A DNA stretch of 63,234 nucleotides from Deltaproteobacteria bacterium (GCA_030595125.1 JAUVDV010000025.1:1-63234), one strand, 5' to 3'. Shown: positions 1 to 63,234, numbered from the stretch's first letter. Made by a program: numbers and translations. Notes: a model not told the origin generated them from the sequence alone.

Positions 1-76
1 TCACGGTCACGCCGTCTTGCTCAACCTCGCGCAACACCCGAACGATCTGCTCTTCTTTGAATCTCTTTCCACGCAT
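1..76 (-). CDS. IS3-family transposase OrfA, N-terminal fragment
   Basis: Only the first 25 codons are present. The reading starts MRGKRFKEEQIVRVLREVEQ, which matches the conserved opening of the HTH_Tnp_1 helix-turn-helix of IS3/IS911-type OrfA proteins (the RFTEEQIV.ILRE pattern). A strong ribosome-binding site (AGGAGG) sits a few bases before the ATG at 76. OrfA binds the terminal inverted repeats and, through a -1 frameshift, normally forms the OrfAB transposase. Whether the element is intact cannot be judged because the gene runs off the window. Confidence 0.75.
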   Translation of the reverse strand, partial: MRGKRFKEEQIVRVLREVEQDGVTV

Positions 77-141
77 GGGTCCTCCTGTTTCTACAGGAAT
101 ACCCTCTCACTGCGGCTGGTACTAAAAATGGGAGCAACCCA
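1..141 (-). mobile_element. Left end of an IS3-family insertion sequence (partial)
   Basis: The segment holds the 5' part of an IS3-type OrfA reading leftwards off the window. On the minus strand the putative element end starts at 141 with TGGGTTGCTCCCATTTTT, in keeping with the TG start and G/C-rich tip usual for IS3-family ends. At exactly that point the adjacent lipoprotein reading frame stops resembling its paralogue. The right end, OrfB and any target duplication lie outside the window, so the boundary is inferred from the break in the host gene and the TG tip. Confidence 0.6.
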
Positions 142-430
142 CGGGAGCCTCAATAGTCAAGTCACCCGTGACGCACGGATAGGGCAGTAAAAAGGTCATG
201 TCTGAGCTGTTGTTGATTGTATAACTTCCCTCAAGACATTCAGATGTATCCGTTTCGGTGTCCGTGTCGGTGTCAGAGTCCGCATCTGAGTCGGAATCTG
301 AGTCGGAATCTGTATCCCCGTCCGTGTCGGCATCAGCGGTCCCACCGTCTCCGATGGATGAAACACGCGAGCACCCGGCGGCTGCCACAACCAGCGCGGT
401 CGCAAACGCCGTCAAAATCAAGTGCCTCAT
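122..430 (-). pseudogene. Repeat lipoprotein gene truncated by the IS element
   Basis: The reading begins at ATG 430 with a lipoprotein signal (MRHLILTAFATALVVAAAGC, lipobox AAGC), followed by an Asp/Ser/Thr linker and the start of the domain that in the neighbour at 487-1572 leads into about eight 24-residue repeats. Here the frame ends after the residues LTIEAP; the last six codons and the stop at 122-124 come from the IS end. The product would be 102 residues with no repeat domain. The region just before the start (GAAATGAAAGGCGGGGCAAT) is almost identical to that before 1572, so the two genes are tandem duplicates. An upstream ATG at 448 is in frame, but the signal peptide fits the 430 start. 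Confidence 0.75.
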
Positions 431-486
431 GATTGCCCCGCCTTTCATTTCGTTTCTCCCTTATCAACAAACAAACAGCAACACTT

Positions 487-1572
487 TCACGAACAGTTCG
501 CCGGAACCGGCGTGCAAGAGTCGTCGAGGTTGTCGTAGACACTTATCGAACCAGGTCCGCTGGAAAGCTGGTCCAGCAAATCACACGCCTCGCAGTCGGG
601 AAGAATGTCGTTGTAGAGGATCGAAAAACTACCACCCACCGAGGTGAGCGCACTCGGCCCGTCAAGGTTTGTGAGGGCGTCGTTGTCGAAAATAGTCAAG
701 TAGTACACCGAGGTGAGGGCGCCCAGGCCATCCAGATTGGTGAGGGCGTCGTTGTCTTCGATTTTTATTTCTGCCGCCACCGAGGTGAGGGCGCTCAGAC
801 CGTCCAGGCTGGTGAGAGTATCGTTGAAACGGATCCATAAATCCCCGCCCACCAAAGATGTGAGTGCACTCAGGCCATCCACGTTGATTAGGGCGTCGTT
901 GTACCCGATCCGCAGGTCCCCACCCACCGAGGTAAGGGTGCCTAACCCGTTCAGGTTGGTGAGGGCATCGTTGTCCATAATAGTCAAGTGCCCGTCCACT
1001 GAGGTAAGGGCGCTCAGACCGTTTACGTTGGTGAGAGCATCGTTACACCAGATAGCCAATATCCAGCCCACCGAGGTAATGGCGCTCAGACCGTCCAAGC
1101 TGGTAAGAGCGTGGTTATATCTGATCCACAAGCTCCCACCCACCGAAGTAATCCCGCTTAGGCCATCCAGGTTGGTGAGGGCATCGTTGGACTCAATGTT
1201 CAGGCCCCCTCCCACCGAAGTTAGGCAAACCAGCTCGCTCAAGTCGGTGCACGACGGGCACTCTACGCGCAACGCTCCAAAGATAGAGGTGTATCCCGCG
1301 AGGGTTGCAACGTCCGATTGTGTGTCGATAGTGAAATGACCGATGTACTCCCCCAGATTACACTCGACCGGGCCGGTATCAGAGTCGGTATCAGTATCTG
1401 TATTTGTGTCGGTGTCCGTGTCGGTATCGGTGTCCGTGTCGGTATCGGTGTCGGTATCAGTGTCGGTGTCAGAGTCGGAGTCGGAGGTTCCATCGTTGTC
1501 GCTGATATCATCATCATCGCACCCGCCGCAAACCAGCGCGATCGCAAGTATCATCAAGATCAAGTACCTCAT
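487..1572 (-). CDS. Surface lipoprotein with Thr-Asp linker and eight 24-residue L-type repeats
   Basis: This is a 361-residue lipoprotein. Residues 1-18 are a signal peptide ending in the lipobox CGGC. Residues 24-68 are an almost pure Thr-Asp/Ser-Asp linker. A conserved Cys-containing head (GEYIGHFTI, CPSCTDLSEL) is followed by eight repeats of the form NDALTNLDGLSALTSVGGDL, then a Cys-rich tail (CEACDLLDQL to the end). The repeats resemble receptor-L-domain or leucine-rich beta-helices, which suggests a binding surface held away from the outer membrane by the acidic linker. Paralogues lie at 44165 and 50139, with a truncated one at 122. A sigma-54 promoter lies 55-70 bases upstream. Start 1572 is preferred over 1590 because it begins the signal peptide. 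The ligand is unknown. Confidence 0.85.
   Translation of the reverse strand: MRYLILMILAIALVCGGCDDDDISDNDGTSDSDSDTDTDTDTDTDTDTDTDTDTDTNTDTDTDSDTGPVECNLGEYIGHFTIDTQSDVATLAGYTSIFGALRVECPSCTDLSELVCLTSVGGGLNIESNDALTNLDGLSGITSVGGSLWIRYNHALTSLDGLSAITSVGWILAIWCNDALTNVNGLSALTSVDGHLTIMDNDALTNLNGLGTLTSVGGDLRIGYNDALINVDGLSALTSLVGGDLWIRFNDTLTSLDGLSALTSVAAEIKIEDNDALTNLDGLGALTSVYYLTIFDNDALTNLDGPSALTSVGGSFSILYNDILPDCEACDLLDQLSSGPGSISVYDNLDDSCTPVPANCS
1376..1489 (-). repeat. Thr-Asp/Ser-Asp codon repeat tract
   Basis: Low-complexity coding DNA alternates ACN/TCN and GAY codons and encodes the acidic linker of the lipoprotein at 487-1572. Similar tracts occur at about 246-333, 5414-5488, 15986-16098, 44262-44408 and 50227-50282, always just after a lipoprotein signal or head. 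Such tracts are prone to slippage, so linker length may differ between strains. Confidence 0.85.
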
Positions 1573-1626
1573 TATTGCCCCGCCTTTCATTTCGTATCTC
1601 CCTCACCAGTATACAAGCATCAACAC

Positions 1627-1642
1627 AGCAACAGGCATGCCA
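1627..1642 (-). promoter_or_regulatory. Sigma-54 (-24/-12) promoter for the repeat lipoprotein
   Basis: Read on the minus strand the sequence is TGGCATGCCTGTTGCT. GG and GC are separated by exactly ten bases, and both half-sites match the TGGCA/TTGCW consensus of RpoN promoters. Transcription would start about 12 bases further on, leaving a leader of some 40 bases before the lipoprotein start at 1572. Two further promoters of the same form occur at 5232 and 26510, also before lipoprotein genes. Confidence 0.75.
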
Positions 1643-1803
1643 TGATCGATCAACCGGGTGGCCAACCATAAAGACGGGTAATAATCTCATGTTACGGTTT
1701 TTCTACCGACAATCGAGTGTGCCAGTCTGTGCCATTTTGCCCGACCCAACGACTCCCAATCTCCAAACCCTAACCACTCAATCGAATTGCGTCCGTCGGG
1801 GGT

Positions 1804-1828
1804 TTGTGAAATGATTTCTCTTTCACAA
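1804..1828. promoter_or_regulatory. Inverted repeat upstream of the PATAN-DnaJ gene
   Basis: TTGTGAAA and TTTCACAA form perfect 8-base arms around a 9-base spacer, extending to 11 bases with one mismatch. The dyad lies 24 bases before the ATG at 1852. It could be an operator for a dimeric regulator or a hairpin in the leader. No T-run follows, so it is not a terminator. The binding factor is unknown. Confidence 0.45.
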
Positions 1829-1851
1829 GCCGCTTTCCCGGAGGGGAGTAG

Positions 1852-3441
1852 ATGAGCACCAACAGGCCCAAACCGCTCGCCGAGGGCACTTTCACGAAGA
1901 CGCCGTTCGCGCACATATTGATTTACCTCATGGAGCGCAAGCTCACGGGCACCCTCGAAATAGTCGACAAACAGGACAACGCAACCATCTATTTCAGAGA
2001 GGGCATGGCCGCAAAGGTCAAGTCTTCCGCCAAGGGCAAGGGGCTCGGACAGATCCTCCTCGATCTCGGACAAATCAACAAGGATCAACTCCGCGCGTGC
2101 CAGCAGGAGATGAACAACAAAGGGGGCTTCGCCGGAGAAATCCTCATGCGGCAGAACGCCGTCGAGGCAGCCGGCCTGATGCGAGGCCTTCGCAGCCAGA
2201 TATTACTCAAATTGATGGACGTCTTTGTGATGCTCGACGCCCGGTACGCGTTCTACGGGGACGTGAACCTGCTGGTGGGAGAAGGTCGGGACGAACTTTT
2301 TCAGGTGGACACATACCCCGTGTTGATGGCCGGCGCGCGCACCCACGGCGCCAAAATGAAGATGGAAAAGGTGCTCGACGCGATCGGCGGAAGATGGATC
2401 TCCGTCGATTCGGTCGAAATACTTCGGCGATTTCGGCTCAACCCTCCGGAACAGGCCCTGTGCATGGAACTCCTCTCCAAGGGCAAGACCATGGAGGAGA
2501 TCATCGCGGCCGGTCGCCACAATCGGCAGGTGGTCCGTTCGACTCTGTACGTGTTGCTTCTCACAAAGGAAGCCGCGATCTCGGATGCGCCGCCCGCCAC
2601 CGGCACACCGTCCATCGCTCCGGGTCCCAGGCCCAGGTTCGACTCGATATCACCCCCATCGCCAGAGCAAATCTCCGGCGATCCCAAGGTCGCCGCGTTG
2701 CGCAGTCAGATACAGGAGAAGGCCACGACCATCGCCAGACAAAACTACTACGAGATGCTCGAAATCCCCCTCGGAGCCCCCACGGAAGAAATCCGAAAAG
2801 CCTTCTTCAAGCTGGCGAAAATCTATCATCCCGACAGGGCTGGAAACACGGGAACGGCCGATCTGCGCGAGACACTTCAATATGTTTTCTCCAATCTCTC
2901 CGAAGCTCATGCCACTCTGCTAAATCCGGAAACCCGCGAAGAATATGGAGAGGCCATCAGCGCGGGAATGAAGCGCACGTCCATGATACCCGCCGAGCAC
3001 GCCGAGAAAGAGGTGCGCGAGGCGCTCGACGCCGAGACGCTCTATCAAAAGGGGCTCGTCCTGCTCCGCCGAAGCCAATACGACAAGGCGCTGGAGTTTG
3101 TAGACAAGGCGCGAGAACTAAACCCCAACGAGGGCGAGTACCTGGCCACGTGGGCAAAGATCCAGTCGGCACTGCGGGATCCCGGCTCGCCCGTCGACGA
3201 CCTGATACCCCACCTTCGACGGGCCGAGGAGCTGGCCCCGAAATCGGAGCGGGTTCATCTCTACATGGGGCAACTGCTCAAACAAACAAATAGCTTGAGC
3301 GAAGCGAGGACTCATTTCGAGATGGTTCTCAAGGTCAACCCCAGGAACATAGAGGCTGCCCGGGAGGTCCGGATAATGGAGATCCGGCGCTCGAAAAAAG
3401 ATGGGAAGAAAAAGGGCTTCTTCAAACGCTTTTTGGGCTGA
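1852..3441 (+). CDS. PATAN (DUF4388) - J-domain - TPR protein
   Basis: This is a 529-residue cytoplasmic protein without signal peptide. Residues about 10-120 are a PATAN/DUF4388 domain (GTFTKTPFAHILIYLMERKL, LTGTLEI, IYFREGMAAKV), a module found in deltaproteobacterial signalling proteins. Residues about 296-350 form a J domain with the HPD tripeptide at 326-328 (KIYHPDRAG), which in DnaJ proteins stimulates the DnaK ATPase. Residues about 390-510 are tetratricopeptide repeats. The C-terminus is basic (KKDGKKKGFFKRF). An SD (GGAGGGGAG) precedes the ATG. The aminotransferase at 3446 starts 4 bases after the stop. The order suggests a co-chaperone adaptor recruited by a PATAN signal; the client is unknown. 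Confidence 0.85.
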   Translation: MSTNRPKPLAEGTFTKTPFAHILIYLMERKLTGTLEIVDKQDNATIYFREGMAAKVKSSAKGKGLGQILLDLGQINKDQLRACQQEMNNKGGFAGEILMRQNAVEAAGLMRGLRSQILLKLMDVFVMLDARYAFYGDVNLLVGEGRDELFQVDTYPVLMAGARTHGAKMKMEKVLDAIGGRWISVDSVEILRRFRLNPPEQALCMELLSKGKTMEEIIAAGRHNRQVVRSTLYVLLLTKEAAISDAPPATGTPSIAPGPRPRFDSISPPSPEQISGDPKVAALRSQIQEKATTIARQNYYEMLEIPLGAPTEEIRKAFFKLAKIYHPDRAGNTGTADLRETLQYVFSNLSEAHATLLNPETREEYGEAISAGMKRTSMIPAEHAEKEVREALDAETLYQKGLVLLRRSQYDKALEFVDKARELNPNEGEYLATWAKIQSALRDPGSPVDDLIPHLRRAEELAPKSERVHLYMGQLLKQTNSLSEARTHFEMVLKVNPRNIEAAREVRIMEIRRSKKDGKKKGFFKRFLG

Positions 3442-3445
3442 CAAG

Positions 3446-4606
3446 ATGGGCGCCTTTATAAGTCAAACCGCTGCGCGCATGCCCCCGTTCCTGGTGATGG
3501 AGGTGCTCGAACGCGCCGCAAAGCTGGAACGCGAGGGGAGGTCCATCATCCACATGGAGGTGGGAGAGCCGGACTTCGACACGCCGGAAGTAATCCGCGA
3601 GGCCGGAATACGAGCCCTGCGCGACGGCCGAACTCACTACACTCACTCCCTCGGTCACCCCGAGCTGCGCGACGCGATCTGCGCGTGGATGCACCGCCGT
3701 TACGGCGTCGAGGTATCGCCGCAACGGGTAGTGGTCACCATGGGCACCTCGAGCGCGATACTGCTCGTCTGCGCGGCGATTCTCGACCCGGGGAGTCGCG
3801 TCCTGATGACCGACCCCTGCTACGCCTGCTATCCAAACTTCGTCATCGCCTGCCATGGGGAATCCGTGCGGATCCCCGTCCGGGAGGAGGATGGCTTTCA
3901 GTACAATCCCGAGGCGGTGCGAAAAGAGGTAGAACGCGGTGCGCGGGCACTGATGCTGAACTCTCCGGCAAACCCCACCGGCATCGTGACGTCCGGCAAG
4001 CGACTCGAAGAGCTTGTGGAGGTCACCAGAGATCGCGTGCAGATCGTATCCGACGAGATTTACCACGGACTCACCTACAGCGAAGATGCGCGATCGATTC
4101 TCGAGTTCGATCCGGAAGCCATCGTGGTCAGCGGTTTCTCCAAGCTGTTCGCCATGACCGGATGGCGCCTCGGCTGGGCCATACTGCCCGAGCATCTGGT
4201 CCGCCCGGTGCAGAAACTCCAGCAGAATCTGTTGATATCCGCGCCGGATTTCCCGCAGTTCGCCGGCATCGCCGCGCTCGAAGAGGCGCAGGACGACATC
4301 GAGCGGATGCGGCTGTGTTACGACGAGCGGCGACAGCTCGTTCTGGAACGGCTCAGGGATATGAACCTCAACGTGTTGGTGGAGCCCACGGGCGCCTTTT
4401 ACGTGTTCTTCAATGTGAGCCGGTACACCGACGATGTGTACTCCTTCGCGTTTCAGATTCTCGAGGAGGCGGGGGTCGCCCTCACCCCCGGGGTGGACTT
4501 CGGCCCCAACGGACAGGGTTTCCTGCGCCTGAGTTACGCCAACTCCCTTGACAATCTGAAAGAAGGGCTCAATAGGCTGGAGTCGTTTCTCAGAAAGCTA
4601 GATTGA
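3446..4606 (+). CDS. Pyridoxal-phosphate aminotransferase, class I/II (AspC-like)
   Basis: The 386-residue protein has the fold-type I aminotransferase pattern: MEVGEPDFDTP near the N-terminus, NSPANPTG in the middle, and the PLP-binding lysine K233 in SGFSKLFAMTGWRLGW, with RLSYANS near the end. Length and motifs fit aspartate/aromatic or unspecified amino-acid aminotransferases that move an amino group between an amino acid and a 2-oxo acid in the cytoplasm; the substrate cannot be read from sequence. The reading frame is open from 3401, but ATG 3446, four bases after the previous stop, gives the normal family N-terminus. It is likely cotranscribed with the gene before it and with the RseC-like gene two bases downstream. 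Confidence 0.88.
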   Translation: MGAFISQTAARMPPFLVMEVLERAAKLEREGRSIIHMEVGEPDFDTPEVIREAGIRALRDGRTHYTHSLGHPELRDAICAWMHRRYGVEVSPQRVVVTMGTSSAILLVCAAILDPGSRVLMTDPCYACYPNFVIACHGESVRIPVREEDGFQYNPEAVRKEVERGARALMLNSPANPTGIVTSGKRLEELVEVTRDRVQIVSDEIYHGLTYSEDARSILEFDPEAIVVSGFSKLFAMTGWRLGWAILPEHLVRPVQKLQQNLLISAPDFPQFAGIAALEEAQDDIERMRLCYDERRQLVLERLRDMNLNVLVEPTGAFYVFFNVSRYTDDVYSFAFQILEEAGVALTPGVDFGPNGQGFLRLSYANSLDNLKEGLNRLESFLRKLD

Positions 4607-4608
4607 CC

Positions 4609-5067
4609 ATGAGCATGTTGTGCCACGAGGAAGGAATGGTCTCCGGTGTGTTGCCGGGCAATCGTGTCCAGGTGACCGTGCAGCGCAGCGAGGCGTGCCA
4701 CTCGTGCTCGGCGAAGGGCGCGTGCCAGACTCTGGGCGGCCAGACAGGGGATCTGGCGCTGACACTGGACAATACTGTCAACGCAGAACCCGGCGATCAG
4801 GTTCGCATCACAATCGAAGAGTCCGCGCTGGTCAAGGCATCGCTGGTGCTCTACCTGGTGCCGGCGCTCTGTCTCGTCGGCGGCGCGCTGGTCGGCACCC
4901 TCATCGCCGGGAAGATTGGCTGGGACAGCGACGGCACGGCGTTGCTGGGCAGCCTGGTCGGGCTGGTGGTCGGGCTTTTCATGTCATGGGCGATGGGCAA
5001 ACGCATGGCGGCCGGAAAGACTTTCATCCCCAGGCTCACCGCCGTTACCAGAAAATCTCCTGCGTAG
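4609..5067 (+). CDS. RseC/MucC-family membrane protein
   Basis: The 152-residue protein has an N-terminal beta-rich part with a cysteine cluster (C30, C33, C39 in ACHSCSAKGAC, plus C5) and two transmembrane segments (about 72-100 and 107-128), the layout of the RseC/MucC family. In enteric bacteria the family is linked to sigma-E control and to reduction of SoxR with the Rsx complex; here neither partner is in view, so the role is uncertain. The gene starts at ATG 4609, two bases after the aminotransferase stop. TTG 4603 and ATG 4615 are alternative in-frame starts. Confidence 0.8.
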   Translation: MSMLCHEEGMVSGVLPGNRVQVTVQRSEACHSCSAKGACQTLGGQTGDLALTLDNTVNAEPGDQVRITIEESALVKASLVLYLVPALCLVGGALVGTLIAGKIGWDSDGTALLGSLVGLVVGLFMSWAMGKRMAAGKTFIPRLTAVTRKSPA

Positions 5068-5231
5068 CGCTTGACAATAATACCATGACATAAATGCCAT
5101 ACATTTTTGCGAAAAGACCTTTTTCGGCCCTCCGAAACGGCACACCCGGCACACGCCAAAAACAAGAATAGTGCTTGAGAAATCGCCGTAATTTCGAGTT
5201 GTGACTGATTCTGTTCAAGTTTATTCACACA

Positions 5232-5247
5232 TGGCATTCTTGTTGCA
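5232..5247 (+). promoter_or_regulatory. Sigma-54 (-24/-12) promoter for the envelope-protein operon
   Basis: TGGCATTCTTGTTGCA has GG and GC separated by ten bases, a near-perfect RpoN promoter. It lies 36 bases before ATG 5284 in a 216-base non-coding gap. TGTTCAA at 5212-5218 and its inverse TTGAACA at 5265-5271 flank it; whether they bind an activator is unknown. The only non-coding content otherwise seen in the gap is an A/T-rich stretch near 5100-5130 with a weak hairpin. Confidence 0.75.
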
Positions 5248-5283
5248 TCGTCCTCGATTACCGATTGAACAGGAGATGATGAA

Positions 5284-6918
5284 ATGAAACACTATTTGCA
5301 AAAATCAGTTCGCCCGGCGTGGATCCTGCTTTCAGCCGCGTCATTCACCCTGTTGCTGTACGGAGCCTGCTCGGATAGTGCGTCCATGGATAGCATGGGT
5401 GGGGGCGCGGGCGACATGGACAGCGACATGGACACGGACGCGGACACCGACGCGGACACCGACAGCGACACGGACAGCGACACGGATCCGCCGGAAGAGG
5501 AAGAGCCCGTGGATTACCGGGTTCCGCAGGGGTCGGGACGCTACGTCTTCATCGCCGATCAGGCCAATGACGCGGTGGTGGTGGTGGATTCGGAAACCCT
5601 GGTCATCGATGTGGTGGATGTGGGCGCGCGGCCGACCCATCTGGTCCCGCTGGCGCAGGACGACGCCGCTGCCGTGATAGCAATCGACTCCGACGAGGTG
5701 ACAATAATCCGGGTGAACTCTTCGGGGATTCCCGAAACCGTCGACGTGGGGGTGCGCCCGGACACGAACGCCCTCGCCGTTTCCAATGACGGCACCTTTG
5801 TCATAGCTTTTTATGACTCGCTCTTCGCCGAGGAGACCGGTCCTCCGGGAACGGACCAGGAGATCTCCGTGATCGTCACGACCGCCGACGCACCGGAGGT
5901 CTTTCACATGACGGTGGGTATGCATCCGCAAAGGATCGTCTTCAACGAGGACGAGACCAGGGCCCTGGTGATCACCGAGGAGGGGATCAACATCATCGAT
6001 CTTTCGGATCTTTCGAGCGTCGGCATCCCGCCCCAGATCACCATGTTCGACAGCACATTGGTGGATCCGTCAACGGTTGAGATCGCCATCGACCCGACCG
6101 GCGCCCTTGCTGTGGCTCGCGAAGAGGGATCATCCACAGTGGTGACCGCGTCCCTGGACGGAACCGCTGACGTGCGCACCTATCTGCTTCCGGGCGTGCC
6201 CACTGATCTCGATATATCCCCGGACGGTTCCTTCGGGCTGTTCATCATTCGCGAAACGGCCCAGGCCGCCGTGTTCAGCCTGCCTCTCCCCCTGGATTCG
6301 TTCCAGGATCCGTTTGAATACGTGAATCTCGGAAATCTGGTCTGTGGTGTGGCAACCATTACTCCAGACGGCGACTCGGCTCTCCTGCACACGACAGTCG
6401 GAGGTGACGAGACCGATCGCAAGGTGCTCACCAGCATGACCTGGACGGGCCTCGCATGGGACGTGTCGTCCACGCTCCTGGAAAGGCAGATAAAATCGGT
6501 GGCCGCAGGAACCGACAGCAATACTGCGGTGGTCATCCACCAGCCCGTCACGGCCACATACACTACGTTCGCCAACGCATACTCCCTGGTCAACCTGCTT
6601 GCGCTACAGGTGAAATTCCAGCAGATCCCGGTCAGCCCGGGCCAGCTCCTCCTCACGCCGGACGGCGGCAGCGGTTTCCTTCTCCTTCGAGATGACATTG
6701 AGGGGATCAGACAGACGGACATCATCAACATGAACACGTTCATCGTGGATAATCTCGTGCTGGGATCTCCTCCGACGGCTTCCGGCTATTCCCAGGGGAC
6801 GAACAAGGTCTTCATCGCGCAAGATCATCCCGCGGGGAGGATGACCTTCATCGGCGTCCAGGACGGCATGGTCAAGACCGTCACCGGATACGCCCTCAAC
6901 GACGAAATAACAGACTAG
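5284..6918 (+). CDS. Lipoprotein with Asp-rich linker and beta-propeller-like domain
   Basis: The 544-residue protein has a signal sequence ending in LLLYGAC, a Met/Asp/Thr-rich acidic linker (about 40-78) and a long domain with repeated strands such as YVFIADQANDAVVVVDSETL and SNDGTFVIAFYD, the style of YVTN/lactonase-type seven-bladed propellers. This points to an outer-membrane- or periplasm-anchored binding or scaffold protein; no catalytic residues can be assigned. AGGAGA lies 8 bases before ATG 5284. It is the first gene behind the sigma-54 promoter at 5232 and is followed 18 bases later by a second propeller-like lipoprotein. The lipobox is not ideal (Tyr at -3), so lipidation is probable rather than certain. 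Confidence 0.75.
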   Translation: MKHYLQKSVRPAWILLSAASFTLLLYGACSDSASMDSMGGGAGDMDSDMDTDADTDADTDSDTDSDTDPPEEEEPVDYRVPQGSGRYVFIADQANDAVVVVDSETLVIDVVDVGARPTHLVPLAQDDAAAVIAIDSDEVTIIRVNSSGIPETVDVGVRPDTNALAVSNDGTFVIAFYDSLFAEETGPPGTDQEISVIVTTADAPEVFHMTVGMHPQRIVFNEDETRALVITEEGINIIDLSDLSSVGIPPQITMFDSTLVDPSTVEIAIDPTGALAVAREEGSSTVVTASLDGTADVRTYLLPGVPTDLDISPDGSFGLFIIRETAQAAVFSLPLPLDSFQDPFEYVNLGNLVCGVATITPDGDSALLHTTVGGDETDRKVLTSMTWTGLAWDVSSTLLERQIKSVAAGTDSNTAVVIHQPVTATYTTFANAYSLVNLLALQVKFQQIPVSPGQLLLTPDGGSGFLLLRDDIEGIRQTDIINMNTFIVDNLVLGSPPTASGYSQGTNKVFIAQDHPAGRMTFIGVQDGMVKTVTGYALNDEITD

Positions 6919-6936
6919 AGGGGAATTCTAAGCACC

Positions 6937-8508
6937 ATGAGAAAAACATCAATATTCTACATTTTCCTTCTGCTCTGGTCAGCGACCGGCTGCGACGTGG
7001 AAGGCCTGTATCGAGACGACATCAACGTGCGCACCACGGTCCGCCTGGAATCGGGGCTGGCCTTCCTCGAAGGGGATCCGGGCAGGGTCCTCTTCGTCGA
7101 GATGACGCAAGACGGCGTCAAAACAAAAACGGTGTTCGAAGCAAGGCTCGGCGAGGAGATCATCAGCATGCGAGGCGGCCCCGCTCCCGAGCAGGCGACG
7201 ATGCTCTTTATAATGACCGCGCCCGAAGATCCGCGGGAAACCACCATCGACGAGGCTCTCTTTCGGGTGGATCCCCTTACCGGTGTCACGCACGAATTCG
7301 CCATCGGTTCCGTATTCGGAGGGATGTCCTTTGACCCGACGCAGAGATACGCAGTCCTCTATCACCAGGACAGCGACACCACATCTACCGGCGGTCTGTT
7401 CAATCCAAATGAGGTCGGCGTGATCGATCTCACAGCGCTGCCGGCAACGGACAATCCGCGAATCCTGTCCGTGGGTATAGGCGGCCGCACCATCCAGGGA
7501 GTTCATTTCATGGATGAACTCGTGGTGGACGGCGTAACCAGGCAGATAGTCATCTTTGGCGCCGATGGGATGATCAAGATGATCGACCTGATCGATCCTC
7601 TCGCGAGCACCGTCTCGGTGAAACTCGTCAACGATGATGATCCGAGATCAGTCGTCCCCATCAAAGTCCTGGAGCGGCCCGGGGACGACGCCCACGATCC
7701 CCTGATCTTCGTCCTGGCGAGCGAGTCCCAGGACATCTACGCCATATCCCTGGTCGCACACCCCGAAGACGAGCCCGGCTTCTGGGCCACCCTCAACCAG
7801 TACGATGGAGGGTCCAACCCCAGCGATATCGCGGTGGTGGAGGACGACGATATTCCGCTGCTCGTTGTAGCGAGCTCCAGCGGTTCGCTCGTCACGGTAG
7901 TGGATGTGGACACGGCAGACATGTTTAGCATCACGCTAATGGACTCCCCCACCAGGATCCTGGTTCGCGAACAGGAGGGCTCCGATGAGGCGGTGCTGTA
8001 CGGCGACAACCTCGGTCGGATCTACTTCCTTGCGGTCGACGACCTGGCGACCGAGAAGGGGAGCAACCTGGACGATATGATAATCCCCGACGGCATCCTG
8101 GAGTCTTCGGTGCTCGACGCAGATCGCCTGATGATCATCCCGTACTATGATACCGGGCTGGCGTTGCTGGACCTGAATGAGCGGGAGATCACACGGCTCA
8201 CGTCCCAGTCCGGGTACGACTGGACCGGCGCCACCATGCAAGACGGTGTGTTTTTCCTGGGCCAACCCGGCGGTGACGAGATAGTGAGCCTCGACATGGT
8301 CACGGGTCATCCCGAGCCGCTCATCCTTGACGAGTCTGTCCAGAGCTTTGACCTGTTCCCGCAAGTGGGCATGGGATTCGTGCTCCACCCGACCGCGACC
8401 GGAAGGGGAACCCTGTTCCCGCTGGATTTACCCACTCGTGAGAACGCCATCATTGTGGACGGGTTCTGGCTCGAGGGATTTCTCGACAATAAGGAGGTGA
8501 CCGAATGA
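6937..8508 (+). CDS. Propeller-like lipoprotein
   Basis: The 523-residue protein opens with a short lipoprotein signal (MRKTSIFYIFLLLWSATGC, cysteine 19). The mature part has no low-complexity linker and shows repeated beta-strand units ending in aspartate-rich loops (for example QDIYAISLVAHPED, SGSLVTVVDVDTAD), so a beta-propeller is likely. It shares general design with the preceding lipoprotein and sits between it and a small outer-membrane barrel gene whose ATG overlaps its stop (ATGA at 8505-8508), so the three are almost certainly translated from one message. The partner is unknown; a complex of two surface propellers with a barrel is an inference from gene order. Confidence 0.75.
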   Translation: MRKTSIFYIFLLLWSATGCDVEGLYRDDINVRTTVRLESGLAFLEGDPGRVLFVEMTQDGVKTKTVFEARLGEEIISMRGGPAPEQATMLFIMTAPEDPRETTIDEALFRVDPLTGVTHEFAIGSVFGGMSFDPTQRYAVLYHQDSDTTSTGGLFNPNEVGVIDLTALPATDNPRILSVGIGGRTIQGVHFMDELVVDGVTRQIVIFGADGMIKMIDLIDPLASTVSVKLVNDDDPRSVVPIKVLERPGDDAHDPLIFVLASESQDIYAISLVAHPEDEPGFWATLNQYDGGSNPSDIAVVEDDDIPLLVVASSSGSLVTVVDVDTADMFSITLMDSPTRILVREQEGSDEAVLYGDNLGRIYFLAVDDLATEKGSNLDDMIIPDGILESSVLDADRLMIIPYYDTGLALLDLNEREITRLTSQSGYDWTGATMQDGVFFLGQPGGDEIVSLDMVTGHPEPLILDESVQSFDLFPQVGMGFVLHPTATGRGTLFPLDLPTRENAIIVDGFWLEGFLDNKEVTE

Positions 8509-9212
8509 TTCGCTTCACCGCAATAACAATTATCGGGTTGGCTATCCTTGCCGTTTCGCCGTGCGCACAGGCCGACATCCACCTGGAGATCGGCCTGGCC
8601 GCAACACCGACGGTGGCCCAGGATCCCGCCCTGGAGGCATTCTCCGAGAAAGACCTTCGCATGGGTCGTTTCGGCGCAGATATTCGCCTGGAAGTGGCGA
8701 GCTTCTGGAGAGACATTCACCTGCTTCCGTTCATCGGCTACCGGGGCGCTCTGGACGAAGGGGACCCGTTCGGGATGATGGAGACCGGGCTCAAGACCCA
8801 CGACCTGTTCGCCGGGTTTCGCTTCAGAGGCTGGTTCCAGCCGTGGCTGGGCATTTTTCTGGAGGCGTCCGGCGGGTTGTTGGTGGCCGGCATGACCGGC
8901 GATATCTGGAGCGCCGACGGGACCGGGGCGAGGAGTCGATACGAGGACAAGCAAATAACCTGGTCGGCGGGTGGTCTGGCCGGCATGGAATTTCGGCTCT
9001 CACCCGCCATGCTGACGCGCAGGGGCGTGACGAAATTCAACTTCGGCGGGGAGATCGGCGCGGGCTATGTTCGTCGCGGCGACATCTCGTTCTCGCCCGA
9101 ACTCGTCGGCGGCGACGAGTACTCGCTCCCCGTGGATTCCACTGCCGATTGGGGCGAGATCAACCTCTCGGGTTGGGTTGTTCAGATCGGACTGACCTTC
9201 AGCTTTTTCTAG
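8505..9212 (+). CDS. Small outer-membrane beta-barrel-like protein
   Basis: The 235-residue protein has a cleavable signal peptide (MIRFTAITIIGLAILAVSPCAQA) and alternating hydrophobic/polar strands with aromatic girdles (WFQPWLGIFLEASGGLLVAG, FNFGGEIGAGYVRRG), ending in LTFSFF, whose terminal phenylalanine is the usual C-terminal signature of Bam-inserted barrels. The length suggests eight to ten strands. An ideal SD (AAGGAGGTGA) precedes the ATG, which overlaps the previous stop. It is probably the membrane component working with the two upstream lipoproteins; the function is not known. Confidence 0.72.
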   Translation: MIRFTAITIIGLAILAVSPCAQADIHLEIGLAATPTVAQDPALEAFSEKDLRMGRFGADIRLEVASFWRDIHLLPFIGYRGALDEGDPFGMMETGLKTHDLFAGFRFRGWFQPWLGIFLEASGGLLVAGMTGDIWSADGTGARSRYEDKQITWSAGGLAGMEFRLSPAMLTRRGVTKFNFGGEIGAGYVRRGDISFSPELVGGDEYSLPVDSTADWGEINLSGWVVQIGLTFSFF

Positions 9213-9251
9213 AAATGGATATTCCGCTATAATTGCGAAAGGAGGTTTTCC

Positions 9252-10052
9252 ATGACCGACTTTAAAAGCATCAGAAACATCCTGACGTTCACAGTCTTCT
9301 CGCTGGCGCTCACGGCGGGGACTGCGGTATTCGCCCAGGACTGCTATCGCCACGCCGAGTGCGACGGACAGGATCTCTGCATCGAGAACACTTGCACGGT
9401 GAGTGCGGAGTCTCTCGACACCTGTTCCGGGAACGGGGACTGTTCCGGTATTCACAACCTCTGTGATGAGGGTTTCTGCAAGATGGACGGTGTCTACTGC
9501 CAGAACCCCGCGGGTCACGCCTACGAAGAGAATATGTGGGGCTCGTGCTCCTGCGAAGACGGCCTGGGATCGGAATGGATGGGCGAGGAGGAGCCCGACC
9601 CGCTGCTCTCCGATCCCGAACTCTACAGCCGGTGTTTGGAGGGTCTTATATCCCAATGCGGCGAGGAAGCTCCCGATATCAACGATGAATGTACTGGGGA
9701 ACAGCTGACCACATGCACCGACCTCCAGGACCACCTGAACGCCCTGGCGGAGGAATGTGGCGAGGAGGCTGAGGAGTGGAGCTTCTGGCAGATGGCCGAC
9801 TGCTGCGAGGACATCGACGACGGAAACGAAGAGTTCCAGGCGTACTACGACTGCGTGATGGGGCTGGAGATCGTAGAATGCGCCTTGCTGGAAGATTGCT
9901 TCGACGTGGGAGAATCGGCCGGGGATGACAATTTCGGGGCCGGTGACGACGAACAATCCACAGACCCGAACGTGGAGACCTCTGATTGCTCGTTCTCCCC
10001 GATCCCAACGTCCGACGGGTTCCTGTCAAAGATCTTCGCGATACTGTTCTGA
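9252..10052 (+). CDS. Secreted cysteine-rich acidic protein
   Basis: The 266-residue protein has a signal peptide (cleavage after AVFA, near residue 28) followed by clustered cysteines: CYRHAECDGQDLCIENTC, then CSGNGDCSGIHNLCDEGFC. The first part resembles the Cys-rich D/C-P-G-C modules common in myxobacterial exported proteins. The middle is rich in Glu/Asp with further Cys pairs, and the C-terminus is hydrophobic (GFLSKIFAILF). AAAGGAGGTT precedes the ATG. A perfect -10-like TATAAT at 9228-9233 lacks a convincing -35, so the gene is best read as the fourth member of the operon. The function is unknown; a disulphide-stabilised periplasmic or extracellular factor is likely. Confidence 0.7.
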   Translation: MTDFKSIRNILTFTVFSLALTAGTAVFAQDCYRHAECDGQDLCIENTCTVSAESLDTCSGNGDCSGIHNLCDEGFCKMDGVYCQNPAGHAYEENMWGSCSCEDGLGSEWMGEEEPDPLLSDPELYSRCLEGLISQCGEEAPDINDECTGEQLTTCTDLQDHLNALAEECGEEAEEWSFWQMADCCEDIDDGNEEFQAYYDCVMGLEIVECALLEDCFDVGESAGDDNFGAGDDEQSTDPNVETSDCSFSPIPTSDGFLSKIFAILF

Positions 10053-10081
10053 GATCAGGCGGCCTCGGGGACATCCCCATG

Positions 10082-10103
10082 TTTTCTACGCCGATGCGAT
10101 GGA
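10082..10103. repeat. 22-bp direct repeat, left copy (duplicate of the activator gene 3' end)
   Basis: The sequence TTTTCTACGCCGATGCGATG plus GA is identical to 12137-12158. The right copy contains the stop codon and last five codons of the activator gene at 12141-13136; this left copy is non-coding. Together they bracket the lipoprotein gene at 10116-12134, as expected if that gene was inserted between two copies of the junction. The GGA at the end of this copy also forms part of the ribosome-binding site of 10116. Confidence 0.85.
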
Positions 10104-10115
10104 GGTTCTATTAAG

Positions 10116-12134
10116 ATGCATTTTCCACACGTACCGAGAGGCCCGGCAAAGAGGTCCGGAGAGGCCGCATTGCTCTGCCTGGTACTGATCGCCTGTGCGT
10201 GCAGCAAGGAGAACACACCGTCCGCGCCAGAGTACTGCGAAAATGGGGGCTACTGGTCGCAAATGGCCAGCCCGGTCTCCTCGGATCTCGACGGAGTCTG
10301 GGGCTCGGCGCGAGACGATGTATGGGCCGTGGGTTCGAACGGGGTGATTCTTCACTACGACGGCGTCGAGTGGTCTCTGGTCGAGCACGGTTTCGCCTCC
10401 ACTCTTGATCACGTGCAGGGGACCTCGGCCGACGATGTCTGGGCCGCCGGCTGGGAAGAGGGGGAAACCCGCGTCTACCACTACGACGGATCGACCTGGT
10501 CCCGCTCGGATCCCGGCTTCAATGGAAAGATTCGCGGAATGTGGGTCGCTGGCCCTGATTCGGTGTGGACCACCGGCTCGCACTTAAATCAGGGACGCAT
10601 CTGGCACTACGACGGAAGCGGTTGGGCGGCGGTCGGCAACGAGATGGATGAAGTGCGCAGCGCCTGGTCGCCCTCACCGGACACCACCTACTTCATCGGC
10701 TCCACCTACTCCGGAAGCGAGGTCGATCCACCTGCGTACGACGTGGTGAGATACGATGGGTCCTCGTTTGAGACCATGTACTCCCTCGAGTGGACCGATT
10801 TTAACGGCATCTTTGGGATCGATGAGAACAACATCTACGTTGTGGGCGATACCTGGAACGAAGCGGCCCTGGATATAACCGGCCTGATCCTGAGCGGCGA
10901 CGGCACGAATTTCTCGGTGATGGACGTGGACCCGGAGCACGAGATAAACGATTTGTGGGGTAACCTCCCCGAAAACCTGTTCGCTGTGGGCGACCACGGG
11001 ACGATCCTGCAGCGCGACCAGAGCGGATGGCGAAGTGTAGACGTCGGAATCGACGCCCAGTTAAAAGGCGTGTGGGGCGTCTCGGGCACCAAGGCCTTTG
11101 CCGTCGGATCGGCGGGAACGATCCTCCACTACACCTGCGATCCGCCGGAGGAGGACACCGACACCGGACCGGAGACCTTCGACTTCGAGGAACTGTTTCA
11201 CTACGAGGGCACCGAGTTCTACGGCATCTGGGCCGAATCTCCGAGCGAGCTGTACATTGCCTCGACCACCGGGGTCTGGCTGGTGCACGACGAGGTGAAC
11301 GCCGATCTGATCTGGACCAAGAGCGGCATGTATCTCGAGGGTATTTGGGGAGCAGCCGGTACAGCAAACGTTTTCGCGGTGGGCGCCGATAGTGACGGAG
11401 CGTTGATCGTCCATTGCAATGGCGACGAGTGCCAGGAGATGGAAGTCGAATCCCCGGCCACACTAGTCGACATACACGGCTTCTCGGCTACCGAGGTGTA
11501 TGCGGTTGGATACAACTACTCGGGAGGATACCCTCTCGCTTTTGTTCTGCAGTACGACGGCAACACCTGGCAGAGCATGGAGTTGGAAAGCGACACCATG
11601 CTCACGGACATCTGGGGCGCTGCGCCTGACGACCTGTGGGTTACCGGCTGGACCTTCGAGGGGGACGGAGAGGTGGAGTACGGTCGCATCCTGCACTACG
11701 ACGGCATCGAGTGGACCCTGGCGGAAGACTGCTTGGAAACCGACCTGCTGAACATTCACGGCAACGCCCAGGGCAATATCATTGCGGTAGGTCAAAATGA
11801 GTTTGCGCCGGTATTGGGGGGATCACCTTTCGGCCAGGTGATGCGCTTCGATGGCTCTCAGTGGTCGGAGATCCTGACGCAAGACGAGCGGGGCTTCCGC
11901 GCGGTCTGGGTTTCCCCTAACGAAGAAATCTACATCGGCGCAAGTCGTTGGTTGGAAGTAGAACAGAAGCTCGAAACCGAGGTATTGCGCTTCACCGGCG
12001 ACGACTTCGAAGTGCTCAGCTGCCAGACCACCGACCCCGGTGATCCGATTGAGGATTTCTGGGGTGAATCCGACGACGTCCTGTTCGCAATAACTCGGGA
12101 AGGAAGCCTGCTCCGTCGCAGCGACGGCCTATAG
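10116..12134 (+). CDS. Large lipoprotein with repeated DVWAVG / HYDG propeller blades
   Basis: The 672-residue protein has a lipoprotein-type signal (ALLCLVLIACAC, lipobox IACAC) and about a dozen blades of the form WGSARDDVWAVGSNG followed by ILHYDGVEW. This repeat class (related in pattern to Ycf48/BNR-like propellers) is frequent in exported proteins of Myxococcota. A Cys-containing acidic insert (CDPPEEDTDTG) near residues 342-352 divides two groups of blades, so two propellers are possible. The SD GGAGG lies 10 bases before the ATG. The stop is only 6 bases from the stop of the convergent activator. The gene is flanked by 22-bp direct repeats, so it may be a later arrival in the operon. 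The ligand is unknown. Confidence 0.78.
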   Translation: MHFPHVPRGPAKRSGEAALLCLVLIACACSKENTPSAPEYCENGGYWSQMASPVSSDLDGVWGSARDDVWAVGSNGVILHYDGVEWSLVEHGFASTLDHVQGTSADDVWAAGWEEGETRVYHYDGSTWSRSDPGFNGKIRGMWVAGPDSVWTTGSHLNQGRIWHYDGSGWAAVGNEMDEVRSAWSPSPDTTYFIGSTYSGSEVDPPAYDVVRYDGSSFETMYSLEWTDFNGIFGIDENNIYVVGDTWNEAALDITGLILSGDGTNFSVMDVDPEHEINDLWGNLPENLFAVGDHGTILQRDQSGWRSVDVGIDAQLKGVWGVSGTKAFAVGSAGTILHYTCDPPEEDTDTGPETFDFEELFHYEGTEFYGIWAESPSELYIASTTGVWLVHDEVNADLIWTKSGMYLEGIWGAAGTANVFAVGADSDGALIVHCNGDECQEMEVESPATLVDIHGFSATEVYAVGYNYSGGYPLAFVLQYDGNTWQSMELESDTMLTDIWGAAPDDLWVTGWTFEGDGEVEYGRILHYDGIEWTLAEDCLETDLLNIHGNAQGNIIAVGQNEFAPVLGGSPFGQVMRFDGSQWSEILTQDERGFRAVWVSPNEEIYIGASRWLEVEQKLETEVLRFTGDDFEVLSCQTTDPGDPIEDFWGESDDVLFAITREGSLLRRSDGL

Positions 12135-12140
12135 TTTTTT
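12113..12140 (+). terminator. Possible Rho-independent terminator at the end of the lipoprotein gene
   Basis: CCGTCG, a CAG loop and CGACGG (12113-12127) form a perfect 6-bp hairpin overlapping the last codons, followed after seven bases by six T residues (12135-12140). The distance between stem and T-run is longer than usual, so this is a weak candidate. It would separate the rightward operon from the convergent activator gene. Confidence 0.3.
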
Positions 12141-12158
12141 CTACGCCGATGCGATGGA
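12137..12158. repeat. 22-bp direct repeat, right copy (3' end of the activator gene)
   Basis: This copy is identical to 10082-10103. It contains the stop codon (12141-12143, minus strand) and the last five codons of the sigma-54 activator. The repeat pair encloses 2,033 bases with a single lipoprotein gene and no recombinase. Confidence 0.85.
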
Positions 12159-13136
12159 TCGTATGGATCTCGCTTCCATTTCGTCGATACGGGAGACGCG
12201 ATCTCTGAGGGTGGTTCTGGCCACTCCGTACTGCCGGGCTGCGGCGGCGACGTTGCCCTGGTACCTGGCCAGGGTTTCAAGGATGCGACTGTCGGGAACA
12301 CTGTCGAGCCGGAAGACCACGGGTTTGATCACCTTGTCGGGAACCTCGATATCCAGATCGCAGGCATGTATTGTCTCACCGTTTGCAAACGCAGCGGCCC
12401 GGTATAAAACGTTGCGAAGCTCCCGGGCGTTGCCGGGCCACGAGTGATCTTCCAGCTTGTTCACCGCATCTCGGTGCAGCTCCCGGCGACCCACATCGTC
12501 TTCCATGGCGGCCAGGAAGTGCCTCGCCAACAGCGAAATGTCCTTCGGCCGGTCACGCAGGGGCGGGGTGACGATCTTGAGGGTCGCGAGCCTGTGATAA
12601 AGGTCGAGGCGGAATGTGCCGTCCTTTATCATCTCCGTCAGGTTCCGATTGGTCGCCACCACCAGCCTGAAATCCGTTTTCTCCTCGCGTTCGGCTCCGA
12701 TGCGCCGGATGATTCCCGTATCCAGGACCCGCAGCAGCGCCGCCTGCTGAGAAAAGGGGAGCTCTCCGATCTCGTCCAGAAAAAGGGTTCCCCCGTGGGC
12801 CTGGGCGAAGAGGCCGCAGTGGGAGGCTCCAGCTCCGGTGAAAGCTCCCCGCTCGTGACCGAACAGGATGTCCTCGAACATGGTCTCCGTCAGCGCGCCG
12901 CAGTTGACCGCCACGAATCGGTTGTCTGATCTCTGAGAACAGTTGTGCAGGCCGCTGGCCACCAGCTCCTTTCCGGTGCCGCTCTCTCCCACAATCAGGA
13001 CCGGCGCGTTCAGCGGGGCCAGTCGCGCCAGCTCTATCCGAAGCAGGCATATCGGCGACGAACTTCCGACAATTCCCGGATCCGGTCGTGGGTCAACGGT
13101 TTGTGTTCTCATCGGGATCGGATTGACGGCTTCCAT
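12141..13136 (-). CDS. Sigma-54-dependent activator, PspF-like (AAA+ and Fis HTH only)
   Basis: The 331-residue protein has no receiver or sensor domain: after about 25 residues it enters the AAA+ core (Walker A GESGTGKE, intact sigma-54 contact loop GAFTGA, Walker B GGTLFLDEIGE, arginine region ATNRNLTE and FRLDLYHRL) and ends with a Fis-type helix-turn-helix (GNVAAAARQYGVARTTLRDR). Such activators remodel RpoN holoenzyme and are usually controlled by a partner protein. ATG 13136 is chosen because GGGAGGAA lies just upstream; TTG 13163 is an in-frame alternative. It sits at the end of a sigma-54-promoted operon and is a natural candidate to activate it, which is an inference. Confidence 0.88.
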   Translation of the reverse strand: MEAVNPIPMRTQTVDPRPDPGIVGSSSPICLLRIELARLAPLNAPVLIVGESGTGKELVASGLHNCSQRSDNRFVAVNCGALTETMFEDILFGHERGAFTGAGASHCGLFAQAHGGTLFLDEIGELPFSQQAALLRVLDTGIIRRIGAEREEKTDFRLVVATNRNLTEMIKDGTFRLDLYHRLATLKIVTPPLRDRPKDISLLARHFLAAMEDDVGRRELHRDAVNKLEDHSWPGNARELRNVLYRAAAFANGETIHACDLDIEVPDKVIKPVVFRLDSVPDSRILETLARYQGNVAAAARQYGVARTTLRDRVSRIDEMEARSIRSIASA

Positions 13137-13284
13137 TGCGTTCCTCCCATCGACATGGCCCAAGTGCCTGCACCCTTAATCGGTCGTTTGGAGGAGGAGT
13201 TGCGAAAAAAATGAAAAAAATGATTAGTAACCCGATTTGTCACCGCGTATCGTCGATAAGTAGATTCATGTATAGTTGTCGACA

Positions 13285-14991
13285 ATGAAGAGTAAGACGC
13301 GCAGCCCGGGCAAGCTCTCCGGCCAGCCGATCCATGGCAAGTACCGGTTGGGGAACTTGATCGGAACCAATCGCGCCGGTTCACTCTACGAAGCAAAATC
13401 CCTCCCGGGAGGCGATTCTCTGGCAGTGCTGGCGCTGGCCCCGGGGACCAAAGTGATCCTTCCGCTCAACGTCGATTCGACTCATCCAAACCTGATCAGG
13501 GTGCGCGATCTGATCGAGAAGAACGGCCAGCCGCAATTCGTGGTGATGGACGAGCCCCCTGGCAAGACCTTGCGGCAGTTGATCGATAAACGCGGTCGGA
13601 TGGAGCCCGGACCGGCGATCGCCACCGCCATGCAGCTGCTCTCCGCGCTCCATTTCCTGCACGGCAAGAACCGCACGCACGGCGCGCTCGATCCGACATG
13701 GGTGTTCCTGGAGCAGGATCCGACCGAAACGCTACGGCTTCTGCTCGTGGACGTCGGGTACCTCGGTCGGGAAGAGATCCCCCCCTTGCCCTTCTACACC
13801 GCTCCCGAGCTGGCCCTCGGCGAGAGCAACGTCGATCACCGGTCGGACATCTGGTCTCTCGGTGTGATCCTGTTTGAAATGGTCTATGGTCAACGACCTT
13901 TCGTGGGCCGGGACAAAGAGGAAATTTGCTCGCGGATCCTGCTGAAGGACCCGTCCTTCCCCGATACCTCAGCCAAGATCCCCGACGATCTGGTCGCGGC
14001 CATGCGCAAGATGCTCGAGAAGGATCCGGAGGACCGCTACCAGAATGTCACCACGATCATCGGCGACCTGCTGATGCTCCACGAAAAGTACGAAGAGACA
14101 CTTGACGACGATGTTGCCCGGGTTCTGCGCGAGTCGCTGATGCCGCCCCCGCTGCCGCCGAGCGCGAAGACGAAACCAACGGCGAAACCGGTGGCGAAAA
14201 AACCGGTCGCCGGCAAGAAGCCCACCGTCAATCAGGACGGCAAGAAGACGGTTATCGGAATACCCACTCCGATTTTTCCCGTGAAATCACTGGCCGAAGA
14301 AGCGGCCAAGAAGCGAGCGACCGAGACGCCACCTGAACCCGAGCCCAAGCCAAAACCCGAGCCCAAACCCGCCAAGCCACGCCCCAAGACCAAGTCCAAG
14401 TACAGTTCGCTCGGCGCGCAGCCGGTGTCGCTGGACGCTCAGGTCAAGCCTGCGGTCGCGCCGATCGAGGACATTCCGGTGGATCTGGAGCAGCTCGAAG
14501 AAGAATTCGAGTTAGAAGATGAGGATCTGGCCACCACCCTCCCCATGAAGTCCGCCGACACGTCGCCCAACCGCAGACGGCTGCTGATCATCGCCGGTAG
14601 CGCAGCGCTGGCGATTCTGCTTGTCGTGGTCATCGTGGTGGCGGCGAGCGGCAATGGCGACGAAGTCGAGCCGGACGATGTCTCGACCGTCGAGGTTGAC
14701 GAACCAAAGCCGAAGCCGGAGCCCGAGGTGAAACCCGAGCCGGAACCCGAGCCGGAACCAGAGCCGGAACCAGAGCCAGAACCAGAGCCGGAACCAGAGC
14801 CGGAACCAGAGCCGGAACCAGAGCCGGAACCAGAGCAACCTCCGGTGAAAGCAGACAAACCGAAGCCGAAGACCAGCGTCGAGACGCCGTCCGTTGAGGC
14901 GGCGGCGACCGCTCCGAAATGGAAAAAGAAAAAGAAGAAGAAGAAGAAGAAGGCCTCAACCGGGCTGGCCTCCAATCCCTGGGGAGACTGA
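13285..14991 (+). CDS. Membrane-anchored Ser/Thr pseudokinase with Glu-Pro linker
   Basis: The protein has 568 residues. Residues about 20-275 follow the Pkn2-type kinase fold ([43 protein letters not shown]), but catalytic features are missing: the VAIK lysine is replaced ([10 protein letters not shown]), the HRDLKPxN loop reads HGALDPTWV (from H132), and DFG reads DVG (D156). A Lys/Pro linker leads to one transmembrane helix (about 433-457), then a Glu-Pro repeat (about 478-517) and a poly-Lys tail ending NPWGD. The cytoplasmic pseudokinase therefore joins a stiff periplasmic arm with a basic tip that could touch peptidoglycan or the outer membrane. No SD is seen before ATG 13285; TATAGT lies at 13271. 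Two exported-protein genes follow directly. Confidence 0.82.
14735..14836 (+). repeat. Glu-Pro codon repeat in the pseudokinase gene
   Basis: A 12-base unit near GAGCCGGAACCA is repeated about eight times and encodes the periplasmic Glu-Pro arm. TonB-like proteins use similar stiff Pro-rich spacers to bridge the periplasm. Copy number may vary by slippage. Confidence 0.85.
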
Positions 14992-14992
14992 T

Positions 14993-15787
14993 GTGTCGAT
15001 AAAGACGATTCTGCCACTGGTTGTCGGCCTGCTCATGGCAGCGCCGCTCGCGGCCCAGGACGCCAAATCCGAGTGCCCTAAACGCCCCGCCAAGGCGGGC
15101 CGGGCGAAGAACATGGCCCGGAAGTGGTTCGACAAGGGGGGTAAACTGTCGAAGGAAGCGAGGTTGGAGGATTCCCTCGACGCCTTCCTGTGTTCGCAGA
15201 AGATGAGGGGACACGAGAACACGGTGTTCAACATCGCTCAGATCTCCAAGTTGATCGACGACAAGCGGTCGACGCTAAAACGGCTGCGGCAGTTCAGGGA
15301 GCAAAACCCGAACGTCGACTCCGCCGCCGAGATCGACAAGCTGATCAGCGAGCTGGAGGATGAACTCGGTGAAGGGCCACCGGAACCCGTGGTGGACGAG
15401 GAGTCGCTGTTCGGCGAGGACGAGCCGGAACCAGAGCCCGATGAACCGGCGCGAAGCAAGCTTGATCGACGTACTATCTCCTACATTCTGCTCGGTAGCG
15501 CCGGCGCCACTCTGGTGATCTCGACGGCGCTCCAGGCGGCGGCCGGAGTCAATAAAAACAAGGCTGCCGATGCCACTGAATGGAACACGTTCACCGATAA
15601 GCGCGACAAGATGAAGGGCTACCAGGTCGGAGCGCTGATCGGATTCATCACCACAGGCGCCCTCGCCGGCGTCGGGCTGTACCTGTTGCTCACGGACGAT
15701 CGAGAAGCCGAATCCGACGACGAGGACGAGGTAACGCTGTCTCTCGTGCCGACACCCGCAGGTCTTGTTCTTAAAGGTAGCTTCTGA
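14993..15787 (+). CDS. Exported protein of the pseudokinase operon, two membrane segments
   Basis: The 264-residue product starts at GTG 14993, two bases after the pseudokinase stop, with GGGGAG as ribosome-binding site; this gives a clean signal peptide (SIKTILPLVVGLLMAAPLAAQ). The frame is open further upstream, but that extension only mirrors the Lys codons of the pseudokinase gene. The mature part has a helical, TPR-like region (about 30-115, with KWFDKGGKLSKEARLEDSLD), an acidic linker (about 120-158) and two hydrophobic helices (about 162-184 and 209-233). This design (helical periplasmic domain plus paired helices) is common next to kinase genes in Myxococcota. The role is unknown; it probably acts with the pseudokinase. 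Confidence 0.75.
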   Translation: MSIKTILPLVVGLLMAAPLAAQDAKSECPKRPAKAGRAKNMARKWFDKGGKLSKEARLEDSLDAFLCSQKMRGHENTVFNIAQISKLIDDKRSTLKRLRQFREQNPNVDSAAEIDKLISELEDELGEGPPEPVVDEESLFGEDEPEPEPDEPARSKLDRRTISYILLGSAGATLVISTALQAAAGVNKNKAADATEWNTFTDKRDKMKGYQVGALIGFITTGALAGVGLYLLLTDDREAESDDEDEVTLSLVPTPAGLVLKGSF

Positions 15788-16707
15788 TGGTTACCGTCAC
15801 CAGAAATACAAGGGTCCCGCTCGCAGCGCTGGCCGTGACGGCGTGCTTTTTGTCGGCCTGTTTCAGCATCGCACCCACTGAGGGTCAGATCGAGTGCCTC
15901 ACCGACGACGACTGCCCTCCCGGATGGATCTGCAACGTCGATGGCGATCACCTGTGCTACTCCGCCACGAGCGAGTTCCCCGGAACGGACACGGACACCG
16001 ACGTCGACACGGACATCGACGCGGACACCGATTCCGATACGGACACCGACGTCGACACGGATACCGATGTCGACACGGACACTGACACCGATACCGATCC
16101 TATCGAATGCACCGGCACGATCATCGACTTCGATTTCGAGTCGGGAGACCAGGGCTTCGGCCACGACTCCCTCGGTATTTCGGCGGATCCGTGGGAGCTC
16201 GGTGACCCGGGAGACCAGACCTGCTCATCCGGATCGAACTGCTGGGCCACCGATCTTACCGGTAACTACGCGCGGTGCCTCGACGCAGAGCTTGTCTCTC
16301 CGGTGATCAACCTCTCCGATTGCGCCACCGCCTCGGCGACCGTAATGCTCAGGTTCATGCACTACTACATTTTCCAGCCTGTAGACGGCTCGATCTGGCG
16401 AGATGGCGGCGCGTTGCAGCTTTCGAGCAACGGTGGATCCACCTGGCAGGACGTCGTCCCGTCTCCGGGTTACGAGGGAGAGATCGACGGCAACTACACC
16501 GGCCCTTGCGGGGATACGTCCCCCACTCTGGCGAACCACGACGCCTGGTCCGATACCATCCCCGGCGACGCATGGACCGAGGTCTCCGTCGAGATTGACA
16601 ACTCGTTCAAGACCGACGAATTCCGGTTCCGCTTTCTGGTCGCCACTGACCGCACCGGCGAGGAAACCGGCTGGTTCATCGACGATATCGGACTGTACGC
16701 CGAGTAG
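15787..16707 (+). CDS. Lipoprotein with Cys-rich head, Asp-Thr linker and jelly-roll-like domain
   Basis: The 306-residue protein has a lipobox at FLSAC (cysteine 25), a small disulphide module (CLTDDDCPPGWICNVDGDHLC, about 36-56), an Asp-Thr-Val linker (about 66-104) and a C-terminal domain of about 200 residues. That domain (FDFESGDQGFGHDSLGI, LRFMHYYIF, GWFIDDIGLY) resembles the MAM-like or immune-inhibitor-A-type jelly rolls that bind sugars or proteins at the surface. Its ATG overlaps the previous stop (TGATG), so it is translationally coupled to the pseudokinase operon. The ligand is not known. Confidence 0.78.
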   Translation: MVTVTRNTRVPLAALAVTACFLSACFSIAPTEGQIECLTDDDCPPGWICNVDGDHLCYSATSEFPGTDTDTDVDTDIDADTDSDTDTDVDTDTDVDTDTDTDTDPIECTGTIIDFDFESGDQGFGHDSLGISADPWELGDPGDQTCSSGSNCWATDLTGNYARCLDAELVSPVINLSDCATASATVMLRFMHYYIFQPVDGSIWRDGGALQLSSNGGSTWQDVVPSPGYEGEIDGNYTGPCGDTSPTLANHDAWSDTIPGDAWTEVSVEIDNSFKTDEFRFRFLVATDRTGEETGWFIDDIGLYAE

Positions 16708-16726
16708 CTGCCGCCAACTATTCAGA

Positions 16727-17281
16727 CTAGCGCTTGAAGGGATTGGTGCGGATCTCGAGATCCGGGCTCGCCTCATCCGGGACACAGTGGGCCAGCTTGG
16801 CAAACAGATCGTCCATGTCGTTGCCCGCGTCGCGGCCGCTGGTCGCGAGAGTGGAGACGACGACTCGCTGGTGCTCCAGCGCCGAGTCGAAGCAGCTCAC
16901 CCGAGCAGCGTAGTCATCCTGGGACAGGCTGCCGGTTTCGAAGTGAGCCTCGCAGGAAGCGCGGCCGAGTCTGACCCAGGCCAGGGTGAACCGATCCATC
17001 TGCGTGGCCAGCCACTCGGCGTCCGCCGCCGTGATTTCGTCAGCGTAGATCTTGACCGAGAAGTCGACGTTCCCGCGGATCTGTGGGTTCCACACCCCCG
17101 CAGCCCGCGTCTCGTAAGCGTCGCAGGGATCAACCGGCAACGGCTCCGTATCCTCAACGGCCGGGTACGCCGGGGTCTCCTCCAACGTGGTTTCATCGCC
17201 GGCGCCGGTCGCGTTGCTCGCGCCGCAGCCGCCGTTTGTGGCGAAGGCCGCGCAAAGCAGGATCATGTTGAAATAGCGCAT
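16727..17281 (-). CDS. Small lipoprotein with conserved Cys-Trp helical domain
   Basis: The 184-residue product starts MRYFNMILLCAAFATNGGC, a lipoprotein signal with cysteine 19. A short acidic linker (about 22-48) is followed by an alpha-helical domain with spaced cysteines (DPCDAYE, ASCEAHF, VSCFDSAL, AHCVPD). The pattern is reminiscent of the helical Cys-containing extracytoplasmic regions found behind myxobacterial kinases, but that comparison is loose. It is 9 bases downstream of the N-formylglutamate amidohydrolase-like gene on the same strand and is probably the last gene of that operon. No function can be assigned. Confidence 0.65.
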   Translation of the reverse strand: MRYFNMILLCAAFATNGGCGASNATGAGDETTLEETPAYPAVEDTEPLPVDPCDAYETRAAGVWNPQIRGNVDFSVKIYADEITAADAEWLATQMDRFTLAWVRLGRASCEAHFETGSLSQDDYAARVSCFDSALEHQRVVVSTLATSGRDAGNDMDDLFAKLAHCVPDEASPDLEIRTNPFKR

Positions 17282-17290
17282 CTCACTCTT

Positions 17291-18106
17291 TTACAGATTC
17301 GCGGCGGTTTTTTCCAGAACCACCCAGATCTTTTTATTCAGGTCTTCTATGCGACCCTCGTCCACGTGAAGGGTCTCCTCATCAAAAGTCGACCCGTTGA
17401 TGTAGAGCGCCCTGCTCATCTCGATCTGGAAGAACGGTGTCTCTCCCTCCCCGATGGTTCTGGTGATGTACCCGCCGCTGAAGGGTACGTTCGCCGATGC
17501 GGTTGCGGGCACTTCGACCTCCACATCCTCATGGGCGAATACTTTCTCGAACTCGTCCTTCACGAAACGGATCATCTCCGGCGGGCAGGTCACCCGGTTG
17601 AAGGGTTCGCAGATCTCGCCTCGTGCATCCCCCAGATTGCCCAGACAGATCAAAGGTCGCGGCGTGCCGGCGTCACTCTCGATGGGCGGTGATACCGCCG
17701 CCATGCTGTGGCAGTCGACACCCATCCTGACATCGTCCCGCGCGATCGCTTCGGCCAGGGAGCGGTGGTAGGGAAAGTAATACTGATCGAGGAGGATTTT
17801 CTTGAGGTCCTCGTCCGGCAGACAGTCTGGCTTGTAGACCTCCACACCGTAACAGGTGTGCGACTTGACCACCCCATCCGGGTTTTTCGGCGCGATGTCG
17901 TCGGGAGGTCGGTTGAGGTCGATGACAGCCCGGTAGTACTCCATGACCATCTGAACCGCCACCCGGTCCGAAAAGTCGTAGATCCGCGAGGTCAAGGGAT
18001 CGCCGTCGTGAAAAGCGTCCTTTTTCGTGAGCGCCCAGATCTCCTCGATCTGCGGCGCAACCTTCCAGCCCCCGTGGGGGATGGACACAAGGATCGGTGC
18101 CACCAT
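17291..18106 (-). CDS. N-formylglutamate amidohydrolase-like protein
   Basis: The 271-residue cytoplasmic protein carries the FGase-family signatures: SIPHGG (8-13), a mid-region DLNRP, the metal-site motif DCHSM with GVDCHSMAAVSP, and the C-terminal QIEMSR. Family members hydrolyse N-formylglutamate (histidine degradation) or other N-acyl and peptide bonds through a zinc centre. No other hut gene is nearby. Instead the gene abuts an ATP-grasp gene, whose stop codon ends one base before this start, and an aminotransferase precedes that. The context suggests a deacylase or amidase step in making or trimming a peptide-like compound rather than histidine use. Confidence 0.82.
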   Translation of the reverse strand: MVAPILVSIPHGGWKVAPQIEEIWALTKKDAFHDGDPLTSRIYDFSDRVAVQMVMEYYRAVIDLNRPPDDIAPKNPDGVVKSHTCYGVEVYKPDCLPDEDLKKILLDQYYFPYHRSLAEAIARDDVRMGVDCHSMAAVSPPIESDAGTPRPLICLGNLGDARGEICEPFNRVTCPPEMIRFVKDEFEKVFAHEDVEVEVPATASANVPFSGGYITRTIGEGETPFFQIEMSRALYINGSTFDEETLHVDEGRIEDLNKKIWVVLEKTAANL

Positions 18107-19411
18107 TTACTGTGTCCTTTCGAAGCACGGCATGATCGTGGCTATCTCCCCGCTCTTGAACGACGTGAGTTTGTCCGTCGAAGCACGGTTGAGGAATCCC
18201 CCCAGCTTGCCGTTGTAGATGTAAGGGTTGACGTTGTAGATGCACTTGATGTTCTTGACCACGCCGTCCTCGAAGTACTCGAGCTCCAGCTCGGGAAGCT
18301 CGATCCTGGCCTGGGCGATCCAGTCTCCCTCCAGCGACCTCGTGACCACCTCTCGCCACCCGTCCTCGTCCATGTCGTCTCCGAGGAACACCGCCGAGCT
18401 GGCGTACGCATTGGCGTGTTTGATCACCAGGTTGTCCTTGTCGGCGTTCAGAAAATCCACCGCCTCAACCGTCACGCCGCTCGGATCGATCATCTGCGGC
18501 TTGATCTTCTTGGTCCAGGGGATGATTTCCCGGACGACCGCCAGATCATCCCTGAAGTGCGCCGGGAAGACATCCTCGTATTCCTCGTCCTTGAACAGGA
18601 CCATGATGTTCTTGGAATCCACCCGCTTGGTGCAGAACGGATTGACCACCGCCACTGCCGCCTTGTCCCAGTCGATGGCCATCTGCCAGCTCTTCTTCGC
18701 AAACTTCGGCAACTCGTCGGCGGTGAACCGTCGGTATATCATGTCGATCCGCTTGCCGTCGGGGGCGAACGCCATGTTGTCCCTGATGACCACTTCGTTG
18801 GGATCGATGACGCCGCATGTGTGCCCGCGCTGCCGGATGAAGTCCATGATGATGTCGTATTCGCCGAGGATCCGATCGATCTCGGGCTGCCACTGGGTGA
18901 GGTAGATGTTCAGAGAGTCCTTTGCGGGCATGTTGAAATAGGCCGCCTGGATCTCGTAGTGACTCATGAGCGTGTCGTATACTATCTGCATCCTTTCGAC
19001 CGCCTTGCACCCCTGCGGGTCGAAGATCTCCAGGTACTTCTGCTCCAGGAAGTAGCTCTCCTCGTTGGCGCCGGGAATCTCGCAGTTGGACTCGCACATC
19101 TTGAGACCGTCACCGGTGACGAAGATATCTATTCGCGCCGCCGCCAGGTTCTTCTCGTAGATGTTCAATGCGCTCAAATACCGCTCCAGATCTTCGGGGT
19201 ACTCCAGCACTTCCTGTATTTTGAGGTTGGTCGGGTACTCCCGAAAGACGAACTCCAGCAGATTGGCGTACGCCTCGGTGATTCGCTTCATGCGCTCCCA
19301 GAGGGCATTATCGTACATATATGGCGTCAGACATACCTTGGCGGTCCGTTGCCCGGTGGGATCGAGCACCTTCTTGATGATGTCCGAGTATTGCTTGCGT
19401 TGCTCATTCAT
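18107..19411 (-). CDS. Circularly permuted ATP-grasp-like protein
   Basis: The 434-residue protein has no signal peptide. Its central and C-terminal parts (IDIFVTGDGLKMCESNCEIP, MIYRRFTADE, VNPFCTKRVDSKNIMVLF, NLVIKHANAYASSAVFLG, and GKLGGFLNRAS near the end) fit ATP-grasp ligases of the glutathionylspermidine-synthase/circularly permuted class, which form amide bonds via acyl-phosphates. I recognise the family from these segments only, so the call is moderate. The gene lies between an aminotransferase (37-base gap) and the FGase-like gene (no gap). Such ATP-grasp plus amidohydrolase pairs have been noted in predicted peptide-modification loci; the substrate here is unknown. Confidence 0.65.
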   Translation of the reverse strand: MNEQRKQYSDIIKKVLDPTGQRTAKVCLTPYMYDNALWERMKRITEAYANLLEFVFREYPTNLKIQEVLEYPEDLERYLSALNIYEKNLAAARIDIFVTGDGLKMCESNCEIPGANEESYFLEQKYLEIFDPQGCKAVERMQIVYDTLMSHYEIQAAYFNMPAKDSLNIYLTQWQPEIDRILGEYDIIMDFIRQRGHTCGVIDPNEVVIRDNMAFAPDGKRIDMIYRRFTADELPKFAKKSWQMAIDWDKAAVAVVNPFCTKRVDSKNIMVLFKDEEYEDVFPAHFRDDLAVVREIIPWTKKIKPQMIDPSGVTVEAVDFLNADKDNLVIKHANAYASSAVFLGDDMDEDGWREVVTRSLEGDWIAQARIELPELELEYFEDGVVKNIKCIYNVNPYIYNGKLGGFLNRASTDKLTSFKSGEIATIMPCFERTQ

Positions 19412-19448
19412 ACTGATTCTCCGTGTCCAGTTTATGTTCCAGAAGTGA

Positions 19449-20630
19449 TTACAATTTCAGTGCGGCGATGCGTTTCGCGGCGATCTTCACGTCGTCGACG
19501 GTGGGGGTGAGGGCAAAGCGAACGTATCCCTCCCCGGGGTTCAGCCCGCCTGCCACCTCTTCCGAGATGATGTCTCCCGGCGTGACGACGACGGCTATAT
19601 CCGGTTCCATCAGGCGCGCGGCGAAATCCATGGAGGTCATCCCATCGGGAACCCGCTGCCAGATGTACAGGGTGCCTTGCGGCACTTTGGTGGGCAGCCC
19701 GAGTTCATCGAGCGCGGCGATCATTATGTCGCGTTTCTGCCGATACTCGCCGAGCATCTGTTTGACGTGTTCCTCATCATTGAAGGCAGCGACGGCGGCA
19801 TCCTGGATGAACGTGGGTGTTCCCGAATCGATGTTGGTCTTCATCTTGCGAAACACGCTCACGATCCGTGAGTCCCCGGCGATCCAGCCCACCCGGTAGC
19901 AGGTCATGGCGGAGCGCTTGGACAGGGAGTTGAATACGATCACTCCGTCACGCCCGACATCGAGGGCTGTCGGGGGAGGCTCTTTGCCGAAGTAGAACTC
20001 GCTGTAGGCCTCGTCCGACGCGAGGATGATGTCGTGCTTCGTCGTCCATTCGTAGATCCGCTTGTAGAAATCGAGGCCGGGGCACACGCCGCTGGGCGAG
20101 TTGGGGTAGTTTACCCAGATTATCTTCGCGGCCCGCGCCACGTCGTCAGGAATGGCGTCCAGATCCGGGAGGAATCCGTTGGCCTCAAGGAGTGGGTAGA
20201 ACCATGTTTTTCCCTCCGCGAACCAGGTGCCCCGAGAGTAGGGCGGGTATCCCGGTGAGGGAATGAGCACGAGATCGCCCGGATTCACGAGTGCCTCGTG
20301 GAAGTTGAAGATGCCCTCCTTGGAGCCGATGGTGGAGCTAATCTCAGTTGCCGGATCCAGGTCGATACCAAAACGGGTTTTTGACCATGCGGCGACGGTG
20401 TCCCGAAACTCGGCGCTCCCGATATAGCTCGGGTATCCGGAGGCGGCGCGGACGTCCAGCGCGCTCCTGGTCGCCTCGCGAATGATCGAAGGCGTGGGCA
20501 CGGCGGGATCCCCCACTCCGAAGTCGATCGGAGTGATCCCCTTTTCCTTCAGGGAAGCCACCCTATCCTTGACCGCGGCGAACGCGTAGACCGGTAGTGA
20601 TTGTATTCTGCGAGCCGGTTTGATCTGCAT
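19449..20630 (-). CDS. Class I/II aminotransferase, LL-diaminopimelate aminotransferase-like
   Basis: The 393-residue protein follows the fold-type I pattern: FGVGDPAVPTP, WVNYPNSPSG, the region SDEAYSEFYF, PLP lysine in NSLSKRSAMTCYRVGW and C-terminal GYVRFALTP. The opening (PARRIQSLPVYAFAAVKDRV) and the YPNSP motif are closest to LL-diaminopimelate/succinyldiaminopimelate aminotransferases or alanine-type relatives. If DapL-like, it would convert tetrahydrodipicolinate to LL-DAP for cell-wall and lysine synthesis; the neighbours (ATP-grasp, FGase-like) also permit a role in a separate amino-acid-derived product. GAGGTGA lies before ATG 20630. It is the first gene of a four-gene minus-strand operon. 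Confidence 0.82.
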   Translation of the reverse strand: MQIKPARRIQSLPVYAFAAVKDRVASLKEKGITPIDFGVGDPAVPTPSIIREATRSALDVRAASGYPSYIGSAEFRDTVAAWSKTRFGIDLDPATEISSTIGSKEGIFNFHEALVNPGDLVLIPSPGYPPYSRGTWFAEGKTWFYPLLEANGFLPDLDAIPDDVARAAKIIWVNYPNSPSGVCPGLDFYKRIYEWTTKHDIILASDEAYSEFYFGKEPPPTALDVGRDGVIVFNSLSKRSAMTCYRVGWIAGDSRIVSVFRKMKTNIDSGTPTFIQDAAVAAFNDEEHVKQMLGEYRQKRDIMIAALDELGLPTKVPQGTLYIWQRVPDGMTSMDFAARLMEPDIAVVVTPGDIISEEVAGGLNPGEGYVRFALTPTVDDVKIAAKRIAALKL

Positions 20631-20745
20631 GACGTCACCTCGATTGTTGTTGATGGCAGTGTATTGAATGCGGTTGAGTCTTCAAGCGATATTGACAACT
20701 AAAACGAGGAATTGGTGTGTTCCCGAACGGGCGAGGCAGAACTAC

Positions 20746-20928
20746 CTACCGCCTGGAGGAGACGTCGTTGATGTCGATCACCCCCACCGTGCGCCCCTTC
20801 GCGTCGAGGACGATCACTTCCTCTCCGGGAATTGTCAGGTCGTCGAGGTTGGACGGCGCGGTGATTTGCTCGTCCGTGAACATATCTTCCATATCGATGG
20901 TGAATGGATTCCTGATTTCTGAGTTCAT
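20746..20928 (-). CDS. Small hypothetical protein with CBS-like end
   Basis: The 60-residue product starts at ATG 20928 (GGGGAG nine bases upstream). Its last part (EEVIVLDAKGRTVGVIDIND) looks like the second half of a CBS motif, too short to form a domain by itself. The reading frame stands alone between the aminotransferase operon and the glycosyltransferase. It could be a small regulatory protein or a remnant; no function is assigned. Confidence 0.45.
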   Translation of the reverse strand: MNSEIRNPFTIDMEDMFTDEQITAPSNLDDLTIPGEEVIVLDAKGRTVGVIDINDVSSRR

Positions 20929-21088
20929 GGCTATCATCTCCCCGTCAGACAACTCGATAACCCTATTTCAAAACCCCTCCGTCTCAAAATTATCGACCTA
21001 TGGGCTCGCGTTTTTCGCCCCAAAGAAACTTCTTTCCCAAAAAGGTGTCCATTCATTTCAAAGCTTTTGATATACGATTCAATTGAAC

Positions 21089-22843
21089 ATGGTTCGACAC
21101 AAACAAAAGAAGAAGACGCCATCGAATGAGACCGGTGCGCCGTTTCTGTCACCTCGGCTTCTGTGGATGCTGGGGATCGGTCTGATCTCGCTGTTCTGGC
21201 TGGTGCTGAAGATGTTCGGCATGAACGCCTACGGCGGCGACGAGCACATCTACCTCTATCAGGCGCAGCTCGTATCCGAGGGTGTTGCGCCCTATAGCGG
21301 CTTCGCCATGGCCCACCCGCCGCTGCAGGCTGCCCTCACCGCCGTGCTGTTGAAGGTCTTCGGATACCAGTTTCTCATGGCGCGCATGCTTCCTGTCGCC
21401 TGGTGCCTGGCCGGGGGTCTGGTCCTGGCGATCATGGTGCGCAGGGAGTCGGGATTCGTCGCGTCGGCGGCGGCCCTCGCGCTCTACATCCTCGCCTACG
21501 AACCCCTCCGCGCTTCATCCCATTTCACCGGGGTGAACATGACAACCACCCTCATGCTTGTCGCCTTCATGACCGCGAGGACGGGTCACATCAAGGTGTG
21601 CGCCGGGTTCTGCGTCGCTGCGGTCTTCACGAGGCTCTACGCAGCCCCGGGAGTGATCGCGCTCACCGTGTGGATCCTGGTCTCGGATCGACGCGCGGGT
21701 CTTCGACTCATCGCGTGGGGCGCCGGCTTCGGAACTGTCGTGTTCCTCGCCGTGGGAGCCTGGGCCGGTTTCGAGGACATGGTCCACAACATGCTGCGCT
21801 ATCACGCGCAGAAGACCCCCATGAAACCCGAGAGCCTGGCCAACATGAAGGCGAACGTCCTGTTCCACAACGCTCTGCCCCTGGCGATTTTCGCGCTCTC
21901 CGTTCCGGCCATGTTCGGGGCGATGGCCCGGAGATGGAAACAGAGCGCCTCGGATCTGCGGATCATCGAGCGGCTGAGCGATGCGATCAGGGGCGCGCGG
22001 ATAAGCCTTCCATTGCTCGGAGCGTTCACCGCCGCCCTCTTCGGGCTGATCCTGCTCAACATGGACCGCGTGTGGATGTACTACTTCGTCCCTTCTTTTC
22101 CGTTCGCGGCGATGGCCGGTGGATGGCTGGTCTCCAGGTTGTTCCAGGGAGGTGTACGGCTCTTTATTGACAGGAGGCGGGCTTCTGCCACCGGGTTGAA
22201 CCGCGTGACGATAGCGGGAGGTATCATCGCCGTGGCGTGTATCCTCGCGACGTTCTTTTTCGGACCCAGGCTCGAATCCAGGTTGAACTACTACCAGAAG
22301 GAGATCGATCTTCCGGTGGCGAAGAGGACACACGAATACACCTGGAAGGACGGAATGCTTCCGGGCCCTGTCAACGACGCCGTAAGATCCGTCATCTGGA
22401 ATGACCAGCGGACCATCGGAGATCACTACTGGAGCTACACATCCTACCTCTGGCACGAGAGCAGGCATCTGGATGTGGTCGACAAGATCACCCGTGAGAT
22501 AATCGAGCGCACCGACGAGGGTTACAGTATCTTCGGCGATTCGGGCACCGTTCCCCTGTTCGCTCTCCTGACCGGCCGCTCCATCGCAGCGGCCGAGGTG
22601 GACACCAATATCCAGAGATATCGCTCCGGCAACGCGGATCCCGGCGATCTGATCAGACGAATAGATGAGCCGGGCACCCGGCTGATCATCCTGCGCAACC
22701 GTTTCGGGATTGCCGGACTCCCGCAGGTGCAGAAGCTCATTGCGAGCAGGTATAAACTCGTCAGGAAATTCGTGACAGCCCAGAAGAAACTCTACCTGAT
22801 GTACGAACGCAAACCCGAACCCGATGGAGACATGCAACGGTAA
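21089..22843 (+). CDS. GT-C family membrane glycosyltransferase (ArnT/PMT-like)
   Basis: The 584-residue protein has about ten transmembrane helices. The first extracytoplasmic loop, NAYGGDEHIYLYQAQLVSEG followed by APYSGFAMAHPPL, carries the acidic pair that serves as catalytic base in GT39/GT83-type enzymes using polyprenyl-phosphate sugars. A soluble C-terminal part of about 170 residues follows the last helix (after GPRLESRLNYYQKEIDLP). It probably adds a sugar to a lipid or protein at the periplasmic face. ATG 21089 is preferred over TTG 21083; no clear SD is present. The stop overlaps the next ATG (TAATG), so it is coupled to the spermidine-synthase-like gene. Confidence 0.82.
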   Translation: MVRHKQKKKTPSNETGAPFLSPRLLWMLGIGLISLFWLVLKMFGMNAYGGDEHIYLYQAQLVSEGVAPYSGFAMAHPPLQAALTAVLLKVFGYQFLMARMLPVAWCLAGGLVLAIMVRRESGFVASAAALALYILAYEPLRASSHFTGVNMTTTLMLVAFMTARTGHIKVCAGFCVAAVFTRLYAAPGVIALTVWILVSDRRAGLRLIAWGAGFGTVVFLAVGAWAGFEDMVHNMLRYHAQKTPMKPESLANMKANVLFHNALPLAIFALSVPAMFGAMARRWKQSASDLRIIERLSDAIRGARISLPLLGAFTAALFGLILLNMDRVWMYYFVPSFPFAAMAGGWLVSRLFQGGVRLFIDRRRASATGLNRVTIAGGIIAVACILATFFFGPRLESRLNYYQKEIDLPVAKRTHEYTWKDGMLPGPVNDAVRSVIWNDQRTIGDHYWSYTSYLWHESRHLDVVDKITREIIERTDEGYSIFGDSGTVPLFALLTGRSIAAAEVDTNIQRYRSGNADPGDLIRRIDEPGTRLIILRNRFGIAGLPQVQKLIASRYKLVRKFVTAQKKLYLMYERKPEPDGDMQR

Positions 22844-25800
22844 TGACAAACAGGCACACTTCGCTGCGCGCCGTGATCGCGCTGGCTATCGCAACGCTGA
22901 TCTCCGGAGCCGCAGGTCTTTCTTACGAGATCATCTGGACACGCATGCTCGTGGTGCCCCTGGGCAACTCCGCCGACGCCATCGCCCTGGTCCTTTGCTC
23001 CTTCATGCTGGGCATGGCCCTGGGCGCCCGCCTCCTCGGGGGACTGGCCGATCGCATCTCTTCCCCCCTGAAGATCTACGTGATCGCGGAGGTGGCCTTG
23101 GGCGTCTACGCCGTCATGATGCCCTTCGTCATCCCGGCCCTTTCCGGATCCGGCGCGCCCGCAGTGGTGAGGCTCGTCGTCGCCGCAGTGCTCGTGGCAA
23201 TTCCCGCCTGCCTGATGGGCGCCTCGGTCCCGGTGCTGGTCCGGGCCCTGGCGGTAGTATCCGAGGACGTGAAGAATCGCGTGGGGCTTTTCTACGGAAT
23301 CAACACCGTGGGAGGAACCGCCGGCGCCGCGTTCGCCGGGTTTGTGGCCGTCCCCTCCCTCGGGCTCATCGAAACCTCTTTCCTGGCTGCCGGCGCCAGC
23401 ATTGTCGCAGCGTTGATCGTCGCCGCTGTCTCCCGCCTTTCCGGTGGCGTCGCAAACAGGAAAGCTCCGGCGAAACCCGAGGATGAGTCCGGTATCCCAG
23501 CTCGCAAGACCGCCATCGCCGCCCTGATCGCAGCGGGGGTCGGTGGGTTCGTCATGCTCGCCTCGGAGGTGGTCTGGGCGCGTATTCTCACCTTCGTTTT
23601 CGGTCACGACACCTACGCCTTCGCTATTCTCCTGGTGGTTGTCCTCGCGGGCCTGGGACTCGGGGGTCTTCTCCACCGGCTCCTGTCGAAGCGCGATCCG
23701 GTGAAGGTCGCTTCGTGGATGCTCGTCCTGCTTGTGGTCAGCCTTTTCGTCTCATATGTAATGGCGACAACACTCATTGTGTCGCTGGGAAGGGATCCGT
23801 TCCACCTGGCCGGCTGGAGCAACCTCACTACATCGTTGTGGACCGAATTCTACAGAGAGATTCTGTTCACGCCCATCCTCGTTCTTCTGCCGGCCGTTTT
23901 CGCCGGGGCATCACTCCCGGCCGCGTGCGCGCTCTACGCCGGTCCCGCGTCGAGCTCTGGAAGAAGGATCGGAACCGCCATCATGGTGAACGGGATCTTC
24001 GCGGCCACAGGATCGATCGTCACCTGGTTCGCGATCATCCCGACCATTGGAATACAAAACACCTTCGCGTTTCTCGGCGTCGTGGCGGCATTGGGAGTTA
24101 TTCCCCTGTTGCTATGTGAGGAAGGGACGCGCCGCGTCGTAAAAATGGCGCTGCTCGCCCTGTTTGTCGTCGCATCTGTGGGCGTTTCCACGGGATCGAA
24201 CATGCCCAGGAAAATGCTCAAAGAAGCGGTTGGCAAGAATCACCAGGAAATTATCTATTACAATGAGGGTCGCACCGGGACCGTCTCGGTGACGAAAAAT
24301 TCGATCAACGGCGAGCGCCAACTCTTCATAAACGCAGTCAACGAGGTCACCACCCGGCTGGTGCACGACCAGAGCTTCAAGCTGCTCGGTCACCTCGGAC
24401 CGCTTCTTCATCCCAAACCGCAAAAGGGTCTCATGATCTGCTTGGGTGCCGGTCTCTCTGCGGGGGCGGCCCTCAGACATCCACTCCAGAGTCTCGACGT
24501 GGTGGATCTGTCGAGTTCCATGGAACAGGCGGCCCGGGAGTTCGCCGATATCAACAACAACGTGCTCGACGATCCGCGATTCCACCTTCACATCGGCGAC
24601 GGGCGCCAGTTCCTGTTGCGAAGCGACGAGCGATACGACGTGATGATGGTGGACTCCACTCATCCAAAGTCGGTGGACTCGTGGATCCTGTACACCCTGG
24701 AGTTCTACGAGCTCATGCGGGATCACCTCGAGGAAGACGGCATCGCTGTGCAGTGGCTCCCCCTCCACGGGCTGTCCGAGCGGGAGTTCAAGATCATCGT
24801 GCGTACTTTCATGGAGGTCTTCCCCAATACCACCCTCTGGGTCAACGTGGGTTTCGAGACTTACGGACAGGTGGCGTACGTCAAGCTAGTGGGAACCCTT
24901 GAACCACTGGTAATCGACTACCGGGAGCTGTCCGCACGATTGAAGGAACCGCGCATCCAAAAGGATCTGGAACCTTACGGCATGACTTCTCCCGACGAAA
25001 TCCTGGACTGCTTCCTGGCATCGCCTTCCGTGGCGACCGGATGGACGAAGGGCGTGCCGGTCCAGACCGACAACCAGCCCTTCCTGCCATACATCACGGA
25101 ACACTCGGAGGGGCGTCGGATGGAGCCCGCTCTCCTTCTGGCGGTGCGCTCCGGGGTCGCCCCATACCTCTTTCGGATGGGGGATCGGGAGCCGGACGTG
25201 TTGGCGAAGCTCGAAACCACCTTCGAGGCCCAGGGGTTTCTCCTGAGCGGCATGCTCGATCGGGCGAAGGAGGCGTGGCCCGACGGGAAGAAGATCGCCC
25301 TGTTCGGCGAGCGGCTGGATCGGGGCCACCCGTACTACCTGGCCCTGGTGGAACTCTACGGCGATGATCCGGAAAAGCTGTTCGAGATCGGCAGTTACCT
25401 GGGAAACCTGGGATTTCGCAAGGACGCCGGAAAGCTCTACGACAGGGCACTGAAGATCGATCCGAACAACGGTCGAGCCATCATCAACCGAGCGCTGTTG
25501 CACCTCGATCTGGGTGACACCGACCGGGCGATCAAGTCGCTGATGGGGCTCGTCGCTTCGGAGCCCGACAACGCCCTGGCGCGCTACAACCTCGGGACTG
25601 CGATCCTTTCGTCCGCAGACGCCGCAAGCGCCATTCCTCACCTCGTCAAGGCCCTCGAGATCGATCCTGATCTTCACGGGGCTTCGCTTTCCCTGGCGGA
25701 GGCCTATCGCAATATGGGCCGGCTGAAGAAGGCGGAGGGTTTGCTTCGGGAGCTGACGCAGAGGGCACAGTGGCTTCCAGAGGCGTGGGACATGCTCGGA

Positions 25801-26271
25801 CTTGTCGAGGCCGGACGAAGCGAATGGGCAAACGCCAGGCAATATCACTCTCGAGCGCTGGCTCTGGATCCGTACAGCGCGCAGGCGCATTACAACATGG
25901 GAATAGCCCTTCAGGAGGAGGGGCGGTTGAAGGCGGCGGCGCAGGCCTACGGGGCGGCGCTCCGAATCCAACCGGACGACGCGGAGGCCCACAACAACCT
26001 GGGGCTCGTGTACGCGGCGGCGGGCCTGCTCGAAAAGGCGGCGATGCATCACCGCAAGGCACTGGAGATTGAGCCCCATTACCCGGAGGCGGCCTTCAAC
26101 CTGGGGTTGGCCTATCGCGGACAGCACAAATATCTCCTCGCCGCCGAGGCGTTCACCATCGCCCTGACCCTGGCGCCGGACCTCGCCGTGGCGAAGGAGC
26201 AGCTCGAGCAAATGGGCATCGAAAAGGCCAAAATCGATATCGTCGACGCCGGCCCGGACGCCGGGGATTGA
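22843..26271 (+). CDS. Fused membrane transporter-like / spermidine-synthase-like / TPR protein
   Basis: The 1142-residue protein has three parts. Residues 1 to about 455 are 12-14 hydrophobic helices (AIATLISGAAGLSYEIIWTR, GMALGARLLGGLADR), the fused-MFS portion typical of long membrane spermidine synthases. Residues about 465-720 are a Rossmann SAM or decarboxy-SAM-binding fold (YNEGRTGTVSV, CLGAGLSAGAA near 530, VVDLSSSMEQAA, MVDSTHP near 602). Residues about 845-1130 hold at least seven TPRs. Strict polyamine synthesis is uncertain for this subfamily; methyl- or aminopropyl-transfer at the membrane is possible. It is coupled to the GT-C gene upstream. The last 22 bases of the gene, including the stop, recur at 28427. 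Confidence 0.85.
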   Translation: MTNRHTSLRAVIALAIATLISGAAGLSYEIIWTRMLVVPLGNSADAIALVLCSFMLGMALGARLLGGLADRISSPLKIYVIAEVALGVYAVMMPFVIPALSGSGAPAVVRLVVAAVLVAIPACLMGASVPVLVRALAVVSEDVKNRVGLFYGINTVGGTAGAAFAGFVAVPSLGLIETSFLAAGASIVAALIVAAVSRLSGGVANRKAPAKPEDESGIPARKTAIAALIAAGVGGFVMLASEVVWARILTFVFGHDTYAFAILLVVVLAGLGLGGLLHRLLSKRDPVKVASWMLVLLVVSLFVSYVMATTLIVSLGRDPFHLAGWSNLTTSLWTEFYREILFTPILVLLPAVFAGASLPAACALYAGPASSSGRRIGTAIMVNGIFAATGSIVTWFAIIPTIGIQNTFAFLGVVAALGVIPLLLCEEGTRRVVKMALLALFVVASVGVSTGSNMPRKMLKEAVGKNHQEIIYYNEGRTGTVSVTKNSINGERQLFINAVNEVTTRLVHDQSFKLLGHLGPLLHPKPQKGLMICLGAGLSAGAALRHPLQSLDVVDLSSSMEQAAREFADINNNVLDDPRFHLHIGDGRQFLLRSDERYDVMMVDSTHPKSVDSWILYTLEFYELMRDHLEEDGIAVQWLPLHGLSEREFKIIVRTFMEVFPNTTLWVNVGFETYGQVAYVKLVGTLEPLVIDYRELSARLKEPRIQKDLEPYGMTSPDEILDCFLASPSVATGWTKGVPVQTDNQPFLPYITEHSEGRRMEPALLLAVRSGVAPYLFRMGDREPDVLAKLETTFEAQGFLLSGMLDRAKEAWPDGKKIALFGERLDRGHPYYLALVELYGDDPEKLFEIGSYLGNLGFRKDAGKLYDRALKIDPNNGRAIINRALLHLDLGDTDRAIKSLMGLVASEPDNALARYNLGTAILSSADAASAIPHLVKALEIDPDLHGASLSLAEAYRNMGRLKKAEGLLRELTQRAQWLPEAWDMLGLVEAGRSEWANARQYHSRALALDPYSAQAHYNMGIALQEEGRLKAAAQAYGAALRIQPDDAEAHNNLGLVYAAAGLLEKAAMHHRKALEIEPHYPEAAFNLGLAYRGQHKYLLAAEAFTIALTLAPDLAVAKEQLEQMGIEKAKIDIVDAGPDAGD

Positions 26272-26272
26272 A
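26250..26272. repeat. 23-bp direct repeat, left copy (3' end of the spermidine-synthase-like gene)
   Basis: The repeat starts CGGCCCGGACGCC and ends with TGA plus A. It covers the last seven codons and the stop of the upstream gene and is identical to 28427-28449. The pair encloses the two lipoprotein genes at 26569 and 27096. Ten further bases (CTTGCGATAG) recur at nearly the same distance beyond each copy (26297-26306 and 28475-28484), suggesting an older and longer duplication. Confidence 0.85.
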
Positions 26273-26306
26273 AAAAGGTAACAAGCTGAGTTTTTCCTTG
26301 CGATAG

Positions 26307-26351
26307 CCCCCTATCCCCAACCCTTTCCCCCGGAAGGGGAAAGGGAGGCGG
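26307..26351. repeat. REP-like palindromic element 1
   Basis: The element contains CCCCTATCCCC followed by a perfect hairpin, CCCTTTCCCC (26321-26330) and GGGGAAAGGG (26336-26345) around CGGAA. It lies 36 bases after a stop codon in the 297-base gap 26272-26568. The rest of the gap holds no gene; it includes the sigma-54 promoter at 26510 and two copies of TGGCACA near 26420. Related elements occur at 28377, 36500 and 60943. Confidence 0.7.
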
Positions 26352-26509
26352 AGCATTCATAATCATCCGAAACTCAGGCTCAAACACATGTTTGTTCCAC
26401 GCAATAAGTTCAACGGCGAATGGCACATGTGGCACAGTATCTATGGCCTGTTCAACCCACCAGATCATGTGATTTCAACCACTTGAGCCGAGCTGAACAA
26501 TGCGATTAT

Positions 26510-26525
26510 TGGCATTGAGTTTGCA
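26510..26525 (+). promoter_or_regulatory. Sigma-54 (-24/-12) promoter for the lipoprotein pair
   Basis: TGGCATTGAGTTTGCA has GG and GC exactly ten bases apart, matching the RpoN consensus. It lies 43 bases before ATG 26569. TGTTCAA at 26449 and CTGAACA at 26493, both upstream, form an inverted pair that might be an activator site; the motif is short and could be chance. Confidence 0.75.
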
Positions 26526-26568
26526 GTATGTACGGCATGCATCGAATTCCTGAAGAAAGGAAACGGCA

Positions 26569-27093
26569 ATGGCGCGATTCGCAAAAACCGTACTGAGCCG
26601 TCGAAAGCCGGCGGGGGCGCGGGGCCACGATATCGGGTGCGCTCGATCGGTCGCCGCGACAATCTTTCTTGCATTCTCGGTTTTCGTTTCCGGTTGCCTG
26701 GACGAAACCGAGGAAAGACAGATAGACAACGAACCGATCGACGGCGACCAGGGAGACACCGAAGATACCGACACAGGCGCTGATGCGGGAGATACCGATA
26801 CCGACTGGATGACGAACCCGTCCGGAATAAGGGGCTACGTTAAGATCGGTAATCCGTGGGAAGGCGTAATAGTCTCTGCGGGAAATCTGGGAACGAACAC
26901 GGGTGGAGGAGCTACCCATACCGATGTGGATGGATACTACGAAATCGAGTTGCCGAGCGGTGCCTACTCTGTCAGCGCGTTGTACTTTATGTCGAATGGG
27001 GCCGAATGCTGGGATGGACTGACACCTGTGATCGTCAGTACGGGTCTCTGGGTAGAGGTCGATCTTGACTTGGTTTGCGAAGACGTGGATTGA
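26569..27093 (+). CDS. Lipoprotein with carboxypeptidase-regulatory-like beta-sandwich
   Basis: The 174-residue protein has an unusually long n-region (about 28 residues) before a hydrophobic core and lipobox FVSGC (cysteine 43). An acidic linker (about 48-82) leads to one small beta-sandwich: GIRGYVKIG, GVIVSAGN, THTDVDGYYEIELPSGAYSV, the pattern of carboxypeptidase-regulatory-like/CarboxypepD_reg domains, which act as structural or binding modules at the surface. A GAAAGGAAA ribosome-binding site precedes the ATG. It is the first gene after the sigma-54 promoter and is 2 bases from the next lipoprotein gene. The later ATG options do not give a better signal peptide. Confidence 0.75.
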   Translation: MARFAKTVLSRRKPAGARGHDIGCARSVAATIFLAFSVFVSGCLDETEERQIDNEPIDGDQGDTEDTDTGADAGDTDTDWMTNPSGIRGYVKIGNPWEGVIVSAGNLGTNTGGGATHTDVDGYYEIELPSGAYSVSALYFMSNGAECWDGLTPVIVSTGLWVEVDLDLVCEDVD

Positions 27094-27095
27094 AC

Positions 27096-28355
27096 ATGTT
27101 CAAAACAATAAAATCCATTCCATTTATGTTTGTTGTGATCTTGCTCGGATGTGATTTCCATAATCAAGATGATAATTCGACCCAAAATGATGGGGAAGGA
27201 GGGTCGGTTTGCGTGGGCGACGAGACTACCGGTGACAGCGACGGTGACGGCATCTGCGACAGCGACGATCCTTGCCCATTGGAGCTGGTATGGGAGGGTA
27301 ACTATGAAATCACCGATGCTAACTCGTTGGACACCCTGCGGGACTATGCGGAGATAACCGGCTCGCTGATACTGGATCCGCAGTTCCCTCACCTTGATGG
27401 ACCCGAATGCCTGATGCGTATCGGGGGGGACTTGGTCATGCAGGGAAATGACACGGTTGTGACCGTTGACGGATTCCAACGCCTGGAGGAAGTAGCCGGT
27501 CATCTTTCGATTTCTCACAACACGGCAATCGAATCGTTGGATCTTGGGGGCTCGCTGAATTCCATAGACGGCGGCCTGTACTTGACTCAAAACCCCTATC
27601 TGAGCTCGATTAGCATCTCGCCTGTTCTGCAAAATGTGGAAGGGAACATCTGGCTAGTATATAGCTTCTCTCTCGAGTCGTTCAAACTGCCAGAAGAGTT
27701 ATCGTACATCGGTGGTGATCTTGTATTCAGCCGCAATTTCTCCCTGGTTTCCGTCGAATTTCCCAATTCACTCGAGGTGATCGACGGCGATATTGATTTC
27801 TCGCGAAACTTCGACCTGGCGGAGCTAAACCTTGGGAACGGTTTGACTCACATTGGTGGGCGTTTCTACTTCTACGAAAACGACGACTTGGTGAATCTTG
27901 AGTTTCCCGAAACACTCGAGTCAGTTGGTGGGGATGTGTATCTGTCTTCCAACCATAGTCTGAAGACAATCAGACTTCCCCAGTCACTTCAAAGCATTGG
28001 CGGTTCGCTGGATATCTCGCTAAACTACTATCTGGCGCAGCTGGTTTTCCCGACCGACCTGGAGAGTGTTGGTGCCGACCTCGCAATCGGAAAAGCCAAC
28101 CTATTGACGCATCTGGAACTTCCCGCCTCTTTGACCCATGTCGGGGGTTATTTTACGCTCCATAACAATCAGGGATTGATCAGTATCTCTGCACCGGGAC
28201 TGGAGTCTATCAGCGACAAATTTCAAGTGCATGAAAATCCGAATCTGCCCACTTGTCAGCCGGTGGAAATCATGGAGCAGCTAACCTCGTTTGGTAGTGC
28301 CTGCATCCAAAACAACGCAGTCGACACCTGCGACGACTTTACCGAAGGGTGCTGA
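27096..28355 (+). CDS. Lipoprotein with leucine-rich-like beta-helix repeats and Ca-binding-type loop
   Basis: The 419-residue product begins MFKTIKSIPFMFVVILLGC, with the lipidated cysteine at 19. A calcium-binding-like Asp loop (GDSDGDGICDSDDPC) precedes about nine repeats of 23-24 residues, for example LVSVEFPNSLEVIDGDIDFS, ending in a two-cysteine tail (PTCQPVEIMEQL and TCDDFTEGC). The fold and tail are those of the repeat lipoproteins at 487, 44165 and 50139, but the repeat consensus differs (FPxSLExIGGD instead of NLDGLSALTSVG), so it is a more distant member. ATG 27096 starts the signal peptide, two bases after the preceding stop; the frame is open from 27075. It is cotranscribed with 26569. 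Confidence 0.8.
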   Translation: MFKTIKSIPFMFVVILLGCDFHNQDDNSTQNDGEGGSVCVGDETTGDSDGDGICDSDDPCPLELVWEGNYEITDANSLDTLRDYAEITGSLILDPQFPHLDGPECLMRIGGDLVMQGNDTVVTVDGFQRLEEVAGHLSISHNTAIESLDLGGSLNSIDGGLYLTQNPYLSSISISPVLQNVEGNIWLVYSFSLESFKLPEELSYIGGDLVFSRNFSLVSVEFPNSLEVIDGDIDFSRNFDLAELNLGNGLTHIGGRFYFYENDDLVNLEFPETLESVGGDVYLSSNHSLKTIRLPQSLQSIGGSLDISLNYYLAQLVFPTDLESVGADLAIGKANLLTHLELPASLTHVGGYFTLHNNQGLISISAPGLESISDKFQVHENPNLPTCQPVEIMEQLTSFGSACIQNNAVDTCDDFTEGC

Positions 28356-28376
28356 GGAATCTTCCCTTACAAAAAA

Positions 28377-28415
28377 CCCCTATCCCCTCCCGGGGGAAAG
28401 GGCCGGGGATAGGGG
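28377..28415. repeat. REP-like palindromic element 2
   Basis: CCCCTATCCCC (28377-28387) and GGGGATAGGGG (28405-28415) are perfect 11-base arms with a G/C-rich centre (TCCCGGGGGAAAGGGCC). The element lies 21 bases after the lipoprotein stop and 11 bases before the right 23-bp repeat. It shares CCCCTATCCCC and GGGGAAAGGG with element 1, so similar palindromes bracket the lipoprotein pair. Confidence 0.7.
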
Positions 28416-28426
28416 GCAGTACGGTA

Positions 28427-28449
28427 CGGCCCGGACGCCGGGGATTGAA
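28427..28449. repeat. 23-bp direct repeat, right copy
   Basis: This copy is identical to 26250-26272 but non-coding here, just upstream of the porin-like gene. It appears to be the displaced 3' end of the spermidine-synthase-like gene after insertion of the lipoprotein pair between the copies. Confidence 0.85.
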
Positions 28450-28456
28450 GGCCAGG

Positions 28457-28485
28457 TTGACCTTGCTCGACCTTCTTGCGATAGT
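28457..28485 (+). promoter_or_regulatory. Sigma-70-type promoter for the porin-like gene
   Basis: TTGACC (28457-28462), 17 bases, then GATAGT (28480-28485). The start of transcription would fall at about 28492, almost on the ATG at 28494, and no SD is visible, so the message may be leaderless or nearly so. Confidence 0.45.
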
Positions 28486-28493
28486 CCGCCGAT

Positions 28494-30023
28494 ATGATGA
28501 GAATCGCTTTTATCATCGCTATTATCGCCGCGTCGGTGTCCATGGCTTCCGCTGCGGCGGCGGACGTCGAGGTCGACTGGGGCGCATTTGTCGAGAACGA
28601 TCTCTGGGCGTCGGTGCACCGGGTTGATGAGCCCGGCATCTACCGCAACCAGACCGCCCTGGGCTTCGACCTCAAGGCATCGCTGGTGCCGGATAAGCTC
28701 CGTTTCGTGGGGGATATCCAGTTCGTATGGACCGGCTTCACCAGGGATACCGAGTTCGAAGGCCTCACAACGCGAAACACGGTCTCCCCGTATCACTTCG
28801 AGAGCCAGGCGGCCTATATCGAGGTGATCGAGATCCTGCCGTACCTGGATTTGCGCGTGGGACGCCAGATCGTCCAGTGGGGCGCGTCAGATGTATTCAA
28901 CCCCACCAACAACCTGAACGCCCCCGACATGGAGGACCCGCTCAAACTCGGAGAACTCGTGGCCAACGAGATGATCAGGCTCGACTGGAATCCCGGGGGT
29001 GACAATTTCATCTTCACCGCGGTCTGGGTGCCGGTGTTCCAGCCCGCCATGGTGCCGGGCTCCGCCTTGCTGGCGGTTGGAGATCCCGAGTCCATGTTTC
29101 CGTTCGTCAGCCCGCAAACCAGGCTCCGGGCGGAACGCATCAGAAACATCTATTTGCGTAACCCCGAGTACTACAACATCCATCAGCCCCACGTGGTTGC
29201 GTCCATGCCCGAGTTCAGTATGGCCAACAGCCAGGTAGGTCTGAAGATGCAATGGCTGGTGGGCATGTTCGATATGTCGCTCTCCTACTACAAGGGTATC
29301 GACACTTTCCCGGTCCCCGTAAAGAGCTACTCCTCCGCCGAGCGAGCCGGCGAGTCCGCCGCGGACGGGACGCCCATCCTCGACGTGGACTCAGAGGTCA
29401 AACTGGTCTACCCCAAAAAGCAGGTGCTCGGCTTCGATATTGCGGGGCAACTGCCCTTCCTCGACGACGCCGGGTTCTGGCTCGAAGGGGCGGTGTTCTT
29501 TCCCGAGACAGTGCAGATGTCTTTCGACATCACCGAGGTAGCACCGGGGGCCGAGGTGATCATCGACGACGTTGTGACGGACCAGCCGTATTTCAAGTAC
29601 ACGATAGGCGCCGACTACTCCATCAACGAGCATCTGTTCGTCACCGCTCAGTTCCTGCACGGTTTCCTGGACGAGTTCGGATCGCACGCCATCAACAATT
29701 ACTGGATCGCCACCGTGGACATCAAGATGGCACAGGAACGCGTGCTGCTGCGGCTGGTCGGCATGGGCGAAATCCCCCACGAAGACGACGATATTCCCCT
29801 CGACGACGACGGTGACGGCCGAGTGGAGTCCTTCGCCATGGGCGCCACCAATGACGGAACCATCGGATCCCTCGTCCTCTTTCCCTCCATTGTCGTCCGG
29901 CCCATCGACGGCCTGGAGATGGCCCTGGGGAGCTACTTCCTCCTGGGACACGACGAGTCCAAATTCGGCATGCCCGCCGCGGGACCGTCCCTCGCATTCT
30001 TCCGCGCCAAGGCGTCTTTCTGA
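28494..30023 (+). CDS. Outer-membrane DUF1302-like porin
   Basis: The 509-residue protein has a signal peptide (MMRIAFIIAIIAASVSMASA) and a long series of amphipathic strands. The segment LDLRVGRQIVQWGASDVFNP followed by TNNLNAPDMEDPLKLGE is the hallmark of the DUF1302 family, long predicted outer-membrane barrels whose transport role is not well defined. An acidic loop (HEDDDIPLDDDGDGRVE, about residues 423-439) resembles a Ca-binding surface loop. The C-terminus ends FFRAKASF with terminal Phe, as expected for Bam substrates. ATG 28494 and 28497 are both possible. It is followed 46 bases later by a Crp/Fnr regulator gene. Confidence 0.8.
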   Translation: MMRIAFIIAIIAASVSMASAAAADVEVDWGAFVENDLWASVHRVDEPGIYRNQTALGFDLKASLVPDKLRFVGDIQFVWTGFTRDTEFEGLTTRNTVSPYHFESQAAYIEVIEILPYLDLRVGRQIVQWGASDVFNPTNNLNAPDMEDPLKLGELVANEMIRLDWNPGGDNFIFTAVWVPVFQPAMVPGSALLAVGDPESMFPFVSPQTRLRAERIRNIYLRNPEYYNIHQPHVVASMPEFSMANSQVGLKMQWLVGMFDMSLSYYKGIDTFPVPVKSYSSAERAGESAADGTPILDVDSEVKLVYPKKQVLGFDIAGQLPFLDDAGFWLEGAVFFPETVQMSFDITEVAPGAEVIIDDVVTDQPYFKYTIGADYSINEHLFVTAQFLHGFLDEFGSHAINNYWIATVDIKMAQERVLLRLVGMGEIPHEDDDIPLDDDGDGRVESFAMGATNDGTIGSLVLFPSIVVRPIDGLEMALGSYFLLGHDESKFGMPAAGPSLAFFRAKASF

Positions 30024-30030
30024 AGCCATG

Positions 30031-30058
30031 TTGCTTTTGCTCAGGCATCGTCTAGAAT
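30031..30058 (+). promoter_or_regulatory. Possible sigma-70-type promoter before the Crp/Fnr gene
   Basis: TTGCTT (30031-30036), 16 bases, TAGAAT (30053-30058). The predicted start would be within a few bases of ATG 30070 and no SD is seen, again suggesting a very short leader. Confidence 0.35.
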
Positions 30059-30069
30059 TATCCTGAATC

Positions 30070-30729
30070 ATGGATATCAATTCCAAAAACGCGGAACGCC
30101 TGTTCGAGAAATTCGGCAGGAGCTACAGCGGCGGCGATCTCATTTTCTCCGAGGAGACCGAGGCGAACGAGATCTTCATGATCCTGGAGGGTCGCGTCCG
30201 GCTCATTCGGAAAGTTCGCCATGTGGAGAGGGATATAATCATTCTCAAGGTGGGGGATATCTTCGGCGAGAATGCACTGGAAAAAGGGCACATGAGAACG
30301 GCCTCGGCGGTGGCCCTGGGCGATTGCCGCGTGCTGGCCTTCGTATCCAGCGCCTTCGAGGCGCTGATGCGCGATCAATCGGATATCGCGCTCAAGCTGA
30401 TCAGCCAACTCATCCGACGCCTCGGAGCCTCCGAGGAGCGCATCGAGAACATGATGTTGCGCGACTCCCAGAGCAAGATCGTCAACACTTTGATCAGGCT
30501 CTCAATCCTGGAATCGCCATCGGAGTCCCACGTAATGCTCAGCATTTCACCTATCGAGATCTCTTCGCGCATCGGACTCGACGTGGATTCCGTCAAGAGG
30601 GGGATCCTCCAACTCAAGGAGAACCGATACCTGGGAATCGTCGGGGAAAAGCTGGAGATCTACGACGTGGGCGCTCTCCAGAAACTCTATCGACTTATGG
30701 GGATGAAGGAAGAACTGAAGAAAACCTAG
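30070..30729 (+). CDS. Crp/Fnr-family transcriptional regulator
   Basis: The 219-residue protein has an N-terminal cyclic-nucleotide-binding-like beta-roll (GGDLIFSEETEANEIFMILE, VGDIFGENALEKGHMRTASA), a long dimerisation helix (about 105-140, LISQLIRRLGASEERIENMM) and a C-terminal winged helix (ISPIEISSRIGLDVDSVKRG, about 160-205). There are no Fnr-type cysteines, and the GE...RTASA loop is only partly like the cAMP pocket of CRP, so the ligand is uncertain. Such regulators bind DNA as dimers. The gene may regulate the porin-like gene just upstream or the exported protein downstream. Confidence 0.88.
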   Translation: MDINSKNAERLFEKFGRSYSGGDLIFSEETEANEIFMILEGRVRLIRKVRHVERDIIILKVGDIFGENALEKGHMRTASAVALGDCRVLAFVSSAFEALMRDQSDIALKLISQLIRRLGASEERIENMMLRDSQSKIVNTLIRLSILESPSESHVMLSISPIEISSRIGLDVDSVKRGILQLKENRYLGIVGEKLEIYDVGALQKLYRLMGMKEELKKT

Positions 30730-30797
30730 AATCTCGTTCTTTTATAAACGTCAAATAGCTGACTGACAAAAAGCTTACCAGGCGGGAGGCGTGAAAT

Positions 30798-31418
30798 ATG
30801 CGGAGCAACGGCTTTTTTTCGATGATACTCGTGGCGGCGCTCGTTGCGGCGGCGCCGGCGGTGATGGCGGCGAACGTCTACCTGAACGGTGTGGACATAA
30901 GCGGCGTGCGAAATCAGACCTTCAAGGAATCCACCGTTTTCATTGACCACAATGGGGACATCCACATCAATTCCTCGAAGTACAAGGTGGAGGTGGTTGA
31001 TGACGACTCGGAACCTTCCGGCACGTCTGCCACCGAGGCTGAAGCCGGCGCCAACCCCAGACTCGCGTCCAGATATTTCCTCGCTACCAAGCCTTCCAAA
31101 GGCGGCCGTGCGCAATACGATCTGGTCGTCAAGGTCAACGGTATCGAGCGCAAGTTGATCAAGTCGGGATCCCCGACGATCATCACGGAGATCTCCGCCT
31201 GGTTCAAAAAGGGCAAGAACAAGGTCGAGATCATAGCGAGGAAAAACGCGGCCGGGGGACGAAGATCCGTGTTGTCCTCTGACAAGCTGGAGATCCTCAT
31301 CGGCGCCGGTCACGAGGAAGGCAACATTATCAAAATGGATCTGGTCCATGTTTCTTTCAAGTGCAACGCCTCGCAGATAACCGAGATCAAGAAGCACTAT
31401 ACGATCAACGCAATCTGA
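30798..31418 (+). CDS. Exported hypothetical protein
   Basis: The 206-residue protein has a signal peptide (MRSNGFFSMILVAALVAAAPAVMA) and a compact, lysine-rich mature part starting ANVYLNGVDISGVRNQTFKE. Two regions are evident: a short head (about 25-62) and, after a Ser/Ala/Glu linker, a beta-rich domain (about 88-205) with VNGIERKLIKSGSPTIITEI and WFKKGKNKVEIIARKN, which has the look of a carbohydrate-binding or jelly-roll fold. GGGAGGCG precedes the ATG. No family is recognised with confidence. The gene stands between a Crp/Fnr regulator and a Tgl/PilF-like lipoprotein. Confidence 0.65.
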   Translation: MRSNGFFSMILVAALVAAAPAVMAANVYLNGVDISGVRNQTFKESTVFIDHNGDIHINSSKYKVEVVDDDSEPSGTSATEAEAGANPRLASRYFLATKPSKGGRAQYDLVVKVNGIERKLIKSGSPTIITEISAWFKKGKNKVEIIARKNAAGGRRSVLSSDKLEILIGAGHEEGNIIKMDLVHVSFKCNASQITEIKKHYTINAI

Positions 31419-31546
31419 GTCGTTTCAGCGGTAACACCCCGGTAACAAAGCGTTTTTCACCGCCCCTCTCCTTGACCGAAACCGGTATTCCTGATACGCA
31501 GCTTCTTTGTGGCTCTAGCCTGCTTGATGCGCCAAATGAGGAGACG

Positions 31547-32332
31547 ATGGTGAAAGGCACATACCCGATCATACTGTTCCTCGCAGGGGTCTTCCTGGCC
31601 GCTTGTGGCGCAGCCGATATTTCCGAGAGTGACGCAAGGAAATCGGAACGATTCTACCAGGCGGCGTATGTGGTCTGGTTCCAGGAGCACAACAACCTGG
31701 AGGCCATTCGGCACCTCACAAGAGCGGTGGAGGCCAATCCGAACAACGATAATGCCCACTACCTGCTCGGCACCATCAGGCTCGGGAGAAGTGAATACGA
31801 TCTGGCAGAGAAGCACCTTCGCAAAGCGCTCAAACTACGCGACACAAGCAGGCCGACGCAACGGGTCGAGGTCCTCAACAGTATGGGTGTGTTGTTGATC
31901 CATACCAGGCAGCTCGACGAGGCAGTGGTGCTGCTCAAGGAAGCCTCAGCAGAGGTTCTGAACCGCGAGCCGTGGCTGGCCATGGGCAACCTGGGGTGGG
32001 CGTATATCGAATTGGGCGAGTACGACAAGGCAGTGGAGATTCTACGTCTGGCTCTGTTCGACCAGCCTCTGTTCTGCGTGGGAAAATTCAGGCTCGGTGA
32101 AGCTTACTATCAAAAGGGTGAGTACGAGATGGCCCTCGCGAGCCTCGAGAGCGCGATAAATATAACGGACGGTGGATGCGATCAGATGCAGGAAACTCAC
32201 CAGCTGCTCGGAATGACCCACCTGAGAATTGGTAACGAGACGGATGCCAGGGATGCCTTCGAGCGCTGCCGTGAAATAGATCCCACCAGCGAGGTGGGAG
32301 CCGACTGCACAAAGACACTGGCCGGCCTGTAA
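31547..32332 (+). CDS. TPR lipoprotein, PilF/PilW/Tgl-like type IV pilus assembly factor
   Basis: The 261-residue product starts at ATG 31547 (GAGGAGA upstream), giving a lipoprotein signal with lipobox LAAC (cysteine 20). The frame is open back to 31361 but that extension has no signal. The mature part is six TPRs (for example NLEAIRHLTRAVEANPNNDN, SEYDLAEKHLRKALKLRDTS), a length and layout matching Tgl of Myxococcus and PilF/PilW, outer-membrane lipoproteins needed to assemble the PilQ secretin. No other pil gene is in the window, so the assignment rests on fold, length and repeat pattern. Confidence 0.7.
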   Translation: MVKGTYPIILFLAGVFLAACGAADISESDARKSERFYQAAYVVWFQEHNNLEAIRHLTRAVEANPNNDNAHYLLGTIRLGRSEYDLAEKHLRKALKLRDTSRPTQRVEVLNSMGVLLIHTRQLDEAVVLLKEASAEVLNREPWLAMGNLGWAYIELGEYDKAVEILRLALFDQPLFCVGKFRLGEAYYQKGEYEMALASLESAINITDGGCDQMQETHQLLGMTHLRIGNETDARDAFERCREIDPTSEVGADCTKTLAGL

Positions 32333-32351
32333 ACAGCCCGGAGAACAAGAG

Positions 32352-33719
32352 ATGCCGCAAGCGCAACACCAGAGCCACCGGTTTGCAGACACGCTGAAAC
32401 GGCTTCTTCGGCGAAATGCGGGACCGAACATCCGCAAAATCCTGGAGCGCACGCATCCGGTGGATCTCGCCGGGGTCCTCGGCCAGTTCATCCCGGATGA
32501 TCAGCTGCGTCTCTTGTCTCTCGCGGGTGGCAACACAATGCAGGCGGAGGTGGTCTCCGCCCTGTCCATGCGAATGGCGACAGATCTTGTCGAACAGATG
32601 CCGCTTGATCGTGCGGTGGCCATTGTTCGAGAGATGTCGGGTGACGACAGCGCCGACCTCCTCGGCGAACTGGAAGAGACCCTGTCGGCCAAGATCATCG
32701 AGGCCATGCCGGTGGAGGAATCCGAAGAGGTCACCGAGCTACTTCGATACGGGGAGGCCACGGCCGGCGGTATCATGAGCCCGGACGTTCTGGCCATTCC
32801 CCAGGACATGAGCGCATCGGAGGCCATTCTCACCGTCCAGGAATCCCCGGATGTGGAGATGGCCTTCTACCTCTACGTGGTCAATGATCACGATTCCCTT
32901 GTGGGCGTGCTTTCACTACGTCAGCTCGTCACCTGCCGGCCCGAATCGATCATCAAGGACATCATGAACCCGCAGGTGGTATCGGTAAAAACAGAGGAGG
33001 ATCAGGAGGAGGTTGCACGGATTGTTTCTCGATATGACTTCCTCGCGGTGCCCGTTGTGGACGATACGAACAGACTCGTGGGCATGGTAACGGTGGACGA
33101 CGTCATCGACGTTATCAGGGAAGAGGCCACCGAAGATATTCTCAAGATGGCCGGCGCCGGCGATAATTACGACGAACGGCGGTCCCCGCTCAGGTCGATC
33201 TGGCTTCGCGCACCGTGGCTCTCTGCGGCCCTGGTCGGCGGCATTGTGGCCTCCTTCGTGATCACCGGGTTCGAAGAAACCCTGGCTCGTTATCTTCCGC
33301 TGGCGGCGTTCATCCCGGTAATCATCGGAATGGCCGGAAACGTGGGCACTCAGACCCTGGCCATCGTCGTGCGCGGTCTTGCCACCAGAAAAATCGACGT
33401 CAAGAAATTCTGGCGGGTAGTCGGAAGCGAGATACTCGTCGGCTCCGTTCTGGGAATTCTCTTCGGAGTGGCCCTCGGAGCCATGGGGTTCTTCCGGTTC
33501 CGGGGCGACTCCGTAGCCGACCCCTTCCTGCTCGCCGTGGCAGTGGGTTCCGCCTCCGCTGTCGCGATGGTGCTCGCCGCCACGGTCGCTGCCGCCATAC
33601 CCATGCTGTTCGCGCGTTTGCACATCGATCCGGCGGTTGCCACCGGTCCCTTCGTGACAACCGCAGTCGATATCATCGGAGTAATTGTCTATTTCAATAT
33701 CGTAACGGCCATCGTTTGA
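32352..33719 (+). CDS. mgtE: Magnesium transporter MgtE
   Basis: The 455-residue protein has the full MgtE order: a helical N domain (about 30-130, HPVDLAGVLGQF, LLGELEETLSAKIIEAMPVE), tandem CBS domains (about 135-258, ATAGGIMSPDVLAIPQDMSA, VVDDTNRLVGMVTVDDVIDV) and five transmembrane helices (about 275-455) with the conserved pore segment PVIIGMAGNVGTQTL. MgtE forms a dimeric inner-membrane channel for Mg2+ that closes when the cytoplasmic domains bind Mg2+. The ATG at 32352 lies 20 bases after the TPR lipoprotein stop. The recO gene overlaps its stop codon. Confidence 0.93.
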   Translation: MPQAQHQSHRFADTLKRLLRRNAGPNIRKILERTHPVDLAGVLGQFIPDDQLRLLSLAGGNTMQAEVVSALSMRMATDLVEQMPLDRAVAIVREMSGDDSADLLGELEETLSAKIIEAMPVEESEEVTELLRYGEATAGGIMSPDVLAIPQDMSASEAILTVQESPDVEMAFYLYVVNDHDSLVGVLSLRQLVTCRPESIIKDIMNPQVVSVKTEEDQEEVARIVSRYDFLAVPVVDDTNRLVGMVTVDDVIDVIREEATEDILKMAGAGDNYDERRSPLRSIWLRAPWLSAALVGGIVASFVITGFEETLARYLPLAAFIPVIIGMAGNVGTQTLAIVVRGLATRKIDVKKFWRVVGSEILVGSVLGILFGVALGAMGFFRFRGDSVADPFLLAVAVGSASAVAMVLAATVAAAIPMLFARLHIDPAVATGPFVTTAVDIIGVIVYFNIVTAIV

Positions 33720-34474
33720 GCCAGAACATAAAGGTCACCAGGGCGTTCATCTTGCGCACGGTGGACTACCGCGATTCAGATCGAATACTGACCTTGTTCA
33801 CCAGGGAGATGGGAAAGATAAGCGCCATCGCCAGGTGGGCTCGCAGCTCGAAAAAGAGGTTTGGAGGAGCGCTCGAACCATTCGCGTTGCTGGAGGTTTC
33901 CCTCGGCCGCGGGCGAGGGCACGAAAAAATGTTCCTGCTGAACGAGGCCTTGCTTGTGGACTCTCACCCCGGTCTCGCTACCGATCTCGACCGCATCGGC
34001 TCGGCTGCTCTCGTCACTGAGTTGGTGCGGGAACTCACCCCCGAGAATGATCCGGATCCCCGAATGTTCGATCTTCTGCGCGAGTTCATGTCCCTGGTGT
34101 CTGCCCCAAAGACAGTATCCGTGAAAGGACTCGCTCTATGCGCCAAGCTTCGTGTGCTCGCATTCTGTGGCGTGGCGGTCGGGATCGGATGTTGCACTAC
34201 CTGTGGAACACCGGTGCCCCGGAACAAAAAGGCATACTTCGACCCCCATCGTGGGGGGATCGTCTGCACTCCGTGCGGCGGAGGCCCCATCCTCTTGTGC
34301 GCCGACGCGGCAAACGCGTTGACCCTGATGGAAAAGCGCGACCTGAGTGCAATTTCCACAATGACATTCGATGATGCGGTTCTCGACGAGATATATTCAG
34401 CGATAAGCAAGTTCACTGAGCAACAACTCGACCATCCCTTGCGCTCCAGTTTTTTCCTCGACCAGGTGAAGTGA
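33716..34474 (+). CDS. recO: DNA repair protein RecO
   Basis: The product is about 252 residues with an N-terminal OB fold (TRAFILRTVDYRDSDRILTL, FTREMGKISAIARWARSSKK), a helical middle and a zinc ribbon with CTTC (about 162-165) and CTPC. RecO anneals ssDNA-SSB complexes and loads RecA together with RecR in gap repair. No ATG lies at the expected place. TTG 33716 overlaps the mgtE stop (TTGA) and gives a normal family N-terminus, so it is chosen; ATA 33728 would be the only alternative close by. The frame is open far upstream inside mgtE, but that part is not RecO-like. Confidence 0.88.
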   Translation: MSQNIKVTRAFILRTVDYRDSDRILTLFTREMGKISAIARWARSSKKRFGGALEPFALLEVSLGRGRGHEKMFLLNEALLVDSHPGLATDLDRIGSAALVTELVRELTPENDPDPRMFDLLREFMSLVSAPKTVSVKGLALCAKLRVLAFCGVAVGIGCCTTCGTPVPRNKKAYFDPHRGGIVCTPCGGGPILLCADAANALTLMEKRDLSAISTMTFDDAVLDEIYSAISKFTEQQLDHPLRSSFFLDQVK

Positions 34475-34528
34475 TTTGGATGGATTCCATGACCATGTGA
34501 AATGTTCATTTTCCATGTCCGGCCCTGC

Positions 34529-34557
34529 TTGACAGTGAACGGTACGTCTTCTATACT
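34529..34557 (+). promoter_or_regulatory. Strong sigma-70-type promoter
   Basis: TTGACA (34529-34534), 17 bases, TATACT (34552-34557): a perfect -35 and five of six -10 positions. It lies in the 173-base gap after recO and would give a leader of about 84 bases to the HEAT-type lipoprotein at 34648. Confidence 0.75.
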
Positions 34558-34647
34558 CGCCCACATAACGTAGAACCGTAACGGCTTGTATTTAAAAGGA
34601 ATTTCGTCAAAATAGCGCGAACGGCGCAGAAAGACGCAGGTGGGTTC

Positions 34648-36498
34648 ATGAAGAGGGTACCCATTGTTATGTTGATCACGGCTTTCGTGATCTCAAGTCT
34701 CGTTGTTGGATGTCGTGACGAGGGTGATCCGGAGTTCCTGCTCGATCAGATGCACGATCGGCCGTGGCGGGAGTCGGCGTTGAAGAATATCAAAGAGCTT
34801 TTCAACACCACCATGCAGGAAAACGACAACGATCTGGAAAACCCCAAGGTCAAGGAGTTGACCAAGATCCTTGTTCCAGGCCTTATCGACGGCTTCAACA
34901 AGTGGAATCGCGACAAGTTCAACCGAAAGACCGTCATCGAATTGCTCGCTCAGATGAACGATCCGGCGTCGGTCCCTGTGTATCTGCAGGCCCTTGATCT
35001 TGAGGAATCAGTGGACGCGTCCATGTTCGCCGTCGCCGCCAACGCGGTCCAGCGTCAGAAGGTGGAGGTGGCGCTGCCCGAGCTCCTCAAGGCCTTCAAC
35101 AAGATCACCACGGCGCGAGATCGCAGGCCCGGTGCTCCGTTCACCGCAGAGGAGAACGTGATCGCCCAGTCGATCATCTCGTCCCTCACGACCATCGTGG
35201 TGGAACATCCGACCACATCCCACAAGGGCAAGGCGGTCGATGCGCTCATACAAATCGTAGACACTCCCGACACTCTGCAGGAGCTGCGCCTGAACATGAA
35301 GGCCATGAAGGGGCTCGGCAGGATCGGCGATCCGGCCGCGGTCCCCGTACTCATCCGCGGCATCGCCATGAAGGGCGAGCGGCAACCCGTCGGCCTCGGC
35401 CAGATTGCCTTTGCCGCCTTGCAGCAGATCCACGATCGGGACGCGGTAGTGACCGGCATCATGAAGTTCGGACTACAAAAGGATGCAGCGTTCAACAAGG
35501 CGTTCGAAAAAGAAATCAAGAACGACGCCGCCATGAAAAACCCCACCTGGTACATCCAGCAGGCGGTTGATTTCCTGGGAACGCTTGCCTACCAGTCACC
35601 CGTGGTCATCCAGTACCTTGAGGGCGAGTTGAATCACTCCGAGCCGGACGCGGCCGACGAGACCGCCTCCAAGATCGAAGGCCTGGCGGTAAACTTCGCG
35701 CCGGAAGGCTGGGCGACCATGCGCCGAAACTGGGCGGCGGTTGCGCTGGCCAAGCTGGGTCACAAGCCCCTGCTTGGCGTCATCAAGAAGCGCCTCGTTT
35801 TTGATAAAAAGGGCAAGGTCAAGACCCTCCAGCTTCAGGCCGAAGAGGCGGTAGGCTATATCCGCGCGCTGGGACTTCTTCTTTACCCAAAGGAGTCGTG
35901 CCCCCTTATGCTGGAGGTCTCCCGTGCCGGCGACGACTCCATGCGTGACAAGAGCTTCTACAACGCGTCGTTGATATGCGGCAACGAGTTCATCAAGGAC
36001 ATGAAAAAGGCGCACAAGAAGATCAACTGCGACAAAATCATTGAGCAACGGTTCCCGGAAGGCGCCAGCAAGGATGAGGAAAAGCAGGCCCGCAACGAAT
36101 GCGACATCATGAAAAAGCGCATCACCGGGTACATGGACAGGATCAAGTTCGGCGTGGAGTGTGGAAACGATCTCGACTGCTACCTCAAGGTCATCGGCGA
36201 ACACACCAACAAGAACGTCGAGAGGGCCATCGTCACCGCCTACAGAATTGCTCGTGACGATCCCAGCAAACGCGAGACCGTGGTCAAGGTTCTGTCAGAC
36301 AATCTGAACAACCCGTCAAAGGTGGCCATCCAGGCCAACGTGCGATCTCTCGACCTGCTCACTCCGGAGGGCGGCGACGATCTGGTGAAGAAGATCCAGG
36401 AAGTCTACAAAGAGTTTGCCCGTCAGTCCACGTACAAGGATCGCGCACGACTCCTCGAAGCCTTCATCGGGCACGTCCGCAACCGCGGCAGAAAATAG
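34648..36498 (+). CDS. Lipoprotein with HEAT-like helical repeats
   Basis: The 616-residue protein has a clear lipoprotein signal (lipobox VVGC, cysteine 22). The mature chain is all-helical with repeats of about 35-40 residues (KTVIELLAQMNDPASVPVYL, GLGRIGDPAAVPVLIRGIAM) that match HEAT/PBS-lyase-type solenoids, followed by a Cys-containing region (CGNEFIKDMKKAHKKINC; CDIMKKRI; CGNDLDC, about 445-515) and more helices. A periplasmic or outer-membrane scaffold is likely. AGGTGGG precedes the ATG and a strong sigma-70-type promoter is upstream. It is monocistronic, ending one base before REP-like element 3. Its partner is unknown. Confidence 0.78.
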   Translation: MKRVPIVMLITAFVISSLVVGCRDEGDPEFLLDQMHDRPWRESALKNIKELFNTTMQENDNDLENPKVKELTKILVPGLIDGFNKWNRDKFNRKTVIELLAQMNDPASVPVYLQALDLEESVDASMFAVAANAVQRQKVEVALPELLKAFNKITTARDRRPGAPFTAEENVIAQSIISSLTTIVVEHPTTSHKGKAVDALIQIVDTPDTLQELRLNMKAMKGLGRIGDPAAVPVLIRGIAMKGERQPVGLGQIAFAALQQIHDRDAVVTGIMKFGLQKDAAFNKAFEKEIKNDAAMKNPTWYIQQAVDFLGTLAYQSPVVIQYLEGELNHSEPDAADETASKIEGLAVNFAPEGWATMRRNWAAVALAKLGHKPLLGVIKKRLVFDKKGKVKTLQLQAEEAVGYIRALGLLLYPKESCPLMLEVSRAGDDSMRDKSFYNASLICGNEFIKDMKKAHKKINCDKIIEQRFPEGASKDEEKQARNECDIMKKRITGYMDRIKFGVECGNDLDCYLKVIGEHTNKNVERAIVTAYRIARDDPSKRETVVKVLSDNLNNPSKVAIQANVRSLDLLTPEGGDDLVKKIQEVYKEFARQSTYKDRARLLEAFIGHVRNRGRK

Positions 36499-36499
36499 A

Positions 36500-36560
36500 T
36501 TTAAAGCCGGCCCCCACCATCTTCCCCTTCCCCTATCTCAGGGGAAGGCCGGGATGGGGT
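36500..36560. repeat. REP-like palindromic element 3
   Basis: This 61-base element differs from 60943-61003 at only two positions. Its core TTCCCC TATCTCA GGGGAA is palindromic. It fills almost the whole space between two convergent stop codons (36498 and 36563). Confidence 0.8.
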
Positions 36561-36562
36561 TA

Positions 36563-38515
36563 CTACCGATTGTCCTCGTCAAATCGACGGAGCCCCTCGA
36601 GGAGAAGCATCTCCGGGGTCATGTTGATTACGCGTTCCGAGGCAGTGAAGCTGGGGTCGAGGGAGAACCTGCCTTCCTTGAACATGATCATGGAAAAGAA
36701 CGCCTCCTCGCCGCTCTTGCCCTCGAAAATGGCGTTGTAGATGTCGCCATCAACGAAATGAACCTCGCCTGTATGGCCGCCCGAATCCAGCTTGAGCCGG
36801 CCGGTCTTGCGCCCGTGGCCAAGGATCTGTACCAGATCCGGAATCGACATCTCTTTCAGTGATCCGGAGACACCGTCGACGGTTACGCTCGCTCGGGCCC
36901 GACCGAGGAACATCTGGATCTTGGTTACGAGCACTTCTATGGCGGAAGGCTTGAGCACGTAGTCCTGGGCTCCCAGATCGAAACCCTTTTTCACATCGCT
37001 CGAGGCGGATCTGGACGTGAAATAAATGAGCGGGATGGTATTGATGTTACTCTGCTCGTTGAGGCGTTTCTTCATCTCGAAACCGTCGAAAGGCTTGAGA
37101 TCAACTTCGGATACCACGATGTCGGCCGGATCGTTGATCAGCATCTTGATGGCTTCTTCAGCCGTTCTGGCAGTGCAAACGTTGAAGCCGTGGGTGATCA
37201 GCTGCATCTCGAGAACCGCGCACTGCTCCGCATCGGAATCGACCACGAGCACCGACTTGGCTCCGGTGAGTAACTGGCGCTTGATATCGTCTCCCGCCAC
37301 CACTATGTCGAAGAGGTCGAGCAGGTTTGTGTCGAAAACCGGCTTGGCGGATTCCTTGATCACCCCGATGGCCTCGGAAGGTGACAAAATACGACGAAAC
37401 GGGTTGCGAGAATTGGAAGTGAGATCTGAAAACGTGTCGGTGATCGCCAGGATCCGCGACCCCAACGGGATCTCGGCCCGGTTCAGGCCGTCCGGGAAAC
37501 CGCTCCCGTCGATCCGTTCGTACATGTGGCGGATGGCCTGCATTGTCTCCATGGGAACGTTGGCGGACTCCAGCAATCTCAAGGGCGTTTCGAAACGTTT
37601 CAATGCCGTCGTCCGGTGCCCATCCCACTCGGCAACGTTGAACGCGGTCAGGTGGTACGGATCACCCTTCCCGAGATCGTGTAACAATGCCGCGAGGGTA
37701 ATTGCGCCCTCATCCCACTTGGAGACACCGATGCGTGTGCACATCGTTTCCGTGTAGTTCGCGGTGAGCACAGAGTGCCCGGACAAGTCCTTTCGGCTGC
37801 TTTCAAGCAAGGAGACGAGAACCCGTACAATCTCGAGAGATAGGTTCTTGGACGCCACCACGCTGAATCTGCCCGTATCCATGACTCTCTTGTCGCGCTG
37901 GTCGATCTCATCCGCGGACAGGACGTGTTCGCGTTTGGATGTACCGCTCGAGGCGACCGCGGCCACCATGGTCCCCTCGTCGAGAAGGTTTCGTTCATAG
38001 ACGTCCATCATCGACTGGAAGGCCTCGATCCCCTCCTTGTCGATCAACGTAAACGCGTGGATATCACCCTTGTAGAACTTGGCTATGGCCGCCTTGATGG
38101 CGGCCGGGCGGGAAACAAAGGAGCGTACCGTGGACAGTCCGGCGGCGCGACAGATCTCCTGCTCCATGTCCAGATCGAGCGGATCGACGGCGACGATGGA
38201 GAGAATTCTGTTCGCCTCGTCCAGAAGGATGGGAAACACCGTGTGTTTCTGAGCCAGTTCTACCGAGAGCTTGTCCAGGACTTTTGTGTTGATGGTCGCT
38301 GTCTTGAGCTTCTCTGTAATCACGAAGCGGGTCTTGTAATGCCGGGCCAGCGCCTTGAGGAGCACTTCCTCGGTGACAGCGCCGGTTTCGATGAGGGATT
38401 CCTCGATGAAACCACCGTAGTTGGAGAAATGCTGTATCGCTCCACTGTGTTGAATCTCGGTGATTGTCCCGTCAGCCAGAAGCGTGTCTGCAACAGCGGT
38501 TTTTGAGCGAGCCAT
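36563..38515 (-). CDS. MshEN-like / HD-GYP-like / receiver / PATAN signalling protein
   Basis: This is a 650-residue cytoplasmic protein. Residues 1 to about 150 resemble the MshEN/T2SSE N-terminal domain, a known cyclic-di-GMP binder (GGFIEESLIETGAVTEEVLL, FPILLDEANRILSIVAVDPL). Residues about 230-400 are HD-GYP-like with HDLGK, but the HHE-GYP block reads HMYERIDGSGFP, so a key His pair is lost and cyclic-di-GMP hydrolysis is doubtful. Residues about 418-535 are a receiver whose phospho-acceptor Asp is replaced by Glu (E470 in VSEVDLKPFDG), mimicking a permanently active state. Residues about 545-650 are a PATAN/DUF4388 domain. It is the first gene downstream of the Fic-like gene, five bases away. 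Confidence 0.78.
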   Translation of the reverse strand: MARSKTAVADTLLADGTITEIQHSGAIQHFSNYGGFIEESLIETGAVTEEVLLKALARHYKTRFVITEKLKTATINTKVLDKLSVELAQKHTVFPILLDEANRILSIVAVDPLDLDMEQEICRAAGLSTVRSFVSRPAAIKAAIAKFYKGDIHAFTLIDKEGIEAFQSMMDVYERNLLDEGTMVAAVASSGTSKREHVLSADEIDQRDKRVMDTGRFSVVASKNLSLEIVRVLVSLLESSRKDLSGHSVLTANYTETMCTRIGVSKWDEGAITLAALLHDLGKGDPYHLTAFNVAEWDGHRTTALKRFETPLRLLESANVPMETMQAIRHMYERIDGSGFPDGLNRAEIPLGSRILAITDTFSDLTSNSRNPFRRILSPSEAIGVIKESAKPVFDTNLLDLFDIVVAGDDIKRQLLTGAKSVLVVDSDAEQCAVLEMQLITHGFNVCTARTAEEAIKMLINDPADIVVSEVDLKPFDGFEMKKRLNEQSNINTIPLIYFTSRSASSDVKKGFDLGAQDYVLKPSAIEVLVTKIQMFLGRARASVTVDGVSGSLKEMSIPDLVQILGHGRKTGRLKLDSGGHTGEVHFVDGDIYNAIFEGKSGEEAFFSMIMFKEGRFSLDPSFTASERVINMTPEMLLLEGLRRFDEDNR

Positions 38516-38520
38516 TTCCT

Positions 38521-39297
38521 TTAGTTTCGCCTGAAGAATCTGACGGCCGCATCAAAAGACGCCATGACCGACTCGATGACGAGATCGGTCAGGGCCGGCT
38601 CCTCCGGTTGTCGAAGCGCCTCATAATAGCGTTGTCGCTCAGTGGCGTGAATGACCGCCGGAAGACACCCGTTTCTCGTCAGTATGAGGTTCATCACGAT
38701 TCTCCCCACCTTTCCGGAAGTGTTCCGAAAAGGGAAGATATTCATGAACTGAGCATGAAAACGCGATGCGCAAACCACTGGATGCAGCTTGTCCGTCTCA
38801 TGGGTATCGTTCAACCATGAGATCAGCTTGCGCATATTTGTCTTGATGATGGTCGGCTCGTTTATTTCCTGAAAATACGATCGATGAAGGGGTATCTCTC
38901 TGCGAAAATCGGCGGCGCTCGCCTCTTCGTTTTTGGTGGCGAACAACACGTGGAACTCCTTGAACATGTTCATGGAGAACACCAGGTTGGGGCCGGAAGC
39001 AAGCTTCCGCATCAGGTCGAACGCTGATCGATGGGAACGCAACGACGTGTATAGTTGCAGGTTGGCGGCATCAGTGATCGCGCGGGGATCGAACGCGGAT
39101 TCGAGTTCGTCCGGGCCGATCACCTGTCCCTCCAGGGCGCAGTCGTGGTAGATGGCGGAAATGTCGATCTGTTTCCATAGATCGGCTATCTCCTCAATGG
39201 TTGCCTGCTCCATCATCTTGCGCACATGAGCGCCGCGGTCGTTCAACAAGTTGAGCTTCCTGGTAGGCGAGTCTTTTTCTAAGGGCGAACCGGACAT
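38521..39297 (-). CDS. Degenerate Fic-domain protein
   Basis: The 258-residue protein has the helical Fic core, with the flap region (LHPVVCASRFHAQFMNIF) and the loop that should read HPFxDGNGRxGR. Here the loop reads FPFRNTSGKVGR (188-199): the catalytic His is Phe, the Asp/Glu is Asn, and GNGR is TSGK. An N-terminal stretch IYHDCALEG resembles the inhibitory helix motif but lacks its Ser/Thr. AMP transfer is therefore unlikely; a binding or antagonist role is more plausible. It precedes the HD-GYP/PATAN gene by five bases and probably forms one operon with it, behind the candidate promoter at 39342-39371. Confidence 0.7.
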   Translation of the reverse strand: MSGSPLEKDSPTRKLNLLNDRGAHVRKMMEQATIEEIADLWKQIDISAIYHDCALEGQVIGPDELESAFDPRAITDAANLQLYTSLRSHRSAFDLMRKLASGPNLVFSMNMFKEFHVLFATKNEEASAADFRREIPLHRSYFQEINEPTIIKTNMRKLISWLNDTHETDKLHPVVCASRFHAQFMNIFPFRNTSGKVGRIVMNLILTRNGCLPAVIHATERQRYYEALRQPEEPALTDLVIESVMASFDAAVRFFRRN

Positions 39298-39341
39298 GGT
39301 GCCACCGTGGGTCGTTTCTCTGTTTCCTTAATCTTTCCAAG

Positions 39342-39371
39342 GTATTATGTTCACATGCACTTGTAAAGCAA
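39342..39371 (-). promoter_or_regulatory. Candidate promoter for the Fic-like gene
   Basis: On the minus strand: TTGCTT (39366-39371), 18 bases, TAATAC (39342-39347), about 45 bases before the start at 39297. On the other strand TATAAT at 39395-39400 could be the -10 of prkA, though no good -35 is seen for it. The 183-base divergent gap holds nothing else recognised. Confidence 0.35.
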
Positions 39372-39480
39372 ATAATAATAATCGCGTGAGCCGATATAAT
39401 ACTGCACCCGAAATGCCTATGCTTGAGAGCAGAACCGCCGTAAACTGAAGACTCACGCTTGCGCCAACCGGAGGAACACA

Positions 39481-41518
<2,038 letters not shown>

Positions 41519-41529
<11 letters not shown>

Positions 41530-42628
41530 GATCCATCAGGATCACGCCCGTTTCCGGCAGATAGTCAAGGGCCGGATCCGAAAGGAGTTGCGCAAGTTCA
41601 TCTCCTCTGGGGAGCTTATCGGCAAGGAGGGCGACAAGTTCGTATCAATTCCGCTGCCACAGATCGACATCCCCAGGTTCAGGTTCGGCGATCGCTCTAA
41701 GGGCGGTGTCGGACAGGGGGACGGAGAACCCGGGGATCCCCTGTCGGAGGGAGAGCAGGACGGAAGCTCGGAGGGCCAGGCCGGCGATCAGGAGGGCCAA
41801 CACGTCCTGGAGGTAGATGTGAGCATCGAGGAGCTCGCCGAGATCCTCGGTGAGGAGCTGGAGCTCCCTAATCTGGAGGACAAGGGAAAGGATCGGCTGG
41901 TATCCACTCGGGATCGATATGTGGGGATCCGGCGGGTGGGCCCAGAATCCCTTCGCCACTTCAAGCGAACTTTCCGGGAGGCGCTCAAACGGCAGATTGC
42001 CGCTGGAATCTATGATCCAAAGCGCCCGATGATCATTCCCATACGCGACGACAGGAGATATCGATCATGGAAGACCGAGTCGGTCTTCGAGTCCAACGCG
42101 CTGATAATATACATGATGGATGTGTCCGGCTCCATGGGCGAGGAGCAAAAGCAAATGGTCCGCATCGAATCCTTCTGGATCGACGCGTGGCTCTCAACCC
42201 AATACCAGGGGCTGGAAAAGCGATACATCATACACGACGCAACTGCTCGGGAGGTGGACAGGGATACCTTCTTCCACACGAGAGAGTCGGGCGGAACAAT
42301 GATATCTTCGGCCTACAAGCTATGCGCCGAGATCATCGACAGGGATTATCCCGAACAAGAATGGAACATCTACCCGTTCCATTTCTCCGACGGCGACAAC
42401 TGGTCCACCGACGACACCAGGTTGAGCCTGGATATCCTGGAAAACAGGCTTGTCCCGGTGTCCAACATGTTCTGCTACGGGCAAGTTCACAGCCCGTACG
42501 GTTCCGGCCAGTTCATCAAGGATCTTGTCGCGAAATTCTCTGATGAAGACAAGATCATCACTTCGGAGATTCCCGATCGCGATGGGATTCCCGATTCGAT
42601 AAAAACGTTTCTGGGCAAGGGGAGGTGA
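41519..42628 (+). CDS. yeaH: YeaH/YhbH (DUF444) von Willebrand A-like protein
   Basis: The 369-residue protein starts at ATG 41519 inside the end of prkA. It has an N-terminal region with a Gly/Glu-rich linker (about 60-95) and a VWA-like domain with MIDAS motif DVSGS (201-205) and the later [10 protein letters not shown] and FHFSDGDNW segments, typical of DUF444. The family always accompanies PrkA and SpoVR and in enteric bacteria is part of the nitrogen-starvation and stationary-phase response. The molecular role is not settled; a metal-dependent adaptor is likely. Confidence 0.9.
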
Positions 42629-42633
42629 GGCGG

Positions 42634-44148
42634 ATGCTGCGCTCAAGCAGATGGACCTTCGGTCTTCCCAGATACCTCGAGGAGATACGGGTAGTGATAC
42701 GGGAATATGCCGTAGAATGCGGCCTCGATTTCTTTCCGACTTTTTTCGAGGTGGTCAACTTCGACCAGATGAACGAGATCGCCGCCTACGGGGGATTTCC
42801 GACCAGATATCCCCACTGGCGTCACGGAATGGAGTACGACAAACTCCGCAAGTCGAGCACTTACGGCCTGTCGAAAATCTACGAACTGGTAATCAACAAC
42901 GATCCGTGCACCGCCTATCTCCTGGAGGGCAACTCTACGGTGGACCAGAAACTGGTAATGGCCCACGTGTATGCCCATTGTGATTTTTTCAAGAATAACC
43001 AGTGGTTCGCCCACACCAACCGCCACATGATAGACGAGATGGCCAACCACGCGGCCCGCATTCGCCGGTACATGAACCGGTTCGGAGTGGAAAAAGTCGA
43101 ACGATTTTTGGACCTGTGCCTGTCCATCGACAACCTGATCGATATTCACAACCCGCCCCTGGTGCGCTCCAATCAAACTGACTGGGACGACGAGGCGGAC
43201 GACACGCTGGGGCCGGGCGACGTGCCAAAGCTCACCGCCAAGCCCTACATGGAAAGCTACATCAACCCACCGGAGTTTATCGAGGAGCAAAAAGAGCGGC
43301 TCAGGGAGGAGTCGATACAGGACGCCTCGTTCCCGTCCAGACCACAACGGGATGTAATGGAATTCCTCATGACGCACGCGCCTCTCAAGCAGTGGCAGCG
43401 CAGCATACTGGAGATCGTGAGAGAGGAAGCGTACTACTTTGCGCCTCAGGGTCAGACCAAAATAATGAACGAGGGCTGGGCAACGTACTGGCATTCGAAG
43501 ATCATGACCGAGAAGGCGCTCGACGCCTCCGAGATCGTGGACTACGCGGATCACGCCTCCATGGTCACCGCCACGTCAGGCAAGCAGCTCAATCCTTACA
43601 AAATGGGCGTCGAACTGTTCAGACACATCGTCATGTGCTGGGACAAGGGTCGGTATGGCAAGGCCTGGGACGACTGCGACGATATGGAGGCTCGCTGTGC
43701 GTGGGACACGGGGGACGGATTGGGAATGGAGAAGATCTTCCAGATTCGACGAACCCACAACGACATCACCTTCATCGACGAGTTCCTGACCCACGAGTTC
43801 GTGCGCGAACAAAAGATGTTCGCGTTCGGCTACAACCCGCGACATCGCCGCTACGAGATAGAATCCAGACAATTCGAGGAGGTAAAGCAGCAGCTCCTTT
43901 CGCAGCTCACGAACATGGGACAACCGCCGATCGCTGTGGTTGACGCCAACGGTTCAAACCGAGGCGAGCTGGTGCTCGAACACGATCACAGGGGAATCGA
44001 TCTGGATCCCGGCTACACCATGGAGGTCCTGACGAACCTCTACGCGTTCTGGAAAAGAGCTGTCTCGATCAGGACGAAAGCCGACGGGGAACCCATCATC
44101 GCAACCTTCGACGGATCCGAGTTTAAAGAGGAGAAAATAGGGGAATAG
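42634..44148 (+). CDS. spoVR: SpoVR-family protein
   Basis: The 504-residue protein has the family segments GLDFFPTFFEVVNFDQMNEI, WRHGMEYDKL, AHVYAHCDFFKNNQWF, EAYYFAPQGQTKIMNEGWA and the C-terminal EIESRQFEEVK. SpoVR affects cortex formation in Bacillus spores and is known as YcgB in enteric bacteria; its biochemistry is unknown. ATG 42634 with GGAGGTGA eight bases upstream is preferred; GTG 42625 overlaps the yeaH stop and is possible. It closes the prkA-yeaH-spoVR operon, and a lipoprotein gene follows after 16 bases. Confidence 0.9.
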   Translation: MLRSSRWTFGLPRYLEEIRVVIREYAVECGLDFFPTFFEVVNFDQMNEIAAYGGFPTRYPHWRHGMEYDKLRKSSTYGLSKIYELVINNDPCTAYLLEGNSTVDQKLVMAHVYAHCDFFKNNQWFAHTNRHMIDEMANHAARIRRYMNRFGVEKVERFLDLCLSIDNLIDIHNPPLVRSNQTDWDDEADDTLGPGDVPKLTAKPYMESYINPPEFIEEQKERLREESIQDASFPSRPQRDVMEFLMTHAPLKQWQRSILEIVREEAYYFAPQGQTKIMNEGWATYWHSKIMTEKALDASEIVDYADHASMVTATSGKQLNPYKMGVELFRHIVMCWDKGRYGKAWDDCDDMEARCAWDTGDGLGMEKIFQIRRTHNDITFIDEFLTHEFVREQKMFAFGYNPRHRRYEIESRQFEEVKQQLLSQLTNMGQPPIAVVDANGSNRGELVLEHDHRGIDLDPGYTMEVLTNLYAFWKRAVSIRTKADGEPIIATFDGSEFKEEKIGE

Positions 44149-44164
44149 CAAGGGGAGGAAAACC

Positions 44165-44992
44165 ATGTTTCGATTGATTGCATTGTACGCGTTGCTCGCC
44201 ACTCTCAGCCTGGTCGGCTGGTCGTGCAACGACGAGTCGTCCGGTGAGGATAACGGGTCGGATGGAGACAGTGACTCGGACTCGGACGGCGACTCCGATA
44301 GTGACACCGACAGTGACACCGACAGTGACACCGACAGTGACACCGACGGCGACAGTGACACCGACAGCGACACCGACAGTGACACCGACAGCGACACCGA
44401 CGGGGACACTGACCTGTGCGCGATGGGCACCTACTCGGGCAATCTGGATGTGACCTCCCCGATCGATCTGGAGACACTCGCCGGCTACACGTCGATCACG
44501 GGCAACATCGACATCGGCTGCGCCGCGTGCACCAACGTGGCACAGCTGATCTGCCTCACGTCGATCGGCGGACACCTGTACGTCAAGACCAGCAGCGACG
44601 CGCTGACCAACCTGGACGGGCTGGCCAACCTCACGAACCTCGGCGGCTACCTCGACATATGGGACGCGGATGCGCTGGCGGACGTGGACGGCCTCGCAAA
44701 CCTCACCTCGATCGGCGGCACCTTGCATGTGGAGGCGACGGCGGCGCTCGATAATCTCTCGGGACTGGGCGGCGTCACCTCGATCAACGGCGCCCTCGAC
44801 ATAACGATGAACGATGGCATCGACACTCTGGGGATGACCTCTTTGACCACAGTCCTCGGCGACTTCGATATCACTTTCAACACCGCGCTGCCCAACTGTC
44901 AGGCCACGACCCTCAGGGACCAGGTCACCACTCTGACCGGCTCTGTGTGTATCGTCACCAACCTGGCTGACAGCTGCCCGAACGACTGCTAG
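44165..44992 (+). CDS. Surface lipoprotein with Ser/Thr-Asp linker and four L-type repeats
   Basis: The 275-residue protein has a lipobox near GWSC (cysteine 21), a very regular Asp-Ser-Asp-Thr linker (about 33-82), then the same head (GTYSGNL, LAGYTSITG, CAACTNVAQL) as the lipoproteins at 487 and 50139, four 24-residue repeats (DALTNLDGLANLTNLGGYLD) and the Cys-containing tail (ALPNCQATTL, SCPNDC). AGGGGAGG precedes the ATG, and the gene begins 16 bases after spoVR, so it may be expressed with the stress operon. No promoter is seen in the gap. It is convergent with the BY-kinase gene, 8 bases away. Confidence 0.82.
   Translation: MFRLIALYALLATLSLVGWSCNDESSGEDNGSDGDSDSDSDGDSDSDTDSDTDSDTDSDTDGDSDTDSDTDSDTDSDTDGDTDLCAMGTYSGNLDVTSPIDLETLAGYTSITGNIDIGCAACTNVAQLICLTSIGGHLYVKTSSDALTNLDGLANLTNLGGYLDIWDADALADVDGLANLTSIGGTLHVEATAALDNLSGLGGVTSINGALDITMNDGIDTLGMTSLTTVLGDFDITFNTALPNCQATTLRDQVTTLTGSVCIVTNLADSCPNDC
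44262..44408 (+). repeat. Asp-Ser-Asp-Thr codon repeat tract
   Basis: A 12-base unit near GACAGTGACACC is repeated about twelve times with few changes and encodes the linker of the lipoprotein at 44165. It is the most regular linker tract in the window, suggesting recent expansion. Confidence 0.85.
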
Positions 44993-45000
44993 TCGCTGAC

Positions 45001-47307
45001 TCAGGACACCTCTGTCTCGTCCTTCTGGTCGTCGTCGCTGCCGTAGTAGTACCCGTGTTTCTTGTAGTAGTAGTGATAGTAGTGCTGTCCGTACTTCTTG
45101 TTCGTGAGGTCCAGGTCGTTGAGAACGGCGCCGAAAATCTCGGAGTCGATGTCCTGAAGTATGTTCAACGCGTGCTTGGCCGCGTCGCGTGTGGTCTGCA
45201 TACTCTTGACGATGAGCACGGTGCCGTCCACCATCTTGGAGAGAATGGCCGCATCCGTGACGACCCCCACCGGCGGCGAATCAAAGATCACCCGGTCGTA
45301 CATTTCGGTAACCTCGTTCAATACTTTTTTGAACTTATCCGTGTGGATCAACTCCGATGGGTTGGGCGGCGTGGGCCCGCAAACCAGCACGTCAAGATTG
45401 GGAACAACCGTGGAGACTATCGACTCCTCTGCGTTGGATTCACCGAGGATCATGGTCGAGAGACCCTTCTTGGGGCGCTTGATACCGAACGCCTTGTGTA
45501 CCCTGGGTCGCCTCATATCCGTATCCGCCAGGAGCACCCGTGAACCGGATTGGGCCATCACGATCGCCAGGTTGGCGGCGACGGTTGTCTTCCCCTCCTG
45601 GGGCGAAGGACTCGTCACTAGCAGTGTCTTCGCGTGGCTATCCGCTGACATAAACAGCAGGTTGGTTCTGATGGAGCGGAGGCTCTCCGCAACCTGGGAT
45701 TTGGGATGGTTGTGCACGAAAATGTCGTGGTTTATTCCCTTGTCGTTTTCCTGTGACCCCGGGTCGTTTGGAGCTTTTTTCGAATGCCGTTTTCCACGGG
45801 AGGATCCATGCCCATTGTAGCTACTGCCGTAGGATGTGGAGGTGTCCATTGCGGGCACTATTCCCAGGAAGGAAATACCCAGAGCCTCCAGATCATCCTG
45901 GGTCTTCACCGTGCGATCCGCGAGTTCCAGGAGGATGGCGAGCCCTATCCCGAGGATCAGACCGAATACAAACGCCAGCGCCAGATTGAGCTGAACACGG
46001 GGCTTTATAGGGAACTCAGGCAGAAGCGCCGGGTCCAGGATATCCACGTTGTTCACCTTGAGCAGCCTGGAGAGATCGGCCTCCTTGATACGACCGAGGA
46101 GGAACTCGTAGATCTTCTCGTTGTTGTCCAGCTCACGCGCCAGGCTGTTGTACAAACCCTCCTTGCCGACGAGCGATTGTGCCTGCCCCTTGAAATCCTC
46201 GAGGGCCTCCGCCAGGCCGGCTTCCGTGGAACGAGCGGCGCCAAGCTCTGCGTCCACTGCCCTGATGATGTTGCCGACCTCGCGCGTGATGTCCACCTTG
46301 ATCCGGGCCATCTTCGCCTTGATCTCCACGATCTTGGGGAAATTATCGCCGTACTTGGCGGACAGCTCGCCATATTCCTGGCTCAACTCCGCGTAGCTCT
46401 GTTTGAGGTTCTGTATCAACTGGTTGGAGTTGAGCGACTCCACCGGTATGGCCATGGGATCTTCCGACTTTGATACCTTGGCAATTGCGTTCTTGCGCGC
46501 CTGTATTGAGATGCGGTTTGCCCTGGCTTCTGTGAGCCTCCGCGCGACCTCTGTCATCTGGGCAGTGATGAGGTTCTGGCGATCCTCGAGAGAGATGGAC
46601 AGGATGTCGTTTTCCTTCTTGTATTTTCGAAGTTTCTCCTCGGAATCGGAGAGCTTTCCCTGGGCGTCGTCGAGCTGGTTCGATAACCAGTCCACGGCGT
46701 CGATAGTGCTTTGCAGCATGGTATCCAGGTTTTTCTTCTCGTACGATTTGGCCAGCGCGTTGGCAAAGAACACTGCTTTTTGAGGATCAGGGTGATCCAC
46801 ATGAATCATGGTGAGCCTGGAATCCTTGACCGGCTCCACCGTGATCATCCCTTGCAGAACCCCGGCTGCCTCGTCGATGCTCGCCGCCTTGAACCCGGCG
46901 CGTTCCTCCTTTGGCACTCCCAGAAAATCCGGATCTTCGTTGAGCTTGTACTTCTTGACCACCCGCGCGGATACGTCCCGACTCTCGATTATTCGATACT
47001 GTGTTTCGTAGTACTCCACGTTGGACCAGAACGAACCCGTGCCCATCTCCACAACATCCTCGACGCTCTTTCCTAGAACCTGAGGAGCCTGGGTCTCTAT
47101 CTGCAGCGTGACCGTCGCACGATAGATCTTGGTCATGCGAAGAGTGACGAACGCGGTGAGGCCCAGAACCACTACCACCGTGAGTATAATCAGCAGCCAG
47201 CGACGCCTGATGATGCGCAGGTATTCCCACAGGTCGACCCCCGGTTGTTCCGCCATGATCGTAGTCGTGGGCGCCGGTGTTGCGCTGTTCCGTTCGTTCA
47301 GGCTCAT
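45001..47307 (-). CDS. Polysaccharide co-polymerase fused to tyrosine autokinase (Wzz/BY-kinase)
   Basis: The 768-residue protein has the Wzz arrangement: cytoplasmic N-terminus (VDLWEYLRIIRRRW), transmembrane helix 1 (about 34-55), a large periplasmic coiled-coil domain, helix 2 (about 435-458) preceded by a Pro-rich segment (PALLPEFPIKPRVQ), then a BY-kinase domain with Walker A PSPQEGKTT (near 569), Walker A' LLADTDMRRPR and Walker B VIFDSPPVG. The C-terminus is a tyrosine cluster (about 738-756, HYYHYYYKKHGYYYG), the autophosphorylation site class. It controls chain length and export of a Wzy-dependent exopolysaccharide. ATG 47307 begins the conserved part; an earlier in-frame ATG at 47340 falls within the inverted repeat. 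Confidence 0.92.
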   Translation of the reverse strand: MSLNERNSATPAPTTTIMAEQPGVDLWEYLRIIRRRWLLIILTVVVVLGLTAFVTLRMTKIYRATVTLQIETQAPQVLGKSVEDVVEMGTGSFWSNVEYYETQYRIIESRDVSARVVKKYKLNEDPDFLGVPKEERAGFKAASIDEAAGVLQGMITVEPVKDSRLTMIHVDHPDPQKAVFFANALAKSYEKKNLDTMLQSTIDAVDWLSNQLDDAQGKLSDSEEKLRKYKKENDILSISLEDRQNLITAQMTEVARRLTEARANRISIQARKNAIAKVSKSEDPMAIPVESLNSNQLIQNLKQSYAELSQEYGELSAKYGDNFPKIVEIKAKMARIKVDITREVGNIIRAVDAELGAARSTEAGLAEALEDFKGQAQSLVGKEGLYNSLARELDNNEKIYEFLLGRIKEADLSRLLKVNNVDILDPALLPEFPIKPRVQLNLALAFVFGLILGIGLAILLELADRTVKTQDDLEALGISFLGIVPAMDTSTSYGSSYNGHGSSRGKRHSKKAPNDPGSQENDKGINHDIFVHNHPKSQVAESLRSIRTNLLFMSADSHAKTLLVTSPSPQEGKTTVAANLAIVMAQSGSRVLLADTDMRRPRVHKAFGIKRPKKGLSTMILGESNAEESIVSTVVPNLDVLVCGPTPPNPSELIHTDKFKKVLNEVTEMYDRVIFDSPPVGVVTDAAILSKMVDGTVLIVKSMQTTRDAAKHALNILQDIDSEIFGAVLNDLDLTNKKYGQHYYHYYYKKHGYYYGSDDDQKDETEVS

Positions 47308-47322
47308 CTGCTCACTCTTATT

Positions 47323-47405
47323 GGGGTCAAAACCCTCCACTTGACATATAGCGCCAATCCTAGTCGTTTCTCACATCTATATGTCAAGTGGAGGGTTTTG
47401 ACCCC
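47323..47405. repeat. Perfect 29-bp inverted repeat (hairpin element)
   Basis: Arms 47323-47351 and 47377-47405 are exact inverse complements (outer end GGGGTCAAAACCC, inner end GACATATAG) around a 25-base loop. It lies between the BY-kinase start and the 3' end of the O-antigen-ligase-like gene. No T-run follows, so a simple terminator is unlikely; the form recalls RAYT-type or MITE-like palindromes. The outer GGGGTCAAAA also occurs at the end of REP-like element 4 (61000-61009). Confidence 0.85.
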
Positions 47406-47431
47406 AGTCCTTTCTTTCCATATCTCAAAGT

Positions 47432-49942
47432 TCAATCAGTAAAAGTCGACTTCAATTTCAGTTTCTTCTCCAGATCGTCCAGGCGTTTTTTCCATTTTTC
47501 GTCCCCCGGCTCCAGGTCAACCATCTTTCGCAGGGCGTCCAGGGCGCTCGCGTTGTCCCCGTTTGATTGCGCCAGATCGGCGATCTTCGCCAGCAGACGT
47601 GTATCGGTCGGAGTCAGCGCAAAGGCCTGTCTATAACACGACAGCGCGGCTCGAAACCGACCGTTCGACCGCTCGAAATCCCCCTCCATGATCGCTATTG
47701 AGGCACGGGCACGAGCTGTCGTCGAGATCCCCTTCAGCTTATCGAGGATCCCCTTCGCGGCCTCTTGATCACCGCCCCTGTTATGGGCGCGTGCGAGATT
47801 CCGCAGGAGCATCGGATGATCAGGGGTCTTTTCAAGGGCGTTCGTGAGCGAGGATACTTCCTTTTCGTGATCGCCGGCCTTGTGATGAATTTCCGATTCG
47901 AGCAACGCCGCGGCCGGTCCACGATCCGCAAGCGCACCGAGCCTGTGAGCGAGCTTGAGGGCCTCGCGGATCTTGTTGCGTGCAGTCAATCTTCGCGCAT
48001 GTCTTGCGAGGGATCTGTGTCCGGGCGGACGCAAGGCGATCACCGCCAGATCGGCCGCCTGCGCCTCCTCATCCATGTTCCTTCTTGCAAACTCGTCCGC
48101 CAGCGCCGCCCACAGTAGAGCCTTGTCCTCCTTGTCGACAGCCATCTTCGCCAGTGACTCGAATCGAGCGCCGGTTCTCACGAGATATCGGGCGATGGGC
48201 CTCGCGAAACTCGGATTGTGACGGGAGGCAAGTCTGAACTCCAGCATGGCCTGGTTCACATGCCCAGCCCGCAGCAACGTACGGCCCACGTAAAGGTGCG
48301 CCGATGCCGACGACGGGTTGATTTCCAGCGCGCGTGCCAGCCACGGTAACGGGTTTCCCCGGCCGGTCTTGAACCGGTCCACTCCCGCCAGGAACGGGAG
48401 GTACCACGCTGCCGGATGACGCTCGAGCATCGGCATCAGCTCATCGTCCGTAAACCCGTCGTTCCCCGGCCTTAAAAGCGCTGCATTGAGGTTGCGCTCC
48501 TCTGTGTCCAGGTCATGCCTGTTCACATACAACACCATGACCACCGCCATGGCCAGTGAGCCTGCGGCGAGCAAATACATGAAAACCACCGGTATCTTGC
48601 GGCCTCGCCTCGTGGGAGCCCGGGTAGATCCCTTATTTTCGTGCCACGAACCCTCCAGAGCAGCGAGCAGGGCGACTGCTATCACCGTCACGCCGGGGAT
48701 CTCGATGTTGAAATCCACAAGGTTGTGAAGCCCGAAAGCCACCAGGGCGGCAAGCGCGGCCGCCTGGCGAATTAGCCGGGATGGCGCCACGAGACGGCGG
48801 GCCATCACCAGGCCAAGGCCAAGGAGCACGAACGCGCCGAAAACTGCCCCGTAATCCACCAGCAACTGGACTATGATGTTCTCGGCGTGGGTGAACGTTA
48901 CATTTGATGTCCAGTCGCTGACCAGCGGGAAACCCACCCAGAAGGCGCCGCGCCCCACTCCCGTCACCGGGAACTGCCCGACCAGCGGGAGCCCCTCGGA
49001 GAGCATCTCGATCTTGTGGTGATCGCCGGTCATGAACTCGCCGACGATCGCATCGTGGGCCACGAAAAGGCCCAGCCCGAGAGAAAGAGCCAGCCCGAGA
49101 GGGAGCCAGGCGAGCTGTCTTCGCGGTTCTCCGTCGTCCTTCCTGGCGAACGCTTTTTGCACTAACCGAAGGACAATAAAGACGCACTGCCCGGCAATGA
49201 AAGCGGCTATTCCCCCCCGTGACAGGGTGAGCAAAACGGATCCGCCGATCAGGGCGGCGATCCCGGTCAGGAGGATGCGACGACTCAGCTCGCGGGCCGA
49301 TATCGCCATTCCTATTGCCACCGCCGCCGCGAGGCTCAGGGCTGCGGCCATGTGATTCTCGTTGAGTAGCGGGGCGCTCACCCTCTCGTGGCCGGCGTGC
49401 GCGTGAATCGGCTGGTAAAACCCGTAGATCTCCTTCAGCAGGAGGATCTTGTGAGCCAGCAACACGAACGAGGCCAGGGCGCCGGCCAGTACGACCAGAT
49501 TGAGCACGTCCTCGAGCCCCTTTCGCCTGGTCCACAGTATGCAGGTCCAGTACACGGCCAGGTACAGGAGCAGCTTGCCCAGCTCGACCAGAGTCATGGT
49601 CACATCCAGGGTGAGGGGCATGAATGACGGTTTCACACCGCCCAGGGGAATGAGTGCCCCCACTCGGACCTCAAAGGCCGATGGGGAAATCAACTCAACT
49701 ATCCCTGAGGGGAGCGGCAACAGCTGAAATGCAGTGAACAGGACCATTGCGAGCAGGATCGCGCCGGGCAGATCAAGTCTGGCGAGGGACCTGCCTTTCC
49801 GATCGACAGCCAGGAGAAAGAGGAGTGCCGCAGCCAGAACCAGGTAGACGCCCAGCACGAACGAATGCACCACTCCCAGGGCGAGACACGGAGTCACCAC
49901 TACCAGGGCCATGAGACCCTTCACCATCGATTCACGATTCAA
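47432..49942 (-). CDS. O-antigen-ligase-like (Wzy_C) membrane protein with TPR domain
   Basis: The 836-residue protein has about twelve transmembrane helices in residues 1-460, including the conserved ligase/polymerase region (RVSAPLLNENHMAAALSLAA, SVLLTLSRGGIAAFIAG and the large loop with VTGVGRGAFWVGFP). The C-terminal 350 residues are TPR-like helical repeats in the periplasm. Wzy_C proteins polymerise or ligate surface glycans; with the adjacent Wzz/BY-kinase gene it forms an exopolysaccharide unit. TTG 49942 has GGAGG eight bases upstream; ATG 49927 is the alternative. It is first in its operon, with the BY-kinase gene downstream of the hairpin element. Confidence 0.85.
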   Translation of the reverse strand: MNRESMVKGLMALVVVTPCLALGVVHSFVLGVYLVLAAALLFLLAVDRKGRSLARLDLPGAILLAMVLFTAFQLLPLPSGIVELISPSAFEVRVGALIPLGGVKPSFMPLTLDVTMTLVELGKLLLYLAVYWTCILWTRRKGLEDVLNLVVLAGALASFVLLAHKILLLKEIYGFYQPIHAHAGHERVSAPLLNENHMAAALSLAAAVAIGMAISARELSRRILLTGIAALIGGSVLLTLSRGGIAAFIAGQCVFIVLRLVQKAFARKDDGEPRRQLAWLPLGLALSLGLGLFVAHDAIVGEFMTGDHHKIEMLSEGLPLVGQFPVTGVGRGAFWVGFPLVSDWTSNVTFTHAENIIVQLLVDYGAVFGAFVLLGLGLVMARRLVAPSRLIRQAAALAALVAFGLHNLVDFNIEIPGVTVIAVALLAALEGSWHENKGSTRAPTRRGRKIPVVFMYLLAAGSLAMAVVMVLYVNRHDLDTEERNLNAALLRPGNDGFTDDELMPMLERHPAAWYLPFLAGVDRFKTGRGNPLPWLARALEINPSSASAHLYVGRTLLRAGHVNQAMLEFRLASRHNPSFARPIARYLVRTGARFESLAKMAVDKEDKALLWAALADEFARRNMDEEAQAADLAVIALRPPGHRSLARHARRLTARNKIREALKLAHRLGALADRGPAAALLESEIHHKAGDHEKEVSSLTNALEKTPDHPMLLRNLARAHNRGGDQEAAKGILDKLKGISTTARARASIAIMEGDFERSNGRFRAALSCYRQAFALTPTDTRLLAKIADLAQSNGDNASALDALRKMVDLEPGDEKWKKRLDDLEKKLKLKSTFTD

Positions 49943-50138
49943 CAGGCGTTCTCCTCCCTCGGCCTGATAAGTTACCAGAGCACCCCCGATCGATCATTTT
50001 TCCCAAGTAAGGATAAACATTACGACGAACATTAATACTTTATGTGGAGCTTCTTCAATTGTCCGCGCAAGTTTCTTAACCGATCTTTTCCTGATCGCTG
50101 ATAATATATTCTCAACGGCAAAACGAAAGGGTGAAGCG

Positions 50139-51518
50139 ATGAAGTACTTGCTTATAGCGGTGCTTTCAACCGTGCTGGTTTCCGACGGGTGCTCGAACGA
50201 TACGCGGGGCGTCGTCGACAGCGGGACCACCGACACGGATGCCGACACGGATGCCGACACCGATACCGACACGGATACCGATTGCCCTAACGGAGAGTAC
50301 AACGGCGATTTGAAAATCAGCGAACAACCGGGTGTTGCAACCCTCGCGGGATACACCTCGATCTCGGGAACACTTAGAATCAACTGCCCTTCGTGCACCG
50401 ACTTGAGCGAATTGATTTGCCTCACCTCGGTGGGTGAGAACTTGAATATTTGGAACGGCACCGCCCTCACCGACCTGGACGGCCTTGGCGCCGTAGCCTC
50501 GGTTGGCGGGGGCTTGGATATCGCGCACAACACTGTCCTCACAAACCTCAATGGTCTGAGTTCCCTCACCTCGGTGGGTGGGGAGTTGTCGATTTGGGGC
50601 AACGCCGTCCTCACTAACTTGGACGGCTTGAGCGCCCTCACCTCGGTGGGTGAGAACTTGAATATCGAATTGAACGCCGCCCTGACGAGCCTGGAAGGAA
50701 TAAGCGCCCTCACCTCGGTGGGCAGATCCTTGCATATCTCCTATAATGGTGCCCTCACCAACTTGGACGGCCTGACCACCCTCACCTCGGTGGGCATGAG
50801 CTTGCATATCAATTCCAACAACGCACTCACCAACCTGGACGGTCTGAGCGGCATCACATCGGTGGGGGAGAACTTGTATATCCACGAGAACGCTACCCTC
50901 ACAAACCTGGATGGACTTAACGCAATCACTTTGGTGGGCGGAAACTTGGAGATTACCTGCAACGACGCCCTGACGGATTTAACCAGCCTTGGCGGCCTCA
51001 CCTCGGTTGGCGGGGACTTGTCAATCTACAAGAACGCCGCCCTCACCAACCTTGACGGTCTGAGCGGCATCACATCGGTGGGGGAATACTTGTATATCCG
51101 CGAGAATGCTACCCTTATTAACCTGGACGGGCTGATCGGCATCACATCAGTGGGGGAGTACCTGCACATTCGCGAGAACGCTGCCCTTACAAACCTGGAC
51201 GGACTGAGTGCCCTCATCTCGGTAGGAGAGTATTTGGCGATCCACGACAACGCCGTCCTCACTAACTTGGACGGCTTGAACGCTCTCACCTCGGTGGGTG
51301 ATGACTTGTACATCACCTGGAACGTCGCCCTCACCAACCTGGACGGACTGAGCAACATCACCTCGATGAGTGATGATTTTTGGATCTACTGCAACAACGC
51401 CCTGCCCGACTGCGAGACGTGCGATCTTCTGGACCAACTCACCAGTGCACCCACTGCGATAGATGTCCATGACAACCTCGACGACTCTTGCACGCCCGTT
51501 CCGGCTAGTTGTCCGTAG
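50139..51518 (+). CDS. Surface lipoprotein with Asp-Thr linker and thirteen L-type repeats
   Basis: The 459-residue product has a lipoprotein-type signal (cysteine 18, preceded by VSDG), a short Thr-Asp-Ala linker (about 29-48), the Cys head shared with 487 and 44165 (CPNGEYNGDL, LAGYTSISG, CPSCTDLSEL), thirteen 24-residue repeats (NAVLTNLDGLSALTSVGENL) and the tail CETCDLLDQLTSAPTAIDVH with SCTPVPASCP. It is the longest repeat array of the family in this window. AAAGGGTGA precedes the ATG. The 196-base gap upstream has an A/T-rich stretch (GATAATATATTC, 50099-50110) that could be a -10, with no sure -35. It is probably monocistronic. Confidence 0.83.
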   Translation: MKYLLIAVLSTVLVSDGCSNDTRGVVDSGTTDTDADTDADTDTDTDTDCPNGEYNGDLKISEQPGVATLAGYTSISGTLRINCPSCTDLSELICLTSVGENLNIWNGTALTDLDGLGAVASVGGGLDIAHNTVLTNLNGLSSLTSVGGELSIWGNAVLTNLDGLSALTSVGENLNIELNAALTSLEGISALTSVGRSLHISYNGALTNLDGLTTLTSVGMSLHINSNNALTNLDGLSGITSVGENLYIHENATLTNLDGLNAITLVGGNLEITCNDALTDLTSLGGLTSVGGDLSIYKNAALTNLDGLSGITSVGEYLYIRENATLINLDGLIGITSVGEYLHIRENAALTNLDGLSALISVGEYLAIHDNAVLTNLDGLNALTSVGDDLYITWNVALTNLDGLSNITSMSDDFWIYCNNALPDCETCDLLDQLTSAPTAIDVHDNLDDSCTPVPASCP

Positions 51519-51575
51519 TGGATATTTGCCGAGTCCTGGTTTTACGAGGTCCGCCATAACCCGGATCGTCCATAC

Positions 51576-52520
51576 CTACCTGATTATGTACCACCTGGCG
51601 TCGGGGGTTATATCGAAATGGAAATGATTATGGTGGTCTTTGTTGGAGTTCGGCGTGAGCATCACGTTGAATGTTTTGGCATCGTGGAGCGCACAGGCGA
51701 AGTCCTTGAGGAAACGCCCGGCGGAAGTTTTGGGTTCGTCCTTGCAGGGAGGTTTCTTGGAGTGACGCTCGTAGGCCTCGAGCAAATCGATGGTCTCGCC
51801 GTCCTCCATGACGAACCAGCGGATATCGATTGCCAGTGCGCGCCGATGCTGACTCATCTTGCCCTTTTTGGCTTTCTTGTACGCCTTCTTCGCCGCCCTG
51901 CACGCTCGCCCCTTTTTGCCCCGGGCACACGGACCGTCGGGAACCTTGATCGGCCTGTAGGTTGAATAGAAAAGAACCTCTACGACTCCGTGACGTTTGG
52001 CCTCACGAGCCAGATTGACAAGGGCCAGCGCGAGCCGGCAATCCATCACCGCGTTCACCTGTTGCGACCGGGGCCATCTGGGGCGGATCTCCACACCTTC
52101 TATTGGCCCGTCGAGAAGCACAGGAGCGTTGACGAACGGCGTGTCGAAATCGGGTTTTCTCGTCTTCACCCCAAACCGGGCAAGGGCGTCCATGCACTGC
52201 TCGTCGGTCTGTTTCCAGTTCTCGAAAGCCGCGGGCACCGACTCCAGCCGATCCGGTTGATCCGGCTGTACCACCTCCACCACGGCCTCCTCCACGGGCG
52301 GCGTCGGCGACTGCGCGATCCCCCCGTCCGGCTCCAATTCCAGCCCGGAGATGAACGCCGCTATGACATCCGGATCCTCGTGGACGACTTCCTCCTCATC
52401 GAGATCCTGTGGCTCATGCTCGGGTTCGGCGCCGCTCGCGCCTCCGGAGCCCGCCCCCATTCGCGGCATCAGCCCAGTGCAGCCAGCCAGCAACAACACA
52501 CCTATGGTAAACCGGTACAT
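51576..52520 (-). CDS. Lipoprotein of the extensin-like / LAS metallopeptidase family
   Basis: The 314-residue product has a model lipobox (LLAGC, cysteine 14), an acidic Pro-rich linker (about 25-105) and a C-terminal domain of about 190 residues. The domain shows the LAS/M15-type zinc pattern: SQHRRALAIDIRW near 224 and DHHNHFHFD near 297-303, plus CRLALALVNLAREAKRHGV. It is most like the extensin-like C-terminal family, whose members are thought to be D,D- or L,D-type cell-wall peptidases. It would cut peptide bridges in the periplasm. It is last in the operon from 57994, six bases after the preceding lipoprotein stop. Confidence 0.75.
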   Translation of the reverse strand: MYRFTIGVLLLAGCTGLMPRMGAGSGGASGAEPEHEPQDLDEEEVVHEDPDVIAAFISGLELEPDGGIAQSPTPPVEEAVVEVVQPDQPDRLESVPAAFENWKQTDEQCMDALARFGVKTRKPDFDTPFVNAPVLLDGPIEGVEIRPRWPRSQQVNAVMDCRLALALVNLAREAKRHGVVEVLFYSTYRPIKVPDGPCARGKKGRACRAAKKAYKKAKKGKMSQHRRALAIDIRWFVMEDGETIDLLEAYERHSKKPPCKDEPKTSAGRFLKDFACALHDAKTFNVMLTPNSNKDHHNHFHFDITPDARWYIIR

Positions 52521-52526
52521 GTGGGT

Positions 52527-54221
52527 TCAGGGCGCCAGAAGTGTCGTGAAATGTCCCAACGAATCGGCGGTCGACCTTCCCACCGCGTAGGCCCGACCTT
52601 CGATCACCCGATACCACTCAATTATCGAGCCACCCACATCGATGGGGTTAGCCTGATCGCTCGAGGGCGTGATGGTGCCTTTTGCGACAAATGGGATTGG
52701 CAGCTCGACGGACGTGGTCCCGTTTCCCGATATCTCGATCACTTCTGTTCCCCAGGCAAAGCCGCTCTCCACCGGCGCCTCTGCGGCAACGTGGTAGTCG
52801 GCATCGTCGAGCCACATGGAAAAACTCCCGTCTAATCCGGTGGACGACGTACCCGGCCTGACGGTCTGCGGAACATCTCCCACAGCTTCGGCGGTAAGGG
52901 TGCTGACCGGAACGCTCTTGCCGTTTGCCACAACGGTGCCTTCGAGAAGCGGACGCCATGAGAGGGTGAAGACCTGTTCTTCCTCTTGCGATGCTTCCGA
53001 GATCGCGATGGGCTCGTCGGTAGTGTACGCCGTGTAGTCCGTGGCCGTTGATGCCGTGATCAACGCGGGTATGATGGTAACCTTGTAGTCGCCTGGATAG
53101 AGGTTGATCCCTGTAACACCCTCTATCTCCTCGAGCGCTCCGCTCTCGTTTGTGGTGACCCATTTTTCAATGCGCCCACCGCCCACATCGTTGGACTCGA
53201 AAAGGACGAAACACCCGGGCGCAGGATCCTGGAAGAACATGCCGTCGGGGGTTTTCACCGGCTTGTTCACCTTCGCATGGTACTGGACCGGGACCCCAAG
53301 CGGATCGAGGGAGAGAGCCGGGTCTCCTGTGAGATCCAGAACATTGTCAACAGCGGACGCCATGGAGAAACCGTCGATAACGAATTCGGGATGATGCGGC
53401 TCGAAAGGCCGCGAGATCCTCAACGAGAAATCTTCAGTCCCCGAAGCGATCTTGATGTCAAACTTGCCGCATTCATCGAAACCTTCGACGTTGTCGCACA
53501 CGGTTGTGCTCGCGGTGGATACGATACGCCCGTTCGTGGGATCCACGGCTACCACGTCGAGCCCGTTCATCGGAAGCCCGCCTTGCAACACCACGCCCTC
53601 CACTGAACCAGTGCCCACAGGAACGATCAAGTCCATGGGATCGTCGTTTGAATCGTAGAGAAGACCCGATGAATCGATGACCATTTCATCTATGTAGAGG
53701 ACAGGAAAGTCCATGGCCTGGAGCGGCTCGGGTATGACCATGACCCGGTACTTCCCGGGCAGCATTTCCAGATCGAAACTCATGCTGTTGTGAGCCTCGT
53801 AAACGGTTATTCGCGCGGAACGCCCCGGCAACTGGTTGCCCGTATCGGTGAATATCACCCTGGCTTCCAGGGCCGAGGTGTGCTCCTCGTCTGTCCTCGC
53901 CATTGTCATGGCGTTGACGGTCACCGGAACCCTTATCTCCAGTGGAACGTCGATGTTGCCGCTCGCGTTAAGCGTTACGTCGAATGTCTGTGGAGGGGCC
54001 CCGGTGGACGGATCGGGAATGACTTTCACGACCAGATCGCCGCCGGGTGGTGCGATGGAGCAGAGACCGAGCTGGGGGTGACAGGTACCTTGTGGGCAAT
54101 CCTGATCTTCGTCGCAGGAGTTGACCGGCCCGTCATAGCTCCAGCCTGCGTAATTGTCGGTCATCTCGGCGCAGGAAGCGATAAAAACGGAAAGGACACA
54201 AAAAATAATCAACCGGATCAT
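52527..54221 (-). CDS. Large lipoprotein with repeated beta-sandwich modules
   Basis: The 564-residue product starts at ATG 54221 with lipobox IASC (cysteine 17), followed by a small Cys module (CDEDQDCPQGTCHPQLGLC, about 35-53). The rest consists of several Ig-like or prealbumin-like sandwiches (RVPVTVNAMTMARTD, TGSVEGVVLQGGLPMNGLDV, EGTVVANGKSVPVSTLTAEA), i.e. carboxypeptidase-regulatory-like repeats usual in surface scaffolds. The start overlaps the stop of the small lipoprotein upstream (TGATG), so the two are coupled. No catalytic site is seen. It shares the operon with a LAS peptidase and an FHA activator. Confidence 0.78.
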   Translation of the reverse strand: MIRLIIFCVLSVFIASCAEMTDNYAGWSYDGPVNSCDEDQDCPQGTCHPQLGLCSIAPPGGDLVVKVIPDPSTGAPPQTFDVTLNASGNIDVPLEIRVPVTVNAMTMARTDEEHTSALEARVIFTDTGNQLPGRSARITVYEAHNSMSFDLEMLPGKYRVMVIPEPLQAMDFPVLYIDEMVIDSSGLLYDSNDDPMDLIVPVGTGSVEGVVLQGGLPMNGLDVVAVDPTNGRIVSTASTTVCDNVEGFDECGKFDIKIASGTEDFSLRISRPFEPHHPEFVIDGFSMASAVDNVLDLTGDPALSLDPLGVPVQYHAKVNKPVKTPDGMFFQDPAPGCFVLFESNDVGGGRIEKWVTTNESGALEEIEGVTGINLYPGDYKVTIIPALITASTATDYTAYTTDEPIAISEASQEEEQVFTLSWRPLLEGTVVANGKSVPVSTLTAEAVGDVPQTVRPGTSSTGLDGSFSMWLDDADYHVAAEAPVESGFAWGTEVIEISGNGTTSVELPIPFVAKGTITPSSDQANPIDVGGSIIEWYRVIEGRAYAVGRSTADSLGHFTTLLAP

Positions 54222-54757
54222 CACTGGACACTCTGTGTATCGCAAGAAATAGCAGGAAGGAGCTCAAGGGCCCAGAAAACCTCCGCCGTCCTGGCGTCGT
54301 CCGGCAGCTCCTGCTGTATGAAACGCCGATCGGACACGATGATCTTGGTGAGCATCACGTCCCCCTCGTTGACACCACCGAGGTATGTCAGGTCCAGATC
54401 GCACGTGACAGTCATCTGCAACCCGGTCTTGTGAGTTTCGTCCACCTCTTCTATGCCGGACAGCTCCGCCACGCCGCAGTTGCCTCCCTCAATCTTCCCG
54501 ATGGGCTTGTAGGGGTCCGGCCAGAGGTAGATCTTGGCGTCGTAGGTGGCCACGTCCTCCTCATCAGGATCCCAGACCTTCAGTGTGAAAGTTCGATGCT
54601 CCTTGCAGACCAGCTCGATCTCATCGTTCGCCGGAGACAGGAATAACACCTGCATGGGGTAATTGACCTTGTCCTCGAACTCGATAGTGTCCGTCACCAT
54701 GCACCCGGCCACGACAATCAGGACCAGGACGAGGGATGCTGATGCCTTGATGGACAC
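54221..54757 (-). CDS. Small lipoprotein of the activator operon
   Basis: The 178-residue product starts at GTG 54757 with GAGGT five bases upstream; the frame is open further up, but only this start gives the lipoprotein signal (SIKASASLVLVLIVVAGC, cysteine 19). The mature part is beta-rich (MQVLFLSPANDEIELVC, FTLKVWDPDEEDVATYDAKI) with further Cys residues (GGNCGVAEL, TVTCDLDLTY, ISCDTQS), plausibly one Ig-like domain. It lies 7 bases after the FHA-GAF activator stop and overlaps the next lipoprotein start, so it is expressed with both. The role is unknown. Confidence 0.7.
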   Translation of the reverse strand: MSIKASASLVLVLIVVAGCMVTDTIEFEDKVNYPMQVLFLSPANDEIELVCKEHRTFTLKVWDPDEEDVATYDAKIYLWPDPYKPIGKIEGGNCGVAELSGIEEVDETHKTGLQMTVTCDLDLTYLGGVNEGDVMLTKIIVSDRRFIQQELPDDARTAEVFWALELLPAISCDTQSVQ

Positions 54758-54764
54758 GTTTACC

Positions 54765-56546
<1,782 letters not shown>

Positions 56547-56603
56547 GGGTTGCTGCTTTTCTTTTTATTATTGGCCAAGTACAGCCAATACCCGCAACGT
56601 GGG

Positions 56604-56632
56604 AGTCTAGCGGTTTTCTTGCAAACGGTAAA
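56604..56632 (-). promoter_or_regulatory. Possible sigma-70-type promoter for the activator
   Basis: On the minus strand: TTTACC (56627-56632), 17 bases, TAGACT (56604-56609), four of six matches in each box, within the 102-base gap after the bactofilin gene. It would allow the activator and its lipoproteins to be expressed apart from the two genes upstream. Confidence 0.3.
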
Positions 56633-56648
56633 CCGAAACGCCAACCCC

Positions 56649-57038
56649 TCAGGAAGGGTTGTCCTGGGGATCGGCGGGCTGATCCGGTGTTGGATCGGGC
56701 GGGACATCGGGCATGACGCATTGCCCACGGAACACGGCGCCCTTCTCTATCTGAAACGACGGAGTGATGACCTCGCCGTTGATCTGCCCGGGGGGATACA
56801 GCTCCACGCAGGTCTTTGCGTTAATCTTTGCCTCCACCACTCCGCCGGTCACGATGAGGGTGTCCACGTTTATGGTTCCGTGGATCTCGGCGCCGGTTCC
56901 CACCACCAGGGTTTCGTCGGAGAAGATCTCACCCTCGAAGCGACCCTCGATACGGACGGTGCCCATGAACGTCAGCTTGCCGGCAAATTCGCTTTTTTGC
57001 CCGAGGAGTGATCCGGTGTTGACCTTTTCGTCAGTCAT
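56649..57038 (-). CDS. Bactofilin
   Basis: The 129-residue product has the compact right-handed beta-helix of the bactofilin family (GSLLGQKSEFAGKLTFMGTV, RIEGRFEGEIFSDETLVVGT, AEIHGTINVDTLIV) between a short N-terminal tail and a Pro-rich C-terminal tail (DVPPDPTPDQPADPQDNPS). Bactofilins polymerise without nucleotide at the inner membrane and place cell-wall or polysaccharide enzymes. ATG 57038 (AGGAGAGG upstream) overlaps the stop of the diguanylate cyclase gene (ATGA). A LAS-type peptidase at 51576 is in the same operon, in line with the frequent pairing of bactofilins and cell-wall hydrolases. Confidence 0.92.
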   Translation of the reverse strand: MTDEKVNTGSLLGQKSEFAGKLTFMGTVRIEGRFEGEIFSDETLVVGTGAEIHGTINVDTLIVTGGVVEAKINAKTCVELYPPGQINGEVITPSFQIEKGAVFRGQCVMPDVPPDPTPDQPADPQDNPS

Positions 57039-57994
57039 GCCAAATCCTCTCCTGCCACCGTCCCGATACTGCCGGTAACAACGCAATTGCGCCCATTTTT
57101 CTTGGCCTTGTACAGGTTGTCATCTGCCATCTTCATCAGTTGGGTCGAGCTGGCCGCCACTCCACCGGGAATAGTCGCGATCCCAAGACTGATGGTTACC
57201 GGTATGTTTGTCCCGTCCGGGGTGGTGATATTCATCTCTTCGATCATGCATCTCAGGCGCTCACCCAGGGCCAATCCGCCTATCTCGTTGATCCCGCGAG
57301 CAAGCACCAAAAACTCCTCGCCTCCGTATCTGGCGAAGATGTCCTCCTCCCGCAACGTGTCCTCGATCGTGCTGGAGATCGCAATGAGAACCTGATCCCC
57401 GGCCTGGTGGCCAAAGGTGTCGTTGACCTTCTTGAAAAAATCCAGGTCGATCATGACGAGGGTAAGTGGAATCCGATGACGCCTGGTGAAGGAGATCTCG
57501 GAGGATATCCGTTCGCTGAAGTGCTTTCTGTTGTAGGCGCCGGTAAGCGGATCCCGCACCGACGATTGATACATCTGCCTTTGAAACTCCATCTCCACCG
57601 GATCCTGCAACATGAATTTCAGGACCGTTCTACGCCCGATCAGGATCTTGTCGCCGTCTTTCAAAACGTGCTGCTGTATCTTGTGCCCGTCCACGTAGAT
57701 TCCGTTGGTAGAGCCCAGATCCCTGATGACGTATCTTTCCGTGCTTTCGAAGACCACCTCCGCATGGTGTTTGGATATTCCATCATCGTGAATGACACCC
57801 CCGCAATCACTGTCTCGCCCGAGGACGGTAGTCTCGGTCGTGGACAGCGGGAAGGAGCAACCCAGGTCGATTCCGCCGATCACAATAAGGGAGGCCTCTC
57901 TTCCCACAAAATCCCGCATTTGTTCGATGAGCGTAGAGCGATCCAGTTGCAACGTCAGATCTGTTCTCTTTCGGTCCTTGCGCTTTTTTTCCAC
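57035..57994 (-). CDS. FHA - GGDEF diguanylate cyclase
   Basis: The product is 319 residues from GTG 57994 (GGGAGG nine bases upstream). The frame is open to 58477 on the minus strand, but that extension lies across deoC and lacks any domain. Residues about 40-135 are an FHA domain (TTVLGRDSDCGGVIHDDGIS, KHHAEV, DLGSTNGIYVDG). Residues about 155-310 are a GGDEF domain with active motif GGEEF (224-228) and an inhibitory-site RxxD (REED, about 215-218). It makes cyclic-di-GMP from GTP, with FHA input from Thr kinases. The bactofilin start overlaps its stop, tying cyclic-di-GMP production to the cytoskeletal protein. Confidence 0.9.
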   Translation of the reverse strand: MEKKRKDRKRTDLTLQLDRSTLIEQMRDFVGREASLIVIGGIDLGCSFPLSTTETTVLGRDSDCGGVIHDDGISKHHAEVVFESTERYVIRDLGSTNGIYVDGHKIQQHVLKDGDKILIGRRTVLKFMLQDPVEMEFQRQMYQSSVRDPLTGAYNRKHFSERISSEISFTRRHRIPLTLVMIDLDFFKKVNDTFGHQAGDQVLIAISSTIEDTLREEDIFARYGGEEFLVLARGINEIGGLALGERLRCMIEEMNITTPDGTNIPVTISLGIATIPGGVAASSTQLMKMADDNLYKAKKNGRNCVVTGSIGTVAGEDLA

Positions 57995-58070
57995 TATTTG
58001 GAGCCTCCCGTTCCCGTCTGCGTTTCCGTATCTTACGCCAATGTGGGCCTTCCATGCTATATAGTGCGGA

Positions 58071-58823
58071 ATGAACACGCACAAAAAATCAATCGACATG
58101 ATCGCCTTGCGCGAGGAGTGGAAAGCGGCGTGCGTCTCGCTGGCCTTCGATCCGGACAGCAGTTCACGGCGTCGACCCGCCGCACCCGATTCCATGGCCG
58201 GAAGGATCGAGCACACCCTGCTGGGCGTGTCGGCTACGGATCGTGATGTGGAGCGGCTTTGCGAAGAGGCGATAGAGCACTCGTTTCGAGCCGTGTGCTG
58301 CATGCCCCGTGACGTGGAGCGTTGCGTCCGCGCGCTTGGCACATCGTCCGTGATAGTGGTTTCCGTGATCGATTTTCCCCTTGGCGGTGGCATCGGCGAG
58401 GTCGCTGCGTCCCAGTGTCGCACGGTGATCGATCTCGGCGCCTCGGAGGTCGATATGGTTGTGGACGTTCGCGCCATAGTTCAGAACGAGCTCAAGCTGG
58501 CCCGCGACGGCGTGGCAAGGGTGGTGGAAACCGCCGCAAACGTTCCGGTCAAGGTGATCCTCGAGACTGGAGCACTCACGCCCGGGCAGGTGGTACAAGC
58601 GATCGCAGCGGCCGAGTCCGGGGGCGCCGCATTCGTCAAGACGTCCACCGGATTCGGTCCCCGTGGGGCCAGTATCGAAGACGTGGCTTTGATGCGCGCG
58701 ATCGTTTCGGACAGGATGGGGGTCAAGGCGTCCGGGGGTATCCGGGACAAGGCGACGGCCATGGCCATGATCGAGGCGGGCGCCGACGTCATCGGAACAT
58801 CAAACGGCCCCGGCTGTGTCTGA
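58071..58823 (+). CDS. deoC: Deoxyribose-phosphate aldolase
   Basis: The 250-residue protein matches the DeoC TIM barrel: RIEHTLL at strand 1 (with Glu where IDHT is usual), VIDFPLGG, EVDMVVDV, VKVILETG, the Schiff-base lysine K190 in FVKTSTGF and the second lysine in GVKASGGIRD. It cleaves 2-deoxyribose-5-phosphate to acetaldehyde and glyceraldehyde-3-phosphate in nucleoside breakdown. ATG 58071 lies 76 bases from the divergent diguanylate cyclase start; TATATAGT just upstream could be a -10. No other deo gene is nearby. Confidence 0.92.
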   Translation: MNTHKKSIDMIALREEWKAACVSLAFDPDSSSRRRPAAPDSMAGRIEHTLLGVSATDRDVERLCEEAIEHSFRAVCCMPRDVERCVRALGTSSVIVVSVIDFPLGGGIGEVAASQCRTVIDLGASEVDMVVDVRAIVQNELKLARDGVARVVETAANVPVKVILETGALTPGQVVQAIAAAESGGAAFVKTSTGFGPRGASIEDVALMRAIVSDRMGVKASGGIRDKATAMAMIEAGADVIGTSNGPGCV

Positions 58824-58939
58824 CCTGCGGCGGCGCACTACAAACTTGCCCCTCTAGAAGGTATTATGTCGTAAGATGCGCTTGGAGACCGTCGGATTTT
58901 CGGCTCAGGCAGCTAGTAGACCAATAGCGGAGACCTTTG

Positions 58940-59218
58940 ATGAAACGTAAGTTATTTTTAAGGGTACATGCTGCCAGAAGGATGTTGGAGAGAAACATCA
59001 CCATGGAGGAAATAGAAACCGTCGTTGAATCGGGAGAGGTGATCGAAGATTACCCCGATGACAAACCGTTTCCGAGCCGACTCATCTTTGGCACGCCGCA
59101 AAACCGAACCTTGCATGTGGTGGCCGCCGACGAGACCGACTCCGACATCACCCATGTCATCACAGCTTACCAGCCCGATCCCAACCAGTGGAAAAATGGC
59201 TTCAAGAGGAGAAAATGA
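58940..59218 (+). CDS. DUF4258 protein (RelE/BrnT-like toxin candidate)
   Basis: The 92-residue product starts at ATG 58940 (GGAGA upstream; TTG 58937 also possible). It has the DUF4258 form: LRVHAARRMLERNITMEEIE, then VVESGEVIEDYPDD, and LIFGTPQNRTLHVVAADE, similar in outline to BrnT/RelE-like RNase toxins. The YgiT-type gene overlaps its stop, a common toxin/antitoxin gene order. Toxicity is not shown by sequence; some DUF4258 proteins are simply regulatory. Confidence 0.78.
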   Translation: MKRKLFLRVHAARRMLERNITMEEIETVVESGEVIEDYPDDKPFPSRLIFGTPQNRTLHVVAADETDSDITHVITAYQPDPNQWKNGFKRRK

Positions 59219-59445
59219 TGAAGTGCATCGTGTGTAAAAAAGGCTCCACAGAGCCCGGCGCAACGACCGTGAGCATCGACAAAGGCGCGACTATCGTAGT
59301 GATTAGAGGTGTCCCCGCAGCAATCTGCTCTACTTGCGGCGAAGAATACATCAATGCCGACACCATTAAGGACATCGAGAAAATTGTCGGCTCTGCCCAG
59401 AAGGCTGGACTCAATATTGCTGTTCAGCAATTCAATGCTGCCTGA
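59218..59445 (+). CDS. YgiT-type zinc-finger protein (antitoxin-like)
   Basis: The 75-residue product starts at ATG 59218, overlapping the DUF4258 stop, with AGGAGA upstream; ATG 59215 is also usable. Two CxxC pairs (C3/C6 and C37/C40) form the zinc ribbon seen in the N-terminal half of MqsA (KCIVCKKG, AAICSTCGEEYIN). The helix-turn-helix that MqsA uses to bind DNA is absent, so autoregulation would need another factor. It is likely the partner of the DUF4258 protein. Confidence 0.8.
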   Translation: MKCIVCKKGSTEPGATTVSIDKGATIVVIRGVPAAICSTCGEEYINADTIKDIEKIVGSAQKAGLNIAVQQFNAA

Positions 59446-59462
59446 AACCCCACTTCCTCAAA

Positions 59463-60845
59463 CTATGTCCTTATCTTGTGTTTTCTGATGATGCGGCGGA
59501 AATTGCTGCGATCCATTTGGGATTGACGCGCCGCCTCGCTCACGTTGCCGCCGGATCGTTTCAGCATTTCGTGGACGTAGGCCGACTCGAATTGTTCCAC
59601 CGCCTTCATCTTGGACTCACGGAAGGGCAAATCCAGAAGGAGGTTCGTCGGGACCAGCGGCGCGATGGTATCGCCTACCGACGGTGGCAGATCCCCCGGC
59701 AGGATCACGTCGCCTCTGGCCATGACGACCGATCTCTCGATGGCGTTCTCCAGCTCGCGCACGTTTCCCGGCCACGTATGACTCCGGAGCACCCGCATCG
59801 CCTCCAGGGAGATCCGCGCGATCTTCCGTCCTGATCGAGCTGAATACTTTCGCAAGAAATGGTAGGCCAATAACGGCATATCCTCGGCACGATCCCGAAG
59901 GGGCGGCAGGGGAATCGTGATGACGCTCAGCCGATAGAACAGATCCTCGCGAAATCGCTTCTGGTGCATGGCCTGTTTCAGGTCGACATCGGTCGCCGCA
60001 ATAACGCGCACGTCCATCCGGCCAGGATCATTGGACCCCGCGCGCTTGATCTCTGTGCCCTGAAGGATCCTGTTGAGCCTGACCTGTGTCCCGGGCGGAA
60101 GATGATCGACCTCATCCAGCAAGATAGTGCCGCCGTGTGCCGCCCCGAAGAGGCCTATCTTGTTCTCCGAGGCACGCGGAGAAGCCCCGCGAACATTACC
60201 GAAGAGTTCCGTTTCGATCAGATCCTTCGGGATGGCGGAGCAGTTGACGGGAACGAAAGGCCCTTTTGCTCGCCGTCCACTCATGTGGATGGATCGAGCG
60301 ACGAGCTCCTTTCCGGTTCCGGGCTCTCCGTGCAGCAGCACTGTCGATCTGGAGTGGGCCACCGATTCGACCGCCCGAAAAACAAATCGCATGGACGGCG
60401 ACGAACCGATGATGTCGCCGTAGCGCTCGCGAACTTCCAGCTCCTGCTCGAGTCGCCTTGCACGAGCCGCCAGCCGACCATGTTGTGCCGCCCTGGTGAC
60501 CAACCGGGCGAGGGCGTCCGGGGATCCCAACGGCCTGGTCAGGAAATCGTAGGCGCCGGCCTTCAATGCTGCGACCGCCGAGTCGACATCGCCGTGCGCG
60601 GTAATCAATACTACCTCCACAGCACTGTCGAGAGCCTTGACCTTCCCGAGCACATCCAGGCCATTCATTCCCGGCATGGCGAGATCCAGAAGCAACACGT
60701 CCACGGTGGAAGCGGCGAGCAACTCAAGGGACCGGGCCCCGTCCGGGGCCTTCGTTACCTCGAAACCCATCGTCTTCAAGATTCTCTCAACACTCCCCCC
60801 AGAGGCAGTATCGTGGTCGACCACGAGGACCCTGATGGGTGTCAT
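59463..60845 (-). CDS. NtrC-type response regulator without a GAFTGA loop
   Basis: The product is 460 residues from ATG 60845; the frame is open to 60935 (GTG) with another ATG at 60920, but the receiver begins right after 60845. Receiver (3-118): VLVVDHD, acceptor Asp in LLLDLAMPGMNG, TAHGD, and Arg instead of the usual Lys in FLTRPLG. AAA+ (about 145-380): Walker A GEPGTGKE, Walker B GGTILLDEVDHLP. The sigma-54 loop reads GASPRA (220-225) in place of GAFTGA. C-terminal Fis helix-turn-helix: GNVSEAARQSQMDRSNFRRI. Without the loop it probably cannot open sigma-54 complexes and may act as a sigma-70 regulator, as known for a few NtrC-family proteins lacking the motif. Confidence 0.88.
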   Translation of the reverse strand: MTPIRVLVVDHDTASGGSVERILKTMGFEVTKAPDGARSLELLAASTVDVLLLDLAMPGMNGLDVLGKVKALDSAVEVVLITAHGDVDSAVAALKAGAYDFLTRPLGSPDALARLVTRAAQHGRLAARARRLEQELEVRERYGDIIGSSPSMRFVFRAVESVAHSRSTVLLHGEPGTGKELVARSIHMSGRRAKGPFVPVNCSAIPKDLIETELFGNVRGASPRASENKIGLFGAAHGGTILLDEVDHLPPGTQVRLNRILQGTEIKRAGSNDPGRMDVRVIAATDVDLKQAMHQKRFREDLFYRLSVITIPLPPLRDRAEDMPLLAYHFLRKYSARSGRKIARISLEAMRVLRSHTWPGNVRELENAIERSVVMARGDVILPGDLPPSVGDTIAPLVPTNLLLDLPFRESKMKAVEQFESAYVHEMLKRSGGNVSEAARQSQMDRSNFRRIIRKHKIRT

Positions 60846-60942
60846 ATCGCCGTCAACGCCCTGTGAGCGCACTTGCCCCTGCATCGCATGTCGGTTTGCC
60901 GTGTCGTGTTTCCCCACCATCGCTCTTATTCTCACCCTATCA

Positions 60943-61003
60943 TTTAAAGCCGGCCTCCAACATCTTCCCCTTCCCCTATCTCAGGGGAAGGCCGGGATGG
61001 GGT
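60943..61003. repeat. REP-like palindromic element 4
   Basis: This element matches element 3 (36500-36560) at 59 of 61 positions. Its last base is also the last base of the methyltransferase stop codon (61003-61005). The outer GGGGTCAAAA continues past the repeat and matches the tip of the long inverted repeat at 47323. Confidence 0.8.
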
Positions 61004-62184
61004 CAAAAGAGGTCGAAATGCAACAGACGACACTCCAGGGGGCCGTTCCACAGAATGTCCCGCTTCCTGGTCTTGAGCCCTATCTTGCCCGCCAGGAATT
61101 TGGAGCCAGTCAATACATGGGCCGTCATTCCCCGACACTTTTGTTTCAATGTATCTCCGAGATCGCTGTAGAGATCCGCCAATTGGTTGATCTCTCCGAG
61201 GCGCTCACCGTAGGGAGGATTTGTCACCACACGTCCAGCGCCCTCGGAAATAGCCAGGCTGCGGAAGTCCGCCCGCCGGACCGCAACAATATCGTCTACG
61301 CCGGCGCCGAGGACCGCCGTCCGGACCGCCCTGACGGAATCCTCGGACACATCCGATCCGCGAATCGTGCATCCGTCGACCTCCCTCACGGCCCCTCGCG
61401 CATCCTCCAGCTCGTTGGACCATAGCCTCCGATTGAAAGAGAGATGGCTCATGAACGCAAACTCCCGCCCCAGGAGGCCCGGAGCCATGTTTTTTGCTAT
61501 CATCGCCGCCTCCACCAGTATTGTCCCTGAGCCACACATGGGATCGACGAGCTCCCCGGACCCATCGTAGCCGCTCATGAGCAGAATACCGGCGGCGAGG
61601 GTCTCCTGGAGCGGCGCCGGACCGCCGAATGACGGCCTATATCCTCTGCGATGAAGGCGCTGACCCGACGAATCCCAACTCAGAGTGCATCGATCCCCGT
61701 TAATCCTGGCGTTGATTCGTAAATCCGGCTGCTTCGGGTTCACCGACGGTCGACGGCCGACCTTGTCGCGGAACCTGTCTACGATGCCGTCCTTGACCAC
61801 CTGGGAGGCGAACTGCGTGTGACGTATTTCAGAATTGTCACCGACCGCGTCAACCGCCAGTGTCATGTCGGGTGTCATGTGTTCTTCCCACGGCGCCGCC
61901 CTGGATCCCCTGTACAGATGATCGCGATCTCTCGCGTCGAACTCGGCAATTCTAACCAGCACGCGAGTGGCTGTTCGCAAGTGAAGGTTGGTCCTGTACA
62001 GCATCCCGAGATCGCCGCCAAAGGAAACCCCACGTACTGCCTTCTGGGGATCCGTTGCGCCCAGCCTTTTGATCTCTGACAGGAGCACATTTTCGAGGCC
62101 GGGCGCTGTTGTTGCGAAGAGCTGAAGATCCGCAGGCCTGGACCCATCGCGCTTGCGAATCGATGGACGAGCGGTTTTCATCAT
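61003..62184 (-). CDS. THUMP-domain 23S rRNA methyltransferase (RlmL-like, N2-guanine)
   Basis: The 393-residue protein has an N-terminal ferredoxin-like/THUMP part (about 20-165, LFATTAPGLENVLLSEIKRL, LAVDAVGDNSEIRHTQFASQ) and a Rossmann methyltransferase with SAM motif LVDPMCGSGTILVEAA and catalytic NPPYGER (about 321-327). This is the architecture of RlmL/YcbY N-terminal half and YpsC, which methylate N2 of a guanine in 23S rRNA helix 74. The second (RlmK) half of enteric RlmL is absent, as usual outside gammaproteobacteria. It is downstream of the gene at 62212 on the same strand with a 27-base gap. Confidence 0.88.
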   Translation of the reverse strand: MMKTARPSIRKRDGSRPADLQLFATTAPGLENVLLSEIKRLGATDPQKAVRGVSFGGDLGMLYRTNLHLRTATRVLVRIAEFDARDRDHLYRGSRAAPWEEHMTPDMTLAVDAVGDNSEIRHTQFASQVVKDGIVDRFRDKVGRRPSVNPKQPDLRINARINGDRCTLSWDSSGQRLHRRGYRPSFGGPAPLQETLAAGILLMSGYDGSGELVDPMCGSGTILVEAAMIAKNMAPGLLGREFAFMSHLSFNRRLWSNELEDARGAVREVDGCTIRGSDVSEDSVRAVRTAVLGAGVDDIVAVRRADFRSLAISEGAGRVVTNPPYGERLGEINQLADLYSDLGDTLKQKCRGMTAHVLTGSKFLAGKIGLKTRKRDILWNGPLECRLLHFDLF

Positions 62185-62211
62185 CTCATTTCCGATACCC
62201 GGGAACTCACG

Positions 62212-63234
62212 TCAGCGGCTCCTTTTCTGTCTAAGCTGCTTGGCGGCATTTACGATGGACTGAGGGACGTCCTTGCTTCGCTCGAGGCCCCTCACATCAA
62301 TGGGGCGAAGATGGTTGAGAAATCGCAGGGCGTCTTGCAGAGGGGTGCGCGGGTTGTTCACCAGGTTGACCTTGATCTGGTACTGCTTGGTCCACTCGCG
62401 TCTCGACGCGATGTAGCGCACGGCCTCCTCGGGGAGCGAGCGTGCTCTCGAATAACGGACCACCTCCGAATCTCCGATGCCCGGAGATTTGAGCACGGCC
62501 ATGGTAACCAGCCTGTTCGAGTCTCTTACGAGGACGGCCCGCTGGGTGGAGTTGCCCAGCATGGCCATGCGAATCTTCTGGGAAACCGTGAGTATCGCGA
62601 GTGAAGCCCCCACGGCGACTGCCTCCTCTATCTTGTCCGTATTTTGCGAGGAATTCTCGGGAGACTCAAGCGAGTCGAGGATGTCGTCGAGGGTCGCGTC
62701 GTCGACGTCGAGCAGTTTTTCGTCCATGAGGGCAGCGCTGAAATCATCGTTCTCTTTCTGGAGTTCGTCGGACTCCTCGGGGATCAGCTGGCCCTCGATG
62801 GCGGCCTTGGCCTCCGAGAAGGTGGGGATGCCGTCGAGTTTCAGGCCATTGCGCACCGCGAGCTCGATAGCGCGATCGACCGTGGACATCCTGGCGACCT
62901 TGTTCATATACAGGGCCTCGATGATACGGGGCGCGCGGAGCATGCGCTCCTCGTTGGCGGCCACGATCTCCAGCAATTTTTCCGAGCGCAACTTCTCGGT
63001 GAGCCAGACAATGGTCTCGTCGTGAACGAGCCGGTTGAGCAACACGCGCTCCACGGCGTCGTCCCGTCGTACAAGCAGCCGGGCGACCCCATCGAGGACC
63101 GCCGGATCCAGGTCCTGTTCCAGAGCGCCGAACAGCACTTTGTCCGGCAGCTTGCCCAGAGAAGCGCCGGCCTTTGTGGCAAGGCTCTCGTCCTGATTGT
63201 AGGAGAGCGCGTAGAGTACCGAAACGAGATCGAC
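62212..63234 (-). CDS. Helical-repeat protein of unknown function (5' end outside window)
   Basis: At least 340 residues are present; the frame stays open to the window edge and the start lies beyond it. The N-terminal visible part is a HEAT-like or DUF2336-like set of helices (LATKAGASLGKLPDKVLFGA, VLLNRLVHDETIVWLTEKLR). A central acidic region (about 160 residues from the end of these helices) precedes a compact C-terminal block (AMLGNSTQRAVLVRDSNRLV, SLPEEAVRYIASRREWTKQY, PIDVRGLERSKDVPQSIVNA) that I have the impression is shared by many deltaproteobacterial proteins. No signal peptide or catalytic site is visible in the portion present. The function is unknown. Confidence 0.7.
   Translation of the reverse strand, partial: VDLVSVLYALSYNQDESLATKAGASLGKLPDKVLFGALEQDLDPAVLDGVARLLVRRDDAVERVLLNRLVHDETIVWLTEKLRSEKLLEIVAANEERMLRAPRIIEALYMNKVARMSTVDRAIELAVRNGLKLDGIPTFSEAKAAIEGQLIPEESDELQKENDDFSAALMDEKLLDVDDATLDDILDSLESPENSSQNTDKIEEAVAVGASLAILTVSQKIRMAMLGNSTQRAVLVRDSNRLVTMAVLKSPGIGDSEVVRYSRARSLPEEAVRYIASRREWTKQYQIKVNLVNNPRTPLQDALRFLNHLRPIDVRGLERSKDVPQSIVNAAKQLRQKRSR

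Follow-up and report, generated by a model that had tools for sequence, protein, structure and literature searches.

Genomic islands that depend on tyrosine recombinases typically show direct repeats of gene 3′ ends. Among small variable segments of E. coli, S. aureus, and S. pyogenes, 10 to 18% are flanked by direct repeats, mostly of <30 bp, and illegitimate recombination, assisted by homology or not, has been proposed as their origin (Touzain et al. 2010, PMC2884548). The deleted allele is frequent at such repeat-flanked loci in E. coli, and homology-facilitated illegitimate recombination is documented in transformable bacteria (PMC2884548 and work cited there). Transposable elements of the IS1202 group generate duplications of 16 to 28 bp (PMC10132070).

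Here we compare with these systems a locus in a 63,234-nucleotide stretch of DNA (the window) that belongs to a 5.39-Mb deltaproteobacterial genome (G000). Two genomes of the same genus were used for comparison, G001 and G002 (Deltaproteobacteria bacterium, isolates CSMAG_220 and CSMAG_2956). All three are metagenome-assembled genomes (MAGs) of 203 to 510 contigs; G001 and G002 share 95% identity with one another, and 91.8% each with G000.

A lipoprotein gene pair behind a conserved gene's stop codon

The preliminary description of this DNA had reported that two lipoprotein genes lie between exact 23-bp copies of a neighboring gene's end, and each element of that report was borne out. The locus comprises the following features.

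22843-26271, + strand: resident gene whose 3′ end is duplicated, with a membrane part, a spermine-synthase domain, and TPR repeats
26250-26272, + strand: left copy of the 23-bp repeat, consisting of gene end, stop codon, and one base
26273-28426, no strand: inserted segment of 2154 bp, missing from the orthologous site of G001 and G002
26306-26345, + strand: left dispersed palindrome, a REP-like hairpin, inverted with respect to 28378-28417
26510-26525, + strand: sigma-54-type −24/−12 promoter-like site, TGGCATTGAGTTTGCA, 44 bp upstream of the ATG
26569-27093, + strand: accessory lipoprotein of 174 aa with a weak CarboxypepD_reg-like domain, signal peptide FVSGC
27096-28355, + strand: accessory LRR (BspA-type) lipoprotein of 419 aa, signal peptide ILLGC
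28378-28417, − strand: right dispersed palindrome, inverted copy
28427-28449, + strand: right copy of the 23-bp repeat, noncoding, running on into ancestral intergenic sequence
28457-28485, + strand: likely sigma-70-type promoter of the DUF1302 gene, TTGACC-17-GATAGT, read from sequence
28494-30023, + strand: resident downstream gene, encoding a DUF1302 outer-membrane-like protein

The repeat, CGGCCCGGACGCCGGGGATTGAA, is exact in both copies, and no third copy was found in the window or elsewhere in the 5.39-Mb genome, even when as many as 3 mismatches were allowed. The left copy is formed by the final codons and TGA of the synthase gene (Pfam Spermine_synth, 1.5e-17, plus TPR), followed by one A. 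A 23-bp repeat was recovered in 0 of 100 shuffles, and the longest direct repeat expected by chance was 16 to 17 bp (first-order Markov resampling of 633 kb of the genome at 0.4- to 8-kb spacing). With just two copies, the 23-mer was ruled out as a genome-wide repeat. It was also considered as a CRISPR repeat (it ends in GATTGAA and contains CCCGG-ACG-CCGGG), and this was dropped, there being no array and only the two copies.

Both flanking genes have orthologues in G001 and G002, at 91 to 92% identity for the synthase gene and 94 to 95% for the DUF1302 gene. The preliminary description had proposed a search for relatives with one copy of the repeat and no lipoprotein genes, and the two relatives have exactly that arrangement: the synthase gene stands directly beside the DUF1302 gene, with a single gene end between them (in G001, the junction reads GGCCCGGACGCCGGGGATTGAGGG). 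In G000, the left copy carries on the coding frame and the right copy carries on the ancestral intergenic region; the locus is therefore an insertion with a duplicated gene end. Its occurrence after the neighbor's stop codon, in one lineage, is confirmed. The segment has the characters of a small variable segment, being present in G000, absent from close relatives at an otherwise collinear locus, bounded on both sides by direct repeats of <30 bp, and not explained by any known mobile element. Both relatives conserve TTGACC-17-GATAGT ahead of the DUF1302 gene, and it is preserved in G000 despite the insertion.

An assembly artefact was considered, as MAG contigs are the source of the window and of both relatives. 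The junctions, however, are well inside a 63-kb contig, two other genomes are collinear with it on both sides of the insert, and 23 bp is far below the k-mers of the relatives' contigs (k119 and k127, values that are the relatives' and not those of G000). An artefact is extremely improbable.

At the G002 junction (L113/L133), 15 bp are deleted precisely where the insertion lies in G000; the deletion takes the original stop, and a new one follows immediately. The 1.5 kb ahead of the DUF1302 gene contained no LRR gene in ten further members of the family (other genera or species), in which gene order is different and synteny poor.

We infer that the change was a gain rather than a loss in the sister pair; because G001 and G002 are sister genomes, these two alone do not separate a gain in G000 from an ancestral loss. 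In the latter case, the insertion would predate the split of the genus, and a single deletion through the 23-bp repeats would have removed the pair in the common ancestor of the two sisters. A deletion between the repeats would leave exactly one copy, as seen in these sisters, the deleted allele is often found at the repeat-flanked loci of E. coli (PMC2884548), and the 15-bp deletion in G002 falls at the same point. Against this history, no difference has arisen between the two copies, even though one is noncoding, the ten outgroup genomes have no LRR gene at this place (with the poor synteny noted above), and the original duplicating insertion would still be required. We consider loss possible, though on balance unlikely.

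The inserted segment has a G+C content of 51.8%, versus 60 to 62% in the flanking genes. The 27096-28355 protein is a BspA-type LRR protein by profile match (Pfam LRR_5, E value of 3e-16, 59.9 bits against a Pfam cutoff of 27.7) and has ~110 distant LRR matches within its own genome, while the 174-aa lipoprotein has no convincing homologue among 29 genomes. No transposase or integrase open reading frame (ORF) was found inside the insert, in agreement with the preliminary description. A phage origin was rejected, the LRR protein having no related locus in IMG/VR.

Upstream of the pair, the sigma-54-type site is one of three in the window that match TGGCAY-N5-TTGCW, where 0.07 would be expected; the other two are as follows.

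1627-1642, − strand: sigma-54-type site
5232-5247, + strand: sigma-54-type site

Six such matches were found in 633 kb of the genome. A sigma-54 promoter for the lipoprotein pair is credible, because lipoprotein-type ORFs follow four of the six at a distance of 10 to 44 bp; the pattern is suggestive of a sigma-54 regulon of surface lipoproteins. A further sigma-54-type site is found in L087 (reverse strand, 3634).

Repeats and palindromes around inserted genes

The preliminary description had also noted related palindromes bracketing the pair. Both are present and related, and they are better described as an inverted repeat pair of a dispersed family, with arms of 40 nt each that are 90% complementary. 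This family, GCCCCCTATCCCCRRCCCTTTCCCCCGGMAGGGGAAAGGG, is represented by ~8 additional good matches in G000 and by some in the two relatives. A number of copies stand singly, and others lie within a ~200-bp element bounded by CCGCGGAAATAAATCCCGCGGCCAGAAATG. This element was examined as a transposon with a defined duplication and rejected, as it has no clean junction. Between the palindrome arm and the 23-bp repeat there are gaps of 33 bp on the left and 9 bp on the right; being set back from the insert ends, the arms are therefore not transposon terminal inverted repeats in the usual sense.

A second repeat-flanked gene lies 16 kb away in the same genome.

10082-10103 and 12137-12158, no strand: 22-bp repeat, TTTTCTACGCCGATGCGATGGA, enclosing a lipoprotein gene at 10116-12134

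The enclosed gene encodes 672 aa. A sigma-54 activator gene on the opposite strand (12141-13163, − strand) has the right copy as its 3′ end, and the target ends of the 22-bp and 23-bp repeats are unrelated in sequence. At the corresponding site of G002 the neighboring genes abut, and G001 holds an unrelated ATPase gene there. The 10082-12158 insert contains no inverted palindromes, no transposase, and no terminal inverted repeats.

Perfect duplications of 23 and 22 bp at two independent insertions, together with 40-nt inverted repeats close to the insert ends, are what a nonautonomous transposon bounded by the palindromes might leave if a transposase acting in trans made a 22- to 23-bp staggered cut, as in the long-duplication IS1202 group. 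We consider such an element improbable: the inverted repeats are set back from the insert ends by 33 bp and 9 bp, the second insert lacks them, the same palindrome is found singly elsewhere, no transposase lies inside, and the remaining lipoprotein insertions have no duplication or duplications of other lengths. The remnant of an integrase-dependent island, with attL and attR over the gene 3′ end and the integrase lost or supplied in trans, would account for the repeats of gene 3′ ends, which are typical of tyrosine-recombinase islands. This origin is most unlikely, since integrase and phage genes are absent from all repeat-flanked inserts, the 23- and 22-bp target ends are unrelated, and IMG/VR holds no related locus. 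A trans-acting, unrecognized integration machinery that places lipoprotein cassettes behind stop codons with a stagger of about two helical turns (22 to 23 bp) is a highly speculative proposition; if it were true, such machinery would drive cell-surface diversification in the genus.

Variable sites in the genus

We surveyed variable sites in ~145 kb compared with the relatives (an estimate from aligned blocks, ~3% of the genome), with greater coverage by G002 than by G001; lipoproteins were called by a simple lipobox pattern within the first 60 residues. This revealed ~18 variable sites of 0.4 to 3.2 kb. More than half hold at least one lipoprotein-like gene, and many begin at the stop codon of a conserved gene. 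Exact boundary repeats of at least 11 bp occur at 3 of the ~18 sites, with lengths of 23, 22, and 17 bp. This fraction fits the 10 to 18% reported previously, though the criteria differ, as repeats from 5 bp were also counted in that study (PMC2884548). Duplications of 22 to 23 bp were seen in the two cases above, and other, unrelated inserts have 17 bp or none. The 17-bp exact repeat, TTGTCAATTCTCGTTTG, flanks an insert of ~0.7 kb in G002 (L155, reverse complement of 2808-3540) that is possibly a toxin-antitoxin pair. A 14-bp pair in G001, whose members differ at two positions, was no better than shuffles.

LRR genes are abundant in the genus, with 110 (G000), 51 (G001), and 80 (G002) matching stretches versus 2 to 19 in other family members. 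One of them, at 50139-51518, is absent from G002 and has no boundary duplication. A 22- to 23-bp duplication was accordingly rejected as a general mark of LRR insertion, the repeats at other LRR loci being paralogous or internal. Among these, the direct repeat at 432/1574 around the LRR gene 487-1590 was set aside as the common leader of two paralogous lipoprotein genes rather than a mark of insertion. This 22-bp leader, ACGAAATGAAAGGCGGGGCAAT (minus strand, window positions 432-453 and 1574-1595), is identical before the two adjacent genes, and similar leaders precede LRR genes elsewhere (L088, L099).

Three different lipoproteins lie directly after dnaK or a dnaK-linked gene. At the site behind dnaK (L120 6693; L138; L139), G001 and G002 have different accessory lipoprotein genes, neither of which is in G000, and from these comparisons the site may be a hot spot of turnover. 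The end of dnaK, comprising the last codons and the stop, is present twice over 75 bp with 2 mismatches (L120, 6618-6692 and 8909-8983), the copy lying 2.27 kb downstream and directly after a 1.06-kb dispersed element (7846-8908; relatives of it lie in G001 C397 and G002 C125). The 311-aa ORF of this element resembles a Y1/REP-associated transposase by eye and matched no Pfam family. The duplicated dnaK end was rejected as a third case, being a displaced copy beside a dispersed element with no clean flank.

Origin of the inserted segment

Our preferred reading, to which we assign a probability of about 0.6, sees in the lipoprotein pair an accessory variable segment that has no recombinase of its own and was put directly after a conserved gene's stop codon in the G000 lineage by illegitimate recombination. 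The event would have been of the short-homology or template-switch type and would have left a copy of the gene's last 22 to 23 bp beyond the segment. The stop of the resident gene and the promoter of the downstream gene are kept and the pair would bring its own sigma-54-type promoter, so that both neighbors would stay functional. Selection would act against insertions within genes or promoters, and this could explain why segments accumulate at gene 3′ ends; likewise, the pair may be tolerated because its position falls precisely in the gap from a stop codon to the following promoter. We infer the recombination mechanism, as well as the promoter function.

Illegitimate or short-homology recombination is favored over a dedicated element because the repeat lengths are unequal and terminal inverted repeats, a recombinase, and Ku are all lacking. 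The 95% complete genome has 0 matches to PF02735, which makes classical end joining unlikely, and Ku-dependent end joining with capture was rejected on this ground. Three points count against the preferred reading. The main reservation is that 22 and 23 bp are nearly equal, as an insertion with a fixed stagger would give; duplication of a flank is also less usual in plain end joining, and neither insert has an identified donor.

A related route is homology-facilitated illegitimate recombination with the DNA of a relative, in which pairing in the conserved gene on the left would be combined with an illegitimate join on the right. If the right join fell slightly upstream of the homology end, a gene end of arbitrary length would be duplicated. 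Both exact cases do duplicate the 3′ end of a conserved gene, and the 34 bp past the left copy resemble the ancestral intergenic region, with which they share CTTGCGATAG (shuffle P of ~0.001, post hoc). However, CTTGCGATA is also present ahead of other genes, perhaps as a promoter motif, and divergence is not raised over the last 3.4 kb of the synthase gene, so the donor would need near-identity there. The left flank shows no excess divergence that would mark a donor-derived tract, and a near-identical donor would escape this test. We regard this route as rather doubtful.

CTTGCGATAG itself occurs at window positions 26296-26306, past the left repeat copy, and at 28475-28485, in the DUF1302 promoter. 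Similar sequences, CTTGCGATAT, stand upstream of other genes (L127; downstream of dnaK in G001), and the two types are perhaps a −10 region motif.

The preliminary description had taken the pair for a mobile or recently acquired cassette placed by a site- or homology-guided event that duplicated a gene end. The accessory insertion and the duplicated gene end stand. A mobile cassette with site-specific placement is not supported: the insert DNA was seen nowhere else in the 15 genomes searched, the short palindrome excepted, the inverted repeats are off the insert ends, and most neighboring lipoprotein insertions have no such repeat or one of another length. Guidance by homology is possible, though the synthase 3′ end contains no tract from a divergent donor.

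The insertion is one among many small gene swaps in the genus and calls for no new kind of mobile element. As a single event it is ordinary; more notable is how fast a large LRR/lipoprotein repertoire turns over at the ends of genes. The locus offers a clean three-genome example of an uncultured deltaproteobacterium gaining and swapping surface lipoprotein genes where conserved genes end, with the neighbors' stops and promoters intact. With ~50 to 110 LRR matches per genome in the genus, these variable sites could serve to study surface-repertoire turnover that proceeds without a transposase.

The closest counterparts are the microdiversity loci of Touzain et al. (PMC2884548), which show the same presence or absence of segments between conserved genes, often membrane-protein genes, and the same minority with repeats of <30 bp and no known mobile element, for which illegitimate recombination was inferred. 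Here, in contrast, the repeat is the end of a neighboring gene, and the content is largely lipoproteins, many of them LRR proteins. The IS1202 group is alike in duplication length (PMC10132070), but the insert, unlike that group and DDE transposons, has no transposase and no terminal inverted repeats abutting the duplication. Tyrosine-recombinase islands at gene 3′ ends share direct repeats that contain the gene 3′ end, whereas this locus has no integrase, two genes only, and target sequences that differ between its cases. The REP/REPIN-RAYT (TnpA-REP) system has similar dispersed intergenic palindromes; here they flank an insert in inverted orientation, 2 kb apart around genes, and no RAYT lies beside the GCCCCCTATCCCCRRCCCTTTCCCCCGGMAGGGGAAAGGG family. 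REP transposition is not known to produce duplications. Finally, the 419-aa protein belongs by profile match with the BspA-type LRR surface proteins (Pfam LRR_5, Recep_L_domain), from which it differs in its fusion to an acidic linker and a lipoprotein signal and in its very many distant paralogues in the genus.
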